Part shown: piece after piece, positions 1-56,734 of the stretch
Numbering within the stretch: the stretch's first letter is position 1
Layout: the number at the start of each line of letters is the position of its first letter
Assembly (NCBI GenBank): GCA_029008035.1
Contig: JAQXIY010000037.1
Span: forward strand, 1-56,734
DNA: 56,734 nucleotides
Source of the DNA: Lachnospiraceae bacterium
GTDB taxonomy: Bacteria; Bacillota; Clostridia; Lachnospirales; Lachnospiraceae
Direction: 5' to 3'
The notes under the pieces: generated by a model
Told to the model about the DNA's origin: nothing
Database searches by the model: none
The model's input: the letters and a program-made list of their open reading frames with translations, nothing else
Position numbers and translations under genes: made by a program

Positions 1-62
1 TTGTACAAAGATAAACCGACCACTCACAAGTACCCTTTATATAAATAATTATCTTTGTACAA
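1..62. repeat. Perfect 14-bp inverted repeat TTGTACAAAGATAA / TTATCTTTGTACAA with 34-nt spacer
   Basis: Read directly: 1-14 and 49-62 are exact reverse complements. Confidence 0.85.
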
Positions 63-204
63 TTTATATTAATTAAGATATATAATAGAATCTGATTCTG
101 TTATCTTTATTATAATAATAATTATATTATATAGCAATTACATAATTTCTAATCGTGTTGCAATCTATGAAGTAATTATTATAAAATGGAGATAACAAGA
201 ATAT

Positions 205-681
205 ATGTGTGGGGTGTTGATTATGGTGATGGATTTTCTTAAAAAATATCAGGAAGAATTGATAGCCGAGAAGATTGAAATTAAGGAAGAATATGATTTG
301 CTTTTGAGTAAGATAAAGGAAAATGAAAAGTTTCTCAATCTCTTAGAAGAAGAGAATCAAGCACTTTTTTCTGATTTTACACCGAGAGAAGTAAGCTATA
401 AACATAAAGATAAGATTATAGAAGTACAGAGTACACTGGATAAATTACAAAACGACAAATCTTCTATGGAAGATAAGTTACATCATATGGATGGACGGTT
501 GTCTGAACTTACAACTATTATTGATTCTATGATGGAAACGGAACATTCTTCTTTACAATCTGCAACAGATGATAACGATAATACAAAACTAAAACGCCAA
601 TTACAGAATATCTCCGGTTATATTTTCAGTGATCCAACCAGAGCAAGTATAGAATTACAACACATAATATCTGAATTGTAA
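205..681 (+). CDS. Hypothetical coiled-coil protein upstream of parA (true start may be ATG at 223 or 229)
   Basis: ORF track; Glu/Lys/Leu-rich sequence, no recognised domain. Confidence 0.6.
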   Translation: MCGVLIMVMDFLKKYQEELIAEKIEIKEEYDLLLSKIKENEKFLNLLEEENQALFSDFTPREVSYKHKDKIIEVQSTLDKLQNDKSSMEDKLHHMDGRLSELTTIIDSMMETEHSSLQSATDDNDNTKLKRQLQNISGYIFSDPTRASIELQHIISEL

Positions 682-773
682 TTTTTTGTTGTGCACATTT
701 TATATTTATATTTATATCTTTCTATTTTTTTTCTATATATCCAGATTCAATACCATATATAGTTTATCAATAT

Positions 774-799
774 AACAATGTTTCACGTGAAACATTGTT
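774..799. promoter_or_regulatory. parS site 1 (TGTTTCACGTGAAACA at 779-794) inside a 26-bp perfect palindrome
   Basis: Exact match to the Firmicutes Spo0J/ParB parS consensus; adjacent to parAB. Confidence 0.95.
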
Positions 800-887
800 T
801 TTTATATATAGTAATATAATGAATAAGGTACAAGATTTAGTATCAGAAAAAAATTACAACAACTAAATAATCGAAATATTAATACAT

Positions 888-905
888 ATGTTTCACGTGA
901 AACAT
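888..905. promoter_or_regulatory. parS site 2 (TGTTTCACGTGAAACA at 889-904)
   Basis: Exact consensus parS, 110 bp from site 1. Confidence 0.95.
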
Positions 906-1036
906 TTTAAAAACACATATATTTTATAACTAGATGTAGTGGTCAAGTCTTATATTTACGGGGTTTTGCCGGAGAAAAACAAGTAGAAAAGGATATTTCA
1001 AAGTGATATAATAACAAAAGCGAAAAGAGAAAGGGA

Positions 1037-1813
1037 ATGAAAATGGGAAGAATAATAGCAATAGCAAACCAAAAGGGAGGAGTAGGAAAAACAACTACTT
1101 CTATTAATTTATCTGCATGTTTGGCAGAGATGGGAAAGAATGTACTGGTTATTGATTTAGATCCACAGGGAAATACTACAAGTGGATTTGGTATCGATAA
1201 GAGCGAGGTGGAAAACACAGTATACGAATTAATGCTGGATGAGTGCAGTATTAAAGAGAGTATGACTAAGGTGGACAATATTGATCATTTATCATTAATA
1301 CCATCTAATGTTAATCTTGCCGGTGCGGAAATTGAATTATTAGGAATTAATGAGAAAGAATACATTCTAAAAAATGCAGTAGATTATATCAGAGATGATT
1401 ATGATTTTATCATCATTGATTGTCCTCCTTCATTAAATATGTTGACAGTTAATGCCATGACAACAGCAGATTCTATTCTTGTACCAATTCAGTGTGAGTA
1501 CTATGCACTTGAAGGAATCAGTCAGTTAATACATACCATCGACCTGGTTCAGGAGCGATTAAATGCAAATCTTAAGATTGAAGGTGTTGTATTTACTATG
1601 TATGATGCAAGAACGAATTTATCTTCAGATGTTGTAGATACTGTTAAGGAGAATCTTAACGCTACCGTATACCAGACGATTATTCCAAGAAATGTTCGTT
1701 TGGCTGAGGCACCATCACATGGTTTGCCAATTAATCTTTATGATCCAAAATCAGCAGGTGCGGAGAGTTATCGTAATTTAGCAAAAGAAATAATAGGTAG
1801 AAAGGATATCTAA
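1037..1813 (+). CDS. parA: Chromosome partitioning ATPase ParA/Soj
   Basis: IIAIANQKGGVGKTTTSINLSACLA deviant Walker A; next to parB and parS (internal start MGRIIAIANQ possible). Confidence 0.95.
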   Translation: MKMGRIIAIANQKGGVGKTTTSINLSACLAEMGKNVLVIDLDPQGNTTSGFGIDKSEVENTVYELMLDECSIKESMTKVDNIDHLSLIPSNVNLAGAEIELLGINEKEYILKNAVDYIRDDYDFIIIDCPPSLNMLTVNAMTTADSILVPIQCEYYALEGISQLIHTIDLVQERLNANLKIEGVVFTMYDARTNLSSDVVDTVKENLNATVYQTIIPRNVRLAEAPSHGLPINLYDPKSAGAESYRNLAKEIIGRKDI

Positions 1814-1814
1814 G

Positions 1815-2729
1815 ATGGCAGCAAAAAAGAATGGATTGGGTAAAGGTTTAGATTCTTTGATTCCAAGCAAGCCGGTGGAAGATAAGAAGGGAAAAGAAGA
1901 ACAGGTTGCATCAGAAGACAGCAAGGTAATGGTCAGTATTGATAAGGTAGAACCAAATGCGGATCAGCCAAGAAAAGCCTTTGACGAAGATGCTTTGATG
2001 GAGTTATCTGATTCTATTAAGCAGCATGGTGTGTTATCTCCACTTTGGGTTCATGAAGTGAAGAATGGAAAAGATTCTTTCTATGAGATTATTGCCGGTG
2101 AGCGTAGATGGCGTGCAGCAAAAAAGGCCGGACTAAAAGAAGTTCCTGTTATCATTATGGATTTAACAGAGCAGGAAATTGTAGAAATTTCTCTTATTGA
2201 GAATATTCAGCGCGAGGACTTAAATCCTATTGAAGAGGCATTGGCTTATAAGAAGCTATTGGATGAGTTTAATCTGAAACAGGACGAAGTGGCTGAAAGA
2301 GTTTCAAAGAGTAGAACTGCAGTTACCAACTCTATGAGATTGTTGAAGTTGGATGACCGAGTTCAGCAGATGGTAATTGATGAAATGATTTCCACCGGTC
2401 ATGCCAGAGCAATTCTTGGTATTACCGATAAGGATAAACAGTATGAGTTTGCCCAGAGAGTATTCGATGAGAAACTTAGTGTTCGTGATGTGGAGAAGGA
2501 AGTAAAAAAACTTTCCAGCGAGAAGCCGGAAGACAAGAAGCCGGAGTCTAAGATTGATCCAAAATTATTGACCATTTACAATGATTTACAGGAACAGATG
2601 AAGAAGACTCTTGGTACAAAGGTATCCATTGTTCCAAAGGACAATAAAAAAGGTAAGATTGAAATTGAGTATTACACACAGGATGAATTAGATCGACTTG
2701 TTATGATGATTCAATCTGCAAAAGAATAA
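1815..2729 (+). CDS. parB: Chromosome partitioning protein ParB/Spo0J
   Basis: ParB N-terminal motif 'EIIAGERRWRAAKKAGL', HTH region, follows parA. Confidence 0.95.
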   Translation: MAAKKNGLGKGLDSLIPSKPVEDKKGKEEQVASEDSKVMVSIDKVEPNADQPRKAFDEDALMELSDSIKQHGVLSPLWVHEVKNGKDSFYEIIAGERRWRAAKKAGLKEVPVIIMDLTEQEIVEISLIENIQREDLNPIEEALAYKKLLDEFNLKQDEVAERVSKSRTAVTNSMRLLKLDDRVQQMVIDEMISTGHARAILGITDKDKQYEFAQRVFDEKLSVRDVEKEVKKLSSEKPEDKKPESKIDPKLLTIYNDLQEQMKKTLGTKVSIVPKDNKKGKIEIEYYTQDELDRLVMMIQSAKE

Positions 2730-2741
2730 CAGAACATATGT

Positions 2742-3263
2742 TTGGTAAGAGGTATAGACATGTTTGAACAATATCTAGGAATTAGTACGGATTATATTAT
2801 TATTGGCTTGGCAGCACTTATTGTCATCCTGATCATTTTGATGATTATTAATGTGGTACAGATGAGCAAGCTAAAGAAGAGATATGCAATTTTTATGAAG
2901 GGTAAGAATGCAAAGTCTCTGGAGGAGACATTAATTTATCGATTGGAGCAGGTGGATGAGTTAATCGAGAACAATGCTGCCAATGAGAGAAATATTGACA
3001 CTATCTTTAAGAAGATGAAATTTGATTTTCAGAAATATGGTTTGGTTAAGTATGATGCCTTTCAGGAGATGGGTGGAAAATTGAGTTTTTCCCTTGCCCT
3101 GTTAAACGAAAAGGATGATGGCTTTGTCTTAAACGCGGTTCATAGCAGAGACGGCTGTTATACTTATGTAAAGGAAATCATTGACGGCCATTCTATTATT
3201 TCTTTGGCGGAAGAGGAGCAACAGGCATTGGAGCAGGCCCTCTCAAGTACAAATGGAAAGTAG
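2742..3263 (+). CDS. DUF4446-type membrane-anchored protein
   Basis: N-terminal TM, 'FQKYGLVKYDAFQEMGGKLSFSLALLNEKDDGFVLNAVHSRDGCYTYVKEI'; typical gene after parB in Clostridia. Confidence 0.75.
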   Translation: MVRGIDMFEQYLGISTDYIIIGLAALIVILIILMIINVVQMSKLKKRYAIFMKGKNAKSLEETLIYRLEQVDELIENNAANERNIDTIFKKMKFDFQKYGLVKYDAFQEMGGKLSFSLALLNEKDDGFVLNAVHSRDGCYTYVKEIIDGHSIISLAEEEQQALEQALSSTNGK

Positions 3264-3269
3264 GACTTT

Positions 3270-4142
3270 ATGCATAGTTATTTACCAGCCATTGGATTTT
3301 CAAATATCACAAAAGAAGAACTGGATCGTATGATATATGAAGCCATTCGTCGGCCGGATGGCCATGAAGTGGCATTTGATTCAGAGGGAAATGAGTATGT
3401 GGAATTAGCGTTTGAAGTTTGCAAGAATGTGGGAATAGCCATTCGTGGTGTATATGACATGGATGACAATTTCAAGGTGGATTATTATTATCCTTATTGT
3501 GTGGGCCACACTTTGTCTTCTTCTGCTAATTTGGACATTATCAAGCAATCGGATAAGGAGAGCTACCAGGGTCTTTGCGATGAGATGCGACTGGGTGTGA
3601 ATATGATTTTTTATCTCCAGAATATGATGGAGTATCTGCAAAAGGGTGAAGGGAGAACCTTCTTCGGAGACGAGCACTATCGCAATACCTATTTGACAGG
3701 ATTATCTCTGGGAGGAAAGGTTCTTCTTCCTGTGAGAAAAACTGACAACAGCACAAAACAACAAAGAGAAGTGGATCGACCTACCTTAATGGCAGCAGCC
3801 AGAGAAGGAGATGAGGAGGCTATCGAGAGTCTCACCATCGATGACATGGACACTTACTCTATGATTTCCAAGCGGGTTACCAAGGAAGATATTTATAGTA
3901 TTGTCACCACGACGTTTATGCCCTATGGTATAGAGAGTGACAAATATACCATCATTGCAGATATTCTGGATATGGAAAAGATGGTGAATCAGGTAACGCA
4001 GGAGCAGATGTATCTGTTGCATTTGGAAAGTAATGATATTGCATTTGATGTGTGCATTAATCAAAAAGATTTGTTGGGGGAACCCGCTGTGGGACGCAGA
4101 TTTAAGGGTAATGTCTGGTTGCAGGGCCGGGTAGAATTCTAA
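3270..4142 (+). CDS. DUF3881-like conserved hypothetical protein
   Basis: ORF track; sequence style and position typical of Lachnospiraceae; family assignment from memory. Confidence 0.55.
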   Translation: MHSYLPAIGFSNITKEELDRMIYEAIRRPDGHEVAFDSEGNEYVELAFEVCKNVGIAIRGVYDMDDNFKVDYYYPYCVGHTLSSSANLDIIKQSDKESYQGLCDEMRLGVNMIFYLQNMMEYLQKGEGRTFFGDEHYRNTYLTGLSLGGKVLLPVRKTDNSTKQQREVDRPTLMAAAREGDEEAIESLTIDDMDTYSMISKRVTKEDIYSIVTTTFMPYGIESDKYTIIADILDMEKMVNQVTQEQMYLLHLESNDIAFDVCINQKDLLGEPAVGRRFKGNVWLQGRVEF

Positions 4143-4194
4143 GAAGTCATTGACAATCTATTCTGTTGTCAGTAGAATTGAATAGGTTGTTTTT

Positions 4195-4266
4195 GTTCTC
4201 ATAGTTAAATGGATATAACAAGTGCCTCCTAAGCACTAGTTGAGGGTTCGATTCCCCCTGGGAACA
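4195..4266 (+). tRNA. tRNA-Arg (anticodon CCT)
   Basis: Cloverleaf by eye: acceptor GTTCTCA/TGGGAAC, anticodon arm AGTGC-CTCCTAA-GCACT, T loop TTCGATT (one A-C mismatch in T stem). Confidence 0.9.
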
Positions 4267-4273
4267 TTCTTTT

Positions 4274-4310
4274 TTGCAGTAATGATTGAATACAATTATT
4301 ACTGCAATTT
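4274..4310 (+). terminator. Terminator-like hairpin after tRNA-Arg
   Basis: TTGCAGTAAT ... ATTACTGCAA followed by TTTT. Confidence 0.65.
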
Positions 4311-4380
4311 TACTTTTCGGCAAAGCATACCGGAGAGTTCAACTAAAATTAATATAGTGCATTGGTTCTTGCTGATGTAT

Positions 4381-4429
4381 TTCTGAATCATTTCTTAGAT
4401 ATTCAGAAAATCGCAGATAGGTGCGATTT
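4381..4429. promoter_or_regulatory. Two adjacent perfect inverted repeats upstream of tetR-like gene
   Basis: TTCTGAAT-N12-ATTCAGAA then AAATCGCA-GATAGG-TGCGATTT, just before the ribosome-binding site. Confidence 0.6.
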
Positions 4430-4459
4430 GGTTTGAAATGAGCGGAGGAGAAGTAAAGT

Positions 4460-5026
4460 ATGAGTAAGGAAACTACAAAGATTGCTATTGCTTTTGCATT
4501 TAAGGAATTATTATTAGAAAAACCACTGGATAAGATAACGGTAAATGATATCACAGAAAAGTGTGAAATGAATCGTCAGACTTTTTATTATCATTTCCAT
4601 GATATTTTGGAACTTACCGAATGGATCTGTGAGGAGGATGCAGAAAGGGCATTAAAGGAAAATAGAACTTATGATACCTGGCAAGAGGGATTTCTGGCTA
4701 TTTTCAATATGATAAAGAAAGACAAGGCATTTATTACTAATATTTATTATCATGTTCCAAAAGATTATTTATATCGCTATTTGTACAGGGTTACCTATCA
4801 GCTTCTATATAATGTGTTAGAAGAAAAAGCAGAAGGAATGATTGTTAGGGAAGAAGACAAGTCATTTATTGCAAACTTTTATAAGTATGGATTTGTAGGT
4901 CTTGTACTAGAATGGATTAATGAAGGAATGAAAGAAGATCCTAAACAAATCATTGAACGCTTAAATTCACTGATTGAGGGAACATTTAACCATGCACTTA
5001 ATAATGCAAAATTAAATAAGAAATAA
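4460..5026 (+). CDS. TetR/AcrR family transcriptional regulator
   Basis: 'DKITVNDITEKCEMNRQTFYYHFHDILELTEWI' TetR HTH. Confidence 0.9.
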   Translation: MSKETTKIAIAFAFKELLLEKPLDKITVNDITEKCEMNRQTFYYHFHDILELTEWICEEDAERALKENRTYDTWQEGFLAIFNMIKKDKAFITNIYYHVPKDYLYRYLYRVTYQLLYNVLEEKAEGMIVREEDKSFIANFYKYGFVGLVLEWINEGMKEDPKQIIERLNSLIEGTFNHALNNAKLNKK

Positions 5027-5095
5027 TATTTCTGTTAGACAGGAATACTATAAAATGACAAATTATGTTGTTTGTCGTATTATAATTCAATATGA

Positions 5096-5130
5096 GGGGA
5101 TTGTCGTTATTTATGACAATCCCCTGTTTT
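5096..5130 (+). terminator. Intrinsic terminator
   Basis: GGGGATTGTC-GTTATTTAT-GACAATCCCC then TGTTTTT. Confidence 0.8.
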
Positions 5131-5187
5131 TATATATTTTAATTTTGATGCTTTGTGAATACACTAAAGGACATAGAAACAACAGAC

Positions 5188-5210
5188 AACCTAAATATTG
5201 AATTTAGGTT
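5188..5210. promoter_or_regulatory. Perfect inverted repeat in the leader of the oleate hydratase gene
   Basis: AACCTAAAT-ATTGA-ATTTAGGTT. Confidence 0.55.
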
Positions 5211-5240
5211 AGAAAAGAAAAAGAAAAGGAGTGTGTTTTT

Positions 5241-7034
5241 ATGTACTATTCTTCAGGAACTTATGAAGCATTTGCAAAACCGGAGAAACCAGAGAGAGTT
5301 GATAGAAAATCAGCGTATATTATCGGAACAGGACTTGCAGGACTTTCCGCAGCATTTTATCTTGTAAGAGATGGGCAGGTAAAGGGTGATAGAATTCATC
5401 TTTTAGAGAAACTTGATCTTGCAGGTGGTAGCTGTGATGGTAGAAAAGATATTAGAAAGGGCTTCTACATGAGAGGTGGTAGAGAGATGGATAACCACTT
5501 TGAATGTATGTGGGATATGTTTCGAGATGTTCCGTCCATTGAGACTCCGGGAATTTCCGTACTTGACGAGTATTATTGGCTAAATAAGCATGATCCAAAC
5601 TATTCTCTCTGTCGAGCATCAGAAAAGTGTGGGCAGGATGCTCATACAGATAAAAAATTCACACTTGATAAGGAATCTGCAATGGCACTTTCCAAGTTAT
5701 TCATGACACCGGAAAAGGATCTCGAAGATAAGAAAATCAGTGAAGTTCTTCCTGATTCCTTTTGGAATACAAACTTCTGGCTTTATTGGCAGACAATGTT
5801 TGCATTTCAGAAATGGTCATCAGCTCTCGAGATGAAGAGATATTTATGCAGGTATTGTCATCATATTGATGGACTACCTGATTTTACAGCTCTTCGGTTT
5901 ACAAAATACAATCAGTATGAGAGCATGATTTTACCTCTTGTAAGATATCTCGAAAGTCACGGTGTAACGGTAGACTACGGAATAGATGTAAAAAATGTTG
6001 TTATCAAAGATGAAAATGGGAAGAAGGTTGCCACTCAGATTGTGTATGAGAAGGATGGAAAGACAGATACCATCGATCTCGTAGAGGATGATTTAGTATT
6101 CATCACGAATGGTTGCTGTACAGATACCTCTTGTTATGGCGATCAGAATACTGCGCCAGACTTAAGCAATGTAAAAAACGGCACAGGTGAGTCATGGGAT
6201 TTGTGGAAAAATATCGCTGCACAGGCTAAAAATGGAGAGTATGGTAATCCAGAAAAATTCTGTAGCGATTTCGAAGCGACTAACTGGATGAGTGCAACGG
6301 TTGAAACCAATGACGAAGAAATTATTCAGAAGATTATTGGTGTATGTAAGAGAGATCCAAGAGAAGGAAAGGTAACAACCGGTGGTATTGTTACAGTTAA
6401 GGACAGCACAGATAATTGGTATCTTTCATGGACAATTAACCGTCAGCCACAGTTCAAAGCACAGGATAAAAATACAGTTCTCATTTGGATTTATGCACTT
6501 ACTACCAATAAGGAAGGTAATTATGTAAAAAAAGCTATACGTGACTGTACCGGTGAAGAGGTATGCCGCGAGTGGCTGTATCATATTGGAGTACCAACAG
6601 ACAAGATTGATGATTGGGCAAAGAATCGTTGTAATACAACAACTTGTTTTATGCCTTATATTAATGCATTCTTCCAGCCTAGAAAGGAAGAAGACAGACC
6701 ACTTGTTGTTCCCAAGGGAGCAGTCAACTTTGCATTTCTTGGCCAGTTTGCTGAGACACCAAGAGATACAATTTTTACTACAGAGTATTCTATCCGTACC
6801 GGAATGGAAGCAGTATATACACTTCTTAACGTTGACAGAGGTGTTCCGGAGGTTTGGGGCTCTAAGTATGATGTAAGAGAATTGCTTCGCGCTGCATATT
6901 ATGCAATTGATAAGAAAACCCTTGATGAACTTCCGTTATCATTCAAGGAAAAGATACTTTTAAAGAAAGTACTTGAAGCTGTGAAAGGAACTGATGTAGA
7001 AATTCTGCTTAGGGAAAGTGGATTAATTAAATAA
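5241..7034 (+). CDS. ohyA: Oleate hydratase (myosin-cross-reactive antigen family)
   Basis: 'AYIIGTGLAGLSAAFYLVRDG', 'GGSCDG', 'GFYMRGGREMDNHFECMWDMFRDVPSIE' typical of the family. Confidence 0.93.
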   Translation: MYYSSGTYEAFAKPEKPERVDRKSAYIIGTGLAGLSAAFYLVRDGQVKGDRIHLLEKLDLAGGSCDGRKDIRKGFYMRGGREMDNHFECMWDMFRDVPSIETPGISVLDEYYWLNKHDPNYSLCRASEKCGQDAHTDKKFTLDKESAMALSKLFMTPEKDLEDKKISEVLPDSFWNTNFWLYWQTMFAFQKWSSALEMKRYLCRYCHHIDGLPDFTALRFTKYNQYESMILPLVRYLESHGVTVDYGIDVKNVVIKDENGKKVATQIVYEKDGKTDTIDLVEDDLVFITNGCCTDTSCYGDQNTAPDLSNVKNGTGESWDLWKNIAAQAKNGEYGNPEKFCSDFEATNWMSATVETNDEEIIQKIIGVCKRDPREGKVTTGGIVTVKDSTDNWYLSWTINRQPQFKAQDKNTVLIWIYALTTNKEGNYVKKAIRDCTGEEVCREWLYHIGVPTDKIDDWAKNRCNTTTCFMPYINAFFQPRKEEDRPLVVPKGAVNFAFLGQFAETPRDTIFTTEYSIRTGMEAVYTLLNVDRGVPEVWGSKYDVRELLRAAYYAIDKKTLDELPLSFKEKILLKKVLEAVKGTDVEILLRESGLIK

Positions 7035-7060
7035 AGACATCTATCGGTAATTATACAATG

Positions 7061-7090
7061 CTGCCGTATCACGTGAAGTTGATGCGGCAG
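7061..7090. terminator. Hairpin between convergent ohyA and kinase genes (no U-tract)
   Basis: CTGCCGTATCA-CGTGAAGT-TGATGCGGCAG, 11 bp with one G-U. Confidence 0.5.
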
Positions 7091-7120
7091 CTAAAAGTAT
7101 ATATGCCACACAAAAAATTG

Positions 7121-9109
7121 TTACAGTAAATACGTTCTCAAAATTTGCTCCAAAGAATCCACATCGATAGGTTTTTCCAAAAGATCTCTGAATCCTGCCT
7201 CTTTGTATCTTGATTTGGCATCGGATGTGATATTTGCAGTCAAAGCAATGATTGGTATGTCAGAAAAGGATGGGCCTAACTTCCCTATTTCTCTTAGGGT
7301 ATCTACACCACTCATCTCCGGCATGAGATCATCTAAGAGTATAAGATCATAACGGGATGCAGAAATCATAGAAAGACCTTCCTGCCCATCGGACGCAATA
7401 TCAACTAAGGCACCGGTGTCCTTTAACAATTCCTTTACAATGATAAGATTTGTTCTCATATCATCAATAACCAAGATACGATTGCCGGATAAGGAAAGAG
7501 ATGAAGGAGTTTTCGATTCTGTCTTATCATCCTCATTTTCTGAAATGGTTGCCGGTATTTCTAAATCAGGAAGGGACTGTATGATGCCAAAGGAGAAGGT
7601 GGAACCCTCACCTTTGATACTTTCCACTTCCAGCTTACTGTCCATCAATTCCAACAGGGATATTACAATACTCATGCCCAGACCGGAACCCGGGATGTCT
7701 GTATGTTTTTCCTCGTCAATACGCTCATAGGAGGCAAACAGCTTGTCCATATTTTCCGGGGCAATTCCAACTCCGGTATCCTTAACTTTTACAGATAATG
7801 TACCGGAGAGATTATCGGAGGAACTGTATTCCATGCTCAGGGTGACGGTTCCTTTCTTTGTATACTTGATGGCATTGGAAAGCAGGTTAATGATAATCTG
7901 CTTAATGCGCATACTGTCACCATAAAGCTGTTTTGGCATAGAAGAATCAATGTCAAACTCCAGTGACAAATCTTTTTCTCTTGCCAAAACGGACGTGATG
8001 GCAAAGACATCATTTACCATAGATGAAACGGAATATGCTTCCGGGAAAATCTCTATTTTTCCTGCTGTCAGTCGATTATAATCTAAAACGTCATTTACAA
8101 TATGCAAAAGATGTTTTCCGGCATTTTGGATGTCTTTGGCATAGGAGATAATGGAAGGATCTTTGGCCTCCCTTAAAATAATTTCGTCCATCCCCAAGAT
8201 AGCATTCAAAGGCGTCCTTATCTCGTGGGAAATAGATGAAATCATTCCGGACTGATCCGAATGTGCGCATTGCAATTCTTTGTTTTGTTGTTCAACGGCT
8301 GAAATAATATTTTGCTGTTGAAGAAGGCGCATCATATCCTTATGGATGTCTTCAACCGTGTAGACAAAGACGGGATTCTTACGGGAAAAATCAGATACCC
8401 GGGTGAAGGATAGACGAACCCAGATGTATTCTCCCTGTAAGTTTCTCATTTGAATCTCATAAGAAAAGCAGGGAGCCTTTTCTAACATATCAATGATGTG
8501 ATCCGGTTCTGAAACAGACAAAAAAGTAACCTTGTCTGAAGGAAGAAACATATCCGTAATCATAAAACGCCACTGAGAGTATGTAATGTCCAGATAATCG
8601 TGATGTTTTCCGGCCAGTTCGGAAATGTTGGTATTCTTACAAATATCATTTTTCAAATCCACCATCATAGAAAAGAGATATTTTTCTGAAAGAATGTCCA
8701 ACTTTTGTTGTCCGCTGATTTGCATTTCAAGATTTTCGCTGTTATCTAAAAAATATAGAGAAAAAATATTTTTGTTTATCTGAAGGATACGGTATTCCAG
8801 AGTGATTTTATCCTTTTCACCGGGAAGAATAATGTAATCGTGATAATTCCCCTGCTTAAACAGACTGATATCGATAAAACTGTTGTATTTGTCGTCTACG
8901 GAAGAATCATCCTCCATGGTTTGAAGGAAAATAGATTTATACAGGGTGGTAAGAGAGCCGGATTTTGGTATCTTGCCTGCAAAGAGTTCATCGGCCTTTG
9001 CAATTTCATATGTATTGTCATCTCCGTAAATCAATATAATAGCGTGACATTTGTTTATAAAAGAAGTATAGGATTGTCTGAGAAGCTTTCTTCGAACAAT
9101 TTCTTTCAT
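7121..9109 (-). CDS. Hybrid sensor histidine kinase (PAS-like, HisKA, HATPase, receiver)
   Basis: 'MISSISHEIRTPLNAILGMDEI', N box 'INLLSNAIKYTKKG', 'VKDTGVGIAPENM', 'GSGLGMSIV', REC 'LILLDDLMPEMSG'. ORF opens at 9151; the ATG at 9109 overlaps the upstream stop. Confidence 0.92.
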   Translation of the reverse strand: MKEIVRRKLLRQSYTSFINKCHAIILIYGDDNTYEIAKADELFAGKIPKSGSLTTLYKSIFLQTMEDDSSVDDKYNSFIDISLFKQGNYHDYIILPGEKDKITLEYRILQINKNIFSLYFLDNSENLEMQISGQQKLDILSEKYLFSMMVDLKNDICKNTNISELAGKHHDYLDITYSQWRFMITDMFLPSDKVTFLSVSEPDHIIDMLEKAPCFSYEIQMRNLQGEYIWVRLSFTRVSDFSRKNPVFVYTVEDIHKDMMRLLQQQNIISAVEQQNKELQCAHSDQSGMISSISHEIRTPLNAILGMDEIILREAKDPSIISYAKDIQNAGKHLLHIVNDVLDYNRLTAGKIEIFPEAYSVSSMVNDVFAITSVLAREKDLSLEFDIDSSMPKQLYGDSMRIKQIIINLLSNAIKYTKKGTVTLSMEYSSSDNLSGTLSVKVKDTGVGIAPENMDKLFASYERIDEEKHTDIPGSGLGMSIVISLLELMDSKLEVESIKGEGSTFSFGIIQSLPDLEIPATISENEDDKTESKTPSSLSLSGNRILVIDDMRTNLIIVKELLKDTGALVDIASDGQEGLSMISASRYDLILLDDLMPEMSGVDTLREIGKLGPSFSDIPIIALTANITSDAKSRYKEAGFRDLLEKPIDVDSLEQILRTYLL

Positions 9110-11031
9110 TATTTCATCCTTTCTTTTATTTGTGCAGCGGTTGTTTTGCAATGGCTGACAAAGTCTTTTGTATGGTTCTTAATATATTCTTTGTTGTCCA
9201 GTTTGGCAGCCATTTCAAGAATCTCAGCCTCTTCCCCGATTTGCATGTATCCCAATTGCTTAGAGGAACTTTTTATTCCATGGACTGTGGTACGATAGAG
9301 GGACAAATCAGTGTCAATCAGGGTAACTAACTTTTCCGATAGAGAAGAGAGCTCATTACAGTATAATTCCAAAACGGCATTTTGGTCATCCTCCGGAATA
9401 AAGATACCATCCTCATCATCAGAGGAAAATTCTTGAAATTCCACAGGCATAAGTGTTTCTATGATTCGCTTTAATGATGCCAAAGACAAGGGCTTGGACA
9501 GATAAGCGGAAAAGCCAAAATCAAGATAATCCGTCTGTAAATGATCTGTGCTGTCAGCGGTGACCAAAACAAGAGGTGTATCACATATCTGGCGAATAAT
9601 GTGTGCTGCATCTATTCCTCCCAATACCGGCATCATTTTATCCAAAAATATCAGCTGGTATGATTGATTGTTTACCGCAGCAATGGCTTGTTCTCCATTT
9701 TCCACAAAATCGATGGTAAATTGCCAGGGCTTCACTATGTTCTTAAATACTTCCTGATTCAAAAGTATATCTTCCGCTACCAATACTCTGGCCTTCGGAA
9801 ACAAAATGGATGGTTCTACATGTTCTTCTTGCAAAAGAGATGTGCCGATTTGCATAGATTGGTCATTGGCAAGAACAGAGGCATCTGCACCGGAGGAAAT
9901 CAGTATTTCGTCTACATAGGATAAAAGTTCTTTTCCGGATGCTTTGATACTTTCTATCGAATCGTCTATGTTAAGGTTGGATGTGTGATTGTGCAGAAGA
10001 CTGTCACACATGCCAATAATCACATTGAGAGGAGAGCGCATTTTGTGACTGATGAGAGACAAAAGGTTGTCTTTTTTTCGTGCCACTTCTTCCACAGATG
10101 TTTTCTCCTGGGACAGGGAAAGAATGGTTTGCTGTTCTTCTGTTACATCAGCCAGAGTAATGATATAGCCAAAAACTTTATCTCGGGAGACAATAGGCTT
10201 TTTGTAGCATCGGTAAAAATGATTCCCGTATTTTAATAATTCATCTTCAGGGGTAAAGTTCTGGAAATTCTGAAGATAAGATTCCGTGAAATGCTTCCTT
10301 GCCATGTTATTACCCTGTAAATATTGTTGTTCGCCGTCAAACAATATAGTAGGAACATTGTTGTTATGAAACAGATTTTCCTGAAGTTCCTGGGATAAAT
10401 CCATGAGATATCCCTTTCTTAACAAATAGAGAACAATGATGCAGGCAAAGATAAGACACATTGACATCACAGGCACACCGTAGGTGTGAAATTTGCGAAA
10501 CGGAATACCAATCACAGAAAACAAGAATGCCAAATAAACCATACCGGCTACGTATCGCTCTCGCTTGCTTTTGATGCGCCGGGTTAAGGAAAACAGAGTT
10601 GTGATAATAAGGATAATGGTACCGTATACATACACAAACAATAAGTACAGATAATGAAACATTGGATTGTCAGAAATGTGCTGCAATAAAATAAAAATAT
10701 TGCTGCAAATCAGAGTGACAAAACCAATGATTTCAATATAAAGAGGAATCTTTGCATGTGAAAAGTCAAAGATGTAATGTAATGCCAGATAAATCATCTG
10801 AACAAAGAGTAACTGTTCCAATATGATAAATACATGATTTTCATGGGTAAAGGCCAAAACAATCTCATAGAAGTCATAAATACAGATACCTGTCAACAGC
10901 ACGGGTAACAGGCGATGTGATTTAGAATACGCACCGGAATAAGCGTAGCACTGCATTGTAAAAAGCGCTACCACCAGACTGATAAATCGAATTGTTAAAA
11001 AGTCCATAAAGTTTCTCCCAAAAAGTGCCAA
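9109..11031 (-). CDS. Multi-TM phosphorelay protein: about 7 TM, PAS-like, HisKA-like, receiver and HPt-like, with no HATPase domain visible
   Basis: 'LLSLISHKMRSPLNVIIGMCDSLL', REC 'LIFLDKMMPVLGGID', HPt-like 'LYRTTVHGIKSSSKQLG'; no N/G boxes between HisKA and REC. Confidence 0.85.
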   Translation of the reverse strand: MALFGRNFMDFLTIRFISLVVALFTMQCYAYSGAYSKSHRLLPVLLTGICIYDFYEIVLAFTHENHVFIILEQLLFVQMIYLALHYIFDFSHAKIPLYIEIIGFVTLICSNIFILLQHISDNPMFHYLYLLFVYVYGTIILIITTLFSLTRRIKSKRERYVAGMVYLAFLFSVIGIPFRKFHTYGVPVMSMCLIFACIIVLYLLRKGYLMDLSQELQENLFHNNNVPTILFDGEQQYLQGNNMARKHFTESYLQNFQNFTPEDELLKYGNHFYRCYKKPIVSRDKVFGYIITLADVTEEQQTILSLSQEKTSVEEVARKKDNLLSLISHKMRSPLNVIIGMCDSLLHNHTSNLNIDDSIESIKASGKELLSYVDEILISSGADASVLANDQSMQIGTSLLQEEHVEPSILFPKARVLVAEDILLNQEVFKNIVKPWQFTIDFVENGEQAIAAVNNQSYQLIFLDKMMPVLGGIDAAHIIRQICDTPLVLVTADSTDHLQTDYLDFGFSAYLSKPLSLASLKRIIETLMPVEFQEFSSDDEDGIFIPEDDQNAVLELYCNELSSLSEKLVTLIDTDLSLYRTTVHGIKSSSKQLGYMQIGEEAEILEMAAKLDNKEYIKNHTKDFVSHCKTTAAQIKERMK

Positions 11032-11122
11032 AAAATGGCAAAATAACTAACAACAGTTTAGCATGATAAATGACCTTGTGCAAACAAATTGTAAATACAA
11101 AAGAAAGGCTTGAGACAAGTTA

Positions 11123-11159
11123 TATGACAGGTGTATAATACAAGTAATATTATGTCATA
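11123..11159. promoter_or_regulatory. Promoter and flanking inverted repeat (TATGACA...TGTCATA) of the 11176 gene
   Basis: TTGAGA-N18-TATAAT (-10 at 11134-11139) with TATGACA at 11123-11129 and TGTCATA at 11153-11159. Confidence 0.55.
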
Positions 11160-11175
11160 ACTATGGGGGATATCT

Positions 11176-12567
11176 ATGGATAATTTACAAGAGACAGGCA
11201 AAGAAAACGCAACATCCAAAGATTCTATTACCAGAGAAAAATTAGTAATAGGATTTGCCAGTGTATTTGAAGCATTGTTCTTATTGCTGGAACTGTATTT
11301 TATGATACATGCAGATGGTAATTTCACCATATTGATTGTCATTGCAATATGTATGGTTCTGGTGCTGTTTTTCCTTGTCATGGCAATTATTGATTTGACT
11401 CAGAAAATAAAAAACAGAGAGCGGCAGGAGTATGAGGACATCTACAAAGCTCAGAAGGCATCCTATCTTGCCACCAGAAAATATTTTGATGAGATAGGGG
11501 AACGGTTAAGTATCCTGGAACAGAACACCAATTTTCCCGCAGAGGATATCATCTCTGCTCAGAAAGCTATGGCCAAGGTTACTATCAGCAGAAGCAAAGA
11601 AAATGCAGAGGCGTTGATGAATGCCAATGATGAGTTGATACAGCGTGTGTTTGGTTTTGAGGAAAAGCTTTCAGACAGCAATCAGGAATTGTTACGTCAG
11701 CAGCAGGATTTTATCAAGCAGACCAAAGAAGATATGGAAGAGAATCAGAGACGTTTGCAAGACCAGTTCGATGCTCTTCAGAATACATTGCAGCAAATCC
11801 AGCAAGATAGAACTTTTGCAGAGCCGGTTTACCGGGAGAAGGCAATGGAGGATACCATGCCGGTTCAGGAGGAAGTATCCACGCTTGATGAGATGGAGGT
11901 TGAAGAAGAACTTCCTGTTTTAGAAGAGTTAGGAGTGGAAGAGGAACTTCCTGATGTAGATGAAATGCCGACGGAAGAAGAACTTCCTATTATAGATGAC
12001 ATGGATATTGAGGAAGAGCCGACGCCTTTGAATGAGGCAGAGGAAGAGTTGCCTGCCCTGGACGAGATAGATGTTGAGGGAGAGATACCTACTCTGGATG
12101 AGATTCCTGTAGAAGATGAATTACCTTCATTAGATGATATAAGCTTGGATGATCTTCCTAATTTAGATGATATGGAATTAGAAGAATTGCCGGTTATGGA
12201 TGAAGTACCGACGGAAGAGATGCCTGAGATGGTGGAGATGCCGGACTTGTCAGATCCCAACAAACAATTGTCTGCTGACGAAATAGCAGCACTTTTTGCC
12301 AATACCGGAAGCATAGCTGAGCCGGAGCCCACGCCGGAACCTGAGCCGGAACCGGAAGAAGAGAATCCGCCAATGCCGGATTTGTCCGACCCGAATAAAC
12401 AGTTATCCGCGGATGAGATAGCGGCTCTGTTTGCAAATGCAGGAGATATCGCCGAACCTGAGCCAGAACCGGAACCGGAGGAAGAGAAGCCACCGATGCC
12501 GGATTTGTCCGACCCGAACAAAACATTATCTCCGGATGAGATAGCAGCCTTGTTTGCAAACATGTAA
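11176..12567 (+). CDS. Membrane-anchored coiled-coil protein with acidic Pro/Glu/Leu region and three C-terminal MPDLSDPNKxLSxDEIAALFAN repeats
   Basis: Two TM segments, coiled coil, 'EELP' repeats, three 23-aa repeats. Confidence 0.85.
   Translation: MDNLQETGKENATSKDSITREKLVIGFASVFEALFLLLELYFMIHADGNFTILIVIAICMVLVLFFLVMAIIDLTQKIKNRERQEYEDIYKAQKASYLATRKYFDEIGERLSILEQNTNFPAEDIISAQKAMAKVTISRSKENAEALMNANDELIQRVFGFEEKLSDSNQELLRQQQDFIKQTKEDMEENQRRLQDQFDALQNTLQQIQQDRTFAEPVYREKAMEDTMPVQEEVSTLDEMEVEEELPVLEELGVEEELPDVDEMPTEEELPIIDDMDIEEEPTPLNEAEEELPALDEIDVEGEIPTLDEIPVEDELPSLDDISLDDLPNLDDMELEELPVMDEVPTEEMPEMVEMPDLSDPNKQLSADEIAALFANTGSIAEPEPTPEPEPEPEEENPPMPDLSDPNKQLSADEIAALFANAGDIAEPEPEPEPEEEKPPMPDLSDPNKTLSPDEIAALFANM
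12238..12564 (+). repeat. Three coding repeats of the LSADEIAALFAN unit (starting 12238, 12373, 12496)
   Basis: Protein: MPDLSDPNKQLSADEIAALFANT / ...ANA / MPDLSDPNKTLSPDEIAALFANM. Confidence 0.9.
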
Positions 12568-12680
12568 AAATCTCCCAGATAATTCTTAAAAATTTTTAAA
12601 AAATTGCAAAAAAAATCGTAAAAAACACTTGCTTTTTACGGGAAGATGTTGTATTCTATTCCTTGTCGTGAAAAGCATAT

Positions 12681-12753
12681 CCGCGACTAGCTCAGCTGGC
12701 AGAGCACCTGACTCTTAATCAGGGTGTCCAGGGTTCGAACCCCTGGTCGCGGA
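12681..12753 (+). tRNA. tRNA-Lys (anticodon CTT)
   Basis: Acceptor CCGCGAC/GTCGCGG, anticodon arm CCTGA-CTCTTAA-TCAGG, T arm CAGGG-TTCGAAC-CCCTG, discriminator A. Confidence 0.96.
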
Positions 12754-12759
12754 CTTGGA

Positions 12760-12800
12760 AATAACTTGGACAGATTTCGCGCTGTCTGGGTTATTTTTTT
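12760..12800 (+). terminator. Intrinsic terminator after tRNA-Lys
   Basis: AATAACTTGGACAG / CTGTCTGGGTTATT (14 bp with G-U pairs) then T-tract. Confidence 0.8.
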
Positions 12801-12874
12801 GTCTATTTTTATTCTTCTTTCAAAACCCATGATATAATTGAACATAGATAGTTATATATAATGAAGGAGAAGGT

Positions 12875-14896
12875 ATGTCTATGGAAGAAATTTTATATGG
12901 TGTGGCGTATTATGACGAATATATGCCCTATGACCGATTGGAAGAAGATATTCGTATGATGAAAAGGGCGGGAATTAACACGGTGAGGATTGCGGAATCC
13001 ACATGGAGTACCTGCGAACCCCAGGAGGGAGTGTTCGATTTTTCTCATGTAATTCGGGTGTTGGATATCTGTGAGAGAGAACATATCAATGTCATTGTGG
13101 GAACGCCCACCTATGCGGTGCCCACATGGTTGGTGAAGGCCCATCCGGAAGTGCTGGCAACAACAAAACAGGGGAAGGGTATCTATGGGGCCAGACAGAT
13201 AATGGACATTACTAACCCGGATTACTTGTTTTATGGAGAGCGGGTAATACGAGAATTGATGAAGGTGTCTGCCCATAGAGATTGTGTGATTGGTTTTCAG
13301 ATTGACAATGAGACAAAATATTATGGCACTGCCGGTGAACATGTACAGCAGCGGTTTGTTACCTACTTGCGGGACAAGTTCTGTGATGATTTGGATTTGA
13401 TGAATCAGGAATTTGGCTTGGATTACTGGAGCAATCGCATCAATTCCTGGGAGGATTTTCCGGATGTGAGGGGTACCATCAATGGAAGTCTTGGGGCAGA
13501 ATTTGAGAAATTTCAGCGGACACTGGTGGACGACTTCTTGAGCTGGCAGGCGGATATTGTTGGGGAATACAAGAGGGAAGAGCAATTTATCACCCATAAC
13601 TTTGATTTTGACTGGCGGGGATATTCCTATGGTGTGCAGCCGGATGTAAACCATTCTTTGGCGTCAAAGGCTGTGACTATTGCGGGATGCGATATCTATC
13701 ACCCGAATCAGGATGATTTAACCGGAGCAGAAATTGCTTTTGGCGGGGATATGACCAGATCCTTAAAACAGGATAACTATCTGGTATTAGAGACGGAAGC
13801 CCAGGGATTTCCGTGTTGGACACCATACAAAGGTCAGCTAAGACTGTGTGCATACAGCCATTTAGCGTCCGGAGCCAACAGTGTGATGTACTGGCATTGG
13901 CATTCGATACATAATTCCTACGAAACATATTGGAAAGGTCTGCTCAGTCATGATTTTCAGGAAAATGAAACATATCGGGAAGCATGTATTGTGGGAAATG
14001 AGCTGAAATCCATAGGTTCTAAACTTATCAACTTGAAGAAAAAGAATCAGGTGGCTATTATGGTGAGCAATGAAGCTCTTACGGCTTTACGTTGGTTCGG
14101 CATTCAGGCTACCTCCGGAGATAATGGGAATGTATGTTATAACGATGTATTGCGATGGATATACGATGCACTATTTCGCATGAATGTGGAGTGTGACTTC
14201 GTATGGCCACAGTCAGAGAATTTGTCCCGGTATAAGGTGATTGTTGCTCCGGCGCTTTATGCCGTGCCTGATGCGACCTTGTATCGATTAAAGGACTTTG
14301 TGGCGGATGGTGGAACGCTCATTGCCACATTTAAGACAGGATTTGCCAATGATAATATTAAGGTTAGCACCTTGGAACAACCAAGAATCATAGGGGATGC
14401 CCTTGGTGTGTCATACAACCAATTTACATTTCCCAGAAATGTTGGTCTCGCTGGTAGGCTTTTCACAGATCATACAACCGGTGGAACAGCAGAAGTGTTT
14501 ATGGAGCTTTTGGAGGTAAAGACAGCAGAAGTGTTAGCATCCTATAAACATACAAATTGGGGAACATATGCAGCAATTACCAAAAATGAATATGGCAGGG
14601 GATTTGGATACTATCTTGGCTGTATGACAGATGAGAAAACCCTTGAACTTTTGCTGCGAGAAGCACTTACACAGGCTGAGGTAGACATGATAGATGTGAT
14701 GGCGCCTGTGATTGTCCGGTCCGGTGTTAACGAGATGGGCAATACACTTAGATATTTTTTAAACTATTCTCCTGAGACAAAATGTGTAGAAAATGTTTTT
14801 GGAAATGGTCAGGATGTGATTGCCGGAAAAGAGATAAAGAAGAAGGATGTCATAACCATTGCACCTTGGGATCTGGCGATTGTGGAGTTCCTGTAG
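12875..14896 (+). CDS. GH42 family beta-galactosidase
   Basis: 'GVAYYDEYMPYDRLEEDIRMMKRAGINTVRIAESTWSTCEPQEGVFDF'; 'GFQIDNET'. Confidence 0.93.
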   Translation: MSMEEILYGVAYYDEYMPYDRLEEDIRMMKRAGINTVRIAESTWSTCEPQEGVFDFSHVIRVLDICEREHINVIVGTPTYAVPTWLVKAHPEVLATTKQGKGIYGARQIMDITNPDYLFYGERVIRELMKVSAHRDCVIGFQIDNETKYYGTAGEHVQQRFVTYLRDKFCDDLDLMNQEFGLDYWSNRINSWEDFPDVRGTINGSLGAEFEKFQRTLVDDFLSWQADIVGEYKREEQFITHNFDFDWRGYSYGVQPDVNHSLASKAVTIAGCDIYHPNQDDLTGAEIAFGGDMTRSLKQDNYLVLETEAQGFPCWTPYKGQLRLCAYSHLASGANSVMYWHWHSIHNSYETYWKGLLSHDFQENETYREACIVGNELKSIGSKLINLKKKNQVAIMVSNEALTALRWFGIQATSGDNGNVCYNDVLRWIYDALFRMNVECDFVWPQSENLSRYKVIVAPALYAVPDATLYRLKDFVADGGTLIATFKTGFANDNIKVSTLEQPRIIGDALGVSYNQFTFPRNVGLAGRLFTDHTTGGTAEVFMELLEVKTAEVLASYKHTNWGTYAAITKNEYGRGFGYYLGCMTDEKTLELLLREALTQAEVDMIDVMAPVIVRSGVNEMGNTLRYFLNYSPETKCVENVFGNGQDVIAGKEIKKKDVITIAPWDLAIVEFL

Positions 14897-14992
14897 AGAA
14901 AAAGAAAAATATGAAACAATCTCGTTGATATTTATATAGTAAAAATTTTTCCCAATGATAAAATGAAAGTAGTTTTATTATGGGAGGTTACT

Positions 14993-16588
14993 ATGGAGAA
15001 TATTGCGGAAATAATTAAAAACGGAAAAGCTCTTTTGGGAATTGAATTTGGTTCCACCAGAATCAAAGCGGTTCTTATTGACGAGAATCATAATCCAATT
15101 GCCAGCGGGGACTACACCTGGGAGAATCGTCTGGAGAATGGTTTTTGGACCTACCATCAGGATGAGATTTGGAAGGGCTTACAGGAAAGCTACCAAAATC
15201 TGAAAGAAGATGTACAAAAGAAGTACGGCGTGAAGCTGACCAAGATTGCAGCTATGGGATTTAGTGCCATGATGCACGGCTATCTTGCCTTTGGCAAGGA
15301 GGATGAGTTGCTGGTTCCTTTCCGCACCTGGCGCAATAGTACCACCGGGCAGGCGGCGAAGGAATTGAGTCGGTTGTTTGCATACAATATTCCTGAGAGA
15401 TGGAGTATCTCTCATTTGTATCAGGCCATTTTGAATCAAGAAGAGCACGTGCCTGATATTACCTTCTTCACCACATTGGCAGGTTATATTCACTGGCAGT
15501 TGACAGGGGAGAAGGTTATCGGTGTTGGCGATGCATCGGGAATGTTCCCAATCGATCCCAAGACCAAGTCTTATGACCAATCTATGTTAGATAAATTTGC
15601 AGATTTGATTCAGGATAAGGGCTATGACTGGACGTTGCCGGAGATTTTACCTGAGATTCGTCTGGCAGGGGAGTCGGCAGGTGTTCTTACTAAGGAAGGT
15701 GCGTTGCTTTTGGATCCGTCAGGAGAACTGGAGCCGGGCACACCGATTGCTCCACCGGAAGGAGATGCGGGAACCGGCATGGTTGCCACCAACAGTGTAA
15801 AGCAGCGTACAGGCAATGTATCTGCCGGAACGTCTGTATTTGCAATGATTGTTCTGGAGAATGAATTGAAGAGCTACTATCCGGAAATCGATATGGTTAC
15901 TACCCCGGACGGAAGTCTTGTAGCTATGGTTCATGCCAATAACTGCACCAGCGATTTGAATGCCTGGGTTGGCTTGTGCAAGGAAGTGCTTACAAGCTTT
16001 GGAGTAGATGTTTCCGGCGATGAGTTGTATGGCACGTTATATCACAAAGCATTGGAAGCGGACCCGGATTGCGGTGGGCTTCTCTCCTACGGATTTTTAT
16101 CCGGCGAGAATATTATGAACTGCGAAGAGGGAAGGCCAATGTTTGTACGTTTGCCGGATAGCAAGTTTAATTTAGCTAATTTCATGCGCTCTCATCTCTA
16201 TGCAAGCTTTGGGGCGCTTAAGGTTGGAATGGATTTACTCCTTCAGAAGGAGCAGGTAGGCATTGATACAATCTATGGACATGGAGGTATCTTTAAGACA
16301 AAAGGAGTTGCTCAGAATTTCTTGGCAGCAGCTATTGATACACCTGTTTCTGTCATGGCAACTGCAGGCGAGGGTGGCCCTTGGGGTATGGCTGTATTGG
16401 CAGCCTATCTTGTTCATAAGAATGAGGGTGAATCTTTAGAGGATTATTTGGCAGAAAAAGTATTTGCAGATGCTAAGGGAGATACTGTGGACCCAAATCC
16501 GGAAGACGTAAAAGGTTTTGCTGCCTATATTGATAGGTTTAAGAATTCTATCTCTGCAGAGCAGGCAGCTGTTGCAGATTTCAAGTAG
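14993..16588 (+). CDS. FGGY-family carbohydrate kinase, probable L-ribulokinase
   Basis: '[47 protein letters not shown]'; adjacent to araD; GGGAGG SD before ATG at 14993. Confidence 0.82.
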
Positions 16589-16614
16589 TCTACAGATTCA
16601 GAAAGGACGTTAAG

Positions 16615-17313
16615 ATGTTAGAGCAATTAAAACAAGAAGTATATGAGGCAAATATGCTTTTGCCAAAATATCATTTAGTTACATTCACATGGGGTAATGT
16701 CAGCGGCATTGACAGAGAGTCAGGCTTGTTTGTCATTAAGCCAAGCGGTGTGGAATATGATAAGCTGCAACCGGAAGATATGGTGGTAGTGGACTTAGAT
16801 GGCAATAAGGTGGAGGGAAGATATAACCCTTCTTCCGATACAGAGACCCATCGGATTTTGTATCAGCGATTCCCGGAGGTGGGAGGCATTGTGCACACCC
16901 ATTCCACATGGGCAACCAGTTGGGCTCAGGCGGGAAGAAATATCCCCTGCTATGGTACCACCCATGCAGATTACATCTATCAGGATGTTCCCTGTGTGAG
17001 AAATCTCACCAAGGAAGAAATCGACGAGGGGTATGAGGTGAACACGGGGGTGCTTATAGCGGACGAGTTCGATGCCAAGAAGATTGACTATATAGCGACA
17101 CCTGCTGTTCTCTGTAAGAATCACGGCCCATTTACCTGGGGCAAGGATGCTCACGAGGCAGTTCACAATGCCGTGGTATTAGAGGAAGTCGCAAAAATGG
17201 CAGCAAATTGCGAGATGATCAATCCACAGGTTGCGCCTGCACCTCAAGTGCTTATGGATAAGCACTACTATCGCAAGCACGGTGCAAACGCATACTATGG
17301 TCAGAATAATTGA
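16615..17313 (+). CDS. araD: L-ribulose-5-phosphate 4-epimerase
   Basis: '[40 protein letters not shown]', '[18 protein letters not shown]'. Confidence 0.93.
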
Positions 17314-17414
17314 TCCAGATCTTTTGCAACACATTTTAGAGATTTTGTGATGCAGCAGATACATTTCCTGTTTTTACAAAATCGATAGAAATATGGGAGA
17401 AAAAAACAACACTT

Positions 17415-17458
17415 CATAAAAATAAGAGAAGGCAGGTGTGCTTTCTCTTATTTTATGT
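17415..17458. terminator. Bidirectional terminator between araD and trmB
   Basis: CATAAAAATAAGAGAA ... TTCTCTTATTTTATG. Confidence 0.7.
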
Positions 17459-17483
17459 AAATGATGCAATTGTGTTACAGGTT

Positions 17484-18140
17484 TCAGGAGCATTTGCCGG
17501 CAATCAGTTTGTAGATGGGATTGCCCTTGGAGGAAAATTTCTCCTCATACTCTGTCATAATATTGCCCTGATTCATTGTCTCATCCTGGTGCAAATCATA
17601 AGTAATTTCAAGAATCTCCCAGCTGGGGGAGTTCTTTATTTCCTCCACCGAAAAATCAAACAAGCCACGATTGTCTGTCTTAAATTCTATGTGGCCTTCA
17701 GGAGCCAAAATCTCATAATATTTTTCCAAGAAATTAGAAGAGGTAAGGCGTCGTTTGGCGTGACGGTCTTTTGGCCAGGGATCACTGAAATTCAGATAGA
17801 TGCGATCCACTTCGCCGGTGGCAAAAATCTCATGAATATTTTCTGCGTTAAAGCAAAGAAATCGAAGATTATCTACAGGCTCTACTTCCATTTTTTGAAC
17901 TGCTCTAAGAAGCACACTTGTATATTTTTCGATTCCCAAATAATTAATATTAGGATTTTGATTGGCCATGCCCATAATAAATTGGCCTTTTCCCATACCT
18001 ATCTCAATATGAAGAGGTTGCTTAGTGGGGAAAATCTTCGCCCATCGGCCTTTATAACTATCCGATTTCTGAACACAGTATTCGCTATTTTCAATGGCCT
18101 CATCGGCTCCCGGTATATTACGTAATCTCATTTTATTCAC
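17484..18140 (-). CDS. trmB: tRNA (guanine-N7-)-methyltransferase
   Basis: 'PLHIEIGMGKGQFIMGMA', 'NFSDPWPKDRHAKRRLTSSNFLEKY'. Confidence 0.93.
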   Translation of the reverse strand: MNKMRLRNIPGADEAIENSEYCVQKSDSYKGRWAKIFPTKQPLHIEIGMGKGQFIMGMANQNPNINYLGIEKYTSVLLRAVQKMEVEPVDNLRFLCFNAENIHEIFATGEVDRIYLNFSDPWPKDRHAKRRLTSSNFLEKYYEILAPEGHIEFKTDNRGLFDFSVEEIKNSPSWEILEITYDLHQDETMNQGNIMTEYEEKFSSKGNPIYKLIAGKCS

Positions 18141-18193
18141 CCTCTATATAGACTAAAATATAATTTCTTATCGTTCATAGGATTGTACAGGCT

Positions 18194-18240
18194 CATCCTT
18201 TCTCGTTCCGGGTACTTGTGAGCGTGCCCGGCATGGGATG
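18194..18240 (+). other. Nested inverted repeat (possible structured leader RNA) between trmB and dacF
   Basis: CATCC(...CCGGGTAC-TTGTGAGC-GTGCCCGG...)GGATG; 8-bp inner stem with one G-U. Confidence 0.5.
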
Positions 18241-18411
18241 GATGATGCTATACACTCCCTACTAATCCGTTACGGGGTATATTTTACAATAAAAAGGGGA
18301 GGAATAAAAGCCAAAAAAGAAAGAAATCTGTTGCATAGAAAAAACAGAGAGATTATACTAAAAATGTATGTTTTTTGGGAACATAAGGAAAAAATAGAAA
18401 GAGTTTATTAT

Positions 18412-19905
18412 ATGAAGAAAATAAAAAAATGGATTGCAATGACTATGGCGGGACTGATAACCACCATGGGAATTATGGGCACAGCAAGTATAGATGTCAA
18501 GGCTGAGGCCTATTGGCCCAGTAATGTAAGCGTAGATTCCGGTGCGGCTGTTGTCATGGAAGTAGAGACAGGGACTATTCTTTACGAGAAGAATATGAAT
18601 CAGTCCTATTATCCCGCCAGCATCACAAAGGTGATGACGGCATTGTTGGCACTGGAAAACTGTGATTTGGATGAAATCATTACCTTTTCAGAGACGGCAG
18701 TATATGAGAACGAAGGGGATACATCCCACATTGCCAGAGAAGTGGGAGAAGAGATGACTATGGAATCCGCTCTATATGGTATGATGCTGGAATCTGCCAA
18801 TGAATGTGCCTGGGCCATTGGGGAACATGTGGGTGGAACCATGGATGAATTCATCAATATGATGAATGCCAAAGCAAAAGAGCTGGGATGTACAGGTACT
18901 CATTTTAATAACCCCAACGGACTTCCTGACCCGGATCACTATGTGACAGCTCATGACATGGCTTTGATTGCCCAGGCTGCATATAAGATACCCAAGTTTC
19001 AGGAACTGTGTGGAACTCGCGCATATACCATTCCGGCGGACAACAAGAAAGAGGCTTATAATTGTAACAATACCCATGGAATGATTAGTAATCACCGAGG
19101 TTCTGAACATTTGTATGAATATGCGGTGGGAGGTAAGACGGGATATACGGATGAGGCGGGTAATACTCTCGTGACGTATGCCAAGAAGGACGGAATGACC
19201 CTTCTCTGCGTGGTGCTTAACAGCAAAAATCCGGCACACTATAATGACACGGAGAGATTGTTTGAGTATTGTTTCTGTAATTTCTCCGTAAAAAAGGTGG
19301 CAGATTATGTGAATCTTCCCGACTTAGAGGACGTCAAAGCGGTAGGATCTTTAAGTGATAAAATTGATTTGATTCGCATTGATCCATCCGGTGTGGTGGT
19401 TCTGCCGAACACGGCTTCTTTTACAGATGCGGAGGCAAAGGTATCACCGGCCAAAAAGGGAAGCAAGGCAGTGGCAAATGTGGAGTACACCTATGCTGGG
19501 AAAAATGTGGGCGGAGCAGATATAATTTATGAGAAGTCAAAGACATCCTCCTACCCATTCCACAACCTCTCGGAAGAAGAGGGGGGCACTAAGTTAAAAT
19601 ATTTCCGAATAGATTTTAAGACGATTTTGTTGGTGCTGTTCATAGCAGCATTGTTGCTGCTGGTGGGATATGTGATTCACTTGCAATCCGGAAAAATTCT
19701 TTTGTACATGCATCGCCATACCAGAAAAAAAGGTCCTGACAGTGGAAAGTACCGCAGAATTCATCGAAGAAAATCAACACCCGCTTCCAGAAAACAGGCA
19801 AGTCGAAGCCGTAATACACCGAGAAGCATGAGTGGAAATCAAAAGACAGGGAAACCCATTCAAAGGACAAGACGAAGTCGTACAAATCAGAGAAAACGAC
19901 ATTAA
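18412..19905 (+). CDS. D-alanyl-D-alanine carboxypeptidase (DacF/PBP5-type) with C-terminal TM and Arg/Lys-rich tail
   Basis: 'YPASITKVMTALLALE' (SxxK), 'SANECA', 'KTGYTDEAG'; ORF opens at 18238, signal-peptide start MKKIKKW at 18412. Confidence 0.9.
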   Translation: MKKIKKWIAMTMAGLITTMGIMGTASIDVKAEAYWPSNVSVDSGAAVVMEVETGTILYEKNMNQSYYPASITKVMTALLALENCDLDEIITFSETAVYENEGDTSHIAREVGEEMTMESALYGMMLESANECAWAIGEHVGGTMDEFINMMNAKAKELGCTGTHFNNPNGLPDPDHYVTAHDMALIAQAAYKIPKFQELCGTRAYTIPADNKKEAYNCNNTHGMISNHRGSEHLYEYAVGGKTGYTDEAGNTLVTYAKKDGMTLLCVVLNSKNPAHYNDTERLFEYCFCNFSVKKVADYVNLPDLEDVKAVGSLSDKIDLIRIDPSGVVVLPNTASFTDAEAKVSPAKKGSKAVANVEYTYAGKNVGGADIIYEKSKTSSYPFHNLSEEEGGTKLKYFRIDFKTILLVLFIAALLLLVGYVIHLQSGKILLYMHRHTRKKGPDSGKYRRIHRRKSTPASRKQASRSRNTPRSMSGNQKTGKPIQRTRRSRTNQRKRH

Positions 19906-19932
19906 AGAACAAATTATCTTGGGATAAAACAT

Positions 19933-19970
19933 AAAAAGGACAGTGTCTATAATAGATACTGTCCTTTTTT
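19933..19970. terminator. Bidirectional intrinsic terminator
   Basis: AAAAAGGACAGT...ATACTGTCCTTTTTT. Confidence 0.8.
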
Positions 19971-20023
19971 GATATATCCAGACGATGAAAAAATCCCATC
20001 AAATTGTCTGACAATTTAAGGGT

Positions 20024-20530
20024 TTAACGATGAGAAAGGCTCTCCAAAAGTACTTTTAGTTGTTGTTTCTTCTCTGTATAAAAGAGAAGACCTCGAGAAG
20101 TATTCACGATGGTAACATACTTATCAGAAAAGGTGATGGAGTCTTCAATCAGTTGTAAAAGATAATCCTTGCAGGAGGTATCCACTTGAAGAAACAAAGT
20201 CTCACAGGACTCTAGGGAAACGGGAGTAGCGTGAGTCTTTTTCAAGAGATAGGACAATTCTTTGTCCTGCTGTAATTGTTCCTCTGTCTTGTTGATAATG
20301 TAGTAGCCTCGATCGTCCTTGGGCATGTTCATGGCTTTTACCGCTCGTTGCACCTGTTTTGTCAAACTGTCTCCGGCCGGATATAGTGATTGAAAATATG
20401 CCAGGAAATCGGTGGCATTTTTAAAATGCTCATTGGTACCTTTCTCCAATACTTCTGTCATTAAAATCCGACGGATAATATCTTCGCATTCCTTACGAGA
20501 GGGATTGCGACGTACACTTTGATTCTCCAT
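20024..20530 (-). CDS. Hypothetical protein (169 aa) divergent from AbiEi-like gene; possible winged-helix regulator
   Basis: ORF track; internal start MENQSVRR at 20530; no confident family. Confidence 0.6.
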   Translation of the reverse strand: MENQSVRRNPSRKECEDIIRRILMTEVLEKGTNEHFKNATDFLAYFQSLYPAGDSLTKQVQRAVKAMNMPKDDRGYYIINKTEEQLQQDKELSYLLKKTHATPVSLESCETLFLQVDTSCKDYLLQLIEDSITFSDKYVTIVNTSRGLLFYTEKKQQLKVLLESLSHR

Positions 20531-20556
20531 AAGACCTCCCAAATCATAATCAAAAT

Positions 20557-20636
20557 AAAAGACAAAAATATATGTCTTTTTATATTATAAGACACGAATA
20601 TATATAATACAAGACATAATAAGACAAATAACGACA
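20557..20636. promoter_or_regulatory. AAGACA repeat array / candidate operator in divergent intergenic region
   Basis: Inverted repeat AAAAGACA-N8-TGTCTTTT (20557-20580), then AAGACA at 20589, 20611, 20621 and ACGACA at 20631. Confidence 0.65.
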
Positions 20637-20638
20637 AA

Positions 20639-20667
20639 TTGACATTCCTCCCTGTTGCATCTATAAT
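20639..20667 (+). promoter_or_regulatory. Consensus sigma-A promoter TTGACA-N17-TATAAT
   Basis: TTGACA 20639-20644, 17-nt spacer, TATAAT 20662-20667. Confidence 0.85.
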
Positions 20668-20709
20668 AATAGAAAGAATTACCACATTGCGGAGTGAGGA
20701 GTGGACAAA

Positions 20710-21342
20710 ATGGATATTTCTAATCTTAGCAGAGAAGAGAAGAAAGCATACGACTTGGAGCGGATTGATGCCCTGGTAAATGAAAAGGAGGGGCTGGCTC
20801 AGACGGCAGACATTGTGGCTCTGGGAATTGATTATCGTAGGATACTCCAGTTTGTAAAAGAGGGATATCTTATTCGCGTGAAAAGCGGATACTATAAGAC
20901 AAAGTATTATGAGTGCTCTGAGGAGGAGATGGTTGCGCGACTTTTTCCCGACGGAATCCTTACGATGGAGTCAGCACTTTTCTACTATGGATATTTGGAC
21001 AAGCGCCCCTATCAGTGGAAGATTGCTGTGAGCAAGAATACGTCCAAGTCACGATTTAAGATAGATTATCCCAATGTGGTTCCTTTCTACTGTGAGGCCA
21101 ATGTGCTGACCCAGGGTGTGACCACCATTTCTCTTGCGGGTAAGCAGATGCAGATATACACAAAGGAACGTTTGGTATGTGATTGCTTGAAATACCAGGA
21201 GAAGATGGACCGGGAAGATTTTAAGAAGGCAATTCTTTCTTATATACAGGATGAAGAAAAGGATGTGGCAGCACTGATGACATACGCCAAGGAACGAAAA
21301 GTCATGAAGAAGGTTCAGACTATGATTGGTGTCTGGCTGTAG
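20710..21342 (+). CDS. Type IV toxin-antitoxin AbiEi-like antitoxin/regulator
   Basis: N-terminal wHTH ('GLAQTADIVALGIDYRRILQFVKEGYLIRVKSGYYK'), 'LFPDGILTMESALFYYGYLDKRP', 'KERLVCDCLKYQ' as in AbiEi-type proteins. Confidence 0.75.
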   Translation: MDISNLSREEKKAYDLERIDALVNEKEGLAQTADIVALGIDYRRILQFVKEGYLIRVKSGYYKTKYYECSEEEMVARLFPDGILTMESALFYYGYLDKRPYQWKIAVSKNTSKSRFKIDYPNVVPFYCEANVLTQGVTTISLAGKQMQIYTKERLVCDCLKYQEKMDREDFKKAILSYIQDEEKDVAALMTYAKERKVMKKVQTMIGVWL

Positions 21343-21351
21343 GATAATACA

Positions 21352-22215
21352 ATGATAAACAGTAAAGCGATTAAGATAAAAAGTGAAGAATTAGAAATTC
21401 CGTTTGCCAATATCTTATCCGGATATGCACTGGAGACAGCGGTTGCCATGGTGGCCACATCTTCCTATGGAAAGAATTTGTGGCTGTGTAATCATGGGGA
21501 CTTGGGAATCGATGTGTACAAAAAAAGACCGTCCCTTGTTCTGGTTTATGCATATCAGGGAGAGAAAAGCCTGGAGGAATTTTGCAATGTGTTGTGTGAC
21601 GACCTGTGGATGAAATATCAACAGGTGGGATTCTTGACGGAGAAGATAGAGCAACAGCAGACAGATAGGGGTATGCGTATTCGTCTGGAACTGAAGTTGG
21701 AGGAGATGTATGTACCGCTTGTTGTTGAAGTGGAGCAGATTCGGTCTACGCACCTTTTTCCGTGGGAAGAAAACTATCGGCTTCTTATGGAGAATAATAA
21801 GACGGTGGCTTTGAAGTTATATCCCATAGAGCAGATGGTTGCCCATCACCTGGCGGAGATTATCAGGCAGTTGGAACTTATCAATGATATGGAACATTAC
21901 ATAGAGCTTTACGATATCCTGAAACAATACCCATTGGAGGGACGAAAGGTAAAGGATGAATTGGCTCGTCTCTGTGAAAAGATGAGGATTTCTACTCAGG
22001 AGAAGGCCTTTCGACTTTGGTCAGGCTATGGGGATTACTCTTACATGAAAAAGAAATGGAAGGTGCTTCTTCGTCGGGAAAAGCGACAGGAGCCTACGTG
22101 GGAAGAAGCTTTTCGCTTGATTGAGAAGTTTTTTGGCCCTATATGGCAGGCTGTTTGCAGGGATGAGATTTTCTTTGCAGATTGGATGCCGGAGATAGAG
22201 AGATTTTTGGAGTAG
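21352..22215 (+). CDS. Divergent AbiEii-like nucleotidyltransferase-fold protein
   Basis: Partner position after AbiEi-like gene; 'PFANILSGYALETAVAMVA', 'GDLGIDVYKKRP', 'YPIEQMVAHHLAEIIRQLELINDMEHYIELYDIL'; canonical nucleotidyltransferase motifs look altered. Confidence 0.5.
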   Translation: MINSKAIKIKSEELEIPFANILSGYALETAVAMVATSSYGKNLWLCNHGDLGIDVYKKRPSLVLVYAYQGEKSLEEFCNVLCDDLWMKYQQVGFLTEKIEQQQTDRGMRIRLELKLEEMYVPLVVEVEQIRSTHLFPWEENYRLLMENNKTVALKLYPIEQMVAHHLAEIIRQLELINDMEHYIELYDILKQYPLEGRKVKDELARLCEKMRISTQEKAFRLWSGYGDYSYMKKKWKVLLRREKRQEPTWEEAFRLIEKFFGPIWQAVCRDEIFFADWMPEIERFLE

Positions 22216-22227
22216 AAGGGATAGCAA

Positions 22228-23619
22228 ATGTTAGAACAGGAACTTTTGAACTATACTAAGTCAAATGCATACCCCTTTCATATGCCGGGACATAAGAGGC
22301 AAGACTCCTTTGGTGCCGATCCTTATCAGCTTGATATCACTGAGATTCACGGTTTCGACAATCTGCATCAACCGGAAGGCTTACTTCTGGAAATGATGGA
22401 GAAGGCGGCATGCCTTTATGGCAGCAGAAAGAGTTATCTTTTGGTGAATGGCTCCACAGTAGGAAATCTTGCGGCAATTTACAGCGCCACTACTCAGGGC
22501 GGATCCATTATTGTGGGGCGGAATTGTCACAAGAGTGTATACCATGGTGTGGAATTGCGCCAATTAAAGGTTTGTTACACCAATCCCACGGTGTCTTCCC
22601 GGGGAATCATTCTTGGGACACCCATTGAGGAATATAAACGGGCCATAGAGGAATGTCCTCACGCCCAGGCAGTTGTTGTCACTTCCCCTACCTATGAGGG
22701 AATGGTAGAACCATTGGATGAAATCGTGAAAATGGCACATGAACATCATATGGCAGTTATTGTGGATGCAGCCCATGGCGCCCATTTTCCATTTCACAAG
22801 GAATTTCCGGATTCCCCCTTAGAGAGTGGAGCGGACATTGTGGTGATGAGTCTACACAAGACATTGCCGGCGTTGACCCAGACGGCATTATTACATATTC
22901 ACAAGGACTCTCAGATAAAGGAAGATGTGGTGCAGAGATATCTGTCCATGTTTGAGACAAGTTCACCTTCTTACGTGTTGCTTGTATCCGTGGGGAAATG
23001 TCTTGATTTTTTGGAACAAAGAGAAGAAGCCTTCTCTTCCTATGTGGATAAACTAAAGGAATTTTATGCGGGATGTGAACAGTTACAACACCTGTCTGTT
23101 GTGTGTCAGCCTCATCAGGATATGGGTAAAATCATAATAAATACCGGTGGTGCAGATATCAGCGGCTATGAATTGCAGAAGCGGTTGCGGGAGGAGGATG
23201 GGATTGAACTGGAGATGGCGTCCTTCTATTACGGTCTTGCCATGAGCAGTGTGATGGATACCCGGGAGGGCTTTCGCAGACTGCTGCAGGGATTAATTCG
23301 CATTGATGCTTCCTGCCAGACACGGCAACGGGACGGATTCATGATGGCAGATTTGTATCAGGCTCCAAGAAAAGAGATGGAGTTGCACGAGGCTGCCGCA
23401 ATGGACAAGGAGATTTGTTCATGGGAGGAGGCTTTGGGAAAAGTGGCAGGGGATATGATTTCCCTTTACCCACCGGGAGTGCCGCTGCTGGTTCCGGGAG
23501 AAATCATCACAGAGAGAAGCCTGCAGATTTTAAAACAAGCGATGGAAGAAGGCCTGCAAGTGACAGGACTTCGGCCGGTTGCAACAGGGAAAAAGGGAAT
23601 ACTCGTCGTTGTCAATTAA
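22228..23619 (+). CDS. Orn/Lys/Arg decarboxylase family PLP enzyme
   Basis: 'YPFHMPGHKRQDSFG', 'LDITEIHGFDNLH', 'SLHKTLPALTQTALLHI' (PLP lysine). Confidence 0.93.
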   Translation: MLEQELLNYTKSNAYPFHMPGHKRQDSFGADPYQLDITEIHGFDNLHQPEGLLLEMMEKAACLYGSRKSYLLVNGSTVGNLAAIYSATTQGGSIIVGRNCHKSVYHGVELRQLKVCYTNPTVSSRGIILGTPIEEYKRAIEECPHAQAVVVTSPTYEGMVEPLDEIVKMAHEHHMAVIVDAAHGAHFPFHKEFPDSPLESGADIVVMSLHKTLPALTQTALLHIHKDSQIKEDVVQRYLSMFETSSPSYVLLVSVGKCLDFLEQREEAFSSYVDKLKEFYAGCEQLQHLSVVCQPHQDMGKIIINTGGADISGYELQKRLREEDGIELEMASFYYGLAMSSVMDTREGFRRLLQGLIRIDASCQTRQRDGFMMADLYQAPRKEMELHEAAAMDKEICSWEEALGKVAGDMISLYPPGVPLLVPGEIITERSLQILKQAMEEGLQVTGLRPVATGKKGILVVVN

Positions 23620-23687
23620 CATCGGGTATATTATACTTTATTAGATATGAAGGGCCGCAGTGACAGAGCCCAAAACATAGGAGAAGT

Positions 23688-24275
23688 ATGGGAAAGATAT
23701 TTTGCATTATTGGGAAGAGTTCCACAGGAAAAGACACGATTTTTCAGCGGTTGCTGGAAAGGACGGATTTGGCATTGTGCCAGATTGTATCTTACACCAC
23801 CAGGCCTATTCGCGCCGGTGAGGTGGATGGAATTGAATATCATTTCTGTTCCAAAGAGGAGAGAGATGACCTGCAAAAAGCAGGAAAAGTGGTAGAGCTG
23901 CGGAGTTATCACACCTGTCACGGAGTGTGGGACTACTTTACCGTGGATGACGGACAGGTGGATTTGGAGCACAACAACTATCTCATCATCGGAACCATTG
24001 AATCCTTTGTAAAGATACGGGAATACTACAGCAATGACGCAGTGATACCGATATATATAGAGGTAGAAGACGGTGTGCGATTGCAGAGAGCTCTGCAGCG
24101 GGAGATGAGCCAGACCAATCCAAAATACGAGGAAATGTGTCGAAGATTTCTGGCAGACAGTCAGGATTTTTCTCGGGAGAAGCTTCAGGAGGCAGGTATA
24201 TCACATATCTTTTACAACGTAGAGATTGGCAAGACAGAGGAAGAAATCGTAACATATATGAAATCTCTGATGTAG
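23688..24275 (+). CDS. Guanylate kinase-like P-loop protein
   Basis: 'IIGKSSTGKDTIFQRLLE', 'VSYTTRPIRAGEVDGIEYHF'. Confidence 0.85.
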   Translation: MGKIFCIIGKSSTGKDTIFQRLLERTDLALCQIVSYTTRPIRAGEVDGIEYHFCSKEERDDLQKAGKVVELRSYHTCHGVWDYFTVDDGQVDLEHNNYLIIGTIESFVKIREYYSNDAVIPIYIEVEDGVRLQRALQREMSQTNPKYEEMCRRFLADSQDFSREKLQEAGISHIFYNVEIGKTEEEIVTYMKSLM

Positions 24276-24293
24276 AGATGGAGGAGAGCGCTC

Positions 24294-24734
24294 ATGGATA
24301 TGAGAGTAAATGAGGTTTCCGGCGTTACACAGACAGGAGAGGTAAATGCCCCGAAACCTACCGATGAGAATTTCAAATTTACCTTGGCAAGTGCCATTGA
24401 CGATGCCCAACTCAAGGAGAAACTTTCCGGTCTTATGGACGAAATCACGGAGCAGGGAAAGAGAATCAGCGAGCATATGGACATTCGAGATATGAAAAAG
24501 TATCGCTCCCTGGTAAAGGATTTTTTGAATGAAGTGGTAAATCGCTCCCACCAATTTTCCAGAGAGAATTTCCTGGATCGAAGGGGCCGCCACAGAGTGT
24601 ACGGCATTGTGAAGCTGGTGGACAAGAATCTGGATGAATTGGCGGGGGAACTTGTAAAGGAAGAAAAGGACCACATTGCCATTTTGGGCAAGGTGGATGA
24701 AATCAGAGGATTGCTTCTGGATATTTCCACCTAG
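24294..24734 (+). CDS. YaaR family (DUF327) protein
   Basis: '[38 protein letters not shown]'; conserved slot before holB. Confidence 0.85.
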
Positions 24735-24744
24735 GGAGAGATAA

Positions 24745-25737
24745 ATGAAATTTGCAGATATATGTGGACAACAGGATATTAAGGAGCATTTGCAAAATGC
24801 TATTGCCATGGGCAAAGTGTCCCACGCATACATTATCAGCGGCGAGAAGGATTCCGGTAAGAAGATGTTGGCTGAGGCATTTGCAGCAACTCTGCTCTGC
24901 GAAGCAGGAGGAAAGGATGCCTGTGGAGAATGCCGCTCGTGCAAACAGGCTATGGATTATAATCATCCGGATATTCGATATGTGATGCATGAAAAGCCGG
25001 CCACCATTTCTGTGGAGGATATTCGCCAACAGATTAACAATGATATTGTGATTAAGCCATATGCCAGTTCCCACAAAATTTACATTGTGGATGAGGCGGA
25101 AAAAATGAACAAGATGGCCCAGAATGCATTGCTAAAGACCATTGAGGAACCCCCGGAGTATGGGGTGATTCTTTTGTTGACTACCAATGCAGCAGGATTT
25201 TTGCCAACCATTTTATCCCGTTGTGTCACCTTGGAGATGCAGCCCATTGCGAAGGATGTGATTATCCGGGAGTTGATGCAGAAACATCGCGTCCCGGATT
25301 ACCAGGCCGAAGTGTGTGCTTCCTTTGCACAGGGTAATCTAGGTAAAGCCATAAAGCTTGCCTCCTCGGAAGAGTTCAATGAGATGAAAAATGGCATGGT
25401 GTCTATGCTTCGTCGCATGGATAGTATGGACTTGTATGAGATTTCTCAGGTGATGAAGGAACTGGAAGAATACAAACCTCAGATACAAGATTATTTAGAT
25501 TTGCTCACCATCTGGTTTCGAGATGTGTTATTATATAAGTCGATGGGGGATTCCAATGCCATTACCTTTCGGGATGAGGCGCTGATTATCAAGAAACAGG
25601 CGGAGAGTGCCGGATATGGCGGTCTGGAAAAGATATTGGAAGCCCTGGCTACAACAAAACGAAGAATAGCAGCCAATGGTAACTACAATCTTGCCATAGA
25701 ATTGTTGCTGTTGACCATAAAGGAGAATATTTCATGA
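24745..25737 (+). CDS. holB: DNA polymerase III delta' subunit
   Basis: 'AYIISGEKDSGKKMLAEAFA', 'CGECRSCKQ' zinc motif, 'IVDEAEKMNKMAQNALLKTIEEPPE'. Confidence 0.92.
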   Translation: MKFADICGQQDIKEHLQNAIAMGKVSHAYIISGEKDSGKKMLAEAFAATLLCEAGGKDACGECRSCKQAMDYNHPDIRYVMHEKPATISVEDIRQQINNDIVIKPYASSHKIYIVDEAEKMNKMAQNALLKTIEEPPEYGVILLLTTNAAGFLPTILSRCVTLEMQPIAKDVIIRELMQKHRVPDYQAEVCASFAQGNLGKAIKLASSEEFNEMKNGMVSMLRRMDSMDLYEISQVMKELEEYKPQIQDYLDLLTIWFRDVLLYKSMGDSNAITFRDEALIIKKQAESAGYGGLEKILEALATTKRRIAANGNYNLAIELLLLTIKENIS

Positions 25738-26612
25738 CAAAAATAATTGGTGTGCGCTTTCGCACTGCAGGTAAAATCTACTATTTTGGCCCTAAGGACT
25801 TTGAGATAAAGGTTGGGGATAAGGTAGTGGTAGAGACGGCCAGAGGCGTAGAGTTGGGAATGGTGGCAGTGGGCCCCAAGGAAGTTCCTGACGAGGAAGT
25901 GGTACAACCTCTAAAAGAGGTACAACGTCTGGCAACCCAGGATGACCTGAAAAAGATTGAGAAGAATAAAGAAAAGGAAAAGGAAGCCTTCAAGATTTGC
26001 CAGGAGAAAATCAAAAAGCATAATTTGGAGATGAAGCTGGTAGATGCGGAGTACACCTTCGATAACAACAAGCTTTTGTTTTATTTCACGGCGGATGGAC
26101 GTATTGACTTTAGAGAGCTGGTTAAGGATTTGGCCTCCGTCTTCCGCACCAGAATTGAGCTTCGACAGATTGGTGTGAGAGATGAGACAAAGACACTTGG
26201 TGGTATTGGTATCTGTGGTCGTGCCCTTTGCTGCACCACATATCTGACAGATTTTGTGCCGGTCTCCATTAAGATGGCAAAGGAGCAGAACCTGTCCTTG
26301 AATCCAACCAAGATTTCCGGCGTGTGTGGACGCCTTATGTGTTGCTTGAAAAACGAGCAGGAGACCTATGAATATCTCAATGCCCAGTTGCCCAATATTG
26401 GAGATACGGTAAAGACTCCGGAGGGTATTAAGGGTCAGGTAAAATCTGTCAATGTATTGCGTCAGTTGGTGAAGGTGGTCATTGAACAGAATGACACCAA
26501 GGAAGAGAGAGAGTATCCTGTAAAAGAGCTCCATTTCAAGGCAAAGCGCAAAAATGTGAAGGTTACCAAGGAAGAGTTAAAGGAACTGGCCAAGTTAGAG
26601 GATAATCAGTAA
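25734..26612 (+). CDS. PSP1-domain protein YaaT/RicT
   Basis: 'LRQIGVRDETKTLGGIGICGRALCCTTYL', 'SGVCGRLMCCLKNEQETYE'. Confidence 0.93.
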   Translation: MTKIIGVRFRTAGKIYYFGPKDFEIKVGDKVVVETARGVELGMVAVGPKEVPDEEVVQPLKEVQRLATQDDLKKIEKNKEKEKEAFKICQEKIKKHNLEMKLVDAEYTFDNNKLLFYFTADGRIDFRELVKDLASVFRTRIELRQIGVRDETKTLGGIGICGRALCCTTYLTDFVPVSIKMAKEQNLSLNPTKISGVCGRLMCCLKNEQETYEYLNAQLPNIGDTVKTPEGIKGQVKSVNVLRQLVKVVIEQNDTKEEREYPVKELHFKAKRKNVKVTKEELKELAKLEDNQ

Positions 26613-27352
26613 TGGAGCAAACTATTTTGTTGCCGGGAGAACGACTGGATGATTTGCAGAGAAACGGTTACAAAATCATCCAAAATCCGGAAAAGTTCTG
26701 TTTTGGCATGGACGCGGTTTTGCTGTCGGGGTTTGCCAAGGTGAAACCGGGAGAAGAAGTGATTGACCTGGGTACGGGAACGGGTATCATTCCCATCTTG
26801 CTGGAGGCTAAGAGCAGGGGACATCATTTTACAGGCCTGGAAATCCAGCCGGAAAGTGCCGATATGGCAACCAGAAGTGTGGCCTACAATGGGTTACAGG
26901 ATAAGATATCCATTGTGACCGGAGATTTGAAAGATGCAGCAAAGACCTTTGGTGCATCTTCTTTTGATGTGGTGACGAGCAATCCACCCTATATGACGAA
27001 GGATCACGGGCTTATCAACAGCGGTGATGCCAAAACCATTGCCCGCCATGAGATATATTGCAATCTGGAGGATTTGATTTCCACCACCGCCAAGTTGCTA
27101 AAGCCCGGGGGAAGATGCTACTTTGTACACCGGCCCTTTCGTCTGGTGGAAATTATGTCTTTGATGAGCCGGTACAAAATCGAGCCTAAGAGAATGCAGC
27201 TAGTGTATCCTTATGTAGATAAGGAGCCTAATATGGTACTCATTGAGGGATTGCGGGGAGGTAAGCCTCGCTTGACGGTGGAAAAACCTTTGATTGTGTA
27301 CGAGAAGCCGGGAGTTTATATGCCGGAGATTTATGATATATATGGTTATTGA
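26612..27352 (+). CDS. tRNA1(Val) adenine-N6 methyltransferase-like (TrmN6/YabB)
   Basis: 'VIDLGTGTGIIPILLEAK', 'SNPPYM'; conserved slot between yaaT and rsmI. Confidence 0.9.
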   Translation: MEQTILLPGERLDDLQRNGYKIIQNPEKFCFGMDAVLLSGFAKVKPGEEVIDLGTGTGIIPILLEAKSRGHHFTGLEIQPESADMATRSVAYNGLQDKISIVTGDLKDAAKTFGASSFDVVTSNPPYMTKDHGLINSGDAKTIARHEIYCNLEDLISTTAKLLKPGGRCYFVHRPFRLVEIMSLMSRYKIEPKRMQLVYPYVDKEPNMVLIEGLRGGKPRLTVEKPLIVYEKPGVYMPEIYDIYGY

Positions 27353-27376
27353 TTGCCGGGAAAGAAAGGAAATGGT

Positions 27377-28219
27377 ATGTCGGGAATATTGTATTTGTGT
27401 GCAACACCAATCGGAAACTTGGAGGATATGACGTTTCGGGCAGTGCGAATCCTGAAGGAAGTGGATTTGATTGCGGCGGAGGATACCAGAAATTCCATAA
27501 AGCTGTTGCAGCGTTTTGACATTGCCACTCCCATGACCAGCTATCACGAATTTAACAAGATAGAAAAAGCAAAAAAGCTGTTGGACATGCTTCTTGAGGG
27601 TAAAAATATTGCGGTGATTACCGATGCGGGGACCCCCGGTATTTCAGATCCGGGAGAAGAGTTGGTTGCTATGTGCTATGAGGAGGGTATCGAAGTGAAT
27701 GCCCTGCCCGGGGCGGCTGCCTGCATTACCGCTGTGACCACTTCGGGACAGCCCTGCCGCAGATTCTGTTTTGAGGCTTTTTTGCCAAAGGACAAAAAAG
27801 AGCGGGCTCGGGTATTGGAGGAGATTTCCCGGGAGACTCGCACCATTATTATCTATGAAGCACCTCATCATCTCCGGGGAACTCTGGAAGAACTGAGAGA
27901 GGCTCTTGGAAATCGCAGCATTACGCTCTGCCGAGAGCTCACGAAGCGCTATGAGGAAAAGCGAAAAACCACCATAGAGGATGCCATTGCCTACTATCAG
28001 GATCAAGAGCCAAAGGGAGAGTATGTTTTAGTTGTTGCCGGCAAATCCAAGGAACAAGTGTTGCAGGAACAGCGAAGCCGGTGGGAGGATATGTCCATTG
28101 AGGAGCATATGGAGTTATATCTCTCTCAGGATATGCCCAAAAAGGACGCTATGAAAGCGGTAGCCAAGGATCGAGGGCTTAGCAAACGGGATGTCTATCA
28201 GGCTCTTTTGCCAAAATAA
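27377..28219 (+). CDS. rsmI: 16S rRNA (cytidine-1402-2'-O)-methyltransferase
   Basis: 'LYLCATPIGNLEDMTFRAVRILKEVDLIAAEDTRNSIKLL', 'ITDAGTPGISDPGEELV'. Confidence 0.95.
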   Translation: MSGILYLCATPIGNLEDMTFRAVRILKEVDLIAAEDTRNSIKLLQRFDIATPMTSYHEFNKIEKAKKLLDMLLEGKNIAVITDAGTPGISDPGEELVAMCYEEGIEVNALPGAAACITAVTTSGQPCRRFCFEAFLPKDKKERARVLEEISRETRTIIIYEAPHHLRGTLEELREALGNRSITLCRELTKRYEEKRKTTIEDAIAYYQDQEPKGEYVLVVAGKSKEQVLQEQRSRWEDMSIEEHMELYLSQDMPKKDAMKAVAKDRGLSKRDVYQALLPK

Positions 28220-29970
28220 TTCAACAGCTCCTTTCTTAAAATAGAAAAGGGAGAGGGCCCGGTCTGTAAAATACATTTGTGAAAATCCATTGGTGAGAAG
28301 GTTTCCGGGTACATTTTTTCACACTCCTCACGGAGATTTTCAAAATTCATATATCCCACATAATATTTCAAATAGTTTGCGGGGTCATTTCCTATCAACC
28401 GGTATATTTCTGATACCACATTCTTATCGGTGATACCGTAATCACCCAGAAAATCCAAAAGATACGTTTCATCCCAGCCATAATAATGAATACCGATATC
28501 TGCAGAGGCGTAGAGACTCAGCACAACGCTTTGATTCAGAGACAGGGTTTGAGCCACCTGTGAAGGGAGTCCGGCGTATTGGAAGGACTGCATCTCCACA
28601 TAGGTTGCCCAGCCTTCCACATAACCGGGATAGGATAGGAGGCACCGAACGGGCTCATAGCCGTATGTGTAGGACATACAGGTTTGATAGAGATGACCGG
28701 GGAAGCCTTCATGTGCCATGGTAGTAAACAGATCCAGAGAATTAGAAAAACTCTTTGGATTATAGTACACAAGGTGATGGTCGTAGTCGTCTATAGGGGC
28801 AATGAGATAAAAAGCAGGTGCACTGTAGGAGGCAAGCTCAGGAGACACCCGGCGTATATCCACATTCGTATCGGGAAAGGCGGGATATTCTGCCCCGATA
28901 GATTGTCTCAAGATTTCCATCATTTCCTTCGGCTCCTCCAGGGGACACTGATAGTTTGCAATTGTGGTGGCAAGAGAGGGATGTGCGGCCAAAAGCTTTG
29001 CCATTTCCTTTAAATCCTTGTCGCGTTTCTGTGCAATCTGTTGAAATAACTGAAAAGGAGTGGAATTACTTCCAGTGGCAGATTTGACCAACAAGCTGTA
29101 ATACTGATGTCCTCTAGGTTCCTGACAAAGACTTAAACCAACGTCCTCATCAATTGATAAAGACGATAATTTTTTTGATAAAGACAAATATGATGGCAAA
29201 ACGACATCATGAATCAGAGCTTGATTTTTGGTAATATATTTTTGTTTTTCCTGTGTGGTGAGAAAATCACAGGCATTTACTCTCTCTTCAAAGGAAGTTA
29301 ATAGCATATGATTAGACCCGTATTTGGAAAAGTCCTTGCAGAAGGAAATGGTGTCCCGGAGGCCGGCGGGATTTTGCAGCAGACCTTTTTCGCCCTTTTC
29401 TTTCCCAAAACAGTAGAGCTGTTCAAAGTAGATATCCATATCATCTAACAAATGAAAATAGAGGGAAATGTCATCTTTATTATAAAAGGAAAAGGCAGCC
29501 AGCAGGGTGGGCAGGGTGGCAGGCATGCCGCTGGTAGGAGACAGAGGATCGGCATAATAATAGAAATCATCAAAATCTGACTGCAAACCATAGTAATGCT
29601 GTAGCAAATCATAAACCAATTGGTTTCGGGGGGATAATTGATGGTAGGAAATCTGCTTCAATTCCTTTTGAAAGGCCTGATAGTCCTTTTGTTTGGCCAA
29701 ATAGGCCCGGTAGGATAAATCAGAATAGGAGTCGTCCCCGAAAGAAATCCCGTAGGAGGAGGCATCGGCAACTGAAAAATGGCAGGATAGAGGGTCTTCT
29801 GACATTTGGGACACAAACCACCCATTGGATAAAGCTTCAAATGCTTCGTCAGCGCTATATGTGACAGATTCATCCAAATAGCCTTTACCCAAATCTTTCT
29901 TTTCGCAGCCTGAGAACAGGCAACATACAAGGGTGATAACAAGTAGAATGGAAGTGATTTGTTTTTTCAT
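28198..29970 (-). CDS. DUF885 family lipoprotein, predicted metallopeptidase-like
   Basis: Lipobox 'VCCLFSGCEKK'; 'FTTMAHEGFPGHLYQT' (HExxxxH-type DUF885 motif). Confidence 0.85.
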   Translation of the reverse strand: MKKQITSILLVITLVCCLFSGCEKKDLGKGYLDESVTYSADEAFEALSNGWFVSQMSEDPLSCHFSVADASSYGISFGDDSYSDLSYRAYLAKQKDYQAFQKELKQISYHQLSPRNQLVYDLLQHYYGLQSDFDDFYYYADPLSPTSGMPATLPTLLAAFSFYNKDDISLYFHLLDDMDIYFEQLYCFGKEKGEKGLLQNPAGLRDTISFCKDFSKYGSNHMLLTSFEERVNACDFLTTQEKQKYITKNQALIHDVVLPSYLSLSKKLSSLSIDEDVGLSLCQEPRGHQYYSLLVKSATGSNSTPFQLFQQIAQKRDKDLKEMAKLLAAHPSLATTIANYQCPLEEPKEMMEILRQSIGAEYPAFPDTNVDIRRVSPELASYSAPAFYLIAPIDDYDHHLVYYNPKSFSNSLDLFTTMAHEGFPGHLYQTCMSYTYGYEPVRCLLSYPGYVEGWATYVEMQSFQYAGLPSQVAQTLSLNQSVVLSLYASADIGIHYYGWDETYLLDFLGDYGITDKNVVSEIYRLIGNDPANYLKYYVGYMNFENLREECEKMYPETFSPMDFHKCILQTGPSPFSILRKELLNYFGKRA

Positions 29971-30102
29971 GAGCCCTCCTGCATATTTCATACAGGATAG
30001 TTTATGAAAAAATAGAAAATATATGATAGGGACTGGGTGCAATTTGCAGGAATAAACCCAAGAGTGGCGCATAGAATATACAAAAGGGGCAAAGGAAAAC
30101 GT

Positions 30103-30690
30103 ATGAATTATCTATGGGCGGGAATGCTCCTTATAGGGATCGTTTATGGCAGTTTTCGAGGTCGAATGCCGGCCATAACGGAGGCGGCGCTGTCATCATC
30201 CAAGGAGGCTATCTCATTGTGTATCACCCTGATGGGAGCTATGTGCTTCTGGGTCGGTATGATGAAAATCGCAGAAAAAAGCGGTTTGCTCCGCGGCTTA
30301 GCCAAAAAGCTGAATCCGGTGTTACATATTTTATTTCCGGCTATCGAGAAAGAGACAAAGGCGAAGGAATACATTGCCACCAATGTAATTGCCAACATCT
30401 TTGGTTTGGGCTGGGCCGCAACTCCGGCAGGATTAAAGGCGATGAAGGAATTGCAGAAGTGCAATCCCGAGCCAACGGGAGTGGCCAGTAAGGAAATGTG
30501 TACCTTTCTTATTATAAATATCTCTTCTTTGCAATTGATTCCTATTAATATGATAGCCTACCGCAGTCAGTACGGCTCCGCAAATCCATCTATGATTGTG
30601 GGACCGGGGATACTTGCCACACTGGTGAGCACCATGGCTGCTGTGATTTTTTGCCTTATTGCCATGAGAATAGGAGGACGAAAACCTTGA
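30103..30690 (+). CDS. spmA: Spore maturation protein A
   Basis: 'MNYLWAGMLLIGIVYGSFRGR...', 'NVIANIFGLGWAATPAGLKAM'. Confidence 0.9.
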   Translation: MNYLWAGMLLIGIVYGSFRGRMPAITEAALSSSKEAISLCITLMGAMCFWVGMMKIAEKSGLLRGLAKKLNPVLHILFPAIEKETKAKEYIATNVIANIFGLGWAATPAGLKAMKELQKCNPEPTGVASKEMCTFLIINISSLQLIPINMIAYRSQYGSANPSMIVGPGILATLVSTMAAVIFCLIAMRIGGRKP

Positions 30691-31211
30691 GGGTTCTTTT
30701 ATATATCTCCGATGCCATCATTCCTATTCTTGTGTTTGTGATTCTTGCTCATGGGCTGATGAACCACTGTAAGGTATATGAGGATTTTCTTGAGGGTGCT
30801 AAGGATGGATTTCAGACGGTAATCTCCATTTTGCCCACCCTGGTGGGATTGATGTGTGGTGTGGGAGTGTTGCGAGCCTCGGGATTTCTTACGGATATGG
30901 CACAGCTTTTGGGAAAAGTCATACCGGAGGATATCTTCCCCTCAACGCTGATACCGGTGGCTATTGTGAAAATGTTTTCCTCATCGGCCGCCACGGGTCT
31001 GGTTTTGGATATATTTAAAGAATACGGCCCCGACAGTCTTTACGGCAAGATGGTGTCTCTGATGGGATGTTGTACGGAGACGATTTTCTACACGATGTCT
31101 GTGTACTTTATGAGTGTGAAAGTCAATAAAACCAGATGGACTCTGGCCGGCTCTCTGGTGGCCACAGTGGCGGGTTTAATCGCCAGCGTGGTTTTGGCAA
31201 AATGTCTATAA
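30687..31211 (+). CDS. spmB: Spore maturation protein B (probable TTG start overlapping spmA stop)
   Basis: 'FLEGAKDGFQTVISILPTLVGLMCGVGVLRASG'; TTGA overlap at 30687-30690. Confidence 0.9.
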   Translation: MRVLLYISDAIIPILVFVILAHGLMNHCKVYEDFLEGAKDGFQTVISILPTLVGLMCGVGVLRASGFLTDMAQLLGKVIPEDIFPSTLIPVAIVKMFSSSAATGLVLDIFKEYGPDSLYGKMVSLMGCCTETIFYTMSVYFMSVKVNKTRWTLAGSLVATVAGLIASVVLAKCL

Positions 31212-31226
31212 CTTCATATTATATAT

Positions 31227-31300
31227 CGCGGGATGGAGCAGTTTGGCAGCTCGCTGGGCTCATAACCCAGAGGTCATAGGTTCAAATCCTATTCCCGCAA
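31227..31300 (+). tRNA. Initiator tRNA-fMet (anticodon CAT)
   Basis: C1-A72 mismatch (CGCGGGA/TCCCGCA), anticodon arm CTGGG-CTCATAA-CCCAG with three G-C pairs. Confidence 0.95.
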
Positions 31301-31305
31301 TGAAA

Positions 31306-31341
31306 AGACGCCCGGTGCATATATTGGCCGGGTGTTTTTCG
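31306..31341 (+). terminator. Intrinsic terminator
   Basis: ACGCCCGG...CCGGGTGT then TTTTT. Confidence 0.8.
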
Positions 31342-31409
31342 TGAAATAAATTGCCTCCGGGGAAAAAATGGAATACAATAAAGGGCAGAAAGAGGCCAAG
31401 GAGGGAAGG

Positions 31410-31598
31410 ATGGATATTCAAATTAGCGATATTGTCACCATGAAAAAGGAACACCCCTGTGGCAGTAACCAATGGGAGGTTCTTCGTGTAGGGGCTGATT
31501 TCAAAATCAAATGTATGGGCTGTGGTCATCTGGTGATGCTTCCCAGAAAGAAGCTGGAAAAAAATATAAAAGAAGTGACAAAAAGTCTTGAAAAATAA
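31410..31598 (+). CDS. DUF951 family small protein
   Basis: 'VTMKKEHPCGSNQWEVLRVGADFKIKCMGCGHLVMLPRKKLEK'. Confidence 0.9.
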   Translation: MDIQISDIVTMKKEHPCGSNQWEVLRVGADFKIKCMGCGHLVMLPRKKLEKNIKEVTKSLEK

Positions 31599-31697
31599 AA
31601 AGATGCGTGCTATCATTGTAACTCGTGATATATAAAATATCCTTGCTTTGCCCAATTTTAAGGGTGAGGCCAATAGACCAAAAGGAGGTAAATTCGC

Positions 31698-31988
31698 ATG
31701 AACAAGTATGAATTAGCACTCGTTGTTAATGCAAAGATTGAGGATGATGCGAGAGCAGCAGTCGTTGAGAAGGCAAAGGGCTACATTACCCGTTTCGGCG
31801 GAACTGTTAGCGAAGTTGAGGAGTGGGGTAAGAAGAAGTTAGCTTACGAAATCCAGAAGATGGACGAAGGCTTCTACTACTTTATCCAGTTCGAAGCTGA
31901 AGCTGATGCACCTGCTCAGATCGAAGAGAATGTTCGCATCATGGAAAATGTTCTCCGTTTCTTATGCGTTAGAAAAGACGAGGCATAG
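31698..31988 (+). CDS. rpsF: 30S ribosomal protein S6
   Basis: 'MNKYELALVVNAKIEDD'; rpsF-ssb-rpsR order. Confidence 0.96.
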   Translation: MNKYELALVVNAKIEDDARAAVVEKAKGYITRFGGTVSEVEEWGKKKLAYEIQKMDEGFYYFIQFEAEADAPAQIEENVRIMENVLRFLCVRKDEA

Positions 31989-32008
31989 ATAGTAGACAAG
32001 GAGAAGGT

Positions 32009-32440
32009 ATGAATAAGCTGATTATGATGGGTCGTCTTGTAGCTGACCCGGAAGTGAGATATGGTGGAGCAAATAACACAGCAGTTGCTAATTTTAGAAT
32101 TGCTGTAGACAGAAGATTCAAGAGAGAGGGAGAGCCTGATGCAGATTTCTTCCGAATTACAGCTCTTGGAAAGCAGGGGGAATTTGCTGAGAAGTATCTC
32201 AGAAAAGGAACTAAGATTTTATTGGAAGGTGAAATTAGAAACAATAATTACACCAACAAAGATGGCAACATGGTATATCAGGATCAGATTATTGCCAATT
32301 CCATTGAGTTTGCTGAGAGCAAGAATGCTCAGGCCAACAATGCGGGATTTGTACCTGAGATGCCCGCACCTAACGCCAGCGCAGGAGATGGCTTTATGAA
32401 CATTCCTGACGGTGTGGAAGAGGAATTGCCGTTTAACTAG
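32009..32440 (+). CDS. ssb: Single-stranded DNA-binding protein
   Basis: '[19 protein letters not shown]'; C-terminal acidic tip EEELPFN. Confidence 0.95.
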
Positions 32441-32460
32441 TATTTATAGGAGGTAGCGTC

Positions 32461-32718
32461 ATGGCTTACAATAAGACAGACAGAGCAGATGGTTCAAGAA
32501 GAAGACCTATGCACAGAAGAAAGAAAGTCTGTGTATTCTGCGGTAAGGACAACGTGATTGATTATAAGGATACAGCAAAGTTAAAGAGATATATCTCTGA
32601 GAGAGGAAAGATTCTTCCTCGTCGTATCACAGGTAACTGTGCAAAGCATCAGAGAGCTTTGACATCTGCAATCAAGAGAGCTCGTCACGTGGCACTTATG
32701 CCATATGTTTGTGAATAA
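32461..32718 (+). CDS. rpsR: 30S ribosomal protein S18
   Basis: '[42 protein letters not shown]'. Confidence 0.97.
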
Positions 32719-32742
32719 GATTTGCAAGACAAATGATTTTTC

Positions 32743-32778
32743 AGAACACTTTCCCAATGTGGAAGGTGTTCTTTTTTT
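32743..32778 (+). terminator. Intrinsic terminator after rpsR
   Basis: GAACACTTTCC...GGAAGGTGTTC then T-tract. Confidence 0.85.
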
Positions 32779-32920
32779 CTAAGAATAGACATAAGGTTAA
32801 GAAATCCCACAGAAATCCGATATATAAGGTACAAAGAAAAGAAGGGACAAAGCATCATGTTTCCACGGACGGAAAGTCTAAGAGGTGGGGATGTGGTGCT
32901 TTTTGTGGTGGAGGTTGTAT

Positions 32921-33550
32921 ATGGATAGTGGAATCAGTAGTGTTCAGTCAACACAATATGTGGAAAACGTGATTAAGAAAGCCAGAAAAAACGATGACAG
33001 CTTTTCAGAGCTGATTCAGCCACCGGGACGGGAGATGAATGCCCAAAGAGGCCCCTATGAAGACTTGGCAGTAGATGGTATAATTTCTTATAACGGAACC
33101 ACCTTTATCTGTGATCGGGAAAAGAACCAATTGCGATTAGGGGATACATCCGATAAGAATAAATGCCTTAATATTCCTCTGTCCGGGGGAGGAAATCTCA
33201 TTGTAAATAAGGACAATCTGGAGGAATTATCGGAAGCTATCGGTATGTTCAATCCCAAGGACCAATATTTGATCATGCGTGCTCTCATGGAATATAAGAA
33301 GATTCAGGAAATCAAAGGAGAGATAGAGGAGTCGGATTCCATTATGATTGGGGGAGAGTCCTATACCCAAAAAGAGTGGGATCTTGTGGTGGAGCAGTTT
33401 GACGAGGCAGAGGAAGAAATGCAAAAGCAGGCAGATGAGGCAGAGGAGGAAGCCATAGAAAAGGCGGTGAGGGAAAGCGACATCCATATTGCCTATGAGC
33501 GAATGACCAGTGCCAGAAGAGATAAGGAAGAGGAGAATTCTATATGGTAA
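32921..33550 (+). CDS. Hypothetical protein, C-terminal acidic coiled coil
   Basis: ORF track; no recognised domain; overlaps the start of the AraC regulator gene. Confidence 0.65.
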   Translation: MDSGISSVQSTQYVENVIKKARKNDDSFSELIQPPGREMNAQRGPYEDLAVDGIISYNGTTFICDREKNQLRLGDTSDKNKCLNIPLSGGGNLIVNKDNLEELSEAIGMFNPKDQYLIMRALMEYKKIQEIKGEIEESDSIMIGGESYTQKEWDLVVEQFDEAEEEMQKQADEAEEEAIEKAVRESDIHIAYERMTSARRDKEEENSIW

Positions 33551-34482
33551 AAAAGAAAAAGAAAATGGAGTACCGGTATTATGAAATGCCCACCGGCAGT
33601 TATGTGCTCCCCCTTTTGGGACCGGGTTGGGAGCAGGAGTATGGGGTGGAGTACCCGGACGATTTGCTTCATTTTCACAATTTCCTTGAGATAGGATACT
33701 GTTATCACGGTGACGGGAATCTGATCATTGAGGACAGGGTGTATGAATATACAGGGAATATGTTTTCCATTATTCCTGCAAACATTCCTCATACCACCAA
33801 CAGTAAGCCGGGTCATATATGCAAGTGGGAGTTTCTCTTTATTGACATCGATAGTTTTGTCAACAATGAAATGCGACTGGACGCTATGCATAGAAGTTCC
33901 GTGCTTAATATTGTAAATAAGCGAGGCACCTTAAAATCCGAACAGAATCATTCCATCATGTCTCGATTGGTTTTAGATATTATCCGGGAGTGCAGGGAAC
34001 AGTCTATGTACTATGAGGAGAGTATCAAAGGATATTTATATGCATTGGTGGTGGAGATCCTTCGCTTGGCGGATGAGCGAGACAAATCTCGTCATACCAA
34101 GAGAGTAAACGAATACATAAAGAAGTCATTGGATTATGTTGGCGATCATTATATGGAACAATTGCGAGTGGAAGATATTGCTCAGGCCAGTGGGTTGAGT
34201 GAGAGTCATTTTCGCCGTGTTTTTGAGGATGCCATGAATATGAAGCCTCTTGACTATGTGAATCTGGTTCGGGTTGATAAGGCATGCCTTATGATAGAAA
34301 AGGAAGACATTTCAATGGAAGAAATTGGATACCGGGTAGGATTTCAGACCCAGTCCACATTCAACAGAAACTTCAAGAGGCTTACAGGACTCAGTCCTTA
34401 CCAATGGAAGTCAAAGGAGAAGACCCAGGAGGGGATTCTGAAGAATTATCAGATTAGTGCAATGAAAGGTTGGGAGGCGTAA
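33544..34482 (+). CDS. AraC family transcriptional regulator (N-terminal cupin)
   Basis: 'LRVEDIAQASGLSESHFRRVFEDAMNMKPLDYVNLVRVDKACLMI', 'EIGYRVGFQTQSTFNRNFKRLTGLSPYQWK'. Confidence 0.93.
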   Translation: MVKKKKKMEYRYYEMPTGSYVLPLLGPGWEQEYGVEYPDDLLHFHNFLEIGYCYHGDGNLIIEDRVYEYTGNMFSIIPANIPHTTNSKPGHICKWEFLFIDIDSFVNNEMRLDAMHRSSVLNIVNKRGTLKSEQNHSIMSRLVLDIIRECREQSMYYEESIKGYLYALVVEILRLADERDKSRHTKRVNEYIKKSLDYVGDHYMEQLRVEDIAQASGLSESHFRRVFEDAMNMKPLDYVNLVRVDKACLMIEKEDISMEEIGYRVGFQTQSTFNRNFKRLTGLSPYQWKSKEKTQEGILKNYQISAMKGWEA

Positions 34483-34496
34483 GCCTCCTTTTTTTG
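34473..34496 (+). terminator. Intrinsic terminator embedding the araC stop codon
   Basis: GGAGGC-GTAA-GCCTCC then TTTTTTT; TAA stop at 34480-34482 lies in and next to the loop. Confidence 0.8.
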
Positions 34497-34730
34497 TAAA
34501 AAATGATTTTGTGCAATGTGCCAAAATTAGGAAATTAAATTTTTCACAACCTGCTCAAACATGGAAACGGATTTGGCAATAACAGTTTTAGATTGATTGT
34601 TTTTGCAAAGAATTTGGCTGTTTTTAATCACAAATAATCATTTTGCTATGTATAATTATTTATATCAATCAGGTTGACGCTTCATGTTTTACATGAACTG
34701 ATACCAAAAGAAATATGTGAGGAGGACAAA

Positions 34731-36077
34731 ATGAAAAAGAAAATCGTTTCCTTGTTGTTAGTTGGGGTACTAACAATGTCCGCATTCGCTGGATGCGGAA
34801 AGAAAGAAGCTGCTAAGGATGATGCAGCAACAGACGCAACAGATGAAAGTGGAGCAAATGCAATGTATGTCTCAGATGATGAGAACACATTGACAGCAGC
34901 AGCTTGGGATGCTAACTTCAACATTCCTGCACTTAAGGCAGCAGAGAAGGCATTCCAGAAAGAGAATCCTGACTTTAAGTTAGAGCTTATTGAGCAGCCG
35001 GATTCTAAAGCAATTGAGAATGCTGTTACAACAGCAGCTCAGTCAGGTAACTATGAGAACTTGCCTGATATCGTACTGTTCCAGGATCACTACTTCCAGC
35101 AGTATGTAACAAACTATCCGGATGCTTGGCAGGATGCTTCTGACGCAGACGTTGATTGGTCTGATTTCGGTGAGGAGAAGTTATCCTTCTCTACTATCGA
35201 TGGTAAGCATTATGGTTTCCCTGTAGATAACGGAACAGTTATCTTCGCTTACAGAACAGATATCCTTGAGCAGTGTGGATACACAATGGATGATGTAACA
35301 GGCATCACATGGGATAAGTTCATCGAGATTGGTGAGAAAGTTTACAACGAGACAGGAAAGTACTTACTTTCTATGGATGGTGACGGTAACGACCTTCCAT
35401 ACATGATGCTTCAGGCAGAAGGTGTTTCTCAGTTCAAGGATGGCAAGGCTAACATTGCTGACAACGATACAATGAAGCAGATCATTGAAGTTATCGAAGA
35501 GATGCAGCAGAAGAACGTATTGCTCTTGAACAACGACTGGAGCGGATACACCAACGACATCCAGAAGGATGCTGTTGCAGGTGTTATGAATGGTAACTGG
35601 ATTATTCCTACCATCAAGCAGGTAGAAGAGAACTCCGGTAAGTGGGAGATCACATCAATGCCTACTTTGAGTGGTGAAGAGGGATATGCTTCAAACGGTG
35701 GTTCTTCTCTTTACATCACAGCTAACAGCAAGAAGGCAGACCTTGCTAAGAAGTTCTTAGCTTACACCTTCGGTGGTGGAGATGGTGCTGTCGATACATA
35801 CGATGCAGCTCTTCGTGATGGTGGTGTTATCACAACATGTATCTCAGCTGGTAAGTCTGATGTATATCAGGAAGGTGTTGAGTACTTCAACGGTCAGGCT
35901 ATCTACGCTAAGATCGTAGAGATGGGCTCTCATGTTAAGGTTGTAGAGCAGAGTGATTTCCACTACACAGCTCGTGAGAAGGTTGCAGCTGCAATCACAA
36001 ATATTCACAATGGCCAGTCTGTAGACGAGGCATTGGCACAGGCTCAGGCAGACCTTGAGTTTGCAATGGAAGATTAA
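34731..36077 (+). CDS. CUT1-type sugar ABC transporter substrate-binding lipoprotein (SBP1)
   Basis: Lipobox 'MSAFAGCGKK'; 'NGNWIIPTI', 'GGSSLYIT'; followed by two permeases. Confidence 0.92.
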   Translation: MKKKIVSLLLVGVLTMSAFAGCGKKEAAKDDAATDATDESGANAMYVSDDENTLTAAAWDANFNIPALKAAEKAFQKENPDFKLELIEQPDSKAIENAVTTAAQSGNYENLPDIVLFQDHYFQQYVTNYPDAWQDASDADVDWSDFGEEKLSFSTIDGKHYGFPVDNGTVIFAYRTDILEQCGYTMDDVTGITWDKFIEIGEKVYNETGKYLLSMDGDGNDLPYMMLQAEGVSQFKDGKANIADNDTMKQIIEVIEEMQQKNVLLLNNDWSGYTNDIQKDAVAGVMNGNWIIPTIKQVEENSGKWEITSMPTLSGEEGYASNGGSSLYITANSKKADLAKKFLAYTFGGGDGAVDTYDAALRDGGVITTCISAGKSDVYQEGVEYFNGQAIYAKIVEMGSHVKVVEQSDFHYTAREKVAAAITNIHNGQSVDEALAQAQADLEFAMED

Positions 36078-36101
36078 TCTTCAAAAATAATGAATTGTTA
36101 G

Positions 36102-36134
36102 ACGGGGAATCGGATGTTCCGACTCCCCGTTTTC
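36102..36134 (+). terminator. Intercistronic hairpin between SBP1 and permease
   Basis: ACGGGGAATCGGA-TGT-TCCGACTCCCCGT, 13 bp with one mismatch, then TTTTCT. Confidence 0.75.
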
Positions 36135-36166
36135 TCTCAAAAGATATAGAAAAGGGGGAAAGGGCA

Positions 36167-37069
36167 TTGAGTAAGACAAAGAAAGGGATGAACATTCAGG
36201 CGAAGCAACAGCGCTCAGGTTGGATTTTCCTGGCACCTGCCAGCATCATGATCGCAGTGTTCAGCTTCTATCCGATGGTTCAAGCCTTTATCACATCTTT
36301 CACCACCGGAACGGGCGTAAACACGAAGGTGGCGGATCCAATCTATTACAATTACATGAGAATGTTTGCGGACCGTACATTCCTTCGTTCCGTGGGAAAT
36401 ACATTCTTATATCTGGCTATTGAAGTGCCAATTATGCTGGTATTGGCAATTCTGTTGGCACAGCTTTTGAACAACAGAGACTTAAAATTCAGGGGATTGT
36501 TCAGAACAATGGTATTCTTGCCATGTGCAACATCTCTTGTATCTTATGCTTTGATTTTTAAATCTCTGTTTGCCTTGGACGGATTGATTAACGAGATTTT
36601 TGTTAATTTGGGCATTTTGGAGAATAACTACAATTTCCTGGGTAATACAGGAAGTGCTAGAGCAGTCATTATTATCGCTTTGATTTGGCGTTGGACCGGA
36701 TACAACATGGTATTCTATTTGGCAGGTCTGCAGAATATCGAATATTCTGTGTATGAGGCTGCTAAGATTGACGGCGCTAACGGCTGGAAGACATTCTGGA
36801 AGATTACCGTTCCGCTTTTGATGCCAACCATCGTTATGACCGTTATCATGTCTATCAACGGTACTTTGCAGTTGTTTGATGAATCTATGAACTTGACTAT
36901 GGGTGGCCCTGCATTCTCAACCATCACCATGTCTCACTACATTTACAACAATGCATTTGGACTTGGTGTAGGTAAGTTTGGCTACGCATCAGCAATGTCA
37001 TTCTTCATCTTTGTTCTGGTAGCAATTCTATCAGCAATCAGTATGAAAGTAGGTGATAATCGTGACTAA
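36167..37069 (+). CDS. Sugar ABC transporter permease (MalF-like); probable TTG start at 36167
   Basis: Six-TM pattern, 'EAAKIDGANGWKTFWKITVPLLMPTI' EAA motif; ORF track start 36095 lies before the hairpin. Confidence 0.88.
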   Translation: MSKTKKGMNIQAKQQRSGWIFLAPASIMIAVFSFYPMVQAFITSFTTGTGVNTKVADPIYYNYMRMFADRTFLRSVGNTFLYLAIEVPIMLVLAILLAQLLNNRDLKFRGLFRTMVFLPCATSLVSYALIFKSLFALDGLINEIFVNLGILENNYNFLGNTGSARAVIIIALIWRWTGYNMVFYLAGLQNIEYSVYEAAKIDGANGWKTFWKITVPLLMPTIVMTVIMSINGTLQLFDESMNLTMGGPAFSTITMSHYIYNNAFGLGVGKFGYASAMSFFIFVLVAILSAISMKVGDNRD

Positions 37070-37892
37070 TAAAAAGAATAGTTCCGCTATACAGCGAAGA
37101 TTAATACCAACCTATATTTTCTTGATTATTGTGTCCTTTATTTCCGTCTTTCCATTGTATTGGATGATTGCGGCGGCAACCAACCGTTCCGTGGATATTG
37201 CCAGAGGAAAGATCACATTTGGAGCATATGCATTGGAAAACTTCCAGAAGTTAGCCACACAGAATGATTTGTGGGGGGCTTTGGGAAACTCTTTCCTGTA
37301 TTCTATCGTGCAGACAGTGGTAGCCCTTTTGATTTGCTCTTTGGCGGGATATGGATTTGAGTTGTATCATGACAAGGCAAAGGATAAAGTGTTTTCTATC
37401 CTGCTTCTGGCTATGATGATTCCGCAGGTTGCAACCATGATTCCATTGTTTAAGATGGTTTCTGCTGCAGGATTGTTGAATACGGTTTGGGCATTTATCT
37501 TACCCAGCATTTCAACTCCGTTTTTGATTATGATGTTCCGTCAGAATTCCAGAAACTTCCCTGTTGATATTATGGAAGCGGCCAGATTGGACGGATTGTC
37601 AGAGTTTCAGATTTTCTTCCGGATGTATATGCCGGTTATGAAGTCAACCTATGCGGCAGCAGCGGTTATTACTTTCATGAATGCATGGAATGCATATTTG
37701 TGGCCAAAGGTAGTTATGGCAGATACCAGAGCACAGACCATGCCGATGTTGATTGCCAAGATTGCAGGTGGTTATACCACAGATTACGGTGTGTTGATGA
37801 TGGGCGTTTTGTTCTGCTCATTGCCAACTATGATTATTTTCTTCGTTCTGCAGAAGCAGTTCGCTGAAGGTATTACCGGTTCAGTAAAATAA
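37053..37892 (+). CDS. Sugar ABC transporter permease (MalG-like)
   Basis: 'EAARLDGLSEFQIFFRMYMPVMKST' EAA motif; C-terminal 'QKQFAEGITGSVK'; GTG at 37062 is an alternative start. Confidence 0.92.
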   Translation: MIIVTNKKNSSAIQRRLIPTYIFLIIVSFISVFPLYWMIAAATNRSVDIARGKITFGAYALENFQKLATQNDLWGALGNSFLYSIVQTVVALLICSLAGYGFELYHDKAKDKVFSILLLAMMIPQVATMIPLFKMVSAAGLLNTVWAFILPSISTPFLIMMFRQNSRNFPVDIMEAARLDGLSEFQIFFRMYMPVMKSTYAAAAVITFMNAWNAYLWPKVVMADTRAQTMPMLIAKIAGGYTTDYGVLMMGVLFCSLPTMIIFFVLQKQFAEGITGSVK

Positions 37893-37903
37893 TGATTTTA
37901 TAA

Positions 37904-40936
<3,033 letters not shown>

Positions 40937-40941
40937 ATATG

Positions 40942-40975
40942 AAATGCTCCCGCATTGAGTTGTGGGAGCATTTTT
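40942..40975 (+). terminator. Intrinsic terminator after beta-galactosidase gene
   Basis: AAATGCTCCC...GGGAGCATTTTT. Confidence 0.85.
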
Positions 40976-41064
40976 ACAAACAAAATTATCGGGTTGAACT
41001 AGTTGCTTTCCCTTTGATATAATGTAGATGATAATTTTGTGGAAGATATCAAGGGGAAGGTGTT

Positions 41065-42366
41065 ATGGGATTCAGACAAAAAAGAGTGGGCGCTCTTTTG
41101 CTGTGCGGGGCACTTTTAGCCTCTCTCTTTTCCGGATGTGCGGAAAAAGAAGAAAAGCAACAGGAGATGTCCCACAAGCTGACAGTATATGTCTGGGATA
41201 AGAACTTTAATGAGCCGGCGATGAAGGCGGCAGAGGCTGATTACAGAGAACATGTGGATCAGGAGTTTTCACTGGAAATCGAAACCTATCTACAATCTTC
41301 TGATGTGGAGGATGTGGTGACTATCGCCGGTTCTTGTGGTAATTATTCTACATTGCCGGACATTGTCTTGTTCCAGGATCACTACATACAGCGTTACATA
41401 GAGGACTATCCCGATGCATGGATCGATTTGGAGGATGCAGGAATTGACTGGTCAGATTTTGGCGAGGAAAAAATCTGCTATTCCACCATTGATGGCATTC
41501 ATTATGGGGTTCCTGTGGATAACGGCACAGTGGTGGCAGCCTATCGTGTGGATATCCTAGAGCAGTGTGGCTACAGTATATCCGACTTGACCGGGGTTAC
41601 CTGGCAGCGGTTTATAGAGATTGGAGAAGATATTTATAACAAGACAGGGAAGTACTTGCTATCGGCGGATGGCGAACTGAATGACTTGCCGAGTATTATG
41701 CTTCAGGCGGAAGGCAAATCACAGTTCCAAAGGGGAGAGGCCTACCTGTCAGATAATGAGACTATGGTGGAAGTTATAAATATCATTGATGAGATGTTAT
41801 CTCATAAGGTTCTCTATCTGGCCGAGAATTGGAAGGAATACACGGAAGAGACCATTGGTGAAGATATGGTAGCCGGTGTAATTAACGGCAACTGGATACT
41901 TCCAACCATCCAACAGGTGGAAGAAAACAGCGGCAAATGGGCCATTACCTCACTACCCACCATAAAGGGTGAGGAGGGATATGCCTCCAACGGAGGTTCC
42001 TCCCTCTATATCACAGCCAACTGTGAGAATATCCAACTGGCTAAGGATTTTCTGGCCTACACCTTTGGGGGAAGCAGTGAGACGTATGACAATGCTCTGA
42101 TAGATGGAGGTGTCATCACCACCTGCATTTCCGCAGGGAAGTCGGATGTGTATAAGAGAGGTGTTCCCTATTTTAACAATATACCCATATACGCTATTAT
42201 TGTGGATATGAGTTCCCATGTCCCGGTGGTAGAACAGAACCAATACCACTATAAGTGCCGGGAGTATGTAAGCAAAGTAGTGTATGACACTTCAAAGAAG
42301 AATATAAGCGTCCAAAAGGCGCTACAAACCGCTCAGGAAAATTTACAGTACGATATGGAACAATAG
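41065..42366 (+). CDS. Second, paralogous sugar-binding lipoprotein (SBP2)
   Basis: Lipobox 'ASLFSGCAEK'; extensive identity with SBP1, e.g. 'LPDIVLFQDHY', 'PVDNGTV', 'GVITTCISAGKSDVY'. Confidence 0.92.
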   Translation: MGFRQKRVGALLLCGALLASLFSGCAEKEEKQQEMSHKLTVYVWDKNFNEPAMKAAEADYREHVDQEFSLEIETYLQSSDVEDVVTIAGSCGNYSTLPDIVLFQDHYIQRYIEDYPDAWIDLEDAGIDWSDFGEEKICYSTIDGIHYGVPVDNGTVVAAYRVDILEQCGYSISDLTGVTWQRFIEIGEDIYNKTGKYLLSADGELNDLPSIMLQAEGKSQFQRGEAYLSDNETMVEVINIIDEMLSHKVLYLAENWKEYTEETIGEDMVAGVINGNWILPTIQQVEENSGKWAITSLPTIKGEEGYASNGGSSLYITANCENIQLAKDFLAYTFGGSSETYDNALIDGGVITTCISAGKSDVYKRGVPYFNNIPIYAIIVDMSSHVPVVEQNQYHYKCREYVSKVVYDTSKKNISVQKALQTAQENLQYDMEQ

Positions 42367-42380
42367 GAGGCGACAGCTAA

Positions 42381-42890
42381 GTGTATCAAGATATGTATGT
42401 TGAACAATCCGTACATCGCTATGTACCAAGTGTAACCAAGGTGTTAAATATTTTGCTGATTGTGGCTACGGTGATTGTGGCATTTCAGTTTGTATTTGTG
42501 AATTATGCCATTTTTGGAATACCCCTTGTGGCTATGATTATTATTACTTACTTTGTGTCTCAGAACGCAAAGATGGATTTTGACTACACCTATACCAACG
42601 GACTCATTGAGATAACCAGAATCCTCAGAAAGAACAAGAGAAAAGATTTGGTAGTCTGTGATATGAAGGATGTTGTGGTGGTGGCAAAGTCTAAGACAGA
42701 TCCGGTAAAGCCATACATCGGACGCAGAATGAAGACATATGACTGTACATCCCACGAAGAGGGGGTGCCATATTACACCATGATTGTACGGGATGATAAG
42801 ACAGGGACAGAGATTAAGATTTTGTTTGAACCGGGGGAAGAAATGCTTTCCGTAATGCATTGCATTTCCCCTGATAAAGTATATATTTAA
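42381..42890 (+). CDS. Two-TM membrane protein of unknown function (GTG start)
   Basis: ORF track; hydrophobic 'ILLIVATVIVAFQFVFVNYAIFGIPLVAMIIITYFV'; follows SBP2. Confidence 0.7.
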   Translation: MYQDMYVEQSVHRYVPSVTKVLNILLIVATVIVAFQFVFVNYAIFGIPLVAMIIITYFVSQNAKMDFDYTYTNGLIEITRILRKNKRKDLVVCDMKDVVVVAKSKTDPVKPYIGRRMKTYDCTSHEEGVPYYTMIVRDDKTGTEIKILFEPGEEMLSVMHCISPDKVYI

Positions 42891-42902
42891 AGGAGTATCA
42901 CT

Positions 42903-44075
42903 ATGGACCAAAAAGAACTTAGAAAGAAATTCACGGAGATTTATGGCGACGGAGGAGAGATTCGAGAGTATTTCGCACCCGGTCGTGTAAATCTTATCGG
43001 TGAACATACAGATTATAACGGGGGTCATGTGTTCCCTTGTGCACTTACCATCGGTACATACGGCATTGCCAGAAAAAGAGAAGATAATAAAATCCGTTTT
43101 TACTCAGCAAATATTGAGAATATTGCACCGGTAGAGGTAAGTCTTGAGGATTTACGTTATCAGAAGAGTTACGGCTGGGCCAATTATCCCCTGGGTGTTG
43201 TCTGGGCTTTTGCAGAGAAGGGTAACCTTCTGGACAAGGGCTTTGACATGGCAATTTGGGGCAATATTCCAAACGGTTCCGGACTTTCATCTTCAGCATC
43301 TCTGGAGGTACTTACCGGGGTCATCTTAAAGGATTTATATGGATTTGATAACTTGTCCATGATTGATTTGGCACTGATTGGACAGTTTTCAGAGAACAAT
43401 TTTAATGGCTGTAACTGCGGTATTATGGATCAGTTTGCCGTTGCCATGGGCAAAGAGAACTGCGCCATCTTCTTAGATTGCAACGATTTGTCTTACGAAT
43501 ATGCCAAGATTGTGTTGCCGGATGCCAAAATCGTTATCACAAACAGTAAGGTAAAGCACAGCTTAGTAGATGGACAGTACAATAAGCGCCGGGAAGAGTG
43601 TGCAACAGCATTGTCTCAGTTGCAACAGGTGGTGGATATTAAGTCTTTGGGAGATTTGGATGAAGCAACCTTCCAGAAGTATCAGGATGTGATTACCGAT
43701 CCGGAATGCAAAAAACGCGCAAAGCACGCTGTGGCAGAGAATCAGCGTACGATAAAAGCGGTTGCCGCTTTGGAGAAAAATGATGTGGAGACTTTTGGCG
43801 AGTTGATGAATCAGTCTCATATCTCTCTCCGAGATGACTACAAAGTATCCTGCGAAGAGATTGATGTGCTTGTGGATTTGGCATGGAAGGTTGACGGTGT
43901 CATTGGATCCAGAATCACCGGAGGCGGATTCGGAGGCTGTACCGTCAGCATTGTCAAGAACGATGCCGTAGATCGCTTTATGAAAGAAGTAGGCGAGGGC
44001 TACAAGGAGAAAACAGGCATTGATGCAGAATTCTATGTAGTAGACATCGGACAGGGTGCCGGACGCACTGCCTAG
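42903..44075 (+). CDS. galK: Galactokinase
   Basis: 'FAPGRVNLIGEHTDYNGGHVFPCAL', 'GSGLSSSASLEV', 'GGGFGGCTVSIV'. Confidence 0.96.
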   Translation: MDQKELRKKFTEIYGDGGEIREYFAPGRVNLIGEHTDYNGGHVFPCALTIGTYGIARKREDNKIRFYSANIENIAPVEVSLEDLRYQKSYGWANYPLGVVWAFAEKGNLLDKGFDMAIWGNIPNGSGLSSSASLEVLTGVILKDLYGFDNLSMIDLALIGQFSENNFNGCNCGIMDQFAVAMGKENCAIFLDCNDLSYEYAKIVLPDAKIVITNSKVKHSLVDGQYNKRREECATALSQLQQVVDIKSLGDLDEATFQKYQDVITDPECKKRAKHAVAENQRTIKAVAALEKNDVETFGELMNQSHISLRDDYKVSCEEIDVLVDLAWKVDGVIGSRITGGGFGGCTVSIVKNDAVDRFMKEVGEGYKEKTGIDAEFYVVDIGQGAGRTA

Positions 44076-44980
44076 TCACTTTGTAGCAGATAGTTAGACA
44101 TCATCATAGCCACTTTACAGGTCATGGCATCGTCGAACTTGCGAATGTCAAGTCCTGTAAGTTTTTGGATTTTGTCAAGGCGATAGATGAGAGTGTTGCG
44201 ATGAAGAAAGAGATTTCTGGCACACTCCGCAATATTAAGGCCACTTTCCAGGAAGATGTGAATGGTGTGGATGGTTTCTTCGTCCATATCGTCCACTCGG
44301 ATTCCTTGAAAGTGGTCTTTTATATATTCCTCACAGACTTCTTTTGGCAAGTGATAAATCAACTTGCCCATGCCCAGATCATGGGCCCAGAAAATGTGCT
44401 GCGTGGGATAGAAGGTAGTTCCAATCTCCATAGCGGTGGAGATGTTGAGAAAATTGCCGGGCAACTCACCCAGAGAAGTGCAGGGGTGGTCATAGGCAAT
44501 GTTAATGGAAATCATAGCCTCGGCCTCCATAGTGCTTTGCAGATTCTGCACCATCTGAAGCATATCTTCCGAAGATAGGGTATGCTTTAACTGGCGAAGA
44601 ATTACTATATGGCAATCATCTATGGGAACAAGAAAATCAGCGCCGGACAAGAACAACTGGGAAAAGACGGACTGTTCCATGGCAGAGAAGGGCTGCTTTG
44701 CTTCTATGAAGAGGGGGAAATACAGAGAATCCTTGTCAATGTGAAAACGGTGACTGCCCTGTAAGATTTCTTCTTGGGTCAGAACACCCAACAGTAAACT
44801 ACGCCAGAATCCCTCCTTGGAAGTGCTGCCGTACTGGGCGTGCAACATGTTCTTGAGAACAGAGATTGCGGTGTCATCATCCACGTCGGTCTCCTCAATG
44901 GAAAAGCATATGCCGGTCTGTGCCTGTAATTGTTCTAAAAGATCTGAAATTTGCTGATTTGTATCCATAGTATTCTCCAA
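44072..44980 (-). CDS. PucR/CdaR-like helix-turn-helix transcriptional regulator
   Basis: 'IHIFLESGLNIAECARNLFLHRNTLIYRLDKIQKLTGLDIRKFDDA' PucR-type C-terminal HTH. Confidence 0.85.
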   Translation of the reverse strand: MENTMDTNQQISDLLEQLQAQTGICFSIEETDVDDDTAISVLKNMLHAQYGSTSKEGFWRSLLLGVLTQEEILQGSHRFHIDKDSLYFPLFIEAKQPFSAMEQSVFSQLFLSGADFLVPIDDCHIVILRQLKHTLSSEDMLQMVQNLQSTMEAEAMISINIAYDHPCTSLGELPGNFLNISTAMEIGTTFYPTQHIFWAHDLGMGKLIYHLPKEVCEEYIKDHFQGIRVDDMDEETIHTIHIFLESGLNIAECARNLFLHRNTLIYRLDKIQKLTGLDIRKFDDAMTCKVAMMMSNYLLQSD

Positions 44981-45174
44981 AACCCTGTATTTCCTACTAT
45001 TATAAAGAACAAAAAAGGGATATTCAAGGCGCAGGATTGGAAAAATGGGTTAATGTGACGAAGAAATAAAAAATTCTTTGGTTACTTTGACATTGTGGCA
45101 GAGAAGACAACTTTCTATAATGGAACTATCAGATGGGACATTGTGTTCCCGGTCATCAGAAAGGAGAATTCATT

Positions 45175-45408
45175 ATGACTTCAGTTACCATTAACATCAA
45201 CTCTATTGAGAAAGTAAAGAAATTTGTCAATGTGATTACAGTATACGACAATGATTTTGATTTGGTATGCGATCGCTATGTCATTGATGCAAAGTCTATC
45301 ATGGGCATTTTCAGTTTGGATTTGTCACAGAATCTTAAGTTGAACATCCAGAAAGACACAGACGTGGATGCGATTTTGGCTGATATTGATGAGTTTATTG
45401 TTAAATAA
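45175..45408 (+). CDS. HPr-like protein lacking the His15 region (Crh-like)
   Basis: 'AKSIMGIFSLDLS' Ser46 region retained; 'SIEKVKKF' replaces the usual '(H/Q)ARPA'. Confidence 0.8.
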   Translation: MTSVTININSIEKVKKFVNVITVYDNDFDLVCDRYVIDAKSIMGIFSLDLSQNLKLNIQKDTDVDAILADIDEFIVK

Positions 45409-45440
45409 ATAAAGATTTTATATAAGAGAGGAAATGAATT

Positions 45441-46553
45441 ATGGCAAGTATTTCAATGAAAGACATTAACAAGATTTATCCAAATGGATTCCATGCAGTA
45501 AAGGACTTCAATTTGGAGATTGAGGACAAGGAGTTTATCATCTTCGTAGGTCCTTCAGGTTGTGGTAAGTCTACAACACTTCGTATGGTTGCCGGCTTGG
45601 AAGACATCTCAAGCGGTGATTTGATTATCGATGGCAAGCGCATGAACGACGTTGAGCCAAAGGATCGTGATATCGCTATGGTATTCCAGAACTATGCGTT
45701 GTATCCACATATGACAGTATATGATAACATGGCATTCGGGTTGAAGCTTCGCAAGCTTCCAAAGGATGAGATTGACAAGAAGGTGCGCGAGGCAGCACAG
45801 ATTCTTGATTTGGAGAAGTTGTTAGATCGTAAGCCTAAGGCTTTGTCCGGTGGACAGCGCCAGCGTGTTGCTATGGGTCGTGCTATCGTTCGTAATCCTA
45901 AGGTATTCCTTATGGATGAGCCTCTTTCCAACTTGGACGCAAAGCTTCGTGTTCAGATGAGAATTGAGATTTCTAAGCTTCATGAGAACTTAGGAGCTAC
46001 TATCATCTACGTAACACACGACCAGACAGAGGCTATGACACTTGGTACCAGAATCGTTGTTATGAAGGATGGTGTGGTACAGCAGATTGATACACCACAC
46101 AACCTGTACAACAAGCCACAGAATCTTTTCGTTGCAGGATTTATCGGTTCTCCTCAGATGAACTTTATGGATGCAGAGATTTCCGTTTCAGGAGATACTG
46201 TTACAGCTAAAGTCGGAGATGCTAATCTGGTAGTTCCTCCTGCAAAGGCAAAGGCATTGATTGATGGCGGATACAATGGAAAGACCGTTGTACTTGGTGT
46301 CCGTCCTGAGGATATTCATGACTCACAGATGTTTATTGAGGCTTCACCAAATACCGTTATCGAGTCTAAGATTCGTGTATATGAGCTTTTGGGTGCAGAA
46401 GTATTCTTGTACTTCGATTATGCAGGAACACAGGTTACTGCAAGAGTTGATCCTAGAACAAATGCTCAGGCAGGAGATACCGTTAAGTTTGCACTTGATA
46501 TGGAGCGTGCACACTTCTTTGATAAAGAATCAGAGCAGGTTATTACAAACTAG
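45441..46553 (+). CDS. Sugar ABC transporter ATP-binding protein (MsmK/UgpC type)
   Basis: 'GPSGCGKSTTLRMVAGLE', 'LSGGQRQRVAMGRAIVRNPKVFLMDEPLSNLDAKLR', C-terminal OB domain. Confidence 0.94.
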   Translation: MASISMKDINKIYPNGFHAVKDFNLEIEDKEFIIFVGPSGCGKSTTLRMVAGLEDISSGDLIIDGKRMNDVEPKDRDIAMVFQNYALYPHMTVYDNMAFGLKLRKLPKDEIDKKVREAAQILDLEKLLDRKPKALSGGQRQRVAMGRAIVRNPKVFLMDEPLSNLDAKLRVQMRIEISKLHENLGATIIYVTHDQTEAMTLGTRIVVMKDGVVQQIDTPHNLYNKPQNLFVAGFIGSPQMNFMDAEISVSGDTVTAKVGDANLVVPPAKAKALIDGGYNGKTVVLGVRPEDIHDSQMFIEASPNTVIESKIRVYELLGAEVFLYFDYAGTQVTARVDPRTNAQAGDTVKFALDMERAHFFDKESEQVITN

Positions 46554-46587
46554 TCTTTTTCTTATTTATCTTCCTATTTATATCCAG

Positions 46588-46626
46588 AAATACCTCTGGG
46601 GTTATGTACCCAGAGGTATTTTTGCG
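46588..46626 (+). terminator. Intrinsic terminator
   Basis: AAATACCTCTGGG...CCCAGAGGTATTT, 13 bp perfect. Confidence 0.9.
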
Positions 46627-46683
46627 TAATGACACAGGAAAAGAGATGTATTCCCAAGAAGAATTTTAAGTGATATAATAGTC

Positions 46684-46738
46684 TAGCACGATTTTACATT
46701 CGGAAAGGGTGTACAGGGATGGTACACCAATCGTGCTA
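46684..46738 (+). other. Candidate structured leader RNA at the predicted 5' end of the gdpP mRNA
   Basis: TAGCACGATT/AATCGTGCTA 10-bp outer stem enclosing GGTGTAC-AGGGATG-GTACACC; extended -10 TGATATAAT at 46671-46679. Confidence 0.6.
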
Positions 46739-46750
46739 AGGGAGAGAGAG

Positions 46751-48808
46751 ATGGAAGAAGTAAAATACGCCGGTAAATTAAAGAGATATCTACAGGCACC
46801 GATTTATATGATCAGTTTCTTTGTTATAGGAAATGCAGTGATGTACTTCTACAATGTGAAGTATGGAATCGTCACTTCCGTAGCTATCGCAGTGTATTTT
46901 TTAGTGGTCTTTGAGGGATATCGTTACTGCAGTGCAAAGATTAACGAAGAGATTCTGGAATTTGCAGCCCACTATGGGATGGTGCAGAAGAGACTTTTGG
47001 ATGATATGTTGATTCCCTATGCTCTGATGGACGAAGGCGGTAAGATTATCTGGATGAACAAGGAATTCTCCAAGATAACAGGTAAGGAGCGTCACTATAG
47101 GAAATCTATCACATCCATCTTTAACGAGATTACCAGAGAGGTGATTCAGCGGGCTGAGGATGATGTGTTCCATATTCGGGTGTCATACAATGACAGAATT
47201 TATACCGCAGGGATGTGTCGTATGAAATTTGGTCAGGATTACAGTAGGGATGAGAACCAGATTGTGATGATGACAGACGAGATGAACACACTGGTTGCAC
47301 TGTTTTTGTTTGATGACACGGAATTGGAATATTACAAAGAAGAAAACGAGAACCAGAAACTGGTTGCAGGACTTGTGTATATTGACAATTATGAAGAGGT
47401 CTTTGACTCTATTGAGGAGGTTAAGAAGTCTCTTCTGACAGCTATTATTGACCGCAAGATTAACAAGTATTTCCAACATGTAAATGCTATCGTACGAAAG
47501 CTGGATCGAGATAAATTCTTTGTGGTGATACAGCAACAGAATCTTAAGGAATTAGAGAAGGACAAGTTTTCCATTCTGGAGGAAATCAAATCTACCAAGG
47601 CGGGAAATGAATTAGAGATTACCCTGAGTATGGGCTTTGGTGCCAACGGTGAGAGCTATGCCCAGAATGCGGAATTTGCCCGGACGGCCATTGATTTGGC
47701 TCTTGGGCGAGGCGGTTCTCAGGCGGTCATCAAGGATGGAGAAGATGTATCTTACTATGGCATCCGGGGAAAGGAAATAGAGAAGAACACCCGAGTGAAA
47801 GCCAGAATGAAGGCTCAGGCGTTGCGGGAAATTATGGAGACCAGAGACGATATTATTATTATGGGACACTCCATCGCAGATGTAGATTCTCTTGGGGCAG
47901 CCATCGGTCTTTACTGTGCTGCCAGAGAGTTGGGGAAGAATGCCAGAATTGTCTTGAATACGGTGACCACTTCTCTGAAGCCTTTGGTGGAATCTTTTTC
48001 TGAGGAAAACGGGTATTCCACCGAGATGTTTATTGATTCAGAAAGAGCGTTGGAATCAGCAGATGCCAGAACACTGGTGATATTGGTGGATACCAATCGG
48101 CCCAGCTATGCCGACTGTCCGGAATTGTTGGAGCGGAGTGATTCCGTTGTGGTCTTTGATCATCACCGACATGGAAGTGAGCAGGTACAGGGCCCGCTCT
48201 TGTCCTACATTGAGCCATATGCTTCCTCAACCTGTGAGATGATTGCGGAAGTTTTGCAGTATTTTTCAGACAAGGTGGATTTGCGACCAAATGAAGCAGA
48301 TAGTGTCTATGCAGGAATCCTCATTGATACCAACAACTTTATGACGAAGACCGGTGTCCGAACCTTTGAGGCTGCAGCATATCTTCGCCGATGTGGTGCT
48401 GAGGTTACCCGTGTGCGAAAGCTTCTCAGAGAGGACATGAGTGCTTATAAGGCTAGAGCGGAGGTGGTTCGTAATGCGGAAGTATATCGGGGGTTGTTTG
48501 CCATCTCCATCTTTGAGGCAGGAGAAATTGAGAGCCCTACTGTTGTAGGAGCAAAGGCGGCCAATGAGCTTTTGAACATCGTAGGAATCAAGGCATCTTT
48601 TGTTATTACAGAATACCAGAACAAGATATATATCAGTTCCCGATCCATTGATGAGATTGACGTACAGCTGATAATGGAGCGTTTGGGCGGCGGCGGACAT
48701 TTGAATGTGGCAGGAGCCCAGATTGAAAACAGTTCTGTGGAAGAGGTGAAAGCCCGTATACAAGAGATTTTGGATACCATGGTTGAGGAAGGAGAGATTA
48801 AATTATGA
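46751..48808 (+). CDS. gdpP: GdpP-like cyclic-di-AMP phosphodiesterase (TM, PAS-like, degenerate GGDEF, DHH-DHHA1)
   Basis: 'IMGHSIADVDSLGAAIGL', 'VVFDHHRHG', 'GGGGHLNVAGAQI'; precedes rplI-dnaB. Confidence 0.93.
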   Translation: MEEVKYAGKLKRYLQAPIYMISFFVIGNAVMYFYNVKYGIVTSVAIAVYFLVVFEGYRYCSAKINEEILEFAAHYGMVQKRLLDDMLIPYALMDEGGKIIWMNKEFSKITGKERHYRKSITSIFNEITREVIQRAEDDVFHIRVSYNDRIYTAGMCRMKFGQDYSRDENQIVMMTDEMNTLVALFLFDDTELEYYKEENENQKLVAGLVYIDNYEEVFDSIEEVKKSLLTAIIDRKINKYFQHVNAIVRKLDRDKFFVVIQQQNLKELEKDKFSILEEIKSTKAGNELEITLSMGFGANGESYAQNAEFARTAIDLALGRGGSQAVIKDGEDVSYYGIRGKEIEKNTRVKARMKAQALREIMETRDDIIIMGHSIADVDSLGAAIGLYCAARELGKNARIVLNTVTTSLKPLVESFSEENGYSTEMFIDSERALESADARTLVILVDTNRPSYADCPELLERSDSVVVFDHHRHGSEQVQGPLLSYIEPYASSTCEMIAEVLQYFSDKVDLRPNEADSVYAGILIDTNNFMTKTGVRTFEAAAYLRRCGAEVTRVRKLLREDMSAYKARAEVVRNAEVYRGLFAISIFEAGEIESPTVVGAKAANELLNIVGIKASFVITEYQNKIYISSRSIDEIDVQLIMERLGGGGHLNVAGAQIENSSVEEVKARIQEILDTMVEEGEIKL

Positions 48809-49251
48809 AAGTAATTTTATTACAGGATGTGAAATCCCTTGGAAAGAAGGGTGATATTGTAGATGTGAGCGAAGGTTATGCAAGAAATATGATTCTTCCC
48901 AAAAAACTTGGTGTTGAGGCAAACAACAAGAATTTAAATGACCTGAAATTACAACACCGGCACGCAGACAAAGTGGCTCAGGAGAATCTGGAAGCAGCGC
49001 AGGCCATGGCTGAGACTATTTCTCAGTGGGTAGTGGAGACAAAGATTAAAACCGGCGAGGGAGGAAGAACCTTCGGTTCCGTGTCCTCCAAGGAGATTTG
49101 TGCTGCGGTAAAAGCGCAGTATAAGGAAACCATTGACAAGAAAAAAATTCAAATGGAGGAGCCAATCCGATCCCTTGGCACTTATGAGGTAAAGGTAAAG
49201 CTTCATCCAAAGGTGACAGCCACAATGCGTGTACACGTGGCAGAAGAGTAA
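48805..49251 (+). CDS. rplI: 50S ribosomal protein L9
   Basis: 'MKVILLQDVKSLGKKGDIVDVSEGYARNMILPKKLGVEA'. Confidence 0.97.
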   Translation: MKVILLQDVKSLGKKGDIVDVSEGYARNMILPKKLGVEANNKNLNDLKLQHRHADKVAQENLEAAQAMAETISQWVVETKIKTGEGGRTFGSVSSKEICAAVKAQYKETIDKKKIQMEEPIRSLGTYEVKVKLHPKVTATMRVHVAEE

Positions 49252-49274
49252 AGCGAAAATACTAGGAGTACTTT

Positions 49275-50618
49275 ATGGAAGAGGCACTTATTAAGCGAAC
49301 AATGCCCAATAGTTTGGAATCGGAACAATCGGTGGTAGCATCTATGATTACCGACCGGGATGCAATTGTAGCCGCATCAGAGATTTTGACAAAGGATGAT
49401 TTTTATAATCAGCAATACGGCATTCTGTTTGAAGCAATTGTGGAATTGTACAACAGCGGACAGCCGGTGGATGTCATCACATTGCAGAACAAATTAAAAG
49501 AGAAAGATGTACCTGCAGAGGTGGCAAGTCTGGAGTATCTGAAAGACCTGATTCTTTCTGTTCCGGTCACAGTCAATGTGGAATCCTATGCCAATATTGT
49601 AAAGGATAAGGCTTTGCTGCGTCAGATTATCCGGGTGAATCAGGATATTGAAAACGACTGCTACAACGGCAATGAATCGGTGACAAAGATATTGGAGAAG
49701 ACCGAGCATGATATTTTTGCCCTGGTGCAGAATCGTGGCAGCTCAGACTATGTACCCATCCGGGAAGTGGTAATGAATGCCATACACAAAATTGAGCAGG
49801 CATCAAAGCAAAAAGGCTCCGTGACGGGAATTCCCACCGGGTTCATCGATTTGGACTATCAGACAGCGGGACTGCAACCCTCAGATTTGATTTTGATTGC
49901 GGCTCGTCCTTCTATGGGTAAGACGGCCTTTGTGTTGAATCTGGCCCAGTATGTGGCTTTTCATGAGAATCTTTGCACGGCAATTTTCTCTCTGGAAATG
50001 TCAAAGGAGCAGTTGGTAAATCGTCTATTTTCTTTGGAATCCAGGGTGGATGCCCAGAAGCTTCGTACAGGTAATCTGCAGGAATCAGAGTGGGAAAAGT
50101 TAATTGAGGGCGCCGGTGTCATCGGCAATTCTCATTTGATCATAGATGACACACCGGGTATCAGCATTTCTGAACTTCGCAGCAAATGCCGTAAGTACAA
50201 GTTAGACCAGGATTTGAAATTAATTATCATTGACTACTTGCAGTTGATGAGCGGCTCCGGTCGCTCGGAATCCAGACAGCAGGAGATTTCAGAGATTTCC
50301 CGTTCCTTGAAGGCTTTGGCCAGAGAGTTGAATGTACCGGTAATCGCCTTGTCTCAGTTGAGTCGTGCGGTGGAACAGAGACCCGACCATCGTCCTATGC
50401 TCTCTGACTTGCGTGAGTCGGGAGCTATAGAGCAGGATGCGGACGTGGTTATGTTTATCTACCGAGATGATTACTACAACAAGGATACGGACCTCAAAAA
50501 TATTTCCGAGATCATTGTTGCCAAACAGAGAAACGGCCCTATTGGAACCATTAATCTTGCATGGCTGCCGGAGTACACCAAGTTCGGAAATCTGGACCAC
50601 AGCCAGCGATTCGACTAA
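49275..50618 (+). CDS. dnaB: Replicative DNA helicase
   Basis: 'LESEQSVVASMI', 'LILIAARPSMGKTAFVLNLAQYVA', 'LIIIDYLQLMSG'. Confidence 0.96.
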   Translation: MEEALIKRTMPNSLESEQSVVASMITDRDAIVAASEILTKDDFYNQQYGILFEAIVELYNSGQPVDVITLQNKLKEKDVPAEVASLEYLKDLILSVPVTVNVESYANIVKDKALLRQIIRVNQDIENDCYNGNESVTKILEKTEHDIFALVQNRGSSDYVPIREVVMNAIHKIEQASKQKGSVTGIPTGFIDLDYQTAGLQPSDLILIAARPSMGKTAFVLNLAQYVAFHENLCTAIFSLEMSKEQLVNRLFSLESRVDAQKLRTGNLQESEWEKLIEGAGVIGNSHLIIDDTPGISISELRSKCRKYKLDQDLKLIIIDYLQLMSGSGRSESRQQEISEISRSLKALARELNVPVIALSQLSRAVEQRPDHRPMLSDLRESGAIEQDADVVMFIYRDDYYNKDTDLKNISEIIVAKQRNGPIGTINLAWLPEYTKFGNLDHSQRFD

Positions 50619-50737
50619 GTTTTTGTCGGAATTTTACGATTAGATTTCCTTGCTCCCACTCTCAAGAGAGGCTATACTTTTAATGAGGACAAGCAGAACT
50701 TAAGAGAGCAGTATACATAGAGGAAGGAAATGATCTT

Positions 50738-51373
50738 GTGGAAAAAGTTCGTTACATGATTTCTGATGCAGCCCGTATGGTGGCATTGGAACAGCATGTA
50801 CTGCGATACTGGGAGGATGAATTACAACTGGATATCCCCAGAAATGAGATGGGGCATCGATACTATACGGATGATAATATCAAAGAACTGATGCGTATCA
50901 AAGAACTTCGAAGTCAGGGCTATCAGTTGAAGGCGATTCGAATGTATCTCAAGAAGGAGAAGCAGATTGCCGAGAGAGAGAAGAAGGAGTCTGCCGGTAT
51001 TCGGGATATAGATGGATTTGTGACCCTTACTACAGGAAAAGAATTGGGACTTAGTGATGAAGAAGTCCCCAGGCAAGAGCTTACTCAGCAGGATGAGGGA
51101 GAGATTGCCCCCAAGCCGGATGCCAAGATCAAACTGGAACAATTTCGTGTATTAATGACGGAGATTGTTGCTCAGGCCATGAGGGACAATAACGATATTC
51201 TAACCACCCATGTGGAGGAGCGGATTTTAAAAGAAATGAACTATCTGATGCAGGAACATTATCAGATGGAAGAGGATTATTACAAGAAGTTGGATGAGGC
51301 CATTCGCGGCGGAATCCGCAAGCGCAGGGAACAAAAGAAAAAGGTATTTACAAAAAAAAGAACGCCATCATAG
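50738..51373 (+). CDS. MerR family transcriptional regulator
   Basis: 'YMISDAARMVALEQHVLRYWEDELQLDIPRNEMGHRYYTDDNIKELMRIKELRSQGYQLKAI'. Confidence 0.88.
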   Translation: MEKVRYMISDAARMVALEQHVLRYWEDELQLDIPRNEMGHRYYTDDNIKELMRIKELRSQGYQLKAIRMYLKKEKQIAEREKKESAGIRDIDGFVTLTTGKELGLSDEEVPRQELTQQDEGEIAPKPDAKIKLEQFRVLMTEIVAQAMRDNNDILTTHVEERILKEMNYLMQEHYQMEEDYYKKLDEAIRGGIRKRREQKKKVFTKKRTPS

Positions 51374-51385
51374 GCGTTCTTTTCC
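51360..51385. terminator. Intrinsic terminator between MerR-family and ferredoxin genes
   Basis: GAACGCC-ATCATA-GGCGTTC then TTTT. Confidence 0.8.
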
Positions 51386-51411
51386 AGTTCAAAATATGTA
51401 TCCTTGTGGAA

Positions 51412-51597
<186 letters not shown>

Positions 51598-51771
51598 TCA
51601 TAATATTATACAGTCGTTACTGTACTCTCATAATATATCATCTATTTTTTAAAAACAAGTATTTAATTCGATACATGGACGAATAGGAAAAATAAACTGC
51701 TGAAAAGGAATTGCAAAAGAACAAAAAGAGAATTATAATATCACCATCAAACCAGCAAGGAGGAAGAATCA

Positions 51772-51978
51772 GTGGCAAGAGTAAGTAAATCTACTATGAT
51801 TGGTGAATTGTTACAGATTGATGCAGAAGTGGCACCAATCTTATTGAATATCGGAATGCATTGTCTCGGATGTCCATCATCACAGATGGAGACCATCGAG
51901 GAAGCTGCTATGGTACATGGCATTGATGCAGACGATTTGGTTGAAGAAATCAACAATTTCTTAGCTACCAGAGGTTAG
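51772..51978 (+). CDS. DUF1858 family small protein (GTG start)
   Basis: 'MIGELLQIDAEVAPILLNIGMHCLGCPSSQMETIEEAAMVHGID'. Confidence 0.92.
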   Translation: MARVSKSTMIGELLQIDAEVAPILLNIGMHCLGCPSSQMETIEEAAMVHGIDADDLVEEINNFLATRG

Positions 51979-51984
51979 TACAAA

Positions 51985-52021
51985 AGAAAAGTTCCTTCCG
52001 TTGTTCGGAAGGAACTTTTTT
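51985..52021. terminator. Bidirectional terminator
   Basis: AAAAGTTCCTTCCG-TTGTT-CGGAAGGAACTTTTTTT. Confidence 0.85.
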
Positions 52022-52028
52022 TACCAAA

Positions 52029-52775
52029 TTATAACTGCGCCAGAGTGGAAAGAGCATCTGAACCGAGAATGGTTTGATAATGCTCCTTGTAGTAGGAGAG
52101 TTGCCCTACGGTAAAATCCCCCTGGGAACCATATTCTGTGAGAATATTGCAGGTCTTGTTGAACTCTTCAGGAGTGTGCTGTGATTTGCTTACCACAAGA
52201 TAAAATCCATTGTCACGAGGATTCTTGAACAAGGCATTCTCCCCGTGATAAAATCCATTCAATACATGGGCCAGACGAATCAAATCGTCCAAGCTCTTGA
52301 AGGAGAACATCTTGGTAATATCAACCGGAATGGTAACACCTGTTGAAGGTGAGGCGGATGGGTCTGCCTTCTGCTGTAATGATGCGGCAGCTTCCTTGGC
52401 CCGGTGAAACAATTCAATGATGTCATTGGCAGAGGAGGTGGAAGGTGACATAATGTCCTCATACTCCTCCATATCTTCAGGATCTGTATCTTCAGAAAAG
52501 CGGGAAAACCGGGTGTCTAACTCCTCCGGATATTCCACTTTTGTCACAATCAACAAAATAGAATCTGTGGTAAGGGGTACGGCTTCAATCATCAAAGGAA
52601 TGTCTTCTGCATCAAAACCGAATTCGTAAGATGCCTGTTCCATCAACTCCCGGAATAGAGACTTTGCCTTTTCCGTACCATATGCTAACTCACTGAGTTT
52701 GATATGTCTGCTATCTAAATCTTCTCTGGTAAGGGTGCAGCGAATTTGGTTATCATTTACTTTTTCAATTTTCAT
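52029..52775 (-). CDS. mecA: Adaptor protein MecA-like
   Basis: 'MKIEKVNDNQIRCTLTREDLDSRHIKLSELAYGTEKAKSLFRELMEQASYEFGFD'. Confidence 0.9.
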   Translation of the reverse strand: MKIEKVNDNQIRCTLTREDLDSRHIKLSELAYGTEKAKSLFRELMEQASYEFGFDAEDIPLMIEAVPLTTDSILLIVTKVEYPEELDTRFSRFSEDTDPEDMEEYEDIMSPSTSSANDIIELFHRAKEAAASLQQKADPSASPSTGVTIPVDITKMFSFKSLDDLIRLAHVLNGFYHGENALFKNPRDNGFYLVVSKSQHTPEEFNKTCNILTEYGSQGDFTVGQLSYYKEHYQTILGSDALSTLAQL

Positions 52776-52983
52776 GTTATCACATCCTTTTCAGAAAATT
52801 AGGTAAACGACTACCTATAATTATTATAAACAAAGGAAATTGCAAAGTAAAGAAATCAAACTTGTAAAAAGTCTAAAAAAGAAGAAAACAAGACATTTTT
52901 GGAAAAAATTGTTGCATTTATCCAATGGATTTGCTATAAATTATGCAAGAGATGCTTTTCCTGTTCAAGGAAGGAGCAAATGA

Positions 52984-54270
52984 ATGTCATATATTTTTGC
53001 TGACAGGTACCGCGTGGTGAAGACTTTGTATCAATCAACAGCTACCAGGGTACTGCTAGTCAAGCCACAAGAGAGAGATGAACTGCTGGTTGTGAAATGT
53101 ATCAGGAAGCAGAACACATCTACAGACATTTTTCTTGAAGCAAATCTACTACAGGATATGAGACATCCTGGCATCCCCATTTTATATGAGATAATAGAAG
53201 ACGAGACAACCTTGTATTTGATACAGGAGTATGTCTATGGAGATTCGTTAGATCATTATTTGCTTTATCATCAACATATTTCCCAAGAAACGTTCCTACA
53301 ATTTGCAATTCAAATCTGTGAGATTATTCAGTATTTACATTCTCACCAACCTGATCCCATATTATATCTGGATATGAAACCAAGTCATATTATAGTATGT
53401 GGAGAACGGGTGAAATTAATCGATTTTGGAATTGCAAACTTTCTTTCCATTTCGGGAAAAAATATCCACAAATTTGGAACAAAAAAATATGCGGCGCCGG
53501 AGCAGATGACCAATGAAGTATTGGATAAGAGAACTGATGTATACGGTGTCGGAAAAGTCTTAGCACATATGCTGACCTATATGGAACCGAGAGAAGCCGT
53601 CAGGTATTTTCCAATTGTTTGGAGAGCCACAAGAAAAAGACGGTGTCGGCGGACAGAGAGTATTTCTCGCTTAAAGCAGCAGCTTATAGACAAAGGAATC
53701 AAGAAAAATCGTAAACACAAGAACAAAAAGCATCTCAAAAAAGTAATTGCAGTGGTTGGCAGCGACAGGGGTGTGGGATGTACCCATATCGCCATTGCTC
53801 TTGTAAATTATTTAAACCAGGCGGGGTTAAACGCATATTATCGAAATTGCTCAGAGCAGAGGGTATTGGAACAGATGGCTCAGCAGGAGATGATATCTGT
53901 ACAGAAGGATGGCTTTATATATCACGAATCTTTTCGCGGGGTAATGTACTATGATCCTCGGGAAACAACAAATCCTCCCGAAGGAATACAGATCATCGAC
54001 TGTGGTTGTAATGATTGTCCGAAAAACGCAGATGCAACTATCTATGTCTGCGGCGGAAGACTTTGGCAGAAGCCCAAGAATCCAACATGGAAATGGGGAA
54101 AAGACGACATTGTACTCTGCAATTTCTTTGCTGGATATCAAGCGAGAAAATTTGCCAGAGAACAGATGACAAGAGTTTATTTCTATCCCTATCAAAAGGA
54201 CCCGTTTGTTGTCAACACAGCAATTCGACGATTGTTTTCCATTTTCTGCAAATCTTTTTTTAATAAATAA
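52984..54270 (+). CDS. Serine/threonine protein kinase-like domain fused to a degenerate ParA/MinD-like P-loop domain
   Basis: Kinase: 'LLVVKCI', 'LYLDMKPSHIIVC', 'LIDFGIA', 'KKYAAPEQM'; C-terminal 'VIAVVGSDRGVGCTHIAIALVNYLNQAGL' and 'IQIIDCG'. Confidence 0.85.
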   Translation: MSYIFADRYRVVKTLYQSTATRVLLVKPQERDELLVVKCIRKQNTSTDIFLEANLLQDMRHPGIPILYEIIEDETTLYLIQEYVYGDSLDHYLLYHQHISQETFLQFAIQICEIIQYLHSHQPDPILYLDMKPSHIIVCGERVKLIDFGIANFLSISGKNIHKFGTKKYAAPEQMTNEVLDKRTDVYGVGKVLAHMLTYMEPREAVRYFPIVWRATRKRRCRRTESISRLKQQLIDKGIKKNRKHKNKKHLKKVIAVVGSDRGVGCTHIAIALVNYLNQAGLNAYYRNCSEQRVLEQMAQQEMISVQKDGFIYHESFRGVMYYDPRETTNPPEGIQIIDCGCNDCPKNADATIYVCGGRLWQKPKNPTWKWGKDDIVLCNFFAGYQARKFAREQMTRVYFYPYQKDPFVVNTAIRRLFSIFCKSFFNK

Positions 54271-54423
54271 GAATATATGGGACATTGGCAAACGAAACAT
54301 ATAAAGGATATGGAAACATAAAAAACAACGAATAGAATGGTAGCTGGGAAAGGAGAGTTACTCACAGAGAAATCAATATGCTATACTTTTGTTGAAAAAT
54401 CAACCGTTACGAAAAAAGCAAAG

Positions 54424-54447
54424 GAGGTCCGAAAGGGCCTCTTTTTA
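54424..54447 (+). terminator. Intrinsic terminator
   Basis: GAGGTCC-GAAA-GGGCCTC then TTTTT. Confidence 0.75.
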
Positions 54448-54508
54448 TTTGCAAAAGATATGATATACTATGGAGTAGACAAAAGAACCTTAGACAGAAG
54501 GAGGAAAC

Positions 54509-56227
54509 ATGGAGAAGAGAAGACGACGGAGTCATGTACCAAAGTTTATATATATTTTGGCAGTGCTGGGTGTGGCGCTACTTGTTGTGGGCACAGTGTT
54601 TATGATTAAGAGGTATACGCCCACCAAGGAGCATATGAGCCTGGAAGATTACTTCGCCCTGACAGAGGAAAATGAGGCGGCTGTGATTATCAATGGGGAA
54701 TACAAAGAGGTTTCCGACACGGAGGACAATATTCATGCCGTCCGCAGCGACCAAGGTTATTATTTGCAGATAGACTTTCTGAAGAAAGAGTTGGACGATG
54801 GATATGTGTATGACAGTACCGAAGGAGTGTTGCGCTATGCCACGGATAAGGAAGTGGTGAGTGCATCCCTAAACAGCCCGAACTACACAGTTGGTAAACA
54901 ACGGGAAACTTTGGACAAGGATGTGGTGATTTCCCAGGATGGAACTTACTTTGTTGCGCTGAGTTTTGTGGAACTCTTTACGGATATCACTAGTACAACC
55001 TGTGAGGGACCCAACCGTATTGTGATTGAGACGGCAGGATTTACCATCCAGAAGGCAACCCTCAAAAAAGACGTTCCGCTCCGCCGCTTTGGAGGAGTGA
55101 AGAGTAAGATTTTGAAGGATGCGGTCAAGGGAGAAGAGGTAGGTATCCTGGAGGACTACGGAAAGTGGAGCTATGTCATCACAAAGGACGGGGTATTGGC
55201 ATGTGTGCAGAACCGAAAGATGGAGATTACCCACAAGGCTACCACAGAGGCACGCTTGCCCCAGAGAGAGTATGAACATTATAAGATGGATGAAACCGTC
55301 TCCCTGGGCTGGCATCAGGTCACAGGCACGGCAGCCAACAGCACGGTGGAAAAGGTGCTGGCAGACAGCGATATCAATGTGATTTCTCCCACATGGTTTT
55401 ATATTAATGACAATGAGGGAAATATAAAGAATCTGGCATCGGCAGATTATGTGTCCTACTGCCATGACAGAAATGTTCAGGTGTGGGGATTGGTGAGCAA
55501 TCTGGAAAACAAAAATGTGGATACCACGGTGGTGTTGAACACCACCTCTTCCAGAGACAATCTGGTAAACAGCCTGATTACCGCGGCCATCACGTATGAC
55601 TTGGACGGTATCAATGTGGATATGGAGGCTCTCAGCGCATATGCAAAGGATGGATACATCCAGTTTATCAAGGAGCTGTCCATTAAGTGTAAAAAGAATG
55701 ATATTGTCTTGTCGGTAGACAACTATGTGCCATCATCCTCCACGGCATTTTACAATCGAAGTGTTCAGGCGGACTATGCAGACTACATTATTATTATGGC
55801 ATACGACGAACACTACTCCGGTAGTGACGAGGCCGGCTCCGTGGCCTCCATCGGATTTGTAAAACAGGGCGTCAAGGATACTTTAGAGGAGGTTCCGGCA
55901 GAACAGATCATTTTGGGTATGCCGTTCTATGCCAGAGTTTGGGCTGTGAAAGGGGATTCCATCAGCAGCAAGGCATATGGTATGGAGGATTTGGAAGAAT
56001 TTTTGAAACGAAATGATGTGACGGTGACCTGGTCTGAAGTGGACGGGCAGAATTACGGAGAGTTCGTATCAGAAGACACCACCTATATGACATGGGTGGA
56101 GGATGCAACATCCTTAGGCAAGAAGTTAGAGGTGATGAAGTCAGAAAATCTGGCAGGAGCAGCCTTTTGGAAATTGGGCTTTGAAAAGCCCGGTATTTGG
56201 GCTACCATACGCCAATACACAAAATAA
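54509..56227 (+). CDS. GH18-family glycoside hydrolase, membrane-anchored, with SH3-like region
   Basis: N-terminal TM; 'YDLDGINVDMEAL' (DxxDxDxE-type active site), 'ADYIIIMAYDEHYSGSDEAG', 'ILGMPFYARVW'. Confidence 0.9.
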   Translation: MEKRRRRSHVPKFIYILAVLGVALLVVGTVFMIKRYTPTKEHMSLEDYFALTEENEAAVIINGEYKEVSDTEDNIHAVRSDQGYYLQIDFLKKELDDGYVYDSTEGVLRYATDKEVVSASLNSPNYTVGKQRETLDKDVVISQDGTYFVALSFVELFTDITSTTCEGPNRIVIETAGFTIQKATLKKDVPLRRFGGVKSKILKDAVKGEEVGILEDYGKWSYVITKDGVLACVQNRKMEITHKATTEARLPQREYEHYKMDETVSLGWHQVTGTAANSTVEKVLADSDINVISPTWFYINDNEGNIKNLASADYVSYCHDRNVQVWGLVSNLENKNVDTTVVLNTTSSRDNLVNSLITAAITYDLDGINVDMEALSAYAKDGYIQFIKELSIKCKKNDIVLSVDNYVPSSSTAFYNRSVQADYADYIIIMAYDEHYSGSDEAGSVASIGFVKQGVKDTLEEVPAEQIILGMPFYARVWAVKGDSISSKAYGMEDLEEFLKRNDVTVTWSEVDGQNYGEFVSEDTTYMTWVEDATSLGKKLEVMKSENLAGAAFWKLGFEKPGIWATIRQYTK

Positions 56228-56306
56228 TACGTGATTAGAAAACTGCCATTTCATATTTTCTATGGGGTTTCATATAGTTACTAATAAAGGATATGTCTGT
56301 GACAAT

Positions 56307-56734
56307 ATGAAGCGAAAAATCGAAATATATATGGCAGTTTTGCTCATTATGGCCAGTACCGTAGTGAGTATTTGGAGCGTTAGAGCAGTCTCCGGGAAAA
56401 AAACCGAAGAGAAAATCAGAGTGCTGATTGATGCCGGACATGGAGGCGAGGACCCGGGGAAAGTATCCCGGGATGGAACAAGAGAGAAAGATCTGAATTT
56501 AGCCATTGCCACAAAGCTTGGGGATTATTTAAAAAAGCAGGGCATGGAGGTTTATTATACCAGGCAAAAGGATGAAGGACTGTACAGCCCGGGGACTACC
56601 AACAAAAAGATTTATGATATGCAGAAGCGCTGTGAAATTGTGGAAAATGTAAAACCGGATTTTATGATCAGTATTCATCAGAACAGTTTTTCGGACGGGC
56701 AGGTTCATGGGGCGCAGGTATTTTATTATGCCAC
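56307..56734 (+). CDS. N-acetylmuramoyl-L-alanine amidase (Amidase_3, CwlD-like), truncated by window end
   Basis: Manual translation from ATG 56307: MKRKIEIYMAVLLIM...IRVLIDAGHGGEDPGK...MISIHQNSFSDGQVHGAQVFYYA; absent from the ORF track. Confidence 0.88.
   Translation, partial: MKRKIEIYMAVLLIMASTVVSIWSVRAVSGKKTEEKIRVLIDAGHGGEDPGKVSRDGTREKDLNLAIATKLGDYLKKQGMEVYYTRQKDEGLYSPGTTNKKIYDMQKRCEIVENVKPDFMISIHQNSFSDGQVHGAQVFYYA

Follow-up and report, generated by a model that had tools for sequence, protein, structure and literature searches.

A Ser/Thr kinase fused to a TadZ/CpaE-like domain in Lachnospiraceae and its probable link to Tad-type pilus machines

Results

The window, meaning the whole analysed stretch of 56,734 nucleotides from a Lachnospiraceae bacterium, encodes at 52984–54270 (+) an uninterrupted open reading frame of 428 amino acids, in which a Ser/Thr kinase domain is joined by a Lys-rich linker to a predicted TadZ-like SIMIBI domain. 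This is the two-part architecture that the original prediction had described. The gene, its parts and its surroundings are as follows:

52029..52775 (-): divergent mecA-like adaptor gene, neighbour in 39/42 loci of the family
52984..53673 (+): protein kinase domain, residues 1–230 (PF00069, 124 bits)
53365..53388 (+): catalytic loop YLDMKPSH, residues 128–135; D130 invariant, Mg-binding Asn changed to His as in a whole clade
53422..53430 (+): DFG, residues 147–149; D147 in 42/42
53674..53739 (+): Lys/Arg-rich linker, residues 231–252, with the lowest constraint of the gene
53740..54267 (+): predicted C-terminal SIMIBI (ParA/MinD/TadZ-like) domain, residues 253–428 (alignment A1; hhalign)
53758..53787 (+): lysine-less P-loop GSDRGVGCTH, residues 259–268; Cys at the lysine position, lysine missing family-wide
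53992..54006 (+): Walker-B-like IIDCG, residues 337–341; Asp 39/40, Gly 40/40
54271..54508 (+): gap of 238 bp, where relatives hold a second SIMIBI gene, a SAF/CpaB-like gene and a small conserved ORF
54509..56227 (+): downstream GH18 cell-wall enzyme-like gene, neighbour in 41/42 loci

The kinase half fits the Hanks-type profile, as PF00069 matches it with 124.3 bits (E 7e-36, cut-off 31.7); the best NCBIfam match of the protein, NF033483, reaches 101 bits against a cut-off of 450, and for the C-terminal half no Pfam family reaches its cut-off. All motifs named in the original prediction could be located, namely K38 in VVK, E52, D130, D147, APE at 171–173 and the P-loop listed above, together with a glycine loop (LYQSTATRVLLV) that contains zero glycine and has none at positions 16, 18 and 21. 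Two hallmarks of Hanks-type kinases are therefore missing, the glycine-rich loop and the Asn of DxKPxN, which is His135 here. Promoter and terminator scans around the gene gave counts near those of shuffled sequence. As the same fusion occurs in an independent MAG (L001) with 49–50% identity, it is not an assembly artefact. The search across Lachnospiraceae that the original prediction had proposed found it in at least 55 of 200 sampled genomes, nearly all from separate genera, with conserved mecA and GH18 flanks, and the fusion of the window is one member of a Clostridia-wide family.

Between the fusion and the GH18 gene most of the 42 loci hold a stand-alone SIMIBI gene, while 12 encode a membrane protein with a SAF domain (in L036 PF08666 passes its cut-off) and 20 a small ORF. 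No remnant of any of the three was found in the 238-bp gap of the window, and a tblastn search for the lost second SIMIBI gene gave none either. The small proteins preceding GH18 form a family of 65–100 amino acids with the motif YMRDYV...LKEIRFDKV and no Pfam match (L036 10965–11165, L044 11245–11454 and 18 more loci). On the other side, a divergent ferredoxin + DUF1858-like small gene adjoins mecA at 51412–51978 and is retained in several relatives (clusters c12 and c6).

To take a closer look at the C-terminal half we compared profiles, and at this level its proposed assignment to the P-loop proteins of the ParA/MinD kind holds. The profile of the domain (A1) aligns with the stand-alone protein of about 200 amino acids encoded alongside in most relatives (hhalign E 4e-31) and with the C-terminal half of receiver-type proteins from other Clostridia (E 3e-32). 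Compared with the window's own ParA it scores 75% (E 2e-5), and the profile of the receiver-type relatives (A4) 94% (E 1e-7). Among solved structures, A1, A2 and A4 match ParA, Soj, BcsQ, Wzc and SRP, each marginally, and the PDB profile matches of A2 are all SIMIBI except one AAA entry; a phmmer search of the PDB with the single domain returned nothing relevant. AlphaFold gave a pLDDT of 48.6 for the domain with three alignment rows and of 37 for the full-length protein with only the window and L001 rows, values too low to build on. In Foldseek the low-confidence domain model reached a best E of 8.5e-3 with none below 0.001, the top matches being mostly SIMIBI and TadZ from Eubacterium rectale (3FKQ) appearing at rank 38 among these weak matches. 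Judged by its profiles the C-terminal half is a SIMIBI (ParA/MinD/TadZ-like) domain, similar to ParA/MinD proteins and lacking the lysine of the deviant Walker A motif KGGxGKT.

The genomic context of the relatives also bears out the analogy to CpaE/TadZ. In another Clostridia family (f10) four loci (L090, L093, L101 and L103) carry an operon with the kinase fusion as first gene, followed by a SAF gene, two ParA-like genes and a gene for a 620-aa ATPase, and then by genes for a membrane protein of 676 aa and for small proteins resembling pilins. The ATPase conserves GQQGSGKTT, is related to CpaF (hhalign 95.7%, E 9e-9) and has TadA as its best NCBIfam model, below cut-off; the match of the membrane platform protein to TadB is marginal (E 8e-4). 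The SAF protein of these operons is orthologous to the one beside the Lachnospiraceae kinase (hhalign E 1e-54). In L125 (G162) the same operon is headed, in the same slot, by a protein with a receiver-like domain in front of the same SIMIBI domain, so kinase and receiver-like domain have been swapped. A receiver-type member also heads SAF/CpaB, CpaE-like ATPase, CpaF and TadB-like genes in family f14 (L086 and L089). The remark that no pilus genes are visible nearby is thus true of the window and does not extend to the relatives: as members of this C-terminal family lie within Tad-type operons at these seven loci, their absence is a property of the lineage and not of the family.

We call the N-terminus of these relatives receiver-like from its sequence pattern and a published analogue, and the term stays an inference because its profile matched no response regulator in the PDB. 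Other members of the family adjoin conjugation genes (L094, L097 and L098). In L085 (2091–6647) WXG100 genes lie directly upstream of a receiver-type SIMIBI protein, which resembles TsfV of T7SSf as published (PMC11217815). An 896-aa protein in L126 (G039, 11635–14325) heads the same ATPase operon; its N-terminus is receiver-like, and it also contains a long coiled coil and two stretches resembling SIMIBI proteins. In one stretch of L111 (G046, 4105–19901) Tad genes lie together with a receiver-type SIMIBI gene and VirB4-like genes for conjugation, and the ORF of an intron-type reverse transcriptase apparently interrupts an ATPase gene there.

In Lachnospiraceae the f10 operon is split, with ParA-like, ATPase, platform and pilin-like genes forming an unlinked cluster elsewhere in the genome. 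The ATPase was found in 27 and the SAF gene in 26 of the 200 genomes, 24 of them having both (Fisher 1e-25; the genomes are mostly one per genus and not phylogenetically independent). The SIMIBI family is present in 25/27 genomes with the ATPase and in 36/173 of the others (Fisher 4e-13, again for genomes that are not phylogenetically independent), so that the ATPase-bearing genomes are nested in the set carrying the family, and this association holds in every genome-size stratum. Phylogeny is accounted for in these statistics at the genus level only, independent contrasts being too few. About 30 genera including that of the window have the fusion without the cognate ATPase. In the genome of the window, which is 85% complete, the cognate ATPase, the SAF gene and the second SIMIBI gene are absent and no pilus gene is linked to the fusion.

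Such lineages could suggest that the kinase-SIMIBI protein and its stand-alone SIMIBI neighbour form a signalling module of their own, a polarity or envelope regulator now unrelated to pili. The catalytic Lys, Asp and Asp are intact in the fusions of these 30 or so genera, the constant place between mecA and the GH18 cell-wall enzyme fits such a module, and the stand-alone SIMIBI gene shows no association with the ATPase (p 0.4, with gene calling undercounting the stand-alone gene). However, this position may be mere synteny, the link to pili is direct in f10 and alongside the SAF genes, and the window itself has no partner SIMIBI gene, and we therefore regard a module independent of pili as rather unlikely.

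Canonical Tad genes (CpaF) occur in 196/200 Lachnospiraceae genomes, and because of this near-universal presence a dependence of canonical Tad on the fusion cannot be shown. Contig C104 (L105) of the window's genome encodes CpaF and TadB of a canonical Tad cluster as well as a separate TadZ; its contig C50 (L124) carries TadE-like genes and an FHA protein, whose gene takes the place that DUF6382-FHA has in L109. A further contig, C90 (L106, 1404–10487), carries a second CpaF-like ATPase of 345 aa, a 462-aa membrane protein and small membrane proteins, as well as a protein of 1646 aa, the N-terminal part of which looks like a subtilisin-type protease. We considered this cluster as the missing partner system and rejected it, as its small proteins and platform match nothing in the f10 set.

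The original prediction had taken the unusual residues as a sign that enzymatic activity was lost or altered. In an alignment of 42 family members (41 or 40 at some C-terminal positions) K38 is found in 41/42 and E52, D130 and D147 each in 42/42, and the HRD position usually reads YLD. At residue 132, 28 members carry Lys and 14 carry Gln; at residue 135, Asn is present in 24 and His in 18, and the two changes never occur in one protein. Glycines 16 and 18 are kept in 31/42 and are missing in the subclade of the window and a few other lineages. The Walker A lysine occurs in 0/41 members and in 0/10 receiver-type relatives. In the family its place is taken by T, V, A or C, and T and H come next in 39 members each, which gives the pattern G-x-G-[TVAC]-T-H; the Walker-B-like D339 (39/40) and G341 (40/40) are nearly invariant. 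Since the loss of the lysine is family-wide and most of the other changes are shared by whole clades, the odd residues are mostly clade traits and not damage, and the missing P-loop lysine is ancestral in this group. Homologues with canonical residues, which had been named as a possible hint at sequence error or a decayed gene, do exist for DxKPxN (5/5 f10 fusions and 24/59 tabulated Lachnospiraceae kinases) and for GKT there are none; neither error nor decay is the explanation. A missing lysine is also a poor guide to lost activity, as E. rectale TadZ is described in PMC10482377, citing Xu 2012, as retaining ATPase activity with both P-loop lysines gone. By analogy the loss of the lysine in the fusion need not mean the loss of ATP binding.

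Could the gene nevertheless be a remnant left after pilus loss, a slowly decaying pseudokinase? The cognate ATPase, SAF and second SIMIBI genes are absent, the glycine loop is lost, and the copy of the congener G066 has no C-terminal domain at all and a faster-evolving kinase part. This copy (L035 7976–8791) stops at 271 aa; an EKDYIYHGS-like stretch downstream may be a remnant, seen by eye and not significant in tblastn. However, the fusion is full length in 4/5 genomes of the genus, the window's own included, with G066 being the fifth. Compared with the congener G488, the whole gene has a dN/dS of 0.24 at an unsaturated dS of 0.70; the SIMIBI domain has the lowest value (0.18), followed by the kinase (0.27) and the linker (0.40). 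Purifying selection acts on both halves, which also speaks against the residue changes as a mark of lost function, and the family is old and under selection. In the tree the branch of the window is short (0.18 against 0.90 for the truncated G066), and His135 is common to genera that retain the ATPase (G076, G150, G110 and G157). All this makes slow decay improbable.

A possible causal link between the loss of the ATPase and the change in the catalytic loop was rejected. The raw Fisher value is 4e-5, but there are only 5 changes against 8 on the tree, independent pairs are non-significant and His135 is present in ATPase-positive genomes; for these reasons we do not claim the change as a result of ATPase loss.

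Discussion

Taken together we propose, with a probability of roughly 0.6, that the product of the gene organises a Tad-type pilus (secretion) machine in the manner of TadZ/CpaE, with a Ser/Thr kinase standing in for the usual N-terminal receiver-like domain, and that it is an orphan in the lineage of the window. That it is most likely an orphan there follows from the ATPase, SAF/CpaB-like and partner SIMIBI genes being gone while the fusion is kept under selection. For the mechanism, the SIMIBI domain with its lysine-less P-loop would be expected to dimerise and to dock on the inner-membrane motor like CpaE, whose dimers, in a model for Caulobacter, surround the CpaF motor as a ring and make contacts via their receiver domains (PMC13170226). 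The kinase domain would then occupy the position of the receiver at the motor and, if catalytically active, control assembly by phosphorylating a partner in the motor or envelope. If the kinase holds this position, its substrate should belong to the motor or the envelope, and the phospho-mark could be recognised by FHA proteins. In the lineage of the window the orphan fusion might act on the canonical Tad pilus, which is present there, as is an FHA protein that could serve as phospho-reader; alternatively, it might have been retained to regulate the envelope.

A bolder extension, which we put forward only tentatively, would be a new class of Tad-like pilus/secretion machine in Clostridia that has a kinase inside the TadZ/CpaE motor ring and whose assembly is set by phosphorylation in place of a receiver-like domain; in many Lachnospiraceae this ring kinase would have outlived its machine and been re-used on another envelope system. 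To our knowledge, the switch-on of Tad/type IVc pilus assembly and the job of the atypical receiver domain of TadZ/CpaE are open questions. As a kinase naturally replaces the receiver in the same operon slot, and the two would be expected to serve one function in different ways, the role of the receiver domain becomes testable. Our findings also indicate that common gut bacteria have a split pilus system that is still uncharacterised. The fusion itself offers a testable example of a phosphorylation switch that either forms part of a pilus motor or remains from one.

Comparison with known systems

Three known systems come closest to the fusion. The PASTA kinases PknB and PrkC share its Hanks-type kinase fold, but the fusion has no PASTA domains and NF033483 stays far under its cut-off. 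TsfV of T7SSf, a variant of type VII secretion (PMC11217815), combines a TadZ-like receiver and an ATPase domain within a secretion cluster in which kinases and DUF6382-FHA proteins recur; in contrast to the fusion its ATPase bears a receiver and not a kinase, and it is accompanied by T7SS genes instead of pilus genes. TadZ from E. rectale (3FKQ) and CpaE from Caulobacter, like the fusion, consist of an N-terminal regulatory domain and a SIMIBI ATPase domain without the P-loop lysine(s) and belong to Tad operon genes, in the case of the fusion those of its relatives. They differ in that the fusion has a Ser/Thr kinase and no receiver where their receiver domain stands, in its Walker variant GxG[TVAC]TH and in its cognate ATPase, which is of a divergent CpaF type with 530–630 aa. 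The canonical TadZ of the window's genome (L105) is a separate gene, to which the profile match is poor for A1 (7.5%) and moderate for A2 (81.5%). We therefore do not claim a TadZ proper, as the receiver domain and the Walker lysine are missing, although E. rectale TadZ too is without the lysines; the fusion is a variant of the TadZ/CpaE kind that most plausibly works like TadZ, with the kinase as its regulatory domain.
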